A stretch of 48,772 nt of DNA from Clostridia bacterium (GTDB taxonomy: Bacteria; Bacillota; Clostridia; RUG12999), in the NCBI GenBank assembly GCA_022801925.1, contig JAAWTG010000019.1:1-48772 (forward strand). The letters are read 5' to 3'. The notes beneath the pieces are model-generated. The model was given only the letters and a program-made list of their open reading frames with translations. It was not told where the DNA came from and searched no databases. The translations under genes and the position numbers were made by a program. Below are positions 1 to 48,772 of the stretch, in pieces; position 1 is the first letter of the stretch; each line of letters begins with the position of its first letter.

Positions 1-606
1 GTACAGCTCTCTTCCATAATAAAATTGCTGCCTTGCATCTAATGTATTGCCTTCCGCCAACATTTTTTCATAAATCTGCAAATTTCGGTTTGGGTCTCCC
101 GCATGCATTTTCCTATGCTGCACTGCCACTTCTGAATAGATGATATTGCCGCATGGCGTAATGACTTCATGCACCGCACCGGTCCATGCAAACCCCGCTT
201 TCCTGCGCAGCAGCCGTTCACGGTAATAGGACATGGTGGGATTTTCCTGCGCGTCAAACGCAACTTCATAGCGCATCATCACCACGTCTGTTTCAGGCGG
301 TATCGTTTCTTTTAGCTGCAAAAACCGTTCACGGTTTTTTTCGTCCATCACATCATCTGCGTCCAACCAACAAATGTAGTCCATTGTTGCCTTAGAAAAT
401 GCGAAATTCCGCGCCGCCGCAAAATCGTCCACCCATTTAAAATGCTCTACATGGTCTGTATATTTTCGTGCAATATGCTCTGTTTTATCCGTAGAACCTG
501 TATCAACAATGATAATTTCATCCATTAAATCTGCCACGCTGTCTAAACAGCGCCCCAGCACATCTTCTTCATTTTTTACAATCATGCATAAGCTAATAGT
601 ATTCAA
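1..606 (-). CDS. Family 2 glycosyltransferase (SunS-like, TPR tail), 3' end cut by window
   Basis: Transfers a sugar from a nucleotide sugar to an unknown acceptor. The visible 202 codons begin with a GT-A fold: the start MNTISLCMIVKNEED is the usual nucleotide-binding strand, followed by DEIIIVDTGSTD and later a WLDADD motif (the DxD metal/nucleotide site). Near the cut end GNTLDARQQFYYGRELY resembles the first TPR-like helices that follow this domain in SunS-type enzymes. No ATG fits. The TTG at 604-606 is preceded by AAGGAGAGG at 11 bases and keeps the conserved N terminus, so I chose it. The gene runs off the left edge. It follows the VOC gene on the same strand with about 75 bases between them. 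The acceptor cannot be told; protein or cell-surface glycosylation is possible. Confidence 0.85.
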   Translation of the reverse strand, partial: MNTISLCMIVKNEEDVLGRCLDSVADLMDEIIIVDTGSTDKTEHIARKYTDHVEHFKWVDDFAAARNFAFSKATMDYICWLDADDVMDEKNRERFLQLKETIPPETDVVMMRYEVAFDAQENPTMSYYRERLLRRKAGFAWTGAVHEVITPCGNIIYSEVAVQHRKMHAGDPNRNLQIYEKMLAEGNTLDARQQFYYGRELY

Positions 607-682
607 CGAAATGATCCCCTCTCCTTGTCACAAGACTTCTTCAAATACCATCTTATGCAAAAAGAAGGAAATGTTTCATCAT

Positions 683-1075
683 TTATCCTTCCCGAAAGGA
701 ACCGATTTCTATTAAATTTCCCTCTGGGTCTGCGATATAACAAGTCCTTTGCCCCCACGGCTCGGTGGTCGGCGGCATAACCGCCTTTCCTCCTGCGGCT
801 GTAATTTCTTGAAACGTCTTGTCCACCTCTGAATAATTTGCAACGGACAATGCAATTTCATAATGCCCATTGATTCCATTTACATAGGAAAATTTTCTAT
901 TTGTCATTTTTTCAAAATCTGATTTTCTATAAAGCAAAAACAATGTGCCGTCCTTTTCCAGATATACATTTGTAGCGTTTTCCTCTTCTTTGATTTCAAA
1001 CCCTAACACATCCCTGTAAAATTTCACCATTGTCGGCATGTCATCCACCATAATGCCAAATCCGTCTAATCTCAT
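683..1075 (-). CDS. VOC-fold (glyoxalase/bleomycin-resistance-like) protein
   Basis: A 130-residue single-chain protein of the vicinal oxygen chelate superfamily. It shows the paired beta-alpha-beta-beta-beta modules: MRLDGFGIMVDDMPTMVKFY at the N terminus (typical of VOC proteins) and the closing AGGKAVMPPTT...CYIADPEGNLIEIGSF strand set. Members bind a metal between the two modules and catalyse isomerisation, ring cleavage or drug binding; the reaction cannot be told here. The expected C-terminal Glu (in LIEIG) is present. The ATG at 1073-1075 has a GAGGAGG site upstream, which supports this start. It lies 36 bases downstream of mutY on the same strand and may be cotranscribed. Length is normal for single-domain members. 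Confidence 0.85.
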   Translation of the reverse strand: MRLDGFGIMVDDMPTMVKFYRDVLGFEIKEEENATNVYLEKDGTLFLLYRKSDFEKMTNRKFSYVNGINGHYEIALSVANYSEVDKTFQEITAAGGKAVMPPTTEPWGQRTCYIADPEGNLIEIGSFREG

Positions 1076-1111
1076 TTTCTTTTCCTCCTCATTCCAACTC
1101 CCATCTTTTGT

Positions 1112-2176
1112 CTATGATAATTGTTTTTCCAAAACAGAAACATATGCTTTAAATGCTGACGGCAACGCATACTGCTGCTGCAATTCCTCCCACGAAACCC
1201 ATAGAAACTCTCCCGCCGGCTGCTTTGTTTCCACAAGATATCCCTGCATGTGCCATTCGATATGGGTAAAAATATGCTTTGCCGCTGCTGTTTTTTCCAT
1301 TGCCGCCGTCTCTATATGCAGTTCCTGCAAATATTTTTCCGCCTGCTCCCGTGTTAAGAATCCCGCGGCGGAGGGCAATTCCCATAATCTCGCCAGCAAA
1401 CCTTTCGCCGGTCGTTTCCCAATTGCCACACGGTTCCCGCAAATACACAGGAACACCGTTTTTTCTTCTATACGCCGTTGCTTTTTCGGCGTTTTCACAG
1501 GAATCATCAGCTCATTTCCCGCTTCGTGCGCCCGACAGTTTTCCGCCCATGGGCAAAGCATACATTGCGGCGCACCGTTGGGTAGACAAACGGTTGCACC
1601 AAGTTCCATCAACGCCTGATTAAACGCACTCGCCTTTCCTGACGGCAAAACGACGCGTAAAAGCTGCTGCACATCTTTTTTTGTCTCCGGCTCTTTGATG
1701 TCCCTGAAACTGCCCAGCATTCTGGATATCACCCGTAAAACGTTTCCGTCCACCGCCACTTCATCTTGTCCAAAGGCAATGGAACTGATTGCACCCGCAG
1801 TATATTCACCGATTCCGGGCAGTTGCAGCAAAAGTGCATATTCTGACGGCATATTGCCGTCATGTTCCGTCATGATGATTTTCGCAGCCTTTTGCAAATT
1901 GCGTACGCGGTTATAATATCCCAGCCCCTCCCACAGTTTCAGCAGGGTTTCCTCCTCCGCCTGTGCTAAATCGCGTATCTCCGGCAATGCTTCCATCCAC
2001 CGCTGAAAATATGGCATCACCGCGCTCACTCTGGTCTGTTGCAGCATGATTTCCGATACCCAGACGCGGTATGGCGTAGGCTGCTGCCGCCATGGCAAAA
2101 CACGTGCGTTTCCCTCATACCATTGCAGCAAAGGATTCACAGCGCCCGAGAGCAGCAATACATCTATTTCATTCAT
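1112..2176 (-). CDS. mutY: A/G-specific adenine DNA glycosylase MutY
   Basis: Removes adenine mispaired with 8-oxoguanine, in the GO base-excision repair pathway. The catalytic core holds SEIMLQQTRV (catalytic Glu), the helix-hairpin-helix LPGIGEYTAGAI, and VAVDGNVLRV with the catalytic Asp. A [4Fe-4S] cluster site follows with spacing C-x6-C-x2-C-x5-C. The last 120 residues form the Nudix-like 8-oxoG recognition domain, with HIFTHIEWHM typical of its end. Length (354 residues) is usual. An ATG at 2188 sits only one base after GGAGG, too close for initiation. The in-frame ATG at 2176 is 13 bases away and a GTG at 2185 is 4 bases away. I prefer 2176 but the GTG is possible; the protein differs by only a few residues. 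Confidence 0.95.
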   Translation of the reverse strand: MNEIDVLLLSGAVNPLLQWYEGNARVLPWRQQPTPYRVWVSEIMLQQTRVSAVMPYFQRWMEALPEIRDLAQAEEETLLKLWEGLGYYNRVRNLQKAAKIIMTEHDGNMPSEYALLLQLPGIGEYTAGAISSIAFGQDEVAVDGNVLRVISRMLGSFRDIKEPETKKDVQQLLRVVLPSGKASAFNQALMELGATVCLPNGAPQCMLCPWAENCRAHEAGNELMIPVKTPKKQRRIEEKTVFLCICGNRVAIGKRPAKGLLARLWELPSAAGFLTREQAEKYLQELHIETAAMEKTAAAKHIFTHIEWHMQGYLVETKQPAGEFLWVSWEELQQQYALPSAFKAYVSVLEKQLS

Positions 2177-2248
2177 TTGTTTCACCATTCCTCCAAAAAA
2201 CTTTTCTTCCTTTCATCATAACGGAAAACCGCTTTGCTGTCAATCATG

Positions 2249-2283
2249 AAAAAAGCTTTCACCAAACCGGCGAAAGCTTTTTT
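2249..2283 (-). terminator. Rho-independent terminator after the BI-1 gene
   Basis: A near-perfect inverted repeat, AAAAAAGCTTTC pairing with GAAAGCTTTTTT around an 11-base loop, lies 15 bases past the BI-1 stop codon. On the minus strand it ends in a T run. The A run on the other side would also let it work in the opposite direction. Confidence 0.85.
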
Positions 2284-2297
2284 ACAATATTTCATGC

Positions 2298-2999
2298 TTA
2301 TTTCCGTTTTCCAAGCAGCCGCAGCAGATACAGGAACACGTTCACGAAATCCAAATACAACTGCAACGCGGAATAGATGGACGCTTTTTGCAGCATCTCA
2401 TTGTCATATTGATAAACTTCATAAAACTTTTTAATTTTCTGTGTATCATATGCGGTAATTGCCAAGAACAGCGCCAAGCCTATGAAACAGACCGTCTGCT
2501 CAACTGCCGTGAAATCGAAAAACAAACTCAGCAGCCAGAAAATTGCAAGTCCGAAAATACCAAACATTGCAACTTTTCCGATACCGGACAAGTCGCTTTT
2601 TGTCACATAGCCAAACAGCGCCATAATACCAAAAATCACTGCCGCAAAGACAAATACCAGCGCTACGCTCTCAAGGTCATACAAAAAGAAAATAGACGAA
2701 AGTGTGACGCCGTTGACAAGCGCATATACAAAAAACATTGCTCTTGCCGCGCCAATAGACATTTTGTGCAGCCGACCTGCCAAAATCCAAACCAGCGCAA
2801 CTTCTGCAATCAGCAGCGCATAGAAAATAGCCGGCGTCGAAAATACCACATAAAACACACCGGACGCAATTGCCGCAAGAGACGCTGCAAAGGTGGTCAT
2901 CAGTCCCAAAAACATCCACAAATATGTTTTTGCTACAAACGTGCTGCGGCTTTCTCCCATTTCAGCCGAACCCATAGGTTCCATTGGTTGATTTACCAT
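2298..2999 (-). CDS. Bax inhibitor-1 / YccA family membrane protein
   Basis: A 233-residue integral membrane protein of the BI-1 (TMBIM) family. After a short hydrophilic N terminus it has seven hydrophobic segments from about residue 28 to 230. The sixth to seventh segment region carries the family signature AITAYDTQKIKKFY, which includes the aspartate of the di-aspartyl pH/calcium sensor known in YetJ of Bacillus subtilis. YetJ is a pH-sensitive calcium leak; whether this one conducts calcium is inference. The ATG has AAGGAGG eight bases upstream. It follows valS by 27 bases on the same strand and ends at a strong terminator, so it probably shares the valS transcript. Length and topology are ordinary for the family. 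Confidence 0.92.
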   Translation of the reverse strand: MVNQPMEPMGSAEMGESRSTFVAKTYLWMFLGLMTTFAASLAAIASGVFYVVFSTPAIFYALLIAEVALVWILAGRLHKMSIGAARAMFFVYALVNGVTLSSIFFLYDLESVALVFVFAAVIFGIMALFGYVTKSDLSGIGKVAMFGIFGLAIFWLLSLFFDFTAVEQTVCFIGLALFLAITAYDTQKIKKFYEVYQYDNEMLQKASIYSALQLYLDFVNVFLYLLRLLGKRK

Positions 3000-3026
3000 G
3001 ATAATTCCTCCTTACAGATTTTCATT

Positions 3027-5654
3027 TTATTGAAAAGAGGCAAGGCTCTCTTCTACCATTTTTAACATTTCTTTATATTTCTCGCCTTTGGCTTTTTCTT
3101 CCGCCACCACTTTTTCCGGCGCTTTTTTCAAGAAACCTTCATTAGACAGTTTCCCTTCCACACGACGGATTTCCTGCCGGAGACGTTCTTTTTCTTTCTC
3201 CAGCCGTGCGATTTCTTCTTCCCTGTTCACCAATTCGTCCATTGGAATGGCAATCTGCGCGCCTTCCACGACTGCTTTTACAGCATTTGGCGGAATCACA
3301 CTGCTGTCCTCTGTGATAACCACTTCCGAAGCGGACGCCATTTTTTCAAAAAACAGTTTACCGACGGCAAATATCTCTGTATCATGTGTCACGATAAACA
3401 GTTTTGCCTTTTTGGACGGCGGAACATTCTTTTCCGCACGCGCATTGCGCACCGCTTTGATTGCCTGCTGAATCAACATCATCTTTTGGCTTTCCTGCGG
3501 ATAGCTTGCTGTTTCTTTGGGCCACGGCGCGCGCACAATCGTTTCGCCTTCATGCGGCAAATGCTGCCAGATTTCTTCTGTGATAAACGGCATGAACGGG
3601 TGCAACAGTTCCAAGGTGCGCGACAGCACATATGCCAGCACTTTTTTCGCTGCAACGCTGGAATCGCCCTGCACGTCATACAACCGCGGTTTTACCAGTT
3701 CAATATACCAATCGCAGAATTCGTCCCAAATGAAATCATATAACTTCTGCACTGCCACGCCCATTTCAAAATGGTCTAAGTTATCGCTCACTTCACGAAT
3801 CACGGTGTTCAGGCGCGTCAAAATCCATTTATCTTCCATGCACAAATGCGCTTCTTCCGGCAGTTCATCTGTTTCATGGTCAATGTTCATCAGTACAAAC
3901 CGCGCCGCATTCCAGAGTTTGTTGGCAAAATTCCGGCTGGCTTCCACGCGTTCCGTGTAGAACCGCATATCGTTTCCGGGCGAATTTCCCGTTGCCAATG
4001 TGAAGCGGAGTGCGTCCGCGCCGTATTGGTCGATAATTTCCAGCGGGTCAATCCCATTGCCAAGCGACTTGGACATTTTACGCCCTTGGCTGTCCCGCAC
4101 CAGTCCATGCATAAACACATGGCGGAATGGTACTTCTTTCATATGCTCCATACCGGAGAAAATCATTCGGGCAACCCAGAAGAAAATGATGTCATACGCT
4201 GTCACCAGCACGCTGGTCGGATAGAATTTTTCCAGTTCCGGCGTTTTTTCCGGCCATCCCATGGTGGAAAACGGCCAGAGCGCCGAACTGAACCATGTAT
4301 CCAGCACATCTTCATCCTGTTTCATGGCGCCGCCGCATTTCGGACATACCGTAACGTCTTCTTTCGCGACCACCATTTCGCCGCAGTCCTGACAATAATA
4401 TGCCGGAATCCGATGTCCCCACCAAAGCTGACGGGAAATGCACCAGTCAAACACATTTTCCATCCAATTCATATAGATTTTGCTGAACCGCTCCGGCACA
4501 AACTGCACTTCTTTGTCTTTGACAACGCGAATTGCATCTTTTGCCAGCGGTTTCATTTTCACAAACCATTGGTCGCTTGTCAGCGGTTCCACCACCGTAC
4601 CGCAGCGGTAACATTCGCCGACATTATGTTTGTGGTCTTCTATCTTCAGCAGCACGCCTGCCGCTTCCAAATCCGCCACAATCGCTTTTCTTGCTTCATA
4701 GCGATCCATGCCCTGATATTTCCCGCCCTGCTCATTGATGGTCGCATCATCGTTCATCACGCGAATCAGCGGCAAATCATGGCGTTTTCCCACTTCAAAG
4801 TCATTGGGGTCGTGCGCCGGTGTGATTTTCACCGCGCCCGTTCCAAAATCTTTTTCCACATATTCGTCCGCCACAATGGGGATTTCGCGTCCAACCAGCG
4901 GCAGAATCAGCATTTTTCCAACCAAATGTGTATAGCGTTCATCTTCCGGATGCACTGCCACTGCCGTATCGCCCAGCAAGGTTTCCGGACGGGTCGTGGC
5001 AATCGTTAAATATTCGTCGCTGTCTTTTACCTGATATTTGATGTGCCAAAAATGCCCGTCATGTTCGCTGTATTCCACTTCCGCATCGGACAGCGCGGTT
5101 GTACAGCTCGGGCACCAGTTGATAATGCGGTTTCCTTTATAAATCAACCCTTTTTCATAGAGATTGACAAACACTTCTTTGACCGCTTTGGAACAACCTT
5201 CGTCCATGGTGAACCGTTCTCTCGACCAGTCGCAGGAACAACCGATTTTGCGAAGCTGTTTGGTGATACGAGAACCAAATTTATGTTTCCAGTCCCAAAC
5301 GCGTTCCAAAAAAGCGTCCCGTCCCAAATCATAGCGGGTCAAGCCCTCTTTGACGCGCAGTTCTTCTTCCACTTTGATTTGCGTCGCGATTCCGGCATGG
5401 TCTGTGCCGGGCACCCACAGCGCTTCATAGCCCGCCATACGTTTATAACGCACCAAAATATCCTGCATGGTTTCATCCAGCGCGTGTCCCATATGCAGTT
5501 GTCCCGTCACGTTCGGGGGCGGAATCACGATGGAAAACGGTTCTTTTTCACTTTTCGCATCCGCTTTAAAATATCCGTTTTCCTCCCATGTTTTATAAAT
5601 ACGATCCTCAAATTGCGACGGGTCGTATGTTTTTTCAAGCTCACTCTTGTGCAT
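3027..5654 (-). CDS. valS: Valyl-tRNA synthetase
   Basis: Charges tRNA-Val with valine, in the cytoplasm. This is a class I synthetase of normal length (875 residues). The HIGH motif appears in [15 protein letters not shown] near residue 50, followed by the [15 protein letters not shown] editing domain (CP1) that hydrolyses Thr-tRNA-Val. Zinc-type cysteine pairs (CPSC, CQDC, CPKC) lie in the middle, and KMSKS is in [14 protein letters not shown]. The anticodon-binding domain and a charged C-terminal coiled-coil arm follow. The gene lies 25 bases downstream of a small membrane protein and upstream of the BI-1 gene. I looked for a T-box leader (a conserved GGTGGNACCGCG stretch) upstream and saw none, which is unusual but not unknown in Clostridia. 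Confidence 0.98.
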
Positions 5655-5679
5655 TGCTTACCAATTCCTTCCTTTGTTT

Positions 5680-5874
5680 TCAGTTTAAACCGCCTTTGAC
5701 AAACAGCGCCAGCATTCCCACTACGCTGCACACTATGCCAACGCCTTTCATCATATACTGCGCCATTTCCGAAGCCGCTTCTTTGCGGACAAGCGAAATG
5801 ACCCACGGCAATACATAAATCAGCGCCACACCGATAAATGCCAAAATCCAGCAAACAACATAAAACATATTCAT
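5680..5874 (-). CDS. Small two-helix membrane protein (64 residues)
   Basis: I do not recognise a family. The protein starts MNMFYVVCWILAF and has two hydrophobic helices, roughly residues 4-25 and 42-60. They are joined by a short charged loop (VRKEAASEMAQYMMKG), giving a hairpin topology. An in-frame start 17 codons upstream exists, but the ATG at 5872-5874 has AGGGAGG at good distance and its product begins directly with the first helix, so I chose it. It is the first gene behind the minus-strand promoter near 5.96 kb and precedes valS by 25 bases, so it probably sits in the valS transcript. Function is unknown. Confidence 0.7.
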   Translation of the reverse strand: MNMFYVVCWILAFIGVALIYVLPWVISLVRKEAASEMAQYMMKGVGIVCSVVGMLALFVKGGLN

Positions 5875-5957
5875 TTGAGTTCCTCCCTTGTTTCCTGTCT
5901 GCTGCAAAACAGAGCAAAAAAACAAATTCTTTCCATTTTGTATATATTATCTTTAAT

Positions 5958-5985
5958 ATTATCACAAATTCCCTATCTTTGTCAA
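5958..5985 (-). promoter_or_regulatory. Promoter for the small membrane protein-valS-BI-1 unit
   Basis: On the minus strand TTGACA (5980-5985) is followed after 16 bases by GATAAT (5958-5963); a TAATAT at 18 bases is an alternative -10. It lies 84 bases upstream of the first ATG. The intergenic stretch 5875-6107 is otherwise A+T-rich and also serves the divergent sugar importer. A TATAAT at 6045-6050 points to the plus strand but lacks a good -35. Confidence 0.55.
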
Positions 5986-6107
5986 TCATTTTCCGGTCTC
6001 GAATTATTTCTTTCACTGCATATTTTTTTCTTTCCAACTCATACTATAATCATAATTTTAAAAACTATAACGTAATTTCACAAACTGGAAAGGACGGACA
6101 ATTTTTT

Positions 6108-7442
6108 ATGAAATCAAAATTTATGCTCTGGCTGCTTACCTGCGTCCTTTGCGCAGGCTTATTGGCAGGCTGTGGTAACAATAATAATGAAAACAATTCC
6201 GGCACCGGCGGCACTGCCGGCGAAAACGCAAAAGTGGACATTTACCAATTCAAAGTGGAAATTGCAAAAGAACTGGAAAATGCAGCCGCGCTCTACATGA
6301 AAAACCACCCGAATGTGAAAATCAACATTCAGACGGTCGGCGGTGGCGACGACTATGGCGCTTCTTTGCGCGCCAAAATGCAGTCCGGTGAAGAACCTAC
6401 CATTTTCAATATCGGCGGACCGCAGGATACGCAGGACTGGATGCAAAAACTGGAAGACCTCTCCGACCAGCCTTGGGTTTCTCAGGCGGTGGACACCGTT
6501 TTGGACAGCGTGACGGCAGACGGCAAAATCTATGGACTGCCCTACGCAATTGAAGGTTATGGTTTTATCTATAATACCGAAATTTTCAAAGCGGCGGATA
6601 TCGACCCTTCTACCATACACAACTATGATACTCTGCTCGCCGCCGTGCGAACGCTGGACGAAAAAATCAAATCCGGCGCGCTCAAATCACAGTTTCCGCA
6701 GCTTGAAGCTGTGTTTGAATTTCCAGGCAAGGAAACATGGGTCAGTATGCACACAGTAAATGTGCCGCTGTCGCAGGAATTCACCAGTGCAACAGACGCT
6801 TTTGAAAAGAAAACCGTCTCCTTCCAAAACGCAGACGCGTTCAAAGCGTTGATTGATATTCAGGCGGACTATAGTTCCAATGCCAACAGTAAAGGAAAAC
6901 TCAATGCGGTGGACTATGCAACGCAGGTAGGACAAGGGATTGCCATTGAACGCGTTGCCATGATTCAACAAGGGAACTGGATTTATGGTGATATTGAAAA
7001 TGTAGATGCGGAGACGGCGGCAAAAATGAGTCTGCTCCCCATGCCGCTGGTGGGTGAAGAAGCATTGAAAATGCCTGTCGGTGTGCCAATGTATTGGTGC
7101 GTCAACAAGGACAGCAATGACGCAGACAAAAAAGCTGCCAAAGAATTTTTAACCTGGCTCTATACCTCCGAAGAAGGAAAAGAGATGATTGTGAACAAAT
7201 TCTATTTTATTCCGCCGCTCAAGGGCTATACGCAGGAACCCAGCGACCCGCTTTCCCGCGCCGTGAAAACCTATGCGGACGACAATAAAACGCGCCCATG
7301 GGTATTCATGGGATTCCCAACCAGTTGGGGCATGGACAGCGTCGGCGTTCAAGTGCAACGGTATCTTTCCGGCGAAGCTACTTTTACAGAAGCAGTGGAA
7401 AAAGCAAAAGCGGACTGGGAAGCTGCCCGCGCGAGCGAATAG
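6108..7442 (+). CDS. ABC sugar importer, substrate-binding lipoprotein (family 1)
   Basis: Extracellular binding lipoprotein of a carbohydrate ABC importer, 444 residues. The N terminus is a type II signal peptide ending in the lipobox LLAGC with Cys22, followed by an Asn/Gly-rich linker. The remainder is the two-lobed family 1 binding fold: VEIAKELENAA...NVKINIQTVGG early, GLPYAIEGYGFIYNTEIF in the middle and AAKEFLTWLYTSEEGKEMI near the end. A longer open frame extends upstream, but ATG 6108 is preceded by GGAAAGGACGG and starts the signal peptide. Two permease genes follow, then malQ and glgP, which makes a maltodextrin or related alpha-glucan oligosaccharide the likely ligand (inference from neighbours). 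Confidence 0.93.
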   Translation: MKSKFMLWLLTCVLCAGLLAGCGNNNNENNSGTGGTAGENAKVDIYQFKVEIAKELENAAALYMKNHPNVKINIQTVGGGDDYGASLRAKMQSGEEPTIFNIGGPQDTQDWMQKLEDLSDQPWVSQAVDTVLDSVTADGKIYGLPYAIEGYGFIYNTEIFKAADIDPSTIHNYDTLLAAVRTLDEKIKSGALKSQFPQLEAVFEFPGKETWVSMHTVNVPLSQEFTSATDAFEKKTVSFQNADAFKALIDIQADYSSNANSKGKLNAVDYATQVGQGIAIERVAMIQQGNWIYGDIENVDAETAAKMSLLPMPLVGEEALKMPVGVPMYWCVNKDSNDADKKAAKEFLTWLYTSEEGKEMIVNKFYFIPPLKGYTQEPSDPLSRAVKTYADDNKTRPWVFMGFPTSWGMDSVGVQVQRYLSGEATFTEAVEKAKADWEAARASE

Positions 7443-7523
7443 CTGTTTCAATTTAGCAATACCAAAAGGTCCGCTATGCACAAAGTTTTTAAAGAATACT
7501 GCGGCAAAAACCGTTTTTCTGTG

Positions 7524-7556
7524 CGGCATACGTTTTTCGTATGCCGTTTACATACG
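7524..7556 (+). other. Hairpin between binding-protein and permease genes
   Basis: CGGCATACG and CGTATGCCG (7524-7546) form a perfect nine-pair stem with a five-T loop. A second, exclusive stem can pair CGTATG (7538-7543) with CATACG (7551-7556). No run of T follows directly. Such a structure between a binding protein and its permeases commonly stabilises the upstream message or partly terminates, giving more binding protein than permease. The stretch 7443-7576 otherwise holds only the ribosome site of the next gene. Confidence 0.6.
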
Positions 7557-7576
7557 AATATAAGGAGGTTTTTTTC

Positions 7577-8443
7577 GTGAAACCCAGCAAACTAACATTT
7601 ACGCTATTTTTACTACCAGTTGCCATTGCTTTTTCCGCGGTTGTTTTAATTCCCATGTTTTTGGGGATTTTCTATTCTTTCACAGACTGGAACGGCATTG
7701 GAAACAGTTATCATATTATCGGTTTCAGCAACTATTTAACCATTTTCCGCTCAGACAGTGAATTCCGCAACGCGTTTTTCTTCACACTGAAATTCGCTAT
7801 TGCCTCCGTCATTTTAATTAACGTGATAGGCTTTTCTCTGGCGCTGCTGGTGCAGCGTTCCTCATGGCTGAACAACACGCTTCGCAGCATCTTTTTTCTC
7901 CCGAATCTGATTGGCGGCATTCTGCTCGGTTTCACTTGGCAGTTTATTTTCACTAAGGTATTCGACATGCTGGGCAGCCTTCTTCACCTTCCCTTTTTGC
8001 AAGGCTGGCTTTCTACCACTTCAACAGGATTTTGGGGACTTGTGATTGTAATGAGTTGGCAGCTCAGCGGATATATGATGATTATTTACATCGCTGCCCT
8101 GCAAAACATCTCGGAATCCATTCAGGAAGCGGCGTCCATTGACGGCGTTACCCCCGTGCAGCGTCTGTTTAAAATTACGCTGCCGCTGGTTTCTCCCGCT
8201 TTTACAATCGGTCTGTTTTTAAGCATTTCCAATTCTTTTAAACTATTTGACCAAAACCTTTCATTAACCGGTGGCGCACCATATAAATCCACGCAAATGC
8301 TGACGCTGAACATTTATAATACGGCGTTTACCATGAACAATCTGGCGTTGGCGCAGGCAAAAGCGGTTCTTTTTTTGATTATGGTTGCCGTTATCACCTT
8401 AACGCAGCTCTATTTTAGCAAACGGAAGGAGTTAGAGTTATAA
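7577..8443 (+). CDS. ABC sugar importer permease, MalF type
   Basis: Membrane subunit of the same importer, 288 residues with six hydrophobic helices. The EAA loop that docks on the ATPase is clear: EAASIDGVTPVQRLFKITLP near residue 195. The GTG at 7577 follows TAAGGAGG by seven bases and begins MKPSKLTFTLFLLPV, directly at the first helix. An upstream ATG in frame would add a hydrophilic stretch without a ribosome site. Its stop overlaps the next start (TAATG), so the two permeases are translationally coupled. No ATP-binding gene is present nearby; Gram-positive CUT1 importers often share one MsmX-type ATPase encoded elsewhere. Confidence 0.93.
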   Translation: MKPSKLTFTLFLLPVAIAFSAVVLIPMFLGIFYSFTDWNGIGNSYHIIGFSNYLTIFRSDSEFRNAFFFTLKFAIASVILINVIGFSLALLVQRSSWLNNTLRSIFFLPNLIGGILLGFTWQFIFTKVFDMLGSLLHLPFLQGWLSTTSTGFWGLVIVMSWQLSGYMMIIYIAALQNISESIQEAASIDGVTPVQRLFKITLPLVSPAFTIGLFLSISNSFKLFDQNLSLTGGAPYKSTQMLTLNIYNTAFTMNNLALAQAKAVLFLIMVAVITLTQLYFSKRKELEL

Positions 8444-9264
8444 TGAAACACCGTAAACCTATCCTGCAAACGATTCTCGGCATTTTACTCGGACTGCTCT
8501 TCCTCTCGCCGCTCTATATTCTGGTTGTCAATTCCTTTAAAACGCAAAAAGGGATTTTCAGCAATGTTCTTGCACTGCCGGACAGCGCCTATTTTACGCT
8601 GAATAACTATGCGGAAGCATGGAAACAATTGGAGTTTCTGAAATCTCTGTTCAACTCCCTCTATATTTCTATTCTTTCCACACTGGCAATCATTTTGCTC
8701 ACCTCCATGGCAGCTTGGGTGCTGGTGCGCCGAAAATCCAAAACAGCAAACGTCATTTTTTATATCTTTGCCCTGTCCATGCTGGTACCGTTTCAGTGCG
8801 TCATGCTGCCGCTGGTTCAGATTATGGGGAAAATTCAGTTTCTCAATCCTGCCGGACTGATTTTCATGTATCTGGGATTCGGCTCCAGCCTTTCCATTAT
8901 CATGTATCACGGCTTTATCAAAAACGTGCCGCTGGAACTGGAGGAAGCCGCTACCATTGACGGCGCAAATGCTTTTCAGGTATTTTGGCGTATTGTTTTT
9001 CCCTTGCTCAAATCCATCACCGTTACCATTGCCATTTTAAACCTGATGTGGATTTGGAACGATTTTCTGCTGCCACAGCTCGTTATTAACAAACCAGGCT
9101 GGCAAACCATTCCGCTCAAAACTTTCTATTTCTTCGGTCAATATTCCAAACGCTGGGATTTGGCGACGGCAGGACTGCTTTTGGGCATGATTCCGATTAT
9201 TGTATTTTACCTTTTTGCACAAAAATATATCGTAAAAGGTGTCACAGACGGCGCAATCAAATAA
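8443..9264 (+). CDS. ABC sugar importer permease, MalG type
   Basis: Second membrane subunit, 273 residues, with six predicted helices. The EAA loop reads EEAATIDGANAFQVFWRIVF near residue 165. The C terminus FAQKYIVKGVTDGAIK is the conserved end of MalG-type permeases. It starts inside the stop codon of the preceding permease (shared A of TAATG). It pairs with the MalF-type subunit to form the channel; the binding lipoprotein upstream delivers the substrate. About 90 bases separate it from malQ, with a promoter in the gap, so malQ can also be expressed on its own. Confidence 0.93.
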   Translation: MKHRKPILQTILGILLGLLFLSPLYILVVNSFKTQKGIFSNVLALPDSAYFTLNNYAEAWKQLEFLKSLFNSLYISILSTLAIILLTSMAAWVLVRRKSKTANVIFYIFALSMLVPFQCVMLPLVQIMGKIQFLNPAGLIFMYLGFGSSLSIIMYHGFIKNVPLELEEAATIDGANAFQVFWRIVFPLLKSITVTIAILNLMWIWNDFLLPQLVINKPGWQTIPLKTFYFFGQYSKRWDLATAGLLLGMIPIIVFYLFAQKYIVKGVTDGAIK

Positions 9265-9290
9265 TACGCATGTAATATACAATCAATATC

Positions 9291-9319
9291 TTGTATTTAT
9301 TTCCAAATATTGATATAAT
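9291..9319 (+). promoter_or_regulatory. Promoter upstream of malQ
   Basis: TTGTAT (9291-9296) and a perfect TATAAT (9314-9319) are separated by 17 bases. The -10 ends 36 bases before the malQ ATG, which has its own AGGAGG site. No clear operator palindrome was seen. Confidence 0.7.
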
Positions 9320-9354
9320 GTGGATAATACAGCGATATTCAGGAGGTATTTGCT

Positions 9355-10827
9355 ATGAAACGAGGAAGCGGTATATTACTGCATATATCATCCCTGCCTT
9401 CTCCCTATGGCATTGGCACCATGGGGAAATGCGCCTATGAATTCATTGACTTTTTAAAGAAAAGCGGGCAAAGCTATTGGCAGGTACTGCCGCTTGGCAT
9501 CACCAGTTTTGGCGATTCGCCCTATCAATCCGCCAGCAGTTTTGCCGGCAACCCTTATTTTATTGACTTAGATTTATTGTGCGAATGGGGTATTTTACAG
9601 CCGTCCGATTTGCCGCACCATGATATGACGCCGGGTACCATTGACTATGCCGCCCTATACGAATGGCGTTATGCCCTGCTGCATACCGCCTACCAAAAAG
9701 GCTATGCAGACGTGCAGGAGCAGGTACGGGCATTTGCGACGGAAAACAGCGGTTGGCTGGAGGATTTTGCTCTGTTTATGGCGCTGAAAACAGCGCACCG
9801 CGGCGCGCCGTGGCACATGTGGGAAGAACCGCTGAAACAGCATGAACCATGGGCGTTGGAGCAGGCAAGACGAGACCACGCGGAGGAAATCGGATTCTGG
9901 AAATTCCTGCAATATCTGTTCTACCGGCAGTGGGAAGCGCTGCGCGCCTACGCTCACCAAAATGGTATTACCATCATCGGCGATATCCCCATCTATGCTT
10001 CCCATGACAGCTGCGATGTTTGGAGCAATCCTGATATTTTTATGCTGGACGAAAACAAGAACCTCCTTTTGGTTGCTGGCTGTCCGCCCGACGCGTTTTC
10101 TGCAACAGGACAGCTTTGGGGAAATCCTGTCTACAATTGGGACGTGTTACAAAGCCGCAATTTTGATTGGTGGATAGACCGTCTGCGTCAATGCGGTCGT
10201 TTATTTGACTGCGTTCGTATTGACCATTTCCGCGGTTTCGATGAATTTTGGGGCATTCCCGCTGGCGAAGAAACGGCGGAAAACGGCAAATGGTACCGCG
10301 CCCCCGGTCTGGCACTGTTTCAGGAGGTGCGGCGGCAGCTTCCGGAACTCTCTGTCATTGCTGAAGATTTAGGATTCCTCACTCCCAGCGTGATTCAACT
10401 GCGCGAAACGCTTGGCATCTATGGCACAAAGGTGTTGCTATTCGCTTTTGACCCGCGTGAAGACAGCGACTATCTCCCCCATCACTATACCAAAAATTCT
10501 ATTGTATATACCGGCACGCACGACAACGATACTGTGGAAGGCTGGCGTAAAACCGCCGCGAAAGAAGATACCGCCTTTGCGGCGCAATATTTAAACGAAA
10601 CGCCTGGCGAATATTTGAGTCATGCCTTTGTGCGCAGCGCCTATGCCAGTGTCTCCGATATTGCAATGGTTCCCATGCAAGACCTTTTGGGACTGGACAA
10701 CAGCGCGCGTATGAACACCCCCTCTACCTTGGGCGAAAACTGGTGCTGGCGTATGTTGTCGGAGGATTTATCAAAAGACCTCGCTGAGGAACTGCGCCGG
10801 CTGTCGGTATTATACGGCAGATGCTGA
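9355..10827 (+). CDS. malQ: 4-alpha-glucanotransferase (amylomaltase, GH77)
   Basis: Transfers alpha-1,4-glucan segments between maltodextrins and releases glucose, in the cytoplasm. The 490 residues start with the family-typical KRGSGILLHISSLPSPYGIGTMG. The three GH77 catalytic acids are visible: the nucleophile Asp in CVRIDHFRGFDEFW, the acid/base Glu in VIAEDLGFLTP, and the third Asp in YTGTHDNDTVEGW. Length is typical for the bacterial short form. ATG 9355 has AGGAGG eight bases upstream. glgP follows after 55 bases, so the two enzymes work as a pair: MalQ lengthens short dextrins so that the phosphorylase can use them. Confidence 0.97.
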   Translation: MKRGSGILLHISSLPSPYGIGTMGKCAYEFIDFLKKSGQSYWQVLPLGITSFGDSPYQSASSFAGNPYFIDLDLLCEWGILQPSDLPHHDMTPGTIDYAALYEWRYALLHTAYQKGYADVQEQVRAFATENSGWLEDFALFMALKTAHRGAPWHMWEEPLKQHEPWALEQARRDHAEEIGFWKFLQYLFYRQWEALRAYAHQNGITIIGDIPIYASHDSCDVWSNPDIFMLDENKNLLLVAGCPPDAFSATGQLWGNPVYNWDVLQSRNFDWWIDRLRQCGRLFDCVRIDHFRGFDEFWGIPAGEETAENGKWYRAPGLALFQEVRRQLPELSVIAEDLGFLTPSVIQLRETLGIYGTKVLLFAFDPREDSDYLPHHYTKNSIVYTGTHDNDTVEGWRKTAAKEDTAFAAQYLNETPGEYLSHAFVRSAYASVSDIAMVPMQDLLGLDNSARMNTPSTLGENWCWRMLSEDLSKDLAEELRRLSVLYGRC

Positions 10828-10882
10828 TTTACGGCAGTTCGCCGGTAAATTCAAACACGGAAAGGCAAGTGGTTTTTCTCAT

Positions 10883-13210
10883 ATGAATAAAGAAAATTTC
10901 TCTCAAATTATGAACACCGTTCTCAAAACAGAATTTGCAAAAACACCGGAAACAGCTTCTGTCCGGCAACTCCACTTTGCCATTTCCAAAGCGGTTCTCT
11001 GTGCCGTGCAGGACGCTTGGCAAAAGCAAGAAAACTATGAAGGAAAACAGGTTTGTTATCTTTCCGCGGAATTTTTGATTGGACGCAGTATTTATCAAAA
11101 TTTACTGAATTTAGAGTTAGGCGAAATGGTGAACGATTTACTACAGCCGCTAGGCTATGATTTTTCCTGTTTTGAAGAAATAGAAGACCCTGCCCTCGGA
11201 AACGGCGGACTGGGACGGCTTGCCGCCTGCTTTTTGGATTCTGGTGCGACGCTGCGCTACCGTCTGAACGGCTATGGTATCCGCTATCAGCAAGGATTGT
11301 TCAAACAGCATTTTGAAGACGGATTTCAAAAAGAGGAAGGCGACAACTGGCTGCATTCCCCTGACCCGTGGTCTATCCGTCGCGAAGAAGACGCTGTTTT
11401 GGTGCATTTCGCGGAGGAAACCGTCCGTGCTGTGCCGTACGACATGCCGGTCATCGGCTATAAAAGCGACTGTATTAATACGCTGCGTCTTTGGCAGAGT
11501 GAAGCGGTGCAGGACTTTGATTTTGACCTTTTCAATGCCCAAAACTATGACGAAAGTCTGCAAAACCGAAATGACGCCTCCTACATCTGTATGTCCATTT
11601 ATCCCAACGACGACGGAACAGAGGGAAAACGGCTGCGCCTGAAACAGCAATATTTTATGTGCAGCGCAACCATGCAGGACATTTTGCGTCAATATAAAGC
11701 GAAACATAGCGGAGATTTCAGCGAATTTGGTAAATTCTATGCTGTGCAGCTGAACGACACACACCCCACGCTGGCGATTCCTGAATTTATCCGTTTGCTG
11801 CAAACGCAGGAGCGCCTGCCGTTTGAAACGGCACTCTCCATTGCACGCGAAACTTTTGCCTATACCAATCATACCTTGATGGCAGAAGCACTTGAAACAT
11901 GGGATTTTACGCTGGTGAAAAACACCATTCCAGTAGTGGCGCAAGTGATTGAAGAAATTCACGCATTTATGCTAAAAGAACTTTCGCCGCAAAACACGCT
12001 TCGGATTTTACTAAACGATACGGTACACATGGCAAATCTGGCGGTCTATTGTTCCTTTGCCGTCAACGGCGTTGCCAAAATCCATTCTGAATTGCTGCGC
12101 ACCGAACAAATGAAAGATTGGTATGCTGTTTATCCCGACCGGTTTCAAAACAAAACCAATGGTATCACGCCGCGGCGGTGGATTGGCGTGGCAAATCCAG
12201 AACTGAGCAAATTGATTACGAATTTGCTTGGCTCGGACAGCTGGCTTAAAAACTTAGAGCGGCTCCACGAACTGGAAAAATATGCAGATGATGAGGAAAT
12301 TCTAACTGAATTTATGCAAATCAAAAGCGTGAAAAAGGCGCAGCTTGCAGGCATTCTGCTAGACCGCGAAAATTGTCTGGTAGACCCCACTTCTATGTTT
12401 GACATTCAGGTGAAACGGCTCCACGAATATAAACGGCAGCTCATGAACGCCTTTTGTATTTTGGCAATCTATTATCGGCTCAAAGCAGGAAAATTGCCGA
12501 ATTTCCATCCAATGACCTGCATTTTCGGCGCAAAAGCGGCACCCGGTTACCGACATGCAAAAGGAATTATCAAATATATCAACGAAATTGCGGCGCTGAT
12601 TAACAGCGACCCTGCTGTGAACGGGCTTTTGAAGGTCGTTTTTGTACAAAACTATAATGTATCCTATGCGGAAAAACTGATTCCCGCCGCAGATATTTCC
12701 GAACAGATTTCAACAGCAGGTACGGAAGCCTCCGGCACAGGAAACATGAAATTCATGCTGAACGGCGCCGTAACGCTGGGCACCTATGACGGCGCCAACA
12801 TCGAAATTGTGGAACGTGCCGGCTGGGAAAATAACTATATTTTCGGCTATCATGTGGAAGACTTGGAAAAATTGAAACCGTCTTATCAATCTAAAAAGTG
12901 TTATGAAGAAAACAAAGAACTGAAATTTGTTGTGGATACCTTAATTGACGGCACGTTTGACGATGGCGGCACCGGTTTGTTCAAAGAACTGTATGATTCT
13001 TTGCTCAAAGGCGCAAGCTGGCATATCCCCGACCACTATTTCATTTTTGCCGATTTCAGCAAATATCTTGACACCCGTCTGGCTGCCAATGCCGATTACG
13101 GACAGCCGCTGCTATTTGCACGCAAATGCTGGCTCAATATGACAAGCAGCGGCTATTTTTCCAGTGACCGCACCATAAAAGAATATGCGGCGCAAATTTG
13201 GAATTTATAA
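10883..13210 (+). CDS. glgP: Glycogen/maltodextrin phosphorylase (GT35)
   Basis: Releases glucose-1-phosphate from alpha-1,4-glucans using phosphate and pyridoxal phosphate. The 775 residues hold GRSIYQNLLNLELGE, the EDPALGNGGLGRLAACF glycine loop, QLNDTHPTLAIPE, and near residue 610 the PLP-lysine signature EASGTGNMKFMLNGAVTLGT. The protein is somewhat shorter than the roughly 800-840 residues common in the family, but no catalytic block is missing. The chosen ATG has no strong ribosome site; the best match, GGAAAGG, is about 17 bases away. Initiation may therefore depend on coupling to malQ, whose stop lies 55 bases before. No glycogen synthesis genes are near, which supports a role in dextrin breakdown. 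Confidence 0.96.
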   Translation: MNKENFSQIMNTVLKTEFAKTPETASVRQLHFAISKAVLCAVQDAWQKQENYEGKQVCYLSAEFLIGRSIYQNLLNLELGEMVNDLLQPLGYDFSCFEEIEDPALGNGGLGRLAACFLDSGATLRYRLNGYGIRYQQGLFKQHFEDGFQKEEGDNWLHSPDPWSIRREEDAVLVHFAEETVRAVPYDMPVIGYKSDCINTLRLWQSEAVQDFDFDLFNAQNYDESLQNRNDASYICMSIYPNDDGTEGKRLRLKQQYFMCSATMQDILRQYKAKHSGDFSEFGKFYAVQLNDTHPTLAIPEFIRLLQTQERLPFETALSIARETFAYTNHTLMAEALETWDFTLVKNTIPVVAQVIEEIHAFMLKELSPQNTLRILLNDTVHMANLAVYCSFAVNGVAKIHSELLRTEQMKDWYAVYPDRFQNKTNGITPRRWIGVANPELSKLITNLLGSDSWLKNLERLHELEKYADDEEILTEFMQIKSVKKAQLAGILLDRENCLVDPTSMFDIQVKRLHEYKRQLMNAFCILAIYYRLKAGKLPNFHPMTCIFGAKAAPGYRHAKGIIKYINEIAALINSDPAVNGLLKVVFVQNYNVSYAEKLIPAADISEQISTAGTEASGTGNMKFMLNGAVTLGTYDGANIEIVERAGWENNYIFGYHVEDLEKLKPSYQSKKCYEENKELKFVVDTLIDGTFDDGGTGLFKELYDSLLKGASWHIPDHYFIFADFSKYLDTRLAANADYGQPLLFARKCWLNMTSSGYFSSDRTIKEYAAQIWNL

Positions 13211-13223
13211 ACGATAGATTTTT

Positions 13224-13255
13224 CAGACGCTCTAAATCAATAGAGCGTCTGTTTT
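13224..13255 (+). terminator. Terminator after glgP
   Basis: CAGACGCTCTA (13224-13234) and TAGAGCGTCTG (13241-13251) form an 11-pair stem with a six-base loop, followed by TTTT. It lies 14 bases after the glgP stop and ends the sugar-uptake/malQ/glgP unit. Confidence 0.9.
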
Positions 13256-13287
13256 CACAATTTTAGGAAAAATATGTATAGACAGAC

Positions 13288-13316
13288 TTGATTTTTATGC
13301 CGCTTTCCGCTATACT
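13288..13316 (+). promoter_or_regulatory. Promoter of the 33-residue peptide and cyclophilin
   Basis: TTGATT (13288-13293) and TATACT (13311-13316) with a 17-base spacer, 43 bases upstream of a small open frame with an AGAGGTG ribosome site. Confidence 0.6.
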
Positions 13317-13359
13317 TAAATTAAGGGAATTACTTGGCACAGAAAAGAGGTGACGTCAC

Positions 13360-13461
13360 ATGAAAAAATTGCTCAAATTTTTTAGCGGTCTATGTTGCAT
13401 TTTTGCTTTGTTATGCAGCGTGATTTATTTCCTAAGCACCTTGATGCCGGATTCAGAATAA
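13360..13461 (+). CDS. 33-residue single-helix membrane peptide
   Basis: A short gene. The peptide begins MKKLLKFFSGLCC, with basic residues followed by one hydrophobic helix (about residues 8-28), and ends in the acidic tail PDSE. It is preceded by AAAGAGGTG eight bases before the ATG and by a good promoter, which is why I accept so short a frame. The product would sit in the membrane with a short outer tail, or be a cleaved hydrophobic peptide. No family is recognised. The cyclophilin starts 67 bases later on the same strand without an obvious terminator between, so the two are probably cotranscribed. Confidence 0.5.
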   Translation: MKKLLKFFSGLCCIFALLCSVIYFLSTLMPDSE

Positions 13462-13528
13462 CTTTTTCTTGTTCATGGGACAACGTTTTTTATAGAAAAC
13501 AACACAAATGTGAAAGGGTGTCATCAAG

Positions 13529-14125
13529 ATGCAAAAGCAAACCAAAATTTTGGTATCAGTCATTGCAGCTATCTGCATTCTCGCAATTGCAGCTATCTGC
13601 GTGATTACATTTACAATCATGAATACAAATAAAGGAGGCAGCAACCATATGGTATTAATCGAAATGGAAGACGGCGCAACAATGAAGGTAGAACTCTATC
13701 CGGAATATGCGCCAAAGACAGTAGCAAACTTTGAGAAACTGGTCAAAGAAGGATTTTATGACGGACTTACGTTCCACCGCGTGATTTCCGGTTTCATGAT
13801 TCAGGGCGGCGACCCGCAGGGAACCGGTATGGGCGGCAGTGATGAAACCATTCCGGGTGAATTTTCTTCTAACGGCTTTAAAAAGAACACGCTCAAACAT
13901 ACACGCGGTGTCATCTCTATGGCACGCAGCAACATGCCGAATTCCGCTTCCAGCCAATTCTTTATTATGCATCAAGATACGCCCTCTTTGGACGGAAGCT
14001 ATGCTGCATTTGGGAAAGTGATTGAAGGCATTGAAGAAGTGGACAAAATTGCATCTGTCCAGACAGACATGTCAGACAAACCGTTGACGCCGGTAGTGAT
14101 TAAGCGTATGACAATGGTTGAATAA
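13529..14125 (+). CDS. Peptidyl-prolyl cis-trans isomerase, cyclophilin type, membrane-anchored
   Basis: Isomerises X-Pro bonds during protein folding. The C-terminal 158 residues are a complete cyclophilin: LTFHRVISGFMIQGGDPQGT with the catalytic Arg, SMARSNMPNSASSQFFI, and LDGSYAAFGKV. In front is a single hydrophobic helix (about residues 8-31), so the long form should be anchored with the enzyme outside the membrane. ATG 13529 follows GAAAGGGTG. A second ATG at codon 41 (13649) has its own strong AAAGGAGG at proper distance and opens the enzyme domain exactly, so a soluble cytoplasmic form may also be made. The helix is encoded by a tandem duplication. Gram-positive anchored foldases usually help secreted proteins; which role applies here is inference. 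Confidence 0.95.
   Translation: MQKQTKILVSVIAAICILAIAAICVITFTIMNTNKGGSNHMVLIEMEDGATMKVELYPEYAPKTVANFEKLVKEGFYDGLTFHRVISGFMIQGGDPQGTGMGGSDETIPGEFSSNGFKKNTLKHTRGVISMARSNMPNSASSQFFIMHQDTPSLDGSYAAFGKVIEGIEEVDKIASVQTDMSDKPLTPVVIKRMTMVE
13562..13600 (+). repeat. Tandem 24-base repeat inside the cyclophilin membrane helix
   Basis: The 15-base string ATTGCAGCTATCTGC occurs at 13562-13576 and again at 13586-13600, exactly 24 bases (eight codons) apart. The encoded helix therefore repeats IAAIC in register. It looks like an in-frame duplication that lengthened the hydrophobic segment. Confidence 0.85.
13649..13651 (+). promoter_or_regulatory. Internal translation start in the cyclophilin gene
   Basis: AAAGGAGG (13631-13638) lies 10 bases before an in-frame ATG at codon 41, immediately before the first strand of the isomerase domain (MVLIEMEDG). 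It is a better ribosome site than that of the annotated start and would yield a 158-residue cytoplasmic enzyme from the same message. Confidence 0.6.
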
Positions 14126-14132
14126 CTCCCAT

Positions 14133-14167
14133 GCCCGGGACATGAAACCATGTTTCGGGCTGTTTTT
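14133..14167 (+). terminator. Terminator after the cyclophilin gene
   Basis: GCCCGGGACATG pairs with CATGTTTCGGGC (two G-T pairs) around a four-base loop, followed by TGTTTTT. It begins eight bases after the stop codon. Confidence 0.85.
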
Positions 14168-14226
14168 CTGTTGTTTTGATTTTTCCGGTTTGTTTAAAGT
14201 TTATTCATATCTTATCCATATATCAA

Positions 14227-14235
14227 TGGTATACT
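14227..14235 (+). promoter_or_regulatory. Extended -10 promoter of the receiver gene
   Basis: TGGTATACT is an extended -10 element (TG, one base, TATACT) 73 bases before the ATG of the receiver-domain gene. No -35 match lies at 16-18 bases. The rest of 14168-14308 is A+T-rich and shows nothing else. Confidence 0.4.
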
Positions 14236-14308
14236 GATTTTAGTAAGTACATCGACGACATAAATATCAATAAAATTATCTTTTTTACGAATAAAGGAGT
14301 TGCTATCC

Positions 14309-14710
14309 ATGAGAGAACAAACCATTCTGGTAGCGGATGACCAAATGTTTATCCGCCGCATTATTTCCGATTATTTGGAAAATGCAAACTATCATGTGAT
14401 GGAAGCGAAAAACGGCCTGGAAGCATTGGAACTTTTTTGCGCCAACCAACAGACCATTGATTTAGTTATATTGGACATTATGATGCCGGAACTGGACGGA
14501 CTAGAGGTTTGCGAACGGATTCGCGACATCTCCTCTGTTCCTGTCATTATGCTGACTGCAAGCGATGATGATAACAACGAAATCAAAGGGCTGCGACTCG
14601 GCGTGGATGAATATATGAAAAAACCCTTTGATAACAAGGAATTGGTGCAGATTGTCAACCGTCTCCTTGGAAATTCCAATACGCAAAATCAAAACGTAAT
14701 GAATCTATAA
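14309..14710 (+). CDS. Stand-alone response-regulator receiver domain (CheY-like)
   Basis: A 133-residue protein made only of a phosphoacceptor receiver domain. The acidic pocket is in ILVADDQMFIRR near the N terminus and the phosphorylated Asp in LVILDIMMPELDGLEVC (about residue 53). The conserved Thr is in VIMLTASD, and the Lys/Pro switch in EYMKKPFD. No DNA-binding or enzymatic output domain follows, so it acts by protein contact, in a phosphorelay or as a motor/effector regulator. No histidine kinase or chemotaxis gene is near. A TTG three codons upstream is in frame, but ATG 14309 follows AAAGGAG at nine bases and fits better. The last 15 residues are an Asn/Gln-rich tail. Confidence 0.92.
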   Translation: MREQTILVADDQMFIRRIISDYLENANYHVMEAKNGLEALELFCANQQTIDLVILDIMMPELDGLEVCERIRDISSVPVIMLTASDDDNNEIKGLRLGVDEYMKKPFDNKELVQIVNRLLGNSNTQNQNVMNL

Positions 14711-14749
14711 AGAATCCGTTCTATGATTTAAAAAAAATTATATTAATAC

Positions 14750-14784
14750 GCCTTATCCGCCCACGGTAAGGCATCGCATTTTTA
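14750..14784 (+). terminator. Possible weak terminator after the receiver gene
   Basis: GCCTTATCCG and CGGTAAGGC pair with one bulge around a four-base loop; a run of five T lies seven bases further. The offset T run makes this a weak call. Confidence 0.35.
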
Positions 14785-14819
14785 TGATTATTTGTGGGCA
14801 GAAAGGCTATGGATAGTAT

Positions 14820-15767
14820 ATGGCTTGTATTGTAGAAGATATTACATATCGCTCCGCCTGCGGTCGCGGCAAGATTTATGCAAAAAAATGGTATCAGAAA
14901 AATGCTTATAAAGAAACCGAATACAAAGGAATTGTTCAGATATCCCACGGTTTAAATGAGCATATCGGCTATTACGATGTCTTTGCGCGGCAGCTTGCCG
15001 AGGCAGGTTATATCGTTTGTGCGAGCGACCATTTGGGGCACGGTCAGTCCGCTATCACCCCACTTTTGACAGGGTATTTCGGCGAACAATATGGTTATCT
15101 ATACTTAGTGGAGGATATGTATGCGCTCTTGGAACTCATGCGCAAAAAGTATCCCGACCTCCCCTATTTTTTCTTTGGACAAGGTATCGGCGCATATCCG
15201 GTTCAACTTTTATTGCAAGAGCATGATGAATCGGTTCAAGGAATCATATTATCCGGCTGCACAGATAAGCTGCCCGGTTCTTTTTGGAAACGCCCGCTTA
15301 CGAATATAGTGTATCAAATAAAGGGTTCCACGTCCAAATATAAATTTTTAAACCGTCTTTTCTACCGCCCGCTGTGCGGAAACGTCAAAAAGACAAAAGC
15401 GCCATGGACATGGCTCTCCCGCAACGAGTCCTTCTCAGCGGAGTTCACTGCGGATTCCGCCTGCAATTTTGAACTGACGAACGTTGGACTGCGCGATATT
15501 TATATTTTAGAACAAAAAACATCTTCCGGTGCTTGGTATACGCATTTCCCACAGCAGACAGCCGCTTTTCTGCTTTCCGGAAGCGACGACCGATTGACGC
15601 ACGGCGGTGCGAATATCAAACGTATGGCGCAGCGGCTTCAAAAGAGCGGAAGCGCGCATATTGATTTCAAATTATATTCGGGCGCGCGCCATGCACTGCT
15701 GCAAGATACTTGCAAAGACGCAGTTACTGTGGATATCATTTCTTGGCTGGAATCACAATCTCATTAA
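14820..15767 (+). CDS. Alpha/beta hydrolase of the monoacylglycerol-lipase type, nucleophile lost
   Basis: A 315-residue alpha/beta-hydrolase-fold protein of the serine aminopeptidase S33 / monoglyceride lipase group. It shows GIVQISHGLNEHIGYYDVFA (oxyanion HG) and YIVCASDHLGHGQS. The nucleophile elbow, normally G-H-S-x-G, reads G-Q-G-I-G at 120-124, so Gly122 stands where the catalytic Ser should be. The other two triad residues seem kept: Asp in LLSGSDDRLTHGG and His in LYSGARHALL. By family knowledge it should not work as an ordinary serine esterase. It may be a binding or regulatory pseudoenzyme, or carry a recent mutation, since AGT to GGT is one change. The ribosome site is weak (GAAAGG, about 13 bases away). 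Confidence 0.85.
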   Translation: MACIVEDITYRSACGRGKIYAKKWYQKNAYKETEYKGIVQISHGLNEHIGYYDVFARQLAEAGYIVCASDHLGHGQSAITPLLTGYFGEQYGYLYLVEDMYALLELMRKKYPDLPYFFFGQGIGAYPVQLLLQEHDESVQGIILSGCTDKLPGSFWKRPLTNIVYQIKGSTSKYKFLNRLFYRPLCGNVKKTKAPWTWLSRNESFSAEFTADSACNFELTNVGLRDIYILEQKTSSGAWYTHFPQQTAAFLLSGSDDRLTHGGANIKRMAQRLQKSGSAHIDFKLYSGARHALLQDTCKDAVTVDIISWLESQSH

Positions 15768-15769
15768 AC

Positions 15770-15817
15770 AAAAAACCGCTTTTCTATGGAGTATTCCATA
15801 GCGAAAGCGGTTTTTTT
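15770..15817. terminator. Bidirectional terminator between converging genes
   Basis: AAAAAACCGCTTT and its complement AAAGCGGTTTTTT, extended by CTATGGA/TCCATAG, form a long stem with four loop bases. It has A/T runs on both sides and lies between the hydrolase (plus strand) and the spoVT remnant (minus strand), so it can stop both. It was presumably the original spoVT terminator. Confidence 0.9.
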
Positions 15818-15829
15818 GCCCTGCGGCAT

Positions 15830-16285
15830 TTATTCTTCCATTTGTTTTCCCAGAACGCCGGCGGCGGATTGGGCAAGTTTCGTTTCCACTTCACCCATAT
15901 TATCACGTTCTTCGCCTTTTACCATAATCACGCTGCCAATCGCGGATCCTTCTGAGATAATCGGCGCTACCACACCGGCGACATATTTATCAGCACCTTC
16001 CATCACCGGCATTGTCTTGGTGTCACCCATTTTCATAATAAATGTGGATTTTTCGTCCATAATTCTTTCCAGTTCACTGCTGATTCGTTTTTCCATAAAC
16101 TCTTTTTTGGGCGCGCCATAGATTGCCACAATAGAGTCTTTATCAGTGATACAAACCGGATGCCCGCTGGTTTTGGACAAAGTTTCGGCATAGTGGCTTG
16201 CAAATTCGCCCAGTTCCCCAATCGGAGAATATTTTTTGAAAATCACTTCTCCTTCGCGGTTTGTAAAAATTTCTAATGGGTCCCC
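15830..16285 (-). pseudogene. spoVT: 3' part of spoVT (5' end removed by integration)
   Basis: Codons 580-730 of the fused frame match the forespore transcription factor SpoVT, from the last strand of its AbrB-like domain through the GAF-like domain. KYSPIGELGEFASHYAETL and GAIGSV-type sensor strands are recognisable, ending in AGVLGKQMEE. Family members are about 180 residues; roughly the first 30, which hold most of the DNA-contacting swapped-hairpin domain, are absent. As it stands SpoVT cannot be made as a normal regulator unless the element excises and rejoins both halves. The reading frame is undamaged and followed at once by a terminator, so decay has not begun or the part is still used. 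Confidence 0.9.
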
Positions 16286-18022
16286 GCCATTGATAACATT
16301 GACACGAAACACCTTGTCCTTTTGCTTTGAGGCTGATTGGACTATCGTGTTGTATGCGTTATGCTCCGTGTCATGCGGAAAATTTACGATTTCCTCCAGT
16401 TCTCCTGCCGAAAGCAGCATATCAATATCGCTCTTTAGCTGGATTTCAACATGGCTTAGTGAATTACCTTCCATATCTTCACCATCGTCAAAAACCGTGA
16501 TTTTTTCCACAATCAGCCCTATGTCAACTTTATCCAAGTTCGGTTTTTGGAGAATGTCGTCAAATATATCCATCGCTGTTTTCGCAATGCGGTTCACCTG
16601 AATAATCGTATTGCGTTTATCAAATGACATGGAAATTTGATTTTGTAAACCGGCTATTTTATGTTCCAAATCCAGTTCCATTTCATTATAAGTTTCCTCA
16701 ATCAGTTCTTCTTGCTCGGGACGCTTCATGATTTCTTTAATTTTCTGCCGTTTTGTTGCTTTCAGTTCTGCCTTTGCCTGTTCAAGCATTTCATACAGTC
16801 GTTCTGACAAAGATTCGGCAGATTGAACGGATTGCTTTTCTTCTTTGATAGACTGCTCCAGCTTTTCAATCATATCCGCTGAATTTTCCTTGACTTTTTG
16901 AATATAGGACTTTAACAACGCATCTAAAATATCAACTCTGATATGATGCGCTGTACACCCGCGCAGCCCCCGTCTGTGGTATAGACCGCAAATATAATTC
17001 GGACGCAGGTTCTTTTTGCCTCGCGAAAACATGGGCGAACCACATTCGCCGCAAAAAAGATATCCGCTGTATACATTATCATTTATTTTGATGCCGCGGT
17101 AGTGCGTTGTCGTCCGCTTCTTCCGATTTTCCTGTGCTAACGCAAACACCGAATACTCAACAATAGTCGCATGATGATTTTCAAAAACAATATGTTCCTC
17201 CGTATCCAGCTTTCTGTCGTCTCCGTTTATTTTTTTTCGCGTAAATTTCCGCTGCCGAAGTGTACCGATATAAAAATCATTATCAAGGATTTTTTGTATT
17301 GTAATGATACTCCATTCCGGTCGGACAGAGAGTTTGCATTCTTCCCCTTTTGCCTCTTTTCGCTCCCGTTCAACCATGCGCGGCGTTGGAATATGCAAAT
17401 CTGTCAGATGATTGGCAATTTTCTTATACCCCCACCCCTTGTTATATAAATCAAAGACCATTCGCACCACTTCAGCAGCGGCTTCATTCACTTCAAACTC
17501 CATCTTTTTAGAATTTATCATCGTGTATCCATAGGGAACGGCGCAAATCCATTCGCCCTCCTGCTGGCGGTGTTTGATAACATTTTTCACCTTTTTGGAA
17601 GTATCGGTAACAGGCATTTCGTTAAGGAAAAAATGCATCTGAATTTGAATCCAATCATCATTTGTCGGATAGTCAATACCATCTCCGATTGAAATAATGC
17701 GCAGTCCCATATCCCGCAGGTCTTCCAATTCTACCAATCCGCGACCGTTCCGGCGGGAAAAACGTGAAAAATCCTTGATGATGAGAATATTATGCTTCTG
17801 TTCCACAAAGTTCTTTCTCATTTCCTGATAGCCTTCCCGCTTCTCAAATGTATAGCCGCTTCTGTCACGGTCATTGTAGAACGTTAATTTGGCGTCAGGA
17901 AAGTTCCGTTTCACATAATCTTCTATCATTGCCATCTGATTTTCAATACTGGTGTTATCGTTATTCAAGTCATCATCAAATGAAATTCGGACATAGCCTG
18001 CTATATCGTTCTTATGTTTCAA
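15830..18022 (-). CDS. Large serine recombinase fused in frame to the C-terminal part of SpoVT
   Basis: Residues 1-579 are a large serine recombinase. It has a resolvase domain with catalytic Ser14 in AGYVRIS and DFSRFSRRNGR, a recombinase domain (about 160-300), a zinc ribbon (CGEC at 324-327, second cysteines at 345 and 356) and a coiled coil (about 375-470). It cuts and rejoins DNA for integration and excision. From residue 580 (GDPLEIFTNREGEVI) to 730 the sequence is SpoVT from about its residue 31 to its natural end (GVLGKQMEE), including the whole GAF-like sensor domain. The N-terminal half of the AbrB-type DNA-binding domain is missing. No stop codon separates the parts. Start TTG 18022 follows GGAAGGTGG. 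Either an element integrated into spoVT or, less likely, this is a fixed fusion. Confidence 0.93.
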   Translation of the reverse strand: MKHKNDIAGYVRISFDDDLNNDNTSIENQMAMIEDYVKRNFPDAKLTFYNDRDRSGYTFEKREGYQEMRKNFVEQKHNILIIKDFSRFSRRNGRGLVELEDLRDMGLRIISIGDGIDYPTNDDWIQIQMHFFLNEMPVTDTSKKVKNVIKHRQQEGEWICAVPYGYTMINSKKMEFEVNEAAAEVVRMVFDLYNKGWGYKKIANHLTDLHIPTPRMVERERKEAKGEECKLSVRPEWSIITIQKILDNDFYIGTLRQRKFTRKKINGDDRKLDTEEHIVFENHHATIVEYSVFALAQENRKKRTTTHYRGIKINDNVYSGYLFCGECGSPMFSRGKKNLRPNYICGLYHRRGLRGCTAHHIRVDILDALLKSYIQKVKENSADMIEKLEQSIKEEKQSVQSAESLSERLYEMLEQAKAELKATKRQKIKEIMKRPEQEELIEETYNEMELDLEHKIAGLQNQISMSFDKRNTIIQVNRIAKTAMDIFDDILQKPNLDKVDIGLIVEKITVFDDGEDMEGNSLSHVEIQLKSDIDMLLSAGELEEIVNFPHDTEHNAYNTIVQSASKQKDKVFRVNVINGGDPLEIFTNREGEVIFKKYSPIGELGEFASHYAETLSKTSGHPVCITDKDSIVAIYGAPKKEFMEKRISSELERIMDEKSTFIMKMGDTKTMPVMEGADKYVAGVVAPIISEGSAIGSVIMVKGEERDNMGEVETKLAQSAAGVLGKQMEE
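16261..16290 (-). other. Predicted attachment junction (recombinase/spoVT)
   Basis: The recombinase-to-spoVT joint lies at or near the GGGGACCC stretch (16278-16285) that encodes the start of GDPLEIF. To the left the coding matches SpoVT; to the right it matches nothing in SpoVT. Serine recombinases exchange at a two-base core inside a short shared sequence, so the exact point cannot be fixed without the other junction or the empty site. Confidence 0.6.
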
Positions 18023-18057
18023 TATTATCTACCACCTTCCACTTTATCTATAACAAC

Positions 18058-18086
18058 ATTGTAACATGTAATTTGAAACAAATCAA
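18058..18086 (-). promoter_or_regulatory. Promoter of the recombinase
   Basis: On the minus strand TTGATT (18081-18086) and TACAAT (18058-18063) are separated by 17 bases and lie 36 bases before the TTG start. The promoter comes with the element, so the fused SpoVT tail is now read from it rather than from the native spoVT promoter. Confidence 0.6.
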
Positions 18087-18106
18087 GAATAAAAATTTTT
18101 CCTATA

Positions 18107-18135
18107 TAAAAAAACAGTTATCAAAGGGATAACTG
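18107..18135 (-). terminator. Terminator between the small gene and the recombinase
   Basis: CAGTTATC (18115-18122) and GATAACTG (18128-18135) form an eight-pair stem with five loop bases, followed on the minus strand by a run of seven T. It starts five bases after the stop of the 65-residue gene. Confidence 0.85.
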
Positions 18136-18139
18136 CTTA

Positions 18140-18337
18140 TCATGCAAGGTCTTTATTGTGCCGCAGCAAGTTTTTCGTTCCTTCATATAAATCCTTTGTT
18201 CCGGAATGAAAAACGGCAATTGTATATTTTTTATATTGCTTCATGGTTTGAATCGATTTTACGGCGGTGTCTGCTTTTTCAGATGTTGCACACCATATTG
18301 AAACAATTCTATTCTCGTCATCAATGTTGATTTCCAT
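18140..18337 (-). CDS. 65-residue protein of unknown function in the element
   Basis: I cannot assign a function. The protein starts MEINIDDENRIVSIWC and continues with a helix and a second strand YTIAVFHSGTKDLYEGTKNLL, a small alpha/beta layout with no membrane segment. From memory, similar short frames (strand, then a V-F-x-S-G motif, then L-L-x-x-N) are common on mobilisable elements of gut Clostridia next to serine recombinases; I cannot verify this. AGGAGG lies 11 bases before ATG 18337, while a GTG at 18343 is five bases away and could be the true start, adding two residues. It has its own terminator and so is transcribed apart from the recombinase. Confidence 0.55.
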   Translation of the reverse strand: MEINIDDENRIVSIWCATSEKADTAVKSIQTMKQYKKYTIAVFHSGTKDLYEGTKNLLRHNKDLA

Positions 18338-18729
18338 AATCACAGACACCTCCTATGCTTATTATTATTTACAAATTATGGTTATCTTATACATCATTCA
18401 TCCACTGCCGCGTCTCGCCGCCCTAAAAAATGTATCATCGTATTCTGTTTTTTGTGTGCAGTCCCCTCACTTCTATATAAGGAATAAACATGTCAATATG
18501 AAGCTCCTATTTTAAGTTCCGCTTTTATTTTATTTCGGGGTTTGGGCGGCGCCCAATATTAACAAGTTATTTGTATATACAAACAGGAAGCTTGCCGTCA
18601 CCAAAGTGACTCTTTTTTGAATTTCATGTCTCTAAGGGAGTCGGAAATTCATATAAAATGAAGAAAAAAATAAACCTTATTCCAAATTGGAACAAGGTTA
18701 TATATCATATTCTTTCATCATCAAACATA
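18338..18729. other. Intergenic stretch with clustered palindromes
   Basis: No convincing gene. It holds a G+C-rich palindrome TTGGGCG-G-CGCCCAA (18542-18556) in A+T-rich surroundings and a second palindrome TTTGTATATACAAA (18570-18583). A short stem GTCAC-CAAA-GTGAC (18596-18609) is followed by TCTTTTTT on the plus strand, and GAATTTC/GAAATTC lie at 18619-18650. The first three could be a recombinase, relaxase or regulator site, or remains of an insertion end. Confidence 0.5.
18663..18699 (-). terminator. Terminator after the Fic/winged-helix gene
   Basis: AACCTT (18673-18678) pairs with AAGGTT (18694-18699), and inside it TTCCAA pairs with TTGGAA; on the minus strand a TATTTTTTTCTT run follows. 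It lies about 30 bases after the stop. Confidence 0.8.
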
Positions 18730-19773
18730 CTACAATATATTTCTAACATAAAAAGTGGAACGACCGCCGCCTTTTTTTGAAATTACACCGTTTGCACAGA
18801 GTTTTTTCAAGTGTCTTTCAACAGTTGATGCGCTGACCAACAGACATAACTCCAATATATCTCTCTTTGTAAATTTACCAATCTTGCTTTGAACAGCTTT
18901 GCTCACCGTATCAAAGGATGACGGACTTATGATATTTATTCTATCCTCAAATTCCCGATATGCTGCAATGATTGTCCCAAGCAAATACTTTATAAATGCT
19001 GTTGGATCGTCCTTTTCCTCGTGCCATCCGGTTTGCGAAAGCTCAAGAGCGTCATAATACGCGCCTTTATCCCCGGCAATCTTCGCTTCAAGCGATATAT
19101 ATTTTCCTATTTCATACCCGCTTCGGTACAGAAGCAATGTGGTAAGCAGTCTGGACATTCGTCCGTTACCATCAATAAATGGGTGAATACACAAAAAATC
19201 GTGTATAAAGACAGGAATGACGAGTAACGGGTTCACTTTGCCCTCACCAATGACATAATTAAACTCATCACAAATTTTCTGCATCGCAACAGGTGTTTCA
19301 TACGGTGCAAGCGGAGTAAACAAAGTATATCTCTGTCCGGCGGCGTCAGTCGTACTTATATAATTCTGAACATTTTTAAATGTACCTCCAAAGCTTGAGT
19401 CCGTGTGACTGAACATTATTTTATGAAGTTGTAATATATAATTTGGTGTTAAAGGGATATATTCAAAGTTTTCGTGAACTATATGCAAAGCGTCCCTATA
19501 TCCGGCAATTTCTTTTTCATCACGGTTTCGCGGTGTTGTTTTCTCGCTCATAAGCTGTCTTAAACGAGTTTCTGTTGTACGAATCCCCTCAATGGAGTTA
19601 GAACTTTCCGTACTTTGAATTTTTGCGATTTCCACCAAACCGTTCAGCTCATCGGGCTTTTGTTTCAGATATAAGAATTGTTTGCCTTTTTCTTCGTGAA
19701 TATAAGACAGATAATTTACAATCTCTATATCCCACTTTTTGTCCTTTAATATACTGTAATTAAATCGACACAT
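18730..19773 (-). CDS. Fic-family protein with N-terminal inhibitory motif and C-terminal winged helix
   Basis: Fic enzymes transfer AMP (or another phosphate-linked group) to hydroxyl side chains of target proteins. The active loop HPFIDGNGRMSR is intact (His at residue 197). Before it, SNSIEG at 58-63 fits the inhibitory S/T-x3-E-G/N motif, placing this in class II, where the inhibitory helix is in the same chain. After the Fic core, residues about 285-347 form a winged helix (KRDILELCLLVSASTVERHL, then a wing with KKGGGRSTFYV). It may therefore bind DNA and control its own promoter, which carries inverted repeats. ATG 19773 has GAGGTGAGG eight bases upstream and is preferred over a GTG three codons earlier. 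Length of 347 is normal for this group. Confidence 0.93.
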   Translation of the reverse strand: MCRFNYSILKDKKWDIEIVNYLSYIHEEKGKQFLYLKQKPDELNGLVEIAKIQSTESSNSIEGIRTTETRLRQLMSEKTTPRNRDEKEIAGYRDALHIVHENFEYIPLTPNYILQLHKIMFSHTDSSFGGTFKNVQNYISTTDAAGQRYTLFTPLAPYETPVAMQKICDEFNYVIGEGKVNPLLVIPVFIHDFLCIHPFIDGNGRMSRLLTTLLLYRSGYEIGKYISLEAKIAGDKGAYYDALELSQTGWHEEKDDPTAFIKYLLGTIIAAYREFEDRINIISPSSFDTVSKAVQSKIGKFTKRDILELCLLVSASTVERHLKKLCANGVISKKGGGRSTFYVRNIL

Positions 19774-19790
19774 TTGTCTCACCTCACCTC

Positions 19791-19844
19791 TATTCTCGTC
19801 AATTATAACGCATGTGACGAGAATAGTTAATAGGGTGACGAGAA
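19791..19844 (-). promoter_or_regulatory. Fic promoter with 11-base inverted repeat and a third half-site
   Basis: On the minus strand TTAACT (19825-19830) and TATAAT (19802-19807) are 17 bases apart. TATTCTCGTCA (19791-19801) and TGACGAGAATA (19815-19825) form a perfect 11-base inverted repeat flanking the -10, and TGACGAGAA returns at 19836-19844, 21 bases from the second copy. A protein bound there would block polymerase; the winged helix of the Fic protein is the obvious candidate. Confidence 0.75.
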
Positions 19845-19896
19845 AATAATTCTATTTGCACTGGGCGTTCATCTACTTTTCTGCAGCTTTCATTCA

Positions 19897-20493
19897 TCAT
19901 TCTACTGTTTGCTTTAACAAATCTATCAATATTCTATAGTCGTCTACCGATAAAATAGAAGCCTCTAAAATATCGTTTTTGTCCGCCAGTCCCCAATTCA
20001 GACGATAGCCGCATTTTTTCGCCATAAGCCGTATAAATTCCCGAATGGTTCTCCCGTTGCCTTCTCTGAATGGATGAACAATATTCAACTCCGACATAAC
20101 ATATGCAAGATTATGAAACACTTTTTCTTCTGCCCGTTCCCTCACCATGGCGTCTGTTTTTATTTTTGCAAAAATTTTATTGAGCTTTTCATCAATCAAA
20201 TCCGGCGGATAAAACATGGTATCCGCTTTGCTGATTTGCTCTTTCCGAATTTTCCCTGCAAATGCATAAATATCTCCAAAAATAAATTGATGAATTTTTA
20301 AAAAGTGTGTTTTGGAAAAATTCCCATTCATTGGATTTTGCAGCAGTTCCAATTGTTTTACTGCCGTGATTTCTTCTTCCGCCTCTTTCAGTAAACCAAT
20401 ATCTCTGATATTCAATTTATTTTTTAGTACATTTGTGTCGGGATAACAATACATGGATTGCACTGTTGTATAAACATCATATTTTGAAAACAT
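19897..20493 (-). CDS. Fic toxin (class I, AMPylase type)
   Basis: A 198-residue compact Fic-domain protein like VbhT/FicT toxins. The active loop HPFREGNGRTIREF is complete (His at residue 140). The flap region before it has GKIRKEQISKADTMFYPP, which guides the target. It lacks its own inhibitory motif, as expected where a separate antitoxin supplies it. The antitoxin gene lies directly upstream and ends two bases before. Two ATGs, at 20499 and 20493, are in frame; the second is seven bases after AGAGGG while the first is only one base away, so I chose 20493. Known class I Fic toxins modify DNA gyrase and topoisomerase IV; that target is likely but not shown here. Confidence 0.93.
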   Translation of the reverse strand: MFSKYDVYTTVQSMYCYPDTNVLKNKLNIRDIGLLKEAEEEITAVKQLELLQNPMNGNFSKTHFLKIHQFIFGDIYAFAGKIRKEQISKADTMFYPPDLIDEKLNKIFAKIKTDAMVRERAEEKVFHNLAYVMSELNIVHPFREGNGRTIREFIRLMAKKCGYRLNWGLADKNDILEASILSVDDYRILIDLLKQTVE

Positions 20494-20495
20494 TG

Positions 20496-20867
20496 TCATG
20501 CCCTCTGTATATATTTTTCTTTTATTTCTTCAACCAACATATCGCAAGAAATTTTCCCATCTGAAAGACGCTTTAAATTGGCGATTGTGTTCTCACTCAC
20601 GCGCATACCTTCGACGGCAAATGTCCCTTTTATATTTTTTATATTACTTTCATAATTTCTGTTTGACATATCCGTTTTATTTCTCCAGCCAATATATTTT
20701 TCATTTCTTATTCTTGCATCCGCAGGCTTTTGACTGTCAGGCGGAAGCAGCCAAACACCGGCTGTTTTTACTGCTCCCGGAATTCTTCCCTGCTCACATA
20801 ATGCAGAAATTCTGCGGGTGGAAATACCCCACTTTTCACTCGCAAGTTTTATTGTTAATATATCCAT
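20496..20867 (-). CDS. Fic antitoxin: HTH domain fused to VbhA-like inhibitory helix
   Basis: A 123-residue antitoxin with two parts. Residues about 1-55 resemble a MerR/excisionase-type helix-turn-helix: MDILTIKLASEKWGISTRRI, then GRIPGAVKTAGVWLLP. Residues about 75-123 resemble VbhA-type antitoxins, with TFAVEGM at 82-88 giving the S/T-x3-E-G motif whose Glu blocks the nucleotide site of the Fic toxin. So one chain may repress the operon and inhibit the toxin. ATG 20867 follows GGAGG by seven bases; an upstream in-frame ATG would overlap the promoter. The toxin follows with two bases between, and the promoter carries a palindrome, as expected for autoregulation. Confidence 0.85.
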   Translation of the reverse strand: MDILTIKLASEKWGISTRRISALCEQGRIPGAVKTAGVWLLPPDSQKPADARIRNEKYIGWRNKTDMSNRNYESNIKNIKGTFAVEGMRVSENTIANLKRLSDGKISCDMLVEEIKEKYIQRA

Positions 20868-20889
20868 TACTGCACCTCCGATACATAAT

Positions 20890-20918
20890 ATTGTATACCA
20901 CGTTCGGAACAATGTCAA
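20890..20918 (-). promoter_or_regulatory. Promoter and operator of the Fic antitoxin-toxin pair
   Basis: On the minus strand TTGACA (20913-20918) and TACAAT (20890-20895) are 17 bases apart. The spacer contains GTTCCGAAC (20902-20910), a palindrome around one base, next to a GTATAC at the -10. This is a typical repressor position. Confidence 0.75.
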
Positions 20919-20966
20919 TATTTTATATAAATAAATGAAAATCCTGTTCTTGTTCCTGTTCCTTTA

Positions 20967-21800
20967 CTATCCTTTTTTGCTTCTCTCCAATATGCATGTT
21001 ATAACTCTATCAGCAATAATCTCTCTGTCCCGCTTTGGGTAAAAATCAAGAATAGGACTGAGATGCTCCATGATATCTTCGCGCAACAAAACAGGCATGG
21101 AAAGCTGTTTTCCATATAATGCCCTTGCTGTATTCATTTGACGAGTGAAATTCATATTGAACGGTCTTGCTCTTAATGCGGCAATTAACGCTTTGGGCTC
21201 TATGTCCATCGGCGACATTCGTATGTCTGAAAGCAAACCTGCGCCATTATCAAAAATTGGGCAATAATCATATTGATTATCCATTTTTATGACTGCAATA
21301 TTATTCAGGTGTCTGTCATCATTTAGAAACAAAGAATCAATCTCAAAAAGCAACGTCAAATATTCTCCAAAATAATCGAGTCCTGTGCATTCTTTTGTCA
21401 CATCAGCAAGATAAGCGATTCTTTTTTTGTCACTTGTAAGCGATAACAATTTCTCTTTCAGTGGGCAGCCGAGAACTTTTGACAAAAGATGATTGATTGT
21501 AATAAGCGATTCTCCCTTTTTCAAAAAATTATCGCTTACACAGCCTGTTCGCTCGCGATTATGAACGATAACTCTTACAGGTTCATATCTTACAAAGGTG
21601 AACGGAGTATCCTTTTCAATATTACTTTTTTCCAGCAGCAGTGAAATTAAAGTTTCACTGAATGCCTCATAGCCAAATTGATCGAGTTTGTACCACTGAT
21701 TTGTAGCTTCATCAAACCATTTTTCCTGATTGCCTTTTGACGATGTATCTGCAATTTTTTCATTCGTGACAAGCCTTATATCTTTTCTATTTCTATCCAT
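20967..21800 (-). CDS. Minimal HipA-like serine/threonine kinase (toxin)
   Basis: A 277-residue protein with the HipA/CtkA kinase core but without the extra N-terminal domain of E. coli HipA (about 440 residues). The ATP-binding Lys is probably in QWYKLD (residue 39), the catalytic loop is FLNDDRHLNNIAV at 159-170 and the metal-binding motif is IFDNGAGLL (Asp184). HipA-type kinases phosphorylate glutamyl-tRNA synthetase or related targets and slow growth; the target here is unknown. ATG 21800 is seven bases after GGAGG, and both lie inside the end of the preceding gene, overlapping it by 25 bases, so translation is coupled. Genes in this strand order (regulator, then kinase) fit a toxin-antitoxin pair. 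Confidence 0.85.
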   Translation of the reverse strand: MDRNRKDIRLVTNEKIADTSSKGNQEKWFDEATNQWYKLDQFGYEAFSETLISLLLEKSNIEKDTPFTFVRYEPVRVIVHNRERTGCVSDNFLKKGESLITINHLLSKVLGCPLKEKLLSLTSDKKRIAYLADVTKECTGLDYFGEYLTLLFEIDSLFLNDDRHLNNIAVIKMDNQYDYCPIFDNGAGLLSDIRMSPMDIEPKALIAALRARPFNMNFTRQMNTARALYGKQLSMPVLLREDIMEHLSPILDFYPKRDREIIADRVITCILERSKKG

Positions 21801-22312
21801 TGCCTGTCCTCCGCCATTTTTCCTTTTGTTTTTTGAATAATCTCTAATGGATTATATTCTGCAACACCTATTGTTTCTAAATATTCTCTTATACCGCTTC
21901 GTTCTCTCGGAATACAGCGTTCCTCCAAAAAATTCACAAAATCCTCCCATGTGGGAATCGTATTATTTCCAAACGCAGTATTGACAATATCCTCTGTATG
22001 ATTTTCTGCTTTCAGCGTTTTATCCGTAAAATCTGCATATATAACAGTGCACAGTTCTTTATCATTATAAAAACTTAATTTTTTGAGGTTATGCCCCATG
22101 GTCTTTTTTTCTGATACAAATTCCGTAATTGATTTTTCAGCCGTAATATATATGCAATTCCCGTCAAACATTAACTCAATATTTCTTTTGTTTTCATTAA
22201 GTCCCATTTTCTTTATCCACAATGACGGAATAGATACTTTATATGTTTTTGAGCCCGCCGCCGCTGTTCCTCCGGCTGAACTTACTATAGCTTTTCCTGT
22301 TCTGTGTTCCAT
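21776..22312 (-). CDS. AbrB-like antitoxin/regulator paired with HipA-like kinase
   Basis: A 178-residue protein whose first 60 residues look like an AbrB/SpoVT-type swapped-hairpin DNA-binding domain: TYKVSIPSLWIKKMGLNENK, then IELMFDGNCIYITAE. The remaining 110 residues are mixed alpha/beta with charged helices near the end and match nothing I know; they may hold the kinase. E. coli HipB uses an HTH instead, so this is a different antitoxin fold joined to a HipA-type kinase. ATG 22312 has GGAGGTG eight bases upstream. It overlaps the kinase gene by 25 bases. The promoter holds the palindrome ATTCG-GTA-CGAAT, a likely binding site for this protein. Confidence 0.75.
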   Translation of the reverse strand: MEHRTGKAIVSSAGGTAAAGSKTYKVSIPSLWIKKMGLNENKRNIELMFDGNCIYITAEKSITEFVSEKKTMGHNLKKLSFYNDKELCTVIYADFTDKTLKAENHTEDIVNTAFGNNTIPTWEDFVNFLEERCIPRERSGIREYLETIGVAEYNPLEIIQKTKGKMAEDRQWIEIEKI

Positions 22313-22330
22313 AGTATCACCTCCGTGTTA

Positions 22331-22359
22331 AATATATCATATTCGTACCGAATTGTCAA
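22331..22359 (-). promoter_or_regulatory. Promoter and operator of the AbrB-like/HipA-like pair
   Basis: On the minus strand a perfect TTGACA (22354-22359) and TATATT (22331-22336) are 17 bases apart. The spacer contains the palindrome ATTCGGTACGAAT (22341-22353). The ATG follows 18 bases after the -10, so the message leader is short. Confidence 0.8.
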
Positions 22360-22369
22360 TCTTTTATTT

Positions 22370-22401
22370 AAAAAAGACAGTTCATATGAACTGCCTTTTT
22401 T
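22370..22401 (-). terminator. Terminator of the hsd operon
   Basis: CAGTTCATATGAACTG (22378-22393) is a perfect palindrome framed by A and T runs (AAAAAAG...CTTTTTT), able to end transcription in either direction. It lies about 60 bases after the metallopeptidase stop and separates the restriction operon from the HipA-like module. Confidence 0.85.
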
Positions 22402-22463
22402 GTATATTATCAACATTATATTTCGAGGAATTGAAAAAAGCAACGAAAAATAGCCCACTGTTT

Positions 22464-23183
22464 CTATTCCTCTTTTAAAACAGGTTCCATATAGTCCAGA
22501 ATCTGCTCATTTAATTTCTTTTTGGTTTCTCTCCAATATGGCATATTACTATCTAATATAGCAATAAAATCATCTCCATGATTTTTCACTTTCAAGTGTG
22601 CAAGTTCGTGCAATATAATGTATTCAATACACTCTATTGGCTTTTTGGCTAACTGAAGATTAAACCATAATTTTTTGGTATTTGTATTACATGTACCCCA
22701 GCGGGTAGTCATATATTTTGTTTGCCAGCTATCGCAATATAATCCCGTTTTCTTTTCCCATTTCGGTAAATATTTTCTGATTTCTTCCTTCAAGATTTCG
22801 CGATACCATTCTCTCACAAAGGATTCTCTCTGTTTTGCAGTGCTTTCTTTTCTGACAGTGAGTATTGCCTTATCACCTGACAATACAAGCGAATTACCTT
22901 TATAACTGTATTCAACTTGTAAATAATACTGCTTCCCCAAAACATAAAACGACTCTCCTGAAACATATTGCCTTTCAGTTTGGCGGGGCTGATTTTTAAA
23001 TTTTGTCTGTTGTTTCTTTATCCATCCCATTTTTGTGCGTACAAACATTAAAATGCTTTCATCCGAGAGATGTTTGGGGGCAGATACCTGCACCTTCCCC
23101 TCCGGCGGCTGAACATACAAATGCATATTTTTAATATTTTTTTTTATAATTTCTATTGGGATACCCTGTATTTCCGTATGCAT
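22464..23183 (-). CDS. YgjP-like (M48/SprT-type) zinc metallopeptidase
   Basis: A 239-residue protein of the YgjP/DUF45 group. The zinc-site helix is clear: IILHELAHLKVKNHGDDF, giving HExxH with a second His-containing stretch behind, near residue 185. Earlier, WGTCNTNTKKLWFNLQLAKK is the conserved strand that precedes the active site in this family. The N terminus (about 1-110) is beta-rich and typical. The start ATG shares its A with the stop of hsdR (TAATG), so it is translationally coupled to the restriction subunit. YgjP-like genes often sit next to type I restriction genes (known association); it may control HsdR or the response to cleavage, but this is inference. Confidence 0.88.
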   Translation of the reverse strand: MHTEIQGIPIEIIKKNIKNMHLYVQPPEGKVQVSAPKHLSDESILMFVRTKMGWIKKQQTKFKNQPRQTERQYVSGESFYVLGKQYYLQVEYSYKGNSLVLSGDKAILTVRKESTAKQRESFVREWYREILKEEIRKYLPKWEKKTGLYCDSWQTKYMTTRWGTCNTNTKKLWFNLQLAKKPIECIEYIILHELAHLKVKNHGDDFIAILDSNMPYWRETKKKLNEQILDYMEPVLKEE

Positions 23184-26100
23184 TAATATTCCTCTTGTTC
23201 TACAATTAATTTATAAACTCTCTCCACTTCGGACTCATTCAGTAATATATCATATATTTTCTTTTTTATTCTATTTTCTTTGACCGGATTCTTTCTAAAT
23301 CCCGGCTGTTTTGATGAAAGAACAGCTTCGTGCAGTCTCAACGCAAGTTCCTCATCTTCTCCGCAATTATCATAAAATGCTCTCATTGCCGCACTTTCTC
23401 TTACAGATTCAGGATATTTGTCATTGTTTTCCGGATTCGATACATTTTTTGTCAGTTCCATATACTTTTCAATGAGCTGCTTATAAGAAATGACTTGTTT
23501 TTTTCTGTCAAGAATTAACTGCTCTAAAATTGCTGACATTTTTTCATAATATACCGGATTGACTACTGTTTTTTCAACAACTTTTCTGCGAATATTATTT
23601 TCAATTGCTTCAGCCGCGCTTTCTCTGCTGCCTTTATCCTCACCATTCAATTTTTCTGCTTTACTGATAATAAAATCCAGCAAAGTAAAATCGTCAAGAA
23701 TACCGATTTCTTCGGCGTCAAAAGCACTAATATAGTTATCAATTAAATATCGCATTCCAGGTTCATATTGTTTTAAATCAATAAAATCACCGCTATGTCT
23801 GCCAATTTCCTCACTCAGTTGGATATAGAAACTTACTTTTTCTTCTGTTTTCTGCTTTTCCGCTTCGGAATATCCGAACTCTGACATAAGCGGCTTAAAT
23901 GCAGCGTAAGCACGCGTTAGTTTATTGATAAGGTGGTATAATTTTTCTCTACTGCGTGTAAATGCCTCATCGCTTTCAATATCCATACCACTTTCACCGC
24001 AGAAATAATGAGCATACTCCAATTGCGTTCTTGGCTCTTCCACCCCTTCGCAAAGTTCATCAAGTGCTTCTAAAATCTCCCCAAAATGCTTTTGCGCTTC
24101 TTCACTGCGGCTTTTCAACAAACCATTTACATCATCTGCATCATAATTTTCAAACGCGCCTGTTGTATATGTATTGATAGCGCCGGTAAGGTCGTCAAAT
24201 AGCTGCTTATAATCGACTATATAACCAAATTCTTTTGTTTCACCGTCCAAACGGTTTACACGGCAAATCGCTTGGAACAGTCCGTGGTCATACATCTTTT
24301 TGTCGATATAAAGATAAGTACAAGGCGGAGCGTCAAACCCTGTAAGAAGTTTGTCAACAACGATAAGGAGTTTCATATTATTCGGTTCTTCGATAAATTT
24401 ACGTTTTACTTCCGCTTCAAAGTCCTCTACCGATTTACCGCCAAGCATTTTATTATATATTTCATATTTGGTAAATGCTTCGGTATCTTCATCATCGCTG
24501 ACCGTTTCAGTCCTAACAGCGCCTGCATAGGGTTCATAAGATGAAATAATGGCGCACTTTTTGAATCCTTTGTTTTGGAAAACTTCATAATACTGACATG
24601 CCGCATAAACAGAACCTGCGACCAAAATTGCATTTCCATTACCATCCATAAGTCTTGGTTTCGTGCCAAAATCAAAAATAATATCACTTGCTATTTTTTC
24701 AAGTCTCGACTTTGAAGAAAATATCTTTTGCATATTTCCCCATTTGGATTTCAGTTTTGCTTTGGCACGGTCTGTCAGTCCAATGGTTTTTATTTCAAAC
24801 CATTCATCTATCTTAGCTTGCGAAGTTATATCCTGCGGTATATCTCTCGCTTCATAGCGCAAGTCCAAAACCACGCCGTCCCGAACGGCTTCATCAAATT
24901 TATAAGTATGAATAAAACCGCCAAAAATTTCAAGACTTGTCTTTTTATCCTTTTTTAAAATCGGTGTGCCTGTAAAACCAATAAAAATACTATCCGGCAA
25001 TATCGCTTCCATTGCTTTATGAAGTATCCCCGATTGCGTTCTGTGGCATTCATCTACAAACACGACCACATTGCCTTTCACAGAAAAATCTTTCGGTAAA
25101 GACGCTTTTAAATCTTCAATGTATTTATCATAATCTTCATCTTTTGTTTCTTTTCCGCGTTTACCAAATTTGTGAATAAGCGAACATATCAGTCTGTCCT
25201 CATATGAATTTAGCCTTCTAAGCAAGTCCTTGCCGCTTTTGGTTCGGACAACATTATTTATATCTACACTTTTATATACTTTCTCAATTTGTTCATCAAG
25301 TTCTTCGCGGTCTGTAACAATTAGAACTCTTGCATTGGGGTCATTGGCGAGAATCCATTGTGACAGCCACACCATGGAAAGAGATTTGCCGCTTCCCTGC
25401 GTATGCCATATAATACCGCCTTGCTTTTTCTTTTTCAGTCTGTTTTGCGCACGTTTTATGGCATAATATTGATTATACCGACAAACCTTTTTTCTACCGC
25501 TGTCGTATACAATAAAATTGTGAATCAAATCGAGGAATCGCTTTTTATAGAACAAGCAGAGAAAGTCTTTGTATAATTTCTCAGGAATATCTTTACATTT
25601 TTCTTCAATTAGGAGGTCTGTTTCGTCACACTCGTCTTTAAATCCTTGAAAACCGTCTTCTTTCCATTCAAGATAATATTTTTCTTCTGTTTTAATGGTT
25701 CCGTAGCGCATACCTTCGCTTTCATTTCCCGCAACGCAAAACTGTATTGTTGTAAAAAAGTTTTCAATAAAATGCTCTTTCTGATTCGTTATATTTTGTC
25801 TGATGCCGCTCGCAACAGATACTCTGCTGTTTTTAAGTTCAATTACCGCTAAAGCAATACCGTTTACATATACCACTAAATCCGGACGCTTTTCATTATT
25901 GCCGACAACGGTAACTTCCTCCGCAATATAAAACTCATTGTTGGCTAAATTTTCGCTGTCAAAATCAATAAAATATACCGTCTTCTCAGGTTTGTCTATA
26001 TCTTCTTTTACTTTTGCGCCATATTTCAGCAACGAATAGACCTCTTTATTGGCAGAATATAGCCCCTGCTCCATATTTTGCGTTGCCTTTTTCAGTTTGT

Positions 26101-26287
26101 CAATTGCACCGCAAATCAGCCGCTCCGAATATCCGCGGCTTTCAAGATAGGCAATCAGCTTGTCCTCTATAATATTGGTGTTTTCTCTATCACGCAAGTT
26201 GCCTATATATGTATAGTGCAGTTGTTCCTGAAAGAATTGAACCACTCTGTCTTGTGTTTTTCTTTCGCTATCACCTATATGTGGCAT
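23183..26287 (-). CDS. hsdR: Type I restriction enzyme, R (motor-nuclease) subunit
   Basis: A 1034-residue HsdR. The N-terminal nuclease carries the PD-ExK site: RPDLVVYVNGIALAVIELKN with Asp136, Glu150 and Lys152. The SF2 translocase follows, with Walker A in WHTQGSGKSLSMV (about residue 295), motif II DECH in VVFVDECHRTQSG, motif III GFTGTP and motif VI in AICRVNRLDGETKEFGYI. The last 250 residues are helical and contact the methylase. It cuts unmethylated DNA after ATP-driven translocation when assembled with HsdM and HsdS. ATG 26287 follows GGAGAGG; an upstream ATG would overlap the DUF4393 gene. The usual complement of motifs is intact, so the enzyme should be active. Confidence 0.97.
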   Translation of the reverse strand: MPHIGDSERKTQDRVVQFFQEQLHYTYIGNLRDRENTNIIEDKLIAYLESRGYSERLICGAIDKLKKATQNMEQGLYSANKEVYSLLKYGAKVKEDIDKPEKTVYFIDFDSENLANNEFYIAEEVTVVGNNEKRPDLVVYVNGIALAVIELKNSRVSVASGIRQNITNQKEHFIENFFTTIQFCVAGNESEGMRYGTIKTEEKYYLEWKEDGFQGFKDECDETDLLIEEKCKDIPEKLYKDFLCLFYKKRFLDLIHNFIVYDSGRKKVCRYNQYYAIKRAQNRLKKKKQGGIIWHTQGSGKSLSMVWLSQWILANDPNARVLIVTDREELDEQIEKVYKSVDINNVVRTKSGKDLLRRLNSYEDRLICSLIHKFGKRGKETKDEDYDKYIEDLKASLPKDFSVKGNVVVFVDECHRTQSGILHKAMEAILPDSIFIGFTGTPILKKDKKTSLEIFGGFIHTYKFDEAVRDGVVLDLRYEARDIPQDITSQAKIDEWFEIKTIGLTDRAKAKLKSKWGNMQKIFSSKSRLEKIASDIIFDFGTKPRLMDGNGNAILVAGSVYAACQYYEVFQNKGFKKCAIISSYEPYAGAVRTETVSDDEDTEAFTKYEIYNKMLGGKSVEDFEAEVKRKFIEEPNNMKLLIVVDKLLTGFDAPPCTYLYIDKKMYDHGLFQAICRVNRLDGETKEFGYIVDYKQLFDDLTGAINTYTTGAFENYDADDVNGLLKSRSEEAQKHFGEILEALDELCEGVEEPRTQLEYAHYFCGESGMDIESDEAFTRSREKLYHLINKLTRAYAAFKPLMSEFGYSEAEKQKTEEKVSFYIQLSEEIGRHSGDFIDLKQYEPGMRYLIDNYISAFDAEEIGILDDFTLLDFIISKAEKLNGEDKGSRESAAEAIENNIRRKVVEKTVVNPVYYEKMSAILEQLILDRKKQVISYKQLIEKYMELTKNVSNPENNDKYPESVRESAAMRAFYDNCGEDEELALRLHEAVLSSKQPGFRKNPVKENRIKKKIYDILLNESEVERVYKLIVEQEEY

Positions 26288-26301
26288 ACGCACCTCTCCT
26301 T

Positions 26302-27087
26302 TTATACTACGCATTTTATAAATGAACGCCCAAATTCCGTCAGATAAAACACTTTTTTGCGCGCCGATAGTTTTAACCCATCATATTGTTTCAGTGTTGC
26401 AACCGTATTAAGATAAAACGAATGCTTAAAAATGATATCATAAATTTCTTCATCAGAAATTCTTACATTGCTGGAAATTTCTATCAGTTTTAGCCGTTCC
26501 AAATTATCCATATAACTGCATATATTCTTTTTTGAAATGAGTTTTTCTATTGCAACGGTTGTAAAATTATTACATATGTTCTGAAATTCTTTCCTATCGT
26601 TTTTTTGAAATACTATATCAATAATAGGATACATTTCTTCGGTGTTATTTGCCAAACATGTCAAAAGCCGTGCTTCGTCAGGCGTTAACTGCTTTATTAT
26701 TTCTACGTATGCAGGATGCACTTGATATTTTATATCAATATTCATAGAGGAAACAAGCAGATTAGCATATAATTCCCGAAGTTCTTTGCTGTCATAGCAA
26801 TAGCTTAACTGCTGTATTACCGGTATTGCAACATAGGGTTCCGGCTCCGTCAGTTTTTCTTCCGGTATTTGCTTTGCTTTTTCAGCTGCAATTTGCGCCG
26901 CCAACCGTATACTTTCTTCTCCGTTTGTTATCCATTTTTCCCATTTTCCAAGCCATACTCCTATTGTACGAGGCAGCAGACTCAATGTATTACCGATTGA
27001 TTTTGCACTTGGATGAGCAATATCATCATATACTTTTTCAAGAACCCCTTCCGTTTGTTCCACTAATTTTTTTCTTGTGTCCGACAT
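26302..27087 (-). CDS. DUF4393 (Abi-alpha) family protein inside the hsd operon
   Basis: A 261-residue protein recognised as the DUF4393/Abi-alpha family by LTEPEPYVAIPVIQQLSYC...ELRELYANLLVSSM, followed by VHPAYVEIIKQLTPDEARLL. The first 60 residues are helical, with one weakly hydrophobic stretch. The C terminus (about 195-261) resembles a winged helix ending in VFYLTEFGRSFIKCVV. Members are linked with abortive infection and are found among phage-defence genes; the mechanism is not known to me. It lies between hsdS (12 bases) and hsdR (14 bases), with AAGGAAGGG before its ATG, so it must be cotranscribed with both. Its place suggests it backs up or guards the restriction system. Confidence 0.82.
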   Translation of the reverse strand: MSDTRKKLVEQTEGVLEKVYDDIAHPSAKSIGNTLSLLPRTIGVWLGKWEKWITNGEESIRLAAQIAAEKAKQIPEEKLTEPEPYVAIPVIQQLSYCYDSKELRELYANLLVSSMNIDIKYQVHPAYVEIIKQLTPDEARLLTCLANNTEEMYPIIDIVFQKNDRKEFQNICNNFTTVAIEKLISKKNICSYMDNLERLKLIEISSNVRISDEEIYDIIFKHSFYLNTVATLKQYDGLKLSARKKVFYLTEFGRSFIKCVV

Positions 27088-27099
27088 GCTATCCCTTCC

Positions 27100-28371
27100 T
27101 TACAATAGTCTTATCTTACCGGTTAATAATTGCTGCATCATACCTTGCTTGATTTTTTTATATTTTTCTAACTTGCGCTGATGAAGAGTGATGAGGTTGT
27201 CAAGGTTAGTGAAAAATTGTCCAATTTGCGTTTTCTCGGATTCAGATACGGGAATGGCTACATTAAAATCTTTAATTTTTGTTTCGGTTAAAGTTGGAAC
27301 AGCTCCGCCAATTTTATCCGCATTAACTTGAGAAAAAATGCTGTTGGTTATGAGCAATGCCGCCAAGAATTCGGTATTGTGCTTATTAGAACGCATAACA
27401 ACAACCTGCGGATTCAGTGTTGCATCTTCAAAAAGTCCTGTTACTAAGGCGCTTTTTCCAAGCGTCGAACCTGTTTTTACAAAAAGAATATCGCCATTGT
27501 GGATTTTGATTTCTGGTGATTCATCGTATTTGAATCTTGTTATATAGGTATTTTTACAATTTGTGGTCAGCGTATTATTAACGATATTTGTAGGACTAAA
27601 GGTCAAAACGCCGCCTTCATCTTTAGAAACAATATCTTTTTCAGTATAGCCACGAAAACCAATACGACCATTCAGACGAACTACCTCCCCTAACTTTCGC
27701 TGTTCCCAAGGTTCAGTAAAACCGGGCAGACGCATTTCGGGCGTTGTTTCACCATATTTCGGAAACATTTTTTGCAAACAAGCTTGTTTGATTGCCTTTT
27801 TCTTTTCTATCACTTTTTCAAGAGATGATATAAGGTTGTCTATATCTGAAAGTGCTTCGGCAATGTTTTTCTGTTCAATAATTGGCGGTGTTTGCAACTG
27901 AATTTTACATAATGCACCTTTTGATATTTCCAAAAAAGTGGTTCCAATTGCTAACTCTATCATGTCGTTTTTCTTTGTCTGCAAAAGATAATATAAATAA
28001 TCAACATTATTGGGAGTATTTAATAAAATATTTTTAAACCCTTGATTTGTTGCCATTGGAATTCTTGAAATTTTCAATTCTCCAATAGTCGCCCTAGTAC
28101 ATAGCAATATGGTTCCTTCTGGCAAAAGATTTGCGGAACTGTTTTTTAATCCTAATTCTGTAATTGTTTTGTTAGTTTCTGAAATATATTTTCCACAAGT
28201 CTGCGTAATATCAGATGGTGTACACCATGCAATTCCACCATCCCAATATTCTCTTACATTTGTCCTTGGCGTACCCCCACTAATAATATCTCCAAAATCA
28301 TTCAAATAACTAACTTTCCACTCTTCCGGAATAATCCCTATTTCAGTCTCCTTATATCCCTCTTTCACCAT
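27100..28371 (-). CDS. hsdS: Type I restriction-modification, specificity subunit
   Basis: A 423-residue HsdS with the usual two target-recognition domains. TRD1 covers about residues 18-165 (ISGGTPRTNVREYWDGGIAW). A conserved helical spacer follows, LEKVIEKKKAIKQACLQKMF, then TRD2 at about 222-385, introduced by MRLPGFTEPWEQRKLGEV. A second helical region ends in MQQLLTGKIRLL. The two TRDs read the two halves of the split DNA target for HsdM and HsdR. The start overlaps the end of hsdM by seven bases (ATGGTGA), so they are coupled. There is no second hsdS fragment or invertase nearby, so no sign of phase-variable shuffling. The target sequence cannot be predicted by eye. Confidence 0.96.
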   Translation of the reverse strand: MVKEGYKETEIGIIPEEWKVSYLNDFGDIISGGTPRTNVREYWDGGIAWCTPSDITQTCGKYISETNKTITELGLKNSSANLLPEGTILLCTRATIGELKISRIPMATNQGFKNILLNTPNNVDYLYYLLQTKKNDMIELAIGTTFLEISKGALCKIQLQTPPIIEQKNIAEALSDIDNLISSLEKVIEKKKAIKQACLQKMFPKYGETTPEMRLPGFTEPWEQRKLGEVVRLNGRIGFRGYTEKDIVSKDEGGVLTFSPTNIVNNTLTTNCKNTYITRFKYDESPEIKIHNGDILFVKTGSTLGKSALVTGLFEDATLNPQVVVMRSNKHNTEFLAALLITNSIFSQVNADKIGGAVPTLTETKIKDFNVAIPVSESEKTQIGQFFTNLDNLITLHQRKLEKYKKIKQGMMQQLLTGKIRLL

Positions 28372-30806
28372 TGAAATCCCATCCTCTCCAAATGGGATTT
28401 TACCTTTGCTTCAAGCGTCTCAATCTCTTTTTCAAGGTTTGGCAAAGTATCCGCATAACGATTGGCAAGTTCTGAAATTCTGTTTGCCATATTATGAGAA
28501 ATTGCGGAATACAGTGCGGAAATACCGTCAAAAATTGTATCATACCACTTACGATCCACAAGAAGTTCTTTCACTTCATCAATACTTAGTTCCGCATATT
28601 TTTCCTTTTCTGTTTCATCAAGGTCAGCATTTAATTCTTTCACTATTTTAGCATACTTCTTCACTTTTGCAGAAAGTTCTGTGAATGCGGATAATATTTT
28701 ATATTCTTCGCTGCCGGATGCAGTCTTTTTGAGTTCTTTTAACTTTGCATGAACTGCTTTTGTATCAACAGCATCTTTGTCATTCAAATAATCACGTAAA
28801 ATACCGTCATCTCCTGTATTTTCTTCCACAAATTCATCCAGTTTGCTTTGCGTTTCCTCCGCAACAGCCTGTGCTTCATCAATTTTTTTGCGTTCCTGCG
28901 CAAAATACACTTTTTCAATAATGGCTTTGGGAATCAGTTTCCCGTCCCAGCCTTTGATTTTTTCTTTCTTTTCCCCTTTTTTGTTTTCTGTGACTTCAAC
29001 AATATTTTCGATTTCTCTGCCGGCTTCATAACCGTCATATTTGATAAGAAATACATCATCCGCCATCACTTCCTGCCAATAGGAAAGCAGCACTTCATAG
29101 ACATCAAATTTGTCAACAAGTTCGATATCTTCAAATTTTTCAATCAATTTTTCAGAAAGCCATACGATATATTTTTTCACATTCATTTCGCCGGATATAT
29201 TTCTGAAACTTTCATCAACATCATTTTGCCATTCCACAAACGCCGTATCTATTTTATCCGCATATTCTGAAAATTTCTCGTCAGTATATATGGTACTACG
29301 AACGTCACCGGTATCAACATTTAATTTATAATAGCCTTCACGCATAGCGGAAAACAGTTTGTTTTTAAGACTACCAAATATCTTCCAATAATTCTGCATA
29401 GAATCAATATCACATGCAGGAATGCCGCCGTGAAGATGCGCCTCTATATCCTGCAAATCTTCCGGCGTACTGCTGTCAATATATCTTGGAATATTTAGGT
29501 TATATTCATTTTTAACCTTAATTTCATCGTTAGGAACAAATCTCGCATATTTAGGGTCATTTGTAATCTGTTCATTAAACGTAGTTACAATTTTATATAT
29601 ATCGCGCTCACGTAAACGGTTTTTGTTGCCATCTTTTATATAATCATGGCTTGCGTCAATCATAAAGATGCCTTTACGCTCATCGGCGTCTGATTTGTCA
29701 ATAACGATAATACAAGCAGGTATACCCGTGCCATAGAAAAGATTGGCAGGCAATCCTATTATACCTTTTATGTACCCTTTATCAATAATGCTTTTGCGAA
29801 TCGTTGCCTCTGCATTTCCTCTGAACAAAACGCCGTGTGGGAGAATCACCGCCGCTTTACCTGTTGATTTGAGAGATTTTAAAATATGCAGCAGCCAAGC
29901 AAAATCGCCGTTTTTTTCAGGGGGTATATCGCCGTAACCTTCAAACCTGCCATATTCCTTCAAACCATCTGTCCAGTTTTTGAGTGAAAACGGAGGATTT
30001 ACAACGGCAAAATCAAAGCGTTTCAATACGGTCTCTTCATCATCTTCAAAATATTGCGGTGCAGAAAATGTGTTTCCTATACCAACCTCACCGGTTGCCT
30101 TATTATGCAGCACAAAGTTCATCTTTGCAAGTCCGGCAGTCGTAACTTCTTTTTCCTGTCCCCAGATAGATATCTCGAAAGGCGCTTCGTCGGCAGCTTT
30201 AATGAGAAGCGATCCTGAACCGCAGGCAGGGTCATAAACGCTATAACCTTCATTTCGGAAAGTGATTTTATCTATTCCAATCACTTTTGCAAGGATTCGC
30301 GAAACTTCGGCAGGCGTATAGAACTGACCTTTGCTTTTACCGCTTTCGGTTGCAAACTTACGCATAAGATATTCATACGCATCGCCGAGAATATCGTCCC
30401 CGCTTGTTTTGTTGTTTGAAAAATCGAATTCCGGACGCTGAAAAATAGAGATAAGCCCTGTCAATTTCTGAATCATCTCATCCCCTTTTCCAAGTTTGGT
30501 TTCGTCATTAAAATGTGCATTATCTATAACGCCTCTCAAGTTATTCGCTTCGGCAAGCTTTGCAATAATCTTATCCATTTCCTCGCCGATATTTTTACTG
30601 CCTTTGAGCGCCACCATATCATGAAAACTGCCGCCTTCGGGTATTTCAATATCAGCATACATTTTGTCTTTAAATTTATCAGTGACATACTTTACGAATA
30701 GCAACGTCAATATATAATCTTTATACTGAGATGCATCCATGCCGCCTCTTAATTTATCACAACTTGCCCATAACGAGCGATATAATTCATTTTTCTTAAT
30801 TGCCAT
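28365..30806 (-). CDS. hsdM: Type I restriction-modification, N6-adenine methyltransferase subunit
   Basis: An 813-residue HsdM. The N-terminal helical domain (LWASCDKLRGGMDASQYKDY) precedes the methylase core. The S-adenosylmethionine loop is in YDPACGSGSLLIKA (about residue 190) and the catalytic NPPF in FAVVNPPFSLKNW (about 270). Beyond residue 480 there is a long helical, charged region ending in LANRYADTLPNLEKEIETLE, which makes it longer than E. coli HsdM (about 530). Such long forms are usual in Clostridia. ATG 30806 is eight bases after GAGGAAA. It lies 34 bases behind the 140-residue partner of the DUF3990 gene; a TATAAT sits in that gap but without a good -35, so read-through from the 32.2 kb promoter is likely. 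Confidence 0.97.
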   Translation of the reverse strand: MAIKKNELYRSLWASCDKLRGGMDASQYKDYILTLLFVKYVTDKFKDKMYADIEIPEGGSFHDMVALKGSKNIGEEMDKIIAKLAEANNLRGVIDNAHFNDETKLGKGDEMIQKLTGLISIFQRPEFDFSNNKTSGDDILGDAYEYLMRKFATESGKSKGQFYTPAEVSRILAKVIGIDKITFRNEGYSVYDPACGSGSLLIKAADEAPFEISIWGQEKEVTTAGLAKMNFVLHNKATGEVGIGNTFSAPQYFEDDEETVLKRFDFAVVNPPFSLKNWTDGLKEYGRFEGYGDIPPEKNGDFAWLLHILKSLKSTGKAAVILPHGVLFRGNAEATIRKSIIDKGYIKGIIGLPANLFYGTGIPACIIVIDKSDADERKGIFMIDASHDYIKDGNKNRLRERDIYKIVTTFNEQITNDPKYARFVPNDEIKVKNEYNLNIPRYIDSSTPEDLQDIEAHLHGGIPACDIDSMQNYWKIFGSLKNKLFSAMREGYYKLNVDTGDVRSTIYTDEKFSEYADKIDTAFVEWQNDVDESFRNISGEMNVKKYIVWLSEKLIEKFEDIELVDKFDVYEVLLSYWQEVMADDVFLIKYDGYEAGREIENIVEVTENKKGEKKEKIKGWDGKLIPKAIIEKVYFAQERKKIDEAQAVAEETQSKLDEFVEENTGDDGILRDYLNDKDAVDTKAVHAKLKELKKTASGSEEYKILSAFTELSAKVKKYAKIVKELNADLDETEKEKYAELSIDEVKELLVDRKWYDTIFDGISALYSAISHNMANRISELANRYADTLPNLEKEIETLEAKVKSHLERMGFQW

Positions 30807-30840
30807 AGCAATATTTCCTCATTTCTGTATTATATAAGCG

Positions 30841-31263
30841 TTACCCCTGATTCTGTCCGTATATTTCTTTCAAATTTTCAATCGCAAGCGTGGGATCCAT
30901 TGTATGAAACATCATATAATTACGCTTCATGGTTTCAACCGGCGCTTGCTTATAGATTCTTGCGCTATCCTCGCCGGTATAAAAATGCCAATAGCGATAG
31001 AGATAGCCAATCCAATACAGTACGTCCGCAGAAAAAACTTCTCCGGCAGAAGCAGCTATTGCGTCATCTGAGGATACAATTTCCTCCAGCAAGTATTCTT
31101 CTCCCGCCCACTGCATACGGTTATATTTTGAATCCAATTCTTTGGCGGTTTCAGACGTCATAAAGATTTTTACAAACAAGGCGCTGCCATAGCCATTTTG
31201 GGCGGACAACTCAAACATTCTGCCCTGTATATCGCAAAGCTTCAACGCTAATTCATCTATCAT
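30841..31263 (-). CDS. Unknown 140-residue partner of the HTH-DUF3990 protein (putative antitoxin)
   Basis: I do not recognise a named family. The protein is soluble, mostly helical, with conserved-looking aromatic stretches: ALFVKIFMTSETAKELDSKY, MQWAGEEYLLEEI and ADVLYWIGYLYRYWHFYTGE. Its ATG overlaps the TGA of the HTH-DUF3990 gene (ATGA, 31260-31263), so the two are translationally coupled and likely made in fixed ratio. This layout, and the fact that the first gene has a toxin-like ADP-ribosyltransferase fold, suggest it is the neutralising partner; that is inference from position only. hsdM follows after 34 bases on the same strand. Confidence 0.6.
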   Translation of the reverse strand: MIDELALKLCDIQGRMFELSAQNGYGSALFVKIFMTSETAKELDSKYNRMQWAGEEYLLEEIVSSDDAIAASAGEVFSADVLYWIGYLYRYWHFYTGEDSARIYKQAPVETMKRNYMMFHTMDPTLAIENLKEIYGQNQG

Positions 31264-32135
31264 TTTGATGCTCCTTTCGCTTCATCAAGGATTTCATCAA
31301 AGAACTTACCTTCGCGGCGGTAGTTTTTACAGATGTCGTTTGCAAGTGAAATACCTTTTGCCCTGTTCGCATCTGCAACTGTTTTCATAACAAGTCTTTC
31401 CAGATAGGAAAGCGGTATTTCAGTTTCTATGCGAACCGCAGCGCAGCCTTTCTGCGAAACTGCAACATACTGTCTGCCAAGCTGCAACGCCGAAAGACTG
31501 TTTACAAGAGCAATATCAGTAACATTTCCGATAAAAAAGTTATCTATCACATAAAACATACGGTCATTTGCAATGCTGCCTATGATTAAATCCTTATCCT
31601 CCATCATAGCACGGTATTTCTCATAAAGCTGGGTGCCTTTTATTTTTTCCATCTTGCCGCGGTTATATGCTACAAGCATCGCCCAATCAATATCAGTGTG
31701 AACCTCCAGCTGCACCAATGCGTCTATGCATATGGAAACAATATAAAATTTGGATTCTTCATAATCACAAATAAGCGTAAGCGGCTGATTGGGATCAGTC
31801 CCCATATAAAAGCCACTGCCAAAATCACACTGTTTACGGCTTTTCGGCATAATATTTCCTACAATTCCCGATTTTGAACCATGATAAAGCAACAGTCTGT
31901 TTTGCTCCGGCTTAACCTCGTTTGCCGCTTGATTGATTTTATCAAGAATCATTTCATAAACCGGCACTTTTTTATTGCAGCAAATTTCGTATAACTTTGA
32001 TTGTGCCAATTTATTGGGGACTGCATGACCATTCTCCCAGCGGTTCACTGTTGCAAAGGATACGCCAAGCCACTGTGCAAATTCCTTCTGACTTATATTG
32101 AAATAACTTCTTATTCGTTTTATGATAGCCTCCAT
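31260..32135 (-). CDS. HTH-DUF3990 protein (ADP-ribosyltransferase-like)
   Basis: A 291-residue two-domain protein. Residues about 3-55 are an XRE/Cro-type helix-turn-helix (IRSYFNISQKEFAQWLGVS, ATVNRWENGHAVP). Residues about 80-230 match DUF3990, whose fold belongs to the ADP-ribosyltransferase clan: LLLYHGSKSG supplies the motif-1 His (85) and DFGSGFYMGTD the motif-2 Tyr (110). Such domains modify targets with ADP-ribose from NAD and several act as toxins; activity here is not proven. ATG 32135 follows GAGGTG; the upstream in-frame ATG lies in the ribosome site itself. The promoter carries a long inverted repeat, probably bound by the HTH. The partner gene overlaps its stop. Confidence 0.82.
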   Translation of the reverse strand: MEAIIKRIRSYFNISQKEFAQWLGVSFATVNRWENGHAVPNKLAQSKLYEICCNKKVPVYEMILDKINQAANEVKPEQNRLLLYHGSKSGIVGNIMPKSRKQCDFGSGFYMGTDPNQPLTLICDYEESKFYIVSICIDALVQLEVHTDIDWAMLVAYNRGKMEKIKGTQLYEKYRAMMEDKDLIIGSIANDRMFYVIDNFFIGNVTDIALVNSLSALQLGRQYVAVSQKGCAAVRIETEIPLSYLERLVMKTVADANRAKGISLANDICKNYRREGKFFDEILDEAKGASK

Positions 32136-32145
32136 AACGCACCTC

Positions 32146-32200
32146 ATAATATAACATTCTCTATATTTAATATAATATCAAGCGTTATATTATTTGTCAA
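32146..32200 (-). promoter_or_regulatory. Promoter and inverted repeat of the HTH-DUF3990/hsd unit
   Basis: On the minus strand a perfect TTGACA (32195-32200) and TATTAT (32172-32177) are 17 bases apart. GTTATATTAT (32184-32193), inside the spacer, is the exact inverted copy of ATAATATAAC (32146-32155), which lies just before the ribosome site. The two half-sites 38 bases apart could be bridged by the HTH protein. The rest of 32201-32313 holds a 22-codon frame without a ribosome site and nothing else. Confidence 0.75.
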
Positions 32201-32313
32201 GATTTACATAAAATTTATATTTTTTATTCATTTGAAACATCTTGGTACAGCAGATAGGTGTCTCCCAAATCAAACATGACATATCTCATCATATACGCCT
32301 TTTTGTTGGACAC

Positions 32314-32347
32314 AAAAAAAGCGCCACAGCCGAAACCATGACGCTTT
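32314..32347 (-). terminator. Terminator of the glycoside-hydrolase operon
   Basis: On the minus strand AAAGCGTCA and TGGCGCTTT pair (one G-T) around a 12-base loop, followed by a run of T. It lies about 100 bases after the stop of the GH3 gene; 32348-32445 between them shows no gene. Confidence 0.8.
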
Positions 32348-32445
32348 ATGCTTATATTATTGATGCTTCAATACTGTTCTAAACGCTTTTCCGGAAATAG
32401 AGTTTCATTCTTGTATAAAATCAGCGTGCAAAATTTTAGTCATCT

Positions 32446-35130
32446 CTACCGCATAATAGTTATTCTCTCCACGCATACCAGCGACGGGAAAGAAATTTTA
32501 ATGTTGCCCTCCATACCATGCGCCGTAAAATCAAAATACGCCCGCTCTTTTTTGCCGTCTGTGCCATTCACGGTCATGCCTGCATTGATTTCGCCGTCAA
32601 TCACTGCCGAGATGGTCAGCTGCGACAGTTTCGGTGCATTCGCCGTATAATCAACGCACAGCAAACGTCTGCCTGTTCCGCCATAGTGAACTTCTATCTG
32701 CTCGTCCGTTTTCGGCTCGGAATATTCAAATACCGTTTCAAGTTCCTCCACTTTATATCGCAATGACGACTCAAACTTGCCGCCGTTTTCAATGAATCGC
32801 GCAAATGTATGCGTATGCATAATATAATTCAGCAAATTCGCCGCGTTTCTTTGCAGCTGTCCTCTTGTGAGTGCTCCGCTTTCAAGTCCCTTTTCAAGAT
32901 TGTTCTCCAGCGCCGCCGCGTCGCCTGCCAGCATATACACATCACATTGCGCGGCTGCCATATCGCAAAGATTTAATAGTCCGTTCTCCTCTTTGCATAG
33001 TTTCGGCCACCAATCCGTCATCACCATTCCTGTATAGCCCCATTCTCCGCGCAGGATTGTCGTGTTCAGTTCATAGCTGTTGGACGTCCAATACTCGTTG
33101 ATAGGATTATACGAATTCATCAGCGACGTTGCCTTTCCCTCTTTTACACATAATTCAAACGGCTTCAGATATATTTCCCGCAGCGCTCTCTCCGACACCA
33201 CCGACACGGTCTTATTTCGGCAGAGTTCCTGCGAATTTGCGGCAAAATGTTTCACTGTTGCACTGTTGCCGTATATATTCATCCCACGCACCAACGCCGC
33301 ACCGATTTTGCCCGTCAGATATGGGTCTTCGGACAAATATTCAAAATTCCTGCCGTTCAGCGGTGAACGGTGGATATTGATTCCCGGCCCCAATAGAGAA
33401 TCAAAGCCCTGTGCGCATAGTTCCACACTTGCATATTCATACAGTTTTTCCGCTGTTTCCGTATCCCATGTGCAGGCAATCAGTGTACCGTTGGGCATAC
33501 TCGTGGCGGTATCTCCGTTATCCATACGGATTCCCGAAGGTCCGTCCGCAAGGCATACGATGGGGATTCCGAATGCAAGAAGCTCCGGCGTGACGCCGCC
33601 AAACGTGCCGGTGCTGCCCGGACGCACCTTGGGCGAGGACATTCCTTCCCCTATGATAAGACACCGTAAATCCGTATCGCTCAGTTGCGCGATAAATTCT
33701 TCCATGGTATGTTTGCCGTTTTTAACGTCAATCAGCTTGATTCCTTTGTCGCCTGTATATGCTATGCTCTCCGGCATTTCGTCAGCAATTCTTTTCTTGT
33801 AATCAACCGTTCTTCTCGATACTTTTCTGTATGCGGGCGTAAAATTCTCATCGGGATACAGCACATCAAAATCACGCTCGGGCGCCATCGCCTCGGTGAG
33901 CTGCCGGGTAACGGTTGTTTCTTCTATTGTAAATGCAAACACTTTTTCCGCACTGCGCACATCCTTGCCAATATAGATGGCATACTCTCCCGCTTCCAGC
34001 ACATAACAGGATTTATGCCCTGTGATGCCGCTGTCGTCATATGAAGCAAAATCCGCGATATCCATTTCAAGCAACAAATCAACGCTTTCTCCTGGAGAAA
34101 TTACATCCGTTTTTGCAAAGGCGCACAGTGAACGCTTTGCCTTGCCGAGTTTTCCCTGCGGCGCTTCCATGTACGCCTGAACGACCTCTTTGCCGCTCCT
34201 TTTCCCTTGATTGATAACCGTGACATCAGCAGATATTTTATTCCCGTCTCGTTTTACTGCGAAAACATTCACTTCAAAATCGGTATACGAAAGACCGAAC
34301 CCGAACGGATACAACACCGTTTCGGGCGCGAAGGTTTCAAAATACCGATATCCGACATAAATATCCTCCTGATACAGGTTAAACTCTTTATCGCCGAAAT
34401 TTTTACTGCTCGGATAGTCGGATATATCGGCGGCTATGGTATCCGACAGTCTGCCGCTCGGATTCACGTCACCCGAAAGCACGTCGGCAACAGCGTTGCC
34501 GCCCTCCTGTCCGCCCTGCCAAATATACAGTACGGATTTTATATGATATTTTTCTACCCAATTCATATCTATGATATTTCCGACATTGAGCAGCGCGACC
34601 GTATTTTCAAAATACTTTGAAACAACGTCAAGCAGCGCTTCCTCCTCATCCGTCAGATACCAGCTTCCTTTTTCCGGCGCATTATCCCTGTCCTCGCCCG
34701 CGGTTCTGCCAATGACAATGACTGCCACATCAGATTTTGCTCGCGCCGCCTTGACAATACTTTCATCAGGCACAAATTCCTTCTGGAACCACGGCTCGGT
34801 TGCCCAACCGTGCCCCTCGTCAAACGGATTTTCAGCAATCCATTTTTTGTAAACATCGACAAGCTCGGTGTTTACATTTATGTTTGGGTTCGCCAGCGCA
34901 CCGTCTATGATATTCACCACATACTCCGTATGCACAAGTCCGCCTGAACCTGTGCCGCTTTTGATGTAATCTATTTGCGTTCTGCCGAAGAACGAAACGG
35001 TGTTTTCCGACTTTATCGGAAGAACATTGTTTTCGTTTTTCAGCAGCACACATCCGTCCGCCGCAACCTTTCTCGCATGTGCGGCAAGCGGCGCATACGG
35101 TTTTGCCTCGAGTGTTTTGATGTTTATCAT
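32446..35130 (-). CDS. GH3 beta-glycosidase, permuted domain order, cytoplasmic
   Basis: An 894-residue family 3 glycoside hydrolase without signal peptide. The domain order is reversed compared with the classic enzyme. The C-terminal-type alpha/beta sandwich domain comes first (DGCVLLKNENNVLPI, residues about 25-230), then an Fn3-like domain (about 270-400; LYPFGFGLSYTDFEV leads into it). The (beta/alpha)8 barrel follows (about 475-800), with the nucleophile Asp706 in GMVMTDWW and KHFAANSQE. The same order is known in Ruminococcus albus and Butyrivibrio beta-glucosidases. It probably removes terminal sugars from imported oligosaccharides; the sugar cannot be told. ATG 35130 follows CAGGAGG. 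It is the last gene of the operon, 54 bases after the trehalase-like gene. Confidence 0.93.
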   Translation of the reverse strand: MINIKTLEAKPYAPLAAHARKVAADGCVLLKNENNVLPIKSENTVSFFGRTQIDYIKSGTGSGGLVHTEYVVNIIDGALANPNINVNTELVDVYKKWIAENPFDEGHGWATEPWFQKEFVPDESIVKAARAKSDVAVIVIGRTAGEDRDNAPEKGSWYLTDEEEALLDVVSKYFENTVALLNVGNIIDMNWVEKYHIKSVLYIWQGGQEGGNAVADVLSGDVNPSGRLSDTIAADISDYPSSKNFGDKEFNLYQEDIYVGYRYFETFAPETVLYPFGFGLSYTDFEVNVFAVKRDGNKISADVTVINQGKRSGKEVVQAYMEAPQGKLGKAKRSLCAFAKTDVISPGESVDLLLEMDIADFASYDDSGITGHKSCYVLEAGEYAIYIGKDVRSAEKVFAFTIEETTVTRQLTEAMAPERDFDVLYPDENFTPAYRKVSRRTVDYKKRIADEMPESIAYTGDKGIKLIDVKNGKHTMEEFIAQLSDTDLRCLIIGEGMSSPKVRPGSTGTFGGVTPELLAFGIPIVCLADGPSGIRMDNGDTATSMPNGTLIACTWDTETAEKLYEYASVELCAQGFDSLLGPGINIHRSPLNGRNFEYLSEDPYLTGKIGAALVRGMNIYGNSATVKHFAANSQELCRNKTVSVVSERALREIYLKPFELCVKEGKATSLMNSYNPINEYWTSNSYELNTTILRGEWGYTGMVMTDWWPKLCKEENGLLNLCDMAAAQCDVYMLAGDAAALENNLEKGLESGALTRGQLQRNAANLLNYIMHTHTFARFIENGGKFESSLRYKVEELETVFEYSEPKTDEQIEVHYGGTGRRLLCVDYTANAPKLSQLTISAVIDGEINAGMTVNGTDGKKERAYFDFTAHGMEGNIKISFPSLVCVERITIMR

Positions 35131-35184
35131 AGCGTTTTCCTCCTGTTTATATGTTTAAACTAAAACATTATATTATTTGTTTTT

Positions 35185-36393
35185 TTACTTTTCCAAATAG
35201 TCCGCTGCGGCAAGATACACGCCGGCGCTCCACCCCATCATAGCCGGCATTTTGTATTCGTTAGTAACATCAAGCCCGCCGCTGATAACATTATATTTCT
35301 CCCACAAATTACCTGTTTCGTCAAAGGTTTTGTCAACCAGTTTTATATATTTTTCAGCTATTCTTTTTGCTTCTGCCTTATATCCGTATCTGTCAAGTCC
35401 AACCATCGCAATATATTGCAGACATGCCCAGCCGTTGGGATAATCCCACTGATAGATTCCCTCTGCATCGTTCTTTTCGCAGGTCAGGATTCCATACTCT
35501 GACTCCAGCCTATCCAAATTATTTACCAACGCCTCCGCATGTTTCTGTTCAGCAAGCCCTGCAAAAAGCGGATAAAACGATGCGGCAGACAAAATATCGC
35601 TCCGCTTGCCCGTGGCAAAATTATAATCAAGAAGCAATCCTTCACCATTATCCATTTTATCAAGCATTTGCTTTTTTCGCTTTTCTGCTCTGTCTAGCCA
35701 TATACTTTCTTCCCCATTGTTTAGCGTTTCCGCAAAAAAACTCATATTTCTCTCCATCATAAACAGCAGAGAATTCAGGTCAACCGCCGCATATTGAAAA
35801 GCATCGTAATCCCAACGCGGTGTAATATCCCACCCGCTTTCGGCAGTCGTGCGGTAATGTCTTCCAAGTGTATGAACCTCCACATGCGGCATAAATCCTG
35901 CTCGTCTTTCAAAATCCTCCGCCATATCCTGATACATTTCTTCATTCTTCATCTCAGAGTCATAGTGATTTAGACCGATAGCCAAAGTTCGTTTTGTCTG
36001 CCAAAAATCATATTCCTTTTCCAACATATGATACGCTGCATACAGCCAAACCGTATCGTTATAATACTCATAAATATCCCGCACCATACTGCTTAGAAAC
36101 GGCGGCTGCGAATGCGTTAAATAATAGGTACGGTTTCCGTTTGGCATAAAACCGTATCGGTTTACCAAATACAGCATATCATCAACATTATATTTTGCCT
36201 GTTCTGCTCTTCCGTCAAGCAGCAATCCTTTATTGGTGAAATAGGTATCCCAATAGTACATCTCGTCAAAATGACCGACTGCCGGAACAGTATACGGATA
36301 CGGAAGCCCAATCAGCGTATCTTCATCATTTCTGTTCCGCTTGATACAACTGTCCCAATTTTCGCTGATAAATTTTTTAACTTTCTCTGACAT
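35185..36393 (-). CDS. Trehalase-like glycoside hydrolase (GH37), cytoplasmic
   Basis: A 402-residue (alpha/alpha)6-barrel enzyme of the trehalase family. Family signatures are present in modified form: AVGHFDEMYYWDTYF for signature 1 and QWDYPNGWACLQY for signature 2. The likely acid Asp189 lies in AESGWDITPRW and the base Glu365 in LWEKYNV. E. coli trehalases are near 550 residues; this one lacks the usual N-terminal part. Known enzymes invert and split alpha,alpha-trehalose, but position in a glycan operon between two GH3 genes suggests another alpha-linked disaccharide may be the real substrate (inference). ATG 36393 follows GAGGAG; an earlier start would overlap the GH3 stop. No signal peptide. 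Confidence 0.8.
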   Translation of the reverse strand: MSEKVKKFISENWDSCIKRNRNDEDTLIGLPYPYTVPAVGHFDEMYYWDTYFTNKGLLLDGRAEQAKYNVDDMLYLVNRYGFMPNGNRTYYLTHSQPPFLSSMVRDIYEYYNDTVWLYAAYHMLEKEYDFWQTKRTLAIGLNHYDSEMKNEEMYQDMAEDFERRAGFMPHVEVHTLGRHYRTTAESGWDITPRWDYDAFQYAAVDLNSLLFMMERNMSFFAETLNNGEESIWLDRAEKRKKQMLDKMDNGEGLLLDYNFATGKRSDILSAASFYPLFAGLAEQKHAEALVNNLDRLESEYGILTCEKNDAEGIYQWDYPNGWACLQYIAMVGLDRYGYKAEAKRIAEKYIKLVDKTFDETGNLWEKYNVISGGLDVTNEYKMPAMMGWSAGVYLAAADYLEK

Positions 36394-36403
36394 TTTCTTC
36401 TCC

Positions 36404-38536
36404 TCATTTTTCATCCACAACTGCTATTTTCACTTTATTATCTGTCGTGCAATCCCCGCCGATAAAGACGTCAAATTCGCCCGGTTCAACACAGAATTTA
36501 CCGCTGCCATTGTAAAAACCAAGTTCCTCAAAACCCAGTTCAAAAGTAATTTCCCTGCACTCGCCTTGATTGAAGAAAATCTTAGAAAAACCCTTCAATT
36601 CCTTTACCGGTCTTGTCATAGAGGAAACCAAATCGCTGATATAGCATTGTGCCGTTTCTTTCCCTGTATACTTTCCCGTATTGGTAACTATAACGCTTAC
36701 TCTGAACTTTTCTCCATTTTGCAATTCTGCTAATGTCAGCGTATCATTTTTACACTGAATCTCAGAATATTCAAATTTCGTATAACTCAATCCGTATCCA
36801 AATGGATACATTGGCGTTGATTTGCAATCCCAATAATTGTCCCCCTCGCCGTAATATGCCATACCATTTCCGAAAAATGAAGGATAGTTATAATACAGCG
36901 GGATTTGTCCTGTCGTTCTCGGAAAGGTCATTGGCAGTTTCCCTGACGGGTTCACATTTCCGCAAACAATATCCGCTATACTCTGTGCCGCGCAGCTCCC
37001 CGACTGCCAAGCATATAAGATTGCGTCAAAATACGGTTCCGCTTCCCCCAGTGCAATCGGACGGCCAAAGCACATCACACCAACCAATTTTTTGCCCATT
37101 GCCTTTATCTTTTTTATCAACGCAAGCTGTTCGGCGGGAAAATCAATATTGGTCAGGCAATTATTTTCCCCGCTTACCCTTGCGCTTTCGCCAAGCGCAA
37201 GCACAACCGTATTCACCTCTCTAAGCGTCAAAAGAATATCATCCCATAAATACGGAAGCTGCGGAAAAATAAACCTATCCTTATCCGCACAATCTAAAAA
37301 AGCTTCCTGAATGCTTTTTAGCATACCTGCATCATAATCGGGCGCCCAGCTTCCCAGATGAGAGCGTTTTTCATACAAAAACGGTCCTGCAACAGCAATT
37401 TTTTCTGATTGTCCAATCGGCAGTACGCCGTTATTTTTCAAAAGAACCATACTTTCATCCGCGCACTGCTTTGCAAAGCTGAGATGTTCCTCGTAATTGA
37501 TTTGTTTCCGCTCGGCATAGGGATGCTCAAATAACCCGAATCTCTCTTTTATATATATCACACGATACACCATTTTGTCAATGGTTTCCTCTAATACTTT
37601 TCCCTCCGCAGCAAGTTCGCCCAAATGCTCTATATAGCATCTGTCAACCATATCCATGTCAAGTTCGGCGCCGGCAGCCAGCATTGCCGCTTCTTTCTCA
37701 TCCTTCGCCACTCTGTGACTGACAAGTTTTGCAATGGAAGCCCAGTCGCTGATAATAAATCCATTAAACCCCAGTTCCTCTTTCAGTACATCATGTAATA
37801 AATACCTGCTTGACGCTACGGGCTGACCGCTGATTTCACTAAACGAGTTCATCACAGTCGCTACATCTGCCTCCACAGCAGCCTGAAACGGTCTTAAATA
37901 GTAATTCCGCAAGGTATAGTCACTGATTTCTGTTTTGCCGTAATCACGGCCGCCTTCCACCGCACCATACCCCAGATAGTGCTTTGCACAAGCCGCAATC
38001 GACTCTGTATTTTTATAATCCTCTCCCTGAAATCCTCGTATCGCCGCCTTGCCCATTTCAGAAGTAAGATACGGGTCTTCGCCGAAGCCCTCAATACACC
38101 TTCCCCACCTCGGGTCGCGCGAAATATCTATCATCGGTGAAAATGTCCAGTGCACACCATCGCTTGCGGCTTCCTTTGCAACAGCACGGTACGCTTTTTC
38201 AATTAGTTTGGTATGAAAACTCGCCGCCTCTGCAAGCGGAATGGGCAAGACCGTATGATGTCCGTGAATGACGTCCCGACCAAAAATGAGCGGTATTCCT
38301 GCCGTAGACTCCTCTACTGCAATCTGCTGCAATTCATTTAATAGGTTCATGTCTATTCTTTTCTGCTCGTCATTTCCCGCCGTTGCAGTATCCGCAAGAA
38401 TAATGGAACCGACTCTGCCTTTGCGGATTTCCTCCCGGATTTGTTCCGTATCCTCTAACTGTATTTGATTTAACTGCCCAATTTTTTCCTCTAAGGACAT
38501 GCTCCTTATTTTTTCAATTATTTTACTTGATTTCAT
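36404..38536 (-). CDS. GH3 beta-glycosidase, classic domain order (BglX-like), cytoplasmic
   Basis: A family 3 glycoside hydrolase of 710 residues. The barrel comes first (about 1-330), with FGRDVIHGHHTVLPIPLAEA, KHYLGYGAVEGGRDY and the nucleophile Asp264 in GFIISDWASI. The alpha/beta sandwich domain follows (ESMVLLKNNGVLPI, about 355-560), then the Fn3-like end (MYPFGYGLSYTKFEY). No signal peptide, so it acts inside the cell. Two ATGs start the frame; the second (38536) lies six bases after GAGG and is preferred by a hair. It follows the secreted GH gene after about 70 bases that contain a hairpin. Together with the permuted GH3 it covers two exo-activities; beta-glucoside or beta-xyloside are the usual choices. 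Confidence 0.95.
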   Translation of the reverse strand: MKSSKIIEKIRSMSLEEKIGQLNQIQLEDTEQIREEIRKGRVGSIILADTATAGNDEQKRIDMNLLNELQQIAVEESTAGIPLIFGRDVIHGHHTVLPIPLAEAASFHTKLIEKAYRAVAKEAASDGVHWTFSPMIDISRDPRWGRCIEGFGEDPYLTSEMGKAAIRGFQGEDYKNTESIAACAKHYLGYGAVEGGRDYGKTEISDYTLRNYYLRPFQAAVEADVATVMNSFSEISGQPVASSRYLLHDVLKEELGFNGFIISDWASIAKLVSHRVAKDEKEAAMLAAGAELDMDMVDRCYIEHLGELAAEGKVLEETIDKMVYRVIYIKERFGLFEHPYAERKQINYEEHLSFAKQCADESMVLLKNNGVLPIGQSEKIAVAGPFLYEKRSHLGSWAPDYDAGMLKSIQEAFLDCADKDRFIFPQLPYLWDDILLTLREVNTVVLALGESARVSGENNCLTNIDFPAEQLALIKKIKAMGKKLVGVMCFGRPIALGEAEPYFDAILYAWQSGSCAAQSIADIVCGNVNPSGKLPMTFPRTTGQIPLYYNYPSFFGNGMAYYGEGDNYWDCKSTPMYPFGYGLSYTKFEYSEIQCKNDTLTLAELQNGEKFRVSVIVTNTGKYTGKETAQCYISDLVSSMTRPVKELKGFSKIFFNQGECREITFELGFEELGFYNGSGKFCVEPGEFDVFIGGDCTTDNKVKIAVVDEK

Positions 38537-38560
38537 CATTTACCTCACTACATAATATAG

Positions 38561-38599
38561 TTAAGGGTCGGAAATCTCCACACAGACTCCGACCCTTAA
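38561..38599 (-). other. Intercistronic hairpin without T run
   Basis: TTAAGGGTCGGA (38561-38572) and TCCGACCCTTAA (38588-38599) form a perfect 12-pair stem with a 15-base loop between the secreted GH gene and the GH3 gene. No T run follows on either strand. It may protect message ends, mark a processing site that sets different levels for surface and cytoplasmic proteins, or be an operator. Confidence 0.65.
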
Positions 38600-38607
38600 A
38601 TTACGGA

Positions 38608-41600
38608 TTATAATTTCCAAAGAATATCAAAAATCACTCTTGCCGCCGCGCCTCTCGTTACTAATGTTTCCTGATACTCTCTTGGTATTGTGGCATTCTC
38701 TCGTCCAATCGCCTTTAATGTTTCCTCTATCATGGAATACATATCCTCTGTGCGCAAATACTCCTCCGCATTCAAAAACTCATCATTTATCACACCAAGC
38801 GAACGGAGTTTATTGGCTGCGCTGTCCTCCGGGACATCTTTAAATTTAATATCTTCTGTCGGCGCAGGATTCAGCGCCTGCATCAGCCATAGCGCAAATT
38901 CTCCGCGGGATATGTTCTGATTGGGCGAAAATGTTTTTTCACCTGTTGCACGAATCATTCCAAGCGTATAAAGCCGTTCTGCCGCTTGCTTTGTCTGTGC
39001 ATCCGTGATATCATTGAACACATCCGCACTTTTCTCTTTCAGCGTATATGTTGCCTTTTTATCGGAAATCTTTTGACTTGCCTGTTTCTTTTTTACAATT
39101 TCATAGTTCATGGTTTGGTTATTTGCAGTCAACAATATTTTCGTGTAACCTTCCGGCGTTTTTTGAGTTTTTAGCTTTTTGGCTCTTTGCCCCGCCGAAG
39201 TGAGCGCCCACACGTCATACTCATTTCTGTTTTTGATAACGATTTCTCCCTCAACAGGTTCAATCAGAACCGGTGCGGAGCCGCCGTCTATTATTGAGGA
39301 AAAATCTCTTGCAATCTGCATATCTGAATTTCTGTTTCTTGCCTGCGTGGTAAGCAGCATTCTTTCGCTCGTTTCAATCGGCTGTTTGTCAACAGCTACA
39401 AGAGAATTTACCGAAAACTCTGTATCAATGTTAAATATCACATCATCCGTTTCCAGTTTTTCGCCGCTTAAATATCCGGAGGCTGCCTGCGCGAGTTCCG
39501 TATTTAAAACAAACACTTCTTTATTTTTGTCCGTTGTAAGTTCCCCCGTAACGGAAGTATAAACGCCGCTTTCTTTCCCTTCAGCCGCTAACTTCAAGAC
39601 CTCATCGCTGTTATAGTCAGGGTCATATTGTTCTTCAAAAACCAGACCGGTTTTTCCAATCAGCCCAAGAGACGGTTCCGTTGACAAATATCGCTTTGTC
39701 ACTTCAGAAACATCTTCTTTGCGGCACAATGTGTAGTATCCTTGGTCTGCCTCCTTGACCGCGCCGCTCAGCGCAATAAATGCTGCCGCCGGCAGTCCCG
39801 ACATTTTGAGCGGATTCCCAAAGAATGACAAAACCTCGTTCAACGGATATTTTTCCGGTGATTCATTGATTTTTAACCACTCATTGTATACGCAAAACGT
39901 AAACGCGATGGGTTGAAAATTTTGCAATCTGCTATAGGCTGCCACCAGTAACGGTCCTTCCGCACTCGTGGGATTCGGCTCACATGTGTTCCATTCGGAG
40001 ATGGTGTGCACTTTATTGTAAACGCCGCTGCTCATCATATAGCCCAAAAGTCCCATATTCTCGTCCGCCAGCATAGACACGGTTTCACCAAATTTCGTGC
40101 CTGTTTCAACGCGCCAGCCGCTGGTTGGATGGCTCCAATATTTGTGTGAATCTATAAAATCTGTTGAAGCATTTAGATTTGCAATGCCGCTTTCCAAACC
40201 ATTCCAAACGGTACAGCCCGTTACAAGCGCTTTCACGCCCATATCTTTAAAGTATTTGTATGTTTCATTTGTGTATTTGGTTTGGACGTCCATTGCAAAA
40301 TTCCGCATGTCTTCTCTGCGCTGATCACTGTATGCGGGAATGTCTGCGATTGCTGCATAGTGATAGCCGGCAGCAAGGCTTTCCCCCTCCTGCACACCTC
40401 TTTTACCCGTCTGCGTCCACGCCTGTGCGATTGCCTCGTCTGTTTGATATTTATCCTTAAGCCATGCCGTCAAGAGCGTATCAAGTTGCTTTGCATAGTA
40501 TTCCGATTTTGGCGCCGATATCTCCACAAAGCTGTTTTCATTCACCAAATCCGTGCATACAAAAGCAGGATCGTCCTTTATTTTAAGTCCGGTATAGGGA
40601 TTGTACCAATTAAATAACTGCGTTGAAAAATCCTTGTGTAATTTCTGAATGATGGGATCGTAAAAGTCAAATCCCTTCTGTGCGCCGCCTACAGTCCGAT
40701 AGTCCTGAATATTATCATCTTCAAACGTCGTCCTGTTTGTTGCGTTATCTATGAACCAGTAAATCCCCCTTTTCTTTAATTCGCTCAGCAAATAGCACAG
40801 TTTATCCATTTGTTCTTCATCAAGCTGAGTTGATTTCTTGGGGAATCGTCCGAAAATATAATTACTTCTGTCGTTTACACCATCCATATGATGGATTCTG
40901 ACCAGATTAAAGCCTTGCACTGCAATCCAGTCGGCAAGCAATTCCGCCTCATCGTGCGACATAAATAACATTTCACCAATGACATTGATTCCCCAAAACT
41001 GAAACGGCGTTCCATCTTCAAAAAACATCTTGTCATTTTCCGCGCGGACAAAGCCATGCTTTCCGGCAGGCGCGTCCAAAAGATGCGACATATCCATAAT
41101 TGTGCCTTTTACATCCTCCACGTGCGGCAGCGTATACGGATACCAATGACTTGTGGACTGCGGATTTGCAATATCCGGCGGAAGCGGTAGATATGGTCTT
41201 TCATCGGTCAGGGTTGCGGCAACAACTATCAAAGCCGTCTCATTGCCCGGTGTACTCGCCACAATCTTACTGATTTTTTTATTGGGATACGGATTGGGAC
41301 ACGCATACATACCAAGGGATATTAGATTCGTGGATCCATTCGCCCCAGTCCAGACCGAAACACAAGTTTCGGATGAATCTTTTCCCCACCAGTTAAATAC
41401 GTCTTTCTTTCCCCGAACATTTACATCGGAACTTGTTCCGTCCTCATAAACAAAGGTATATTTTCCGACAATATCCGAAATATTCCCCTGTGAATGACTC
41501 GCCGCATGAAGAAAATACACGCCTCCCGCTTTTTGATTAACCTCTATCTCAGCGGATGTTGGAAAATACTGATTGTTTTCTCCCCTGAGAACAATACAAG

Positions 41601-41886
41601 AACTTCCGCCGTTATTCTCAGGGTCTATAATATCAAAGGGAATCCCGTTAAACAATGTTCTGCCCTTGAACGTGAAAGTACGAAAGTCATTTCCCGCTCC
41701 CTGGTCTGACCAGCCGCCTTTTCCGTCTTCTGCTATGTCGTCAGCAAATCCCATATTTGCTGCCTCTGTCATATCCAAAGGGGTAAAGGTCTGCGTGCCG
41801 ACATCATATTCCATTTCTTCCGCTGCATGGACATGAAACATACCAAGCAACATGATGCAAACAAGTATTAGGCTTATCTTTCTCAC
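38608..41886 (-). CDS. Secreted clan GH-A glycoside hydrolase with SLH repeats
   Basis: A 1092-residue exported protein. GTG 41886 is seven bases after AAAGGGGG and starts the signal peptide MRKISLILVCIMLLGMFHVHA; an ATG six codons earlier lacks a site. Residues about 25-230 form a beta-sandwich domain of carbohydrate-binding type. Residues about 275-690 are a GH-A barrel: FEDGTPFQFWGINVIGEM and VRIHHMDG, with Glu450 in CTDLVNENSF as acid/base and Glu631 in HTISEWNT as nucleophile. About 700-900 is beta-rich. From about 905 three SLH-like repeats occur (FNDITDAQTKQAAERLYTLG; ISRGEFALWLMQAL), tethering it to cell-wall polysaccharide. It most resembles GH5/GH42-type enzymes; exact family and substrate are not clear. 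It overlaps no gene and follows the 832-residue SLH protein closely. Confidence 0.88.
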   Translation of the reverse strand: MRKISLILVCIMLLGMFHVHAAEEMEYDVGTQTFTPLDMTEAANMGFADDIAEDGKGGWSDQGAGNDFRTFTFKGRTLFNGIPFDIIDPENNGGSSCIVLRGENNQYFPTSAEIEVNQKAGGVYFLHAASHSQGNISDIVGKYTFVYEDGTSSDVNVRGKKDVFNWWGKDSSETCVSVWTGANGSTNLISLGMYACPNPYPNKKISKIVASTPGNETALIVVAATLTDERPYLPLPPDIANPQSTSHWYPYTLPHVEDVKGTIMDMSHLLDAPAGKHGFVRAENDKMFFEDGTPFQFWGINVIGEMLFMSHDEAELLADWIAVQGFNLVRIHHMDGVNDRSNYIFGRFPKKSTQLDEEQMDKLCYLLSELKKRGIYWFIDNATNRTTFEDDNIQDYRTVGGAQKGFDFYDPIIQKLHKDFSTQLFNWYNPYTGLKIKDDPAFVCTDLVNENSFVEISAPKSEYYAKQLDTLLTAWLKDKYQTDEAIAQAWTQTGKRGVQEGESLAAGYHYAAIADIPAYSDQRREDMRNFAMDVQTKYTNETYKYFKDMGVKALVTGCTVWNGLESGIANLNASTDFIDSHKYWSHPTSGWRVETGTKFGETVSMLADENMGLLGYMMSSGVYNKVHTISEWNTCEPNPTSAEGPLLVAAYSRLQNFQPIAFTFCVYNEWLKINESPEKYPLNEVLSFFGNPLKMSGLPAAAFIALSGAVKEADQGYYTLCRKEDVSEVTKRYLSTEPSLGLIGKTGLVFEEQYDPDYNSDEVLKLAAEGKESGVYTSVTGELTTDKNKEVFVLNTELAQAASGYLSGEKLETDDVIFNIDTEFSVNSLVAVDKQPIETSERMLLTTQARNRNSDMQIARDFSSIIDGGSAPVLIEPVEGEIVIKNRNEYDVWALTSAGQRAKKLKTQKTPEGYTKILLTANNQTMNYEIVKKKQASQKISDKKATYTLKEKSADVFNDITDAQTKQAAERLYTLGMIRATGEKTFSPNQNISRGEFALWLMQALNPAPTEDIKFKDVPEDSAANKLRSLGVINDEFLNAEEYLRTEDMYSMIEETLKAIGRENATIPREYQETLVTRGAAARVIFDILWKL

Positions 41887-41900
41887 TCTTACGCCCCCTT

Positions 41901-44399
41901 TCATTCATCAGTTGCCGGAACCATGGTGGTAGTTTCATAAATGATTACCTGCACACCCTTGGGCGACGGCCATTCTGCAACATAGTACCAAAGCGGGCAT
42001 TGATTCGGAACATTTTTATAAGAACGTTTTATAAACTTTCTTGAATATCGGTCATATTCATAGACCCGCGGTGAGTCGCAAAAATACACTTCACTCGGTT
42101 CTCCCGCTGTTTCGAACTGTATCACATTTTCATCCCGGAATCTTATGGAATCCATTTTGAAAAATCCATTTGATCTATCCGGTGAATATTCGGTAGTTTT
42201 CCATGTTTCCGGTTCACCGCTCATGTCAAATACATCATTTTTGGGATTGAGCGCAATCGGTTCTTCGCTGAGTGTTTTGTTACGATAGCGCACAAAGCAT
42301 CTATCTTTCAAATTATTATTAGCTACAAATTCATTGGTTGCTATATAACTCGACCCTCCTGCAAACTCAATCCGCACTTTATTATCAGGAAGCTGACTTA
42401 TTTTTTGAAGCACATCAAGCGTTGTGTAGTAGCTGCACAGTTGATCACAATTTCTGGTCAATGCAACAAATCGCGGCAGGGGATTATATCGGATATCAAA
42501 ATCTGAAACAACCGTCATCGCAACCCCATTTACAGTTCGTGATCCTCTAATAGATTCCCATGTAATATGCTTCACGGTAAATTCTCCATCCATTTCAAGC
42601 AGCGCAAACATTGTCGCTCTTTTTACCGGCACCCCTCCAATTTGATGTGTGTTCCCCACATCCTCAAGATCGTTCGTAGTTGTTGAGGAACCCCAGTATT
42701 CCGGCACCTCAATCTTTTTGATTTCATTCTGATTGTTTAAGATGAATTTTAAAAAACCACGACCATCATAATCTTTAGCAACCGAAGTTACGTAATCCAT
42801 ACTAAGCGAGTCGGCGCTCAGCTTGGAAGAAACTTTATAGATTGCCTCGCCGGTGCCGCCGGTAATTTTATGGACTTTAACCTCATATTCTCCGCCCAAA
42901 GCGCTTGAGGAGCCCACTCCCATTACCACGCCGTAAAATTCATTCATTTCTGATAAAGATTCATCAACTTCCATAAAACGGACGCATTTATTATCGTCAA
43001 TATAGATTTTTACAGCCTTTGAAAGGGATTTTGTGTAATCCTCACGGTCGGAATATTTCTTGGTAATGGTTGACTGTGCTATGAGTTTATGCGTTTCACT
43101 TATTTCATATTCAACATCATCAATATAGATAGAATCCGGACCATAGCTTTCAAATCTGCCTTCGGCTGTTCTGGAGGATGCAACAATGATAAATTTTGTT
43201 TCGTCTTTATTGCACCAGTAGTCAAACACCATATCAGCTTTTAAGTCAAGCATATTGCTGCTTCTTACGCCGTCTACATAGATTTCCAGTTCTTTCACCT
43301 TGTCAAAGCCGGAAATTGTATTTTCAGGCATTTTACCTGTAATATACTTAATTTCCTGTGGGTCTGCACGATAGATTAATCCTCCAACACGCAAAGAATA
43401 CGCTTCAACCTTGACAATCTTGTCCTTTTTTATGATGATTTTTGCAAACGTATTGATGTAGTTTCCGGCAGCTGCCTGTTCATTCAATGTAATCTTTGCA
43501 TTATCTTCCACCTCAAAGGTTTCTCCGCTGTTTCTCAGCGATATTTCCCTTATGGCGGAAGGATATATGCTGCTCTTACTTTGTTCATCGTTTACATATT
43601 CTATAAAATCATAAACAATTTTTGTGTCGCCCAAAACATCAATGTAGATGACAATATCATCGTTTTTTCGCACATATATCTCTGCTCTTCCTTCGGGAAT
43701 GGTACCTAAATCTATGTTTTCCGTAAAATAAATTTTTCCGTTTGCCTCTATTTTACTGTCCGATACATCGACATTCGTGATGTCAGCCTTTATGATGTCA
43801 ATCCCTAACCCACTCAGCAAAGTGCTGTCCTCGTCAACCGCACTCATAATGACATCACCATAGGATACCGGTTTCATCAAAGGGCTTTCCAGTGCGTTAT
43901 CCAAAAGCTTCAATGCATCTTTTAGTTCAAATTTCGCATTCACGCCTTTGAGTACATTTGCTTTTAAAGCCGCTCCGACATATCCCTCTGCTTCCGCGGC
44001 AGGTCCATATCCCAAAACTTTTACAATCATTTTGATTGCCTCATCATACGATATCGCATTATCAGGATAAAAATAGTCTGCTTTTTCAATCAATCCTGCT
44101 TTCAACGCAAACTGGATTTCATTGGATGCAAACCCGCCGGGGTTTACATCCTTAAAATCCACTTCCGCATAATGGGGCGCCGCATTGCCTGATAAGTACA
44201 TTTTTACCGCCGTTTTCACAAACAATGCCCTGCTCATCTGCGCTTGATTTACATTGAGATCCGCCGCATCCAAAAAACCGAGACCTTCCAGCCGATACGC
44301 TTCTTTTGGTATATCCCTTGACGCAGCATTCACCTGAATTCCTGATATAAAAATTGAGAAAACAACCAATACTGCAAAAAGCTTGTTACATAATTTCAT
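41901..44399 (-). CDS. Secreted SLH-anchored protein of unknown function (832 residues)
   Basis: Signal peptide at 1-25 (MKLCNKLFAVLVVFSIFISG, cleavage after VNA). Three degenerate SLH repeats follow at about 28-180: KEAYRLEGLGFLDAADLNVN, FALKAGLIEKADYFYPDNAI with YDEAIKMIVKVLGYG, and AALKANVLKGVNAKFELKDA. Residues about 185-832 are beta-rich, with many short strands and repeated I-Y-I/V-D motifs (AEIYVRKNDDIVIYIDVLGD, ELEIYVDGVRSS, PDSIYIDDVEYEI). No family or catalytic signature is recognised. It is probably a structural or glycan-binding surface protein. AGGAGG precedes the ATG. It stands 12 bases after the giant Fn3/SLH gene and 14 bases before the GH gene start, so all three are made together. 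Confidence 0.85.
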   Translation of the reverse strand: MKLCNKLFAVLVVFSIFISGIQVNAASRDIPKEAYRLEGLGFLDAADLNVNQAQMSRALFVKTAVKMYLSGNAAPHYAEVDFKDVNPGGFASNEIQFALKAGLIEKADYFYPDNAISYDEAIKMIVKVLGYGPAAEAEGYVGAALKANVLKGVNAKFELKDALKLLDNALESPLMKPVSYGDVIMSAVDEDSTLLSGLGIDIIKADITNVDVSDSKIEANGKIYFTENIDLGTIPEGRAEIYVRKNDDIVIYIDVLGDTKIVYDFIEYVNDEQSKSSIYPSAIREISLRNSGETFEVEDNAKITLNEQAAAGNYINTFAKIIIKKDKIVKVEAYSLRVGGLIYRADPQEIKYITGKMPENTISGFDKVKELEIYVDGVRSSNMLDLKADMVFDYWCNKDETKFIIVASSRTAEGRFESYGPDSIYIDDVEYEISETHKLIAQSTITKKYSDREDYTKSLSKAVKIYIDDNKCVRFMEVDESLSEMNEFYGVVMGVGSSSALGGEYEVKVHKITGGTGEAIYKVSSKLSADSLSMDYVTSVAKDYDGRGFLKFILNNQNEIKKIEVPEYWGSSTTTNDLEDVGNTHQIGGVPVKRATMFALLEMDGEFTVKHITWESIRGSRTVNGVAMTVVSDFDIRYNPLPRFVALTRNCDQLCSYYTTLDVLQKISQLPDNKVRIEFAGGSSYIATNEFVANNNLKDRCFVRYRNKTLSEEPIALNPKNDVFDMSGEPETWKTTEYSPDRSNGFFKMDSIRFRDENVIQFETAGEPSEVYFCDSPRVYEYDRYSRKFIKRSYKNVPNQCPLWYYVAEWPSPKGVQVIIYETTTMVPATDE

Positions 44400-44411
44400 G
44401 AATGATTCCTC

Positions 44412-47400
44412 CTAACGATTTCTTCCCTGTATCATCTGATATACCACCTTTGCAGCCATTGCACGCGTTACCTCGCCTTCAGGAGCAAACATATTATCGC
44501 CCACACCGTTCACAATACCCATCTGCTGGAGTTCGCTAACCGCTTCCTTCGCATAATCTGCAATTCCGCTTCCGTCAGAAAATTCCAATTTGCTGTACTT
44601 TTTATCCAAATTCAAATTCTGGCTTTCTATGACGCGGCTCATGATGGTACACATATCCTGCCGGGATATCGTCTCGCCCGCGCCAAAAGTATTATCTGCA
44701 ACACCTTTGATGATTCCGGCATTCACTGCACAAGAAACATACTTGTAGTACCAAGCTGATGGGTCAACGTCTGAAAAACTGCTGCCGGTATTTTCATCCT
44801 CTATTTCAAAAGCTCTTACAATGATTGCGACAAATTCTTCTCTTGTGATAGAATTATCCGGTCGGAACGTATTGTCTTCATATCCGTTTATGATATTGTT
44901 TTCACTGAGATAAAGGATACCTTCACGCGCCCATTCTACCGATGAAATATCGCTAAAGGTTGTCTTAACAGGCGGTGTAATCACAGGATTGTTTCCGCCG
45001 CCTGTACTCGGTCTTGCTCCGCCGATTGACGAAGAACCGCCGCCATTGCCGCCGGAACCACCGGAGCCTCCCGAACCACTCGAACCCTTGGTCGCGGAAA
45101 CCGTTGCACTGCCGTTTACTGCAAATTCTTTCACTGCATCTGCATCCGAATAATAGCAATACAGTTTTCCGGTAGCAGAAATCTGTGAACTTCCGCTTTC
45201 CAATGCCCGGATTGCAAACGTTCCGATGCCGTCTTTGAGCGACATAGCTTTCGTTTTATCGGCAGCACAATGAATTTTTAGTTTACCGGTTTCATTTTCG
45301 GCTGTGATTCCGCTGTTTTTCAAACTGTTTACTATCTTGACTTCATCTTTATCCAAAAGCAATTTGCTGCTGTCATAGGAAATCTCAATGTCAAAGCCGC
45401 ACACAGTTTCGTTTGCTGCGCCGCCTGTGAAATCTAAGGTTTGCACCATCGGCGCATTTGTCGTACCTGACATAGACTGCAGATTTAAGTCAACCGTTTT
45501 CACAACTGTTTCTGTGCTGACAGTTGAATCGGTTGTGAAGGAAAGCGTATATTTTTGCTTTTGAACCGTTCCGCCTTTTGATACCGCATTTTCAACAACC
45601 ACCGAGTATGCTTGATTCGCCTCAAGATTTTCAAGCAAGTTTATCACGTATTCGCCGTTTTGCTCGTCATACTCAACAATGGAAGGCACTTTTTTGTTTC
45701 TGCACACAACCTTCATTTCATTGCTTGACAGCTGTTTTTCGTCCATTTCTGTGTCAAACTTAACCGAGAACTGATTGGTCTGCCCGCTGATTATGGCATC
45801 ATTTTCAAGCACATTGCCGCCAGCCTTGACAGACACTACTTCCGGCGCCTGATTTGCATAAATCGCAATTTCGTCAACCATAAAAAAGGTATTTTCAGCA
45901 AGACCTTGCAATTCGCTGACAAGCACCAATTCTTCAACATTAGAATAGTTGAAGTTGGTTTCATACGGTAAATTCGCTGACGTTGCCGTATAAACACCTT
46001 TTTGCGGTAAATCTTTCAGCGGAATCCGCACAAAATTCCAGCCTGTATTTTTCACATACCGGTCAAGTGCAACAGCTGCTTTTAATCTTACTGTTTTTCC
46101 TGCAAGACTTGAGTTATAGTTCTGAACAGCACCGAAACTGAGTTTGCTGATATCTAACCCTTCCGGCACATACATCAAAAATCTTATTTCTGCAGCGCCG
46201 CTTTTAATCCTTGAAAAATCCAATCCACCAGTTGCCGCAAATCCTGCCGTCTGTTCAGCAAAATTCGGCGAGCTGAATCCGATGCGAATACCTCTTGCAC
46301 CAATCGCGCTGTATTCTGCGCCTGATTCTATCACTGCCCCATTGGTTGTTGCAAACTTGAGTCCATCCCCCAATGTATCGCCAAATACATCACGAAATAC
46401 TTCAAATTTTGAACCGTGTTTTATATATCTTACTGTTTCCGAAGCACGTGATAATTGATCTGCTTCATTCACTGCTTTCACATAAAATTCATAGAAACTA
46501 TCATCTGCACAGTCTTCAAATACATAAAAACAGTCCGTTGTTTGTGCGGCACGCACGCCGTTTCTGTATACTTCGTACCCTTTTGCACCTTCAACGTCGT
46601 CCCATGAAATCTTAACGTTACCGTCAGCGTCCTCCGCCTTCACATTTTCGGGTGGTGAAATGACATCTGCCACTACCGAAATCTCTGTTGTTTTATCCGA
46701 TTTAGCAGAATCCACGCCTACCGCGGCAACAGAGTAACAGTATGCAGCACCTGCCGTCAAACCGGAGCTGTCGGTATATTCATGCGCATCAGCGCCTACC
46801 GTAGTCAGTAATGCGCCGTTACGATAGATTTCATAGCCGGTCGCCGTCCCATATCTCGGTGCTTCCCATGTTAATTTAACCGCCAGTTGACCCTGAACCG
46901 GCGCAGCTGCAAAATTCTCCGGTCTGCCCACGCTGCTGATAAAGCTCTGCACCGGCGCAGAAAATACTGTCGCACTGCCATCCGCTAATATTTCACGAAT
47001 CGTATATTCATATGTATGACCTAAAACTACATCTGTGTCCCTATAGCTTTGCGCGCTCCCTTCCAGCGCCGCAATTTTCTCTTCGTCTCTGAATATTTCA
47101 ATTACGCGGCAATTCTCTGCTTTTCCATCCCAGCCGAGCGTAATGCTGTCTTGCGCAACATCGGAAACCCCAAGCTTTATGCTTGTTGCCTGCGGCTGCC
47201 TTATCTCATAGCAATAGGTGAAGTTTCCATCTTCCACATAAAGAATAGGGCTTACAACTCTGCCGTCATTCAGAATTACAGAAGCCAAAGAATTTGATGA
47301 ATAATTTTCCAAACTCTGCCAAGTAGCCGTACTGTCAGCTTTTTCTTTCACCAAATATGCATTTTTGCCGGAGATATACTGTTTCATATCACTCAGGCTT

Positions 47401-48772
47401 TGTCCATAGTTGTAGATAATTCCCATTTCATTGTTGATATATTTTTCCGGCGCATCAATATATGCTGCATCGCCAAAGGAAAAATATGGTGAAACCACCG
47501 GCTCATCCACACTATATGCTACCTTGACATCATCAACGTAAACATCAATGCTGCGCTCGTCCGCACCCGTATTCACATCTCTGACCTGGAAATTCAGCCG
47601 GCTGAGACCCGCAATAGTCAGGTTCTCATTGCTGATATCTTTTTCCTTTACAACCGGATAGCCGTTCACATAAATGGTCATTGTCTTGTCCATCTTGTCA
47701 AAAACATAATCATAGTTTGCCCACTTACCGGCATCCGTCCGCACTTCATAAAACGTCCCAAAAACGCCTTGACGCCGCCCATACCAGTGAAGCATCTCTT
47801 TCTCGCTGTTACCCCCGGCAGTCAGAAAATCAAACGACACATCCAGACCGGCACCATTCTCTCCAAGGACTGATTCCGGCGGCATAGGGTCTTGCGCAGC
47901 ACTGAAGGAAACATGCAGATACCGTTCATTGTCTTCCATTTTCTGCGAATTCGATATCATTCTGTGGCTCACTCCGTTAGTTCCTTGGTCGCCGTCCCAA
48001 CCACCCATCCAAGTACCTTCTTCCGCAGAATTCGGTACATTGGTAGTTCCGTCAGCTTGCTTCCCAAACGGAAGTTTGAATGTCGCGTTGAGATGAAGCG
48101 ATTTATCGTCAGATGCTCTGCCGTTTGCTCCCGTTTTCAGTTCATAAGCCGATTCCATATTCTGACCACCATTCTCATCCAAATAGGAGAAAAATGGCTT
48201 TCTGTCAAATTGTTCTGTTGTAGGTTCTTCACCATTCCACCAATTCCGATTGTTGAAATTCTCGGCGTATATTACCCTGCTGTCTGAACTGCCAAAGCTT
48301 ACAAAAACAGAAGCCTCCGGTGTTTTGCCGGATCTAATCTCTCCAAATAGCGCCGCAACGGAATAACGGTATGTAGTATCCTTCTTTATAGCGGAACTAT
48401 CAGTGTATTCAAACACGTCGGCATCCACCGCAGTCAATAAAACGTCATTGCGATATATTTCATATCCTGTTGCTCCATCAATGCTTGGCGCTTCCCATGT
48501 TAATTTAACAGCCAACCGATCCGGAACTTGTGCAGCTGCAAAATTCTCCGGCTTTCCAACATTACTCAACGTATCGGTAAATGCAGATACGTTGTTGTCC
48601 GGCAGCAATTCGCGAATCATATAATCATATGCTGTATTTGCCACCACACTCGTATCCGTATAGCTCTGTGCACTTCCTTCCAGCGCCGCAATCTTTTCTC
48701 CGTCTCTGAATATTTCAATCCCCCTGCAATTTGCCGCATTACCCTCCCAAGTAAGCGTAATACTGCTTCCTG
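44412..48772 (-). CDS. Giant secreted Fn3 / concanavalin-like / SLH protein, 5' end cut by window
   Basis: The frame is open to the right edge; 1452 residues are visible. In order: Fn3 pair (visible residues 2-155), concanavalin-like jelly-roll (about 165-425; YAENFNNRNWWNG, IDVYVDDVKVAY), a linker domain, a second Fn3 pair (540-700), and a third Fn3 (705-785). Next come a CBM-like sandwich (about 790-970), an Ig-like Big_5 domain (about 975-1080) and a cohesin-like domain (about 1090-1225). A Gly/Ser linker (about 1227-1262) and three SLH repeats (FSDISSVEWAREGILYLSEN, FSDVDPSAWYYKYVSCAVNA, FSDGSGIADYAKEAVSELQQ) end it. It should bind a polysaccharide and be held on the wall by the SLH repeats. 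No catalytic site is seen; one may lie in the missing part. First visible gene of the six-gene unit. Confidence 0.9.
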   Translation of the reverse strand, partial: GSSITLTWEGNAANCRGIEIFRDGEKIAALEGSAQSYTDTSVVANTAYDYMIRELLPDNNVSAFTDTLSNVGKPENFAAAQVPDRLAVKLTWEAPSIDGATGYEIYRNDVLLTAVDADVFEYTDSSAIKKDTTYRYSVAALFGEIRSGKTPEASVFVSFGSSDSRVIYAENFNNRNWWNGEEPTTEQFDRKPFFSYLDENGGQNMESAYELKTGANGRASDDKSLHLNATFKLPFGKQADGTTNVPNSAEEGTWMGGWDGDQGTNGVSHRMISNSQKMEDNERYLHVSFSAAQDPMPPESVLGENGAGLDVSFDFLTAGGNSEKEMLHWYGRRQGVFGTFYEVRTDAGKWANYDYVFDKMDKTMTIYVNGYPVVKEKDISNENLTIAGLSRLNFQVRDVNTGADERSIDVYVDDVKVAYSVDEPVVSPYFSFGDAAYIDAPEKYINNEMGIIYNYGQSLSDMKQYISGKNAYLVKEKADSTATWQSLENYSSNSLASVILNDGRVVSPILYVEDGNFTYCYEIRQPQATSIKLGVSDVAQDSITLGWDGKAENCRVIEIFRDEEKIAALEGSAQSYRDTDVVLGHTYEYTIREILADGSATVFSAPVQSFISSVGRPENFAAAPVQGQLAVKLTWEAPRYGTATGYEIYRNGALLTTVGADAHEYTDSSGLTAGAAYCYSVAAVGVDSAKSDKTTEISVVADVISPPENVKAEDADGNVKISWDDVEGAKGYEVYRNGVRAAQTTDCFYVFEDCADDSFYEFYVKAVNEADQLSRASETVRYIKHGSKFEVFRDVFGDTLGDGLKFATTNGAVIESGAEYSAIGARGIRIGFSSPNFAEQTAGFAATGGLDFSRIKSGAAEIRFLMYVPEGLDISKLSFGAVQNYNSSLAGKTVRLKAAVALDRYVKNTGWNFVRIPLKDLPQKGVYTATSANLPYETNFNYSNVEELVLVSELQGLAENTFFMVDEIAIYANQAPEVVSVKAGGNVLENDAIISGQTNQFSVKFDTEMDEKQLSSNEMKVVCRNKKVPSIVEYDEQNGEYVINLLENLEANQAYSVVVENAVSKGGTVQKQKYTLSFTTDSTVSTETVVKTVDLNLQSMSGTTNAPMVQTLDFTGGAANETVCGFDIEISYDSSKLLLDKDEVKIVNSLKNSGITAENETGKLKIHCAADKTKAMSLKDGIGTFAIRALESGSSQISATGKLYCYYSDADAVKEFAVNGSATVSATKGSSGSGGSGGSGGNGGGSSSIGGARPSTGGGNNPVITPPVKTTFSDISSVEWAREGILYLSENNIINGYEDNTFRPDNSITREEFVAIIVRAFEIEDENTGSSFSDVDPSAWYYKYVSCAVNAGIIKGVADNTFGAGETISRQDMCTIMSRVIESQNLNLDKKYSKLEFSDGSGIADYAKEAVSELQQMGIVNGVGDNMFAPEGEVTRAMAAKVVYQMIQGRNR
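46683..47147 (-). repeat. Second copy of the duplicated Fn3 pair
   Basis: Codes for an Fn3 pair closely matching the pair at 48312-48764: both contain EIFRD-EKIAALEGSAQSY, NFAAA, AVKLTWEAP, ATGYEIYRN and EYTDSS at the same spacing. The DNA also stays alike, for example GCAGCTGCAAAATTCTCCGG (plus strand) in both. It is an internal duplication within one gene. Confidence 0.85.
48312..48764 (-). repeat. First copy of the duplicated Fn3 pair
   Basis: Matches the pair at 46683-47147, with about 1.2 kb of concanavalin-like domain between the copies. The duplication may continue past the window edge, since the alignment is still good at the last bases. Confidence 0.8.

Follow-up and report, generated by a model that had tools for sequence, protein, structure and literature searches.

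The window analyzed here is the whole contig C3, 48,772 bases of a 2.95-Mb draft genome of an uncultured gut Clostridia; the closest named relatives are uncultured Clostridia MAGs, in which the enzyme P3 is 97% (L117) and 89% (L118) identical. The locus consists of six minus-strand genes in the order P1-P2-P3-P4-P5-P6, separated by successive gaps of 12, -4, 68, -17 and 54 bp (Table 1). The first three genes encode the surface trio, secreted SLH proteins that each combine SLH repeats or an SLH trimer with a signal peptide, the marks of a wall anchor (signal peptides of P2 and P3 were judged by eye), and the last three encode enzymes without a signal. An earlier note on this DNA had described, within 38608-48772, a giant protein, an unknown SLH protein and a GH-A enzyme, all wall-anchored, together with three cytoplasmic glycosidases; the three SLH genes lie where it put them, on the minus strand, and the giant protein is incomplete in the window because of the contig end. 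At least 150 SLH matches were found in the genome by SLH family search; the SLH genes at this locus are not there by chance. The hairpin past P6 is the longest terminator-like one on the minus strand of the scanned region and lies about 100 bases beyond the P6 stop; terminator-like sites as a whole show no excess there (16 vs. 16.6 in shuffles). From the short gaps and this hairpin, P1-P6 are likely to be carried on one transcript.

Table 1. Features of the locus, in window coordinates
Feature	Position	Strand	Description or basis
Overlap with the end of contig C12	48697..48772	-	76 bases exactly identical; assembly link to the importer
P1, C-terminal 1452 aa of a giant SLH surface protein	44412..48770	-	Rest of gene on C12
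Large repeated unit of P1	47196..48287	-	No Pfam match at E<=0.01
Cohesin-like domain of P1, borderline	45105..45515	-	24.0 bits vs. cut-off 24.1
Three C-terminal SLH repeats of P1	44460..44960	-	Pfam/SLH search
P2, 832-aa SLH protein	41901..44399	-	Signal peptide, N-terminal SLH trimer, then all-beta chain
SLH trimer fold of P2	43821..44318	-	Residues 28-193, model vs. 7sv4
P3, 1098-aa secreted GH-A enzyme	38608..41904	-	N-terminal beta-rich region, C-terminal SLH repeats
GH-A barrel of P3, residues ~277-718	39751..41076	-	Alignment and predicted fold
P4, GH3 beta-glucosidase-type, no visible signal peptide	36404..38539	-	Pfam GH3
P5, GH37 (trehalase-type), no visible signal peptide	35185..36420	-	Pfam Trehalase
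P6, domain-permuted GH3 beta-glucosidase, no visible signal peptide	32446..35130	-	Pfam GH3, reversed domain order
Terminator-like hairpin, 13 pairs	32318..32347	-	Past P6, probable end of unit

Several other genes share the contig. Just downstream of the locus (30841-32147, Pfam), a gene combining HTH with DUF3990 and a second, small gene are perhaps a toxin-antitoxin-type pair. A type I restriction-modification locus (22464-30806) comprises HsdM, HsdS and HsdR; Abi_alpha separates the latter two, and a gene for a YgjP-like metallopeptidase follows. The contig also has a Fic/DOC-family gene (18730-19782) and a large serine recombinase of 730 aa (15830-18022) that ends in a SpoVT C-terminal domain, an unusual combination.

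The contig ends at 48772 within P1, whose first part was located on contig C12. The end of C12 is formed by the same 76 bases as the start of C3 on the coding strand, a match also recovered by search. On C12, Pfam identifies in order SBP_bac_1, a pair of BPD_transp_1 permeases, an AraC-type response regulator and a histidine kinase; next come a nucleotidyltransferase/HepT pair and the beginning of P1, which carries a signal peptide (by eye). These importer and two-component genes and P1-P6 are all co-oriented. The earlier note had held that the importer is not in the operon and proposed looking for it upstream of the window. Its apparent absence reflects the contig end, since the C3/C12 overlap rules out a locus without importer, and the importer does lie upstream. 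In the sister species (G002) the order from SBP through permeases, regulator and kinase to P1 is the same and lies on one contig, with 95-99% identity to C12/C3 over the main segments. Within our genome, an MntA/HepT-type nucleotidyltransferase/HepT pair (L054, 9918-10599) and a terminator-like hairpin (10601-10625) lie between the histidine kinase and P1, so that the importer and the trio may be two adjacent units. The HepT pair is matched in genome G001 and has no match in G002 over that stretch. At two loci of other species (L120, L121) the distance from importer to P1 is just 34-38 bp.

If the contigs join directly, P1 has 1888 aa, and it would be longer if a repeat unit was collapsed in assembly: the joined gene holds two large units vs. 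three in the sister genome (G002:C180, L102), which leaves the length of P1 here uncertain. Its Pfam matches comprise three SLH repeats, fn3 and Big_5. P2 yields one weak Pfam SLH match (23 bits), and a full SLH trimer is indicated by its model, in which residues 28-193 superimpose on SpaA-SLH (7sv4) with Z 13.9 and rmsd 3.6 over 146 aligned residues. The overall P2 model has pLDDT 72.7 and pTM 0.46, with residues 567-658 under pLDDT 50. A fold search with the low-confidence beta region gave OB/SH3-like matches that are weak (E no better than 9e-4, or Z below 8), and a PDB sequence search with the P2 family returned S-layer/SLH proteins only. Neither brought up a SusD or porin fold or one of a named partner, an absence that carries little weight.

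P3 shows all hallmarks of clan GH-A: a barrel in the predicted fold (pLDDT 88.1, pTM 0.80 without the SLH end), an Asn455-Glu456 pair (acid/base) and Glu637 (nucleophile), these residues being invariant in a 14-row alignment. Its C-terminal SLH region (Pfam) comprises two repeats by profile in orthologues and a third, degenerate one by eye. The family assignment by profile search that the earlier note had called for gave no family name: residues 1-945 have no Pfam GH family at E<=10 and none in NCBIfam, and P3 lacks the match to a GH5 family model by which GH5 membership is judged from sequence. The nearest folds are mannan-active GH5 enzymes. Each of the 19 best structural matches is a GH5 mannanase or mannosidase, the family being our own reading where a title gives the enzyme alone; the top one is 8gf3, with Z 28.6 and rmsd 3.2 over 324 aligned residues, and GH164 and others follow at Z ~22. 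GH5 mannanases also head the matches of a profile search against PDB sequences (E 2.6e-10), and Foldseek ranks GH50-type agarases first by E-value. Our guess is that the substrate of P3 may be beta-mannosidic.

Among the cytoplasmic enzymes, P4 matches GH3 beta-glucosidases and P5 matches trehalases. P6 is collinear with the circularly permuted GH3 beta-glucosidases of known structure (PDB 5wug, 5k6l) over residues 8-778 (E 1.5e-269 for 5wug) and differs from them in nothing notable; its permutation is thus already known.

To follow the trio across species, a P3 alignment was run against named genomes and 77 loci were kept. P1, P2 and P3 occur in this order at seven of them (L117, L118, L119, L120, L121, L122 and L124), whole or, at contig ends, partial (P1 of L118 is off the contig), and their P3 proteins share 34-97% identity with ours. 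An SBP gene and two permease genes stand immediately upstream of P1 in four (L119-L122) of the five loci that reach far upstream, the twelve genes being recognized in part by Pfam and otherwise by phmmer matches to the C12 permeases; at L124 no importer is seen within 2.7 kb upstream of P1. The cytoplasmic enzymes are the least conserved part, appearing at only two of the seven trio loci, the same-genus L117 and L118, and P4 and P5 were seen only there. At L121 the trio locus continues (18891-23227) with BNR, DHDPS-family and DUF1861 genes, so the downstream enzymes vary among species.

In two of these loci (L119, L122) a single open frame spans P1 and P2, and in Ca. Avimonoglobus (L129) an SLH-C protein is fused to a P2-family protein. 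All three fusions have lost the signal peptide of their second part and carry a hydrophilic linker in its place. L119 and L122 are not sisters within the trio clade and L129 lies elsewhere in the tree, which makes three separate fusion events likely. The fusions are the strongest evidence for P1 and P2 working together. The twelve named loci with a P2-family gene were picked because a P3 homologue is nearby; in every one (12/12) an SLH gene adjoins the P2-family gene or is fused to it (at L118 this neighbor is P3).

The unknown SLH protein of the earlier note belongs to a family for which neither Pfam nor NCBIfam has a name other than SLH. A P2 query gave 20 matching places in its own genome. 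The family was sought in 41 sequence sources of that genome, a set that stops short of every base, and was defined as the members found full-length in the first profile round, later rounds having drifted into other SLH proteins. This yielded 29 full-length candidates, and 28 hold up in a leave-one-out test beyond the SLH part; the one that failed (L046 9811-12303) is counted among the 29 and was kept out of the alignment and tree. The 28 members have a median pairwise identity of 20% beyond the SLH part, and the P2 of the window is the most divergent of them (E 4e-11). Pfam finds only SLH in 24 of the 28 and a LysM-like match in one. One NCBIfam model matches 6/28, and its match in P1 falls on the SLH repeats.

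Most P2-family genes in this genome (24/29) directly adjoin an SLH gene on the same strand, with gaps of -19 to 76 bp, and for most members (24/29) the partner bears C-terminal SLH repeats. The 28 scanned partner proteins carry SLH (28/28), aBig_2 (16) and F5/8-type C domains (14); a few have enzyme-type domains, e.g. heparinase II/III. A permease or SBP gene lies within 10 kb of 16 of the 29 family genes, vs. a rough chance expectation of 22% of the genome (binomial 1e-4). Of the 30 SBP matches in the genome, 16 have a P2-family gene no more than 10 kb away.

The family profile was further compared with 60 relatives, at most 15 candidates per genome being scored. It matched 44 of them at E<=1e-10 and 26 (including our own genome) at E<=1e-60, exceeding what SLH alone gave. 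Among 20 P2-family genes that are mostly the best match of each relative, only 3 adjoin an SLH gene and 17 do not (one of the 20 best-match regions, L211, had no P2-family C-part match and another held two); among 20 lower-ranked matches from eight genomes, 13 adjoin one. An invariable pairing of P2 is ruled out by these mostly stand-alone top matches. The family tree (FastTree, 78 rows) has long branches and was built by a quick method, and only its starred groups were used; besides L046 it leaves out L118 (partial) and L142 (split frames), and four contig-edge rows are unlabelled. On this tree the label paired or alone changes 8 times, vs. 20.2 in shuffles (0/500 as low). Stand-alone genes, including members from our genome, fall mainly into clades of their own, one of nine rows with support 100. 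The P2 of the window lies in a clade of seven rows, also with support 100, that consists only of trio P2s. The several stand-alone clades and the few paired top matches indicate that family members also serve some purpose on their own. One such gene of our genome (L039 9369-11933, G000:C47) is a stand-alone orthologue conserved across several Clostridia families (the nine-row clade) and is possibly a basic wall protein.

A Gram-positive polysaccharide utilisation locus (gpPUL) is defined, in the available text of its description, by a degrading enzyme, a transport system and a regulator (PMC5320581). The earlier note had seen a resemblance to such loci, and once C12 is added this published minimum is complete: P3-P6 are the enzymes, the SBP and two permeases the transport system, and the AraC-type regulator/histidine kinase the regulator. 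We therefore consider it probable that the locus is a gpPUL whose surface arm is a matched P1-P2 pair plus the enzyme P3. The synteny, the trio-specific P2 subfamily and the gene fusions suggest that P1 and P2 function together on the cell surface. P1, with repeated binding-type and fn3 modules and C-terminal SLH, and P2, with N-terminal SLH and a series of small beta domains, would both bind the wall polymer, which the product of the genome's single PS_pyruv_trans match (C38) may pyruvylate in the role of CsaB. The pair would hold a beta-glycan and present it to P3; P3 would cut the glycan beside the importer, which would take up the products, and P4-P6 would split these inside the cell. Our best guess at the target, held with low confidence, is a beta-mannoside/beta-glucoside glycan such as glucomannan.

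A broader reading concerns the P2 family as a whole and is put forward tentatively: its members may serve as the dedicated partner protein in a Gram-positive equivalent of SusC/SusD, i.e. an SLH two-protein glycan-capture unit derived from a stand-alone wall protein, present as about two dozen diverged cognate pairs per genome in several gut Clostridia families and sometimes fused. The family might instead have a general structural function in the wall or S-layer; the paired copies would then merely travel within sugar operons, with no specific role alongside P1. The conserved stand-alone clades and the 17 of 20 top matches in relatives without an SLH neighbor speak for this, but interchangeable subunits would be expected neither as 28 paralogues of such low identity nor as fusions with loss of the signal peptide, and the adjacency here (24/29) and among lower-ranked matches in relatives (13/20) also argues against it; we regard it as unlikely.

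Two further alternatives concern single proteins. P1 could be an anchoring scaffoldin that, in the manner of cellulosomes, would bring dockerin enzymes to the wall through its cohesin-like domain. This domain lies beside the SLH repeats, is retained in L119, L120 and L122, and with 24.9 bits in the genome search is the genome's only cohesin match over the cut-off; the genome also has one dockerin match (G000:C83:92143-92298, in a 1632-aa frame). However, the domain is single and borderline, a PDB phmmer search with it gave no cohesin among the matches, and the only dockerin is on another contig, with no Pfam dockerin match in P2 or P3. The locus thus lacks the cohesins with dockerin-bearing partners of a cellulosome, and we give the scaffoldin very little weight. 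Still less probable is that the host is diderm and P2 an SLH-tethered outer-membrane porin like OmpM, a type that, in the accessible text on it, combines SLH tether and uptake channel in one protein (PMC10628300). P2 has the OmpM-type layout of SLH followed by beta structure, but its modelled beta region, itself of low confidence, consists of many short strands in small barrels and not of a single large one, and three SLH units together with a pyruvyl-transferase gene fit wall-polymer binding.

The gpPUL reading has a clear precedent in Paenibacillus sp. JDR-2, which in the available text shares with our locus an SLH-anchored multimodular enzyme, an ABC importer, intracellular glycosidases and regulators, its genome encoding 77 SLH proteins (PMC4765114). 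The kind of system is thus already known. Each JDR-2 system, as far as that text goes, has one SLH enzyme, whereas the locus described here has three SLH proteins, including one of a partner family repeated genome-wide. The gpPULs of Roseburia/Eubacterium rectale likewise bring an enzyme, an ABC transporter and a regulator together at a single locus; CBMs are believed to take part in binding there, and the available main text has no SLH or S-layer (PMC5320581). What differs from the known systems is therefore the three-protein surface arm with its repeated, sometimes fused partner family. The available portions of the literature searched (including PMC4765114, PMC5320581 and PMC12163728) contained no account of this pairing of P2.

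The Ca. Avimonoglobus locus that holds a P2-family fusion (L129) recalls Monoglobus pectinilyticus. The glycobiome of that species (Kim et al. 2019) is reportedly that of a specialist among gut Clostridia, with many SLH-bearing carbohydrate proteins. SusC/SusD of Bacteroidota is a recurrent two-gene surface pair with one pair per glycan locus, and P1-P2 is also a recurrent two-gene surface pair. It differs in that P1 and P2 have no Pfam match to a TonB-dependent transporter or SusD (P1 matches SLH, fn3, Ig-type and similar domains and P2 matches SLH) and in that uptake falls to an ABC importer.

Polysaccharide capture at the wall is far less defined in Gram-positive gut bacteria than in Bacteroidota. 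If true, our reading of the pair would give a function to an SLH family without a Pfam or NCBIfam name beyond SLH, and the fusions make direct tests of interaction simple. The recurrent SLH pair would then be a genomic marker by which loci can be counted and paired, as is done with SusC/SusD.
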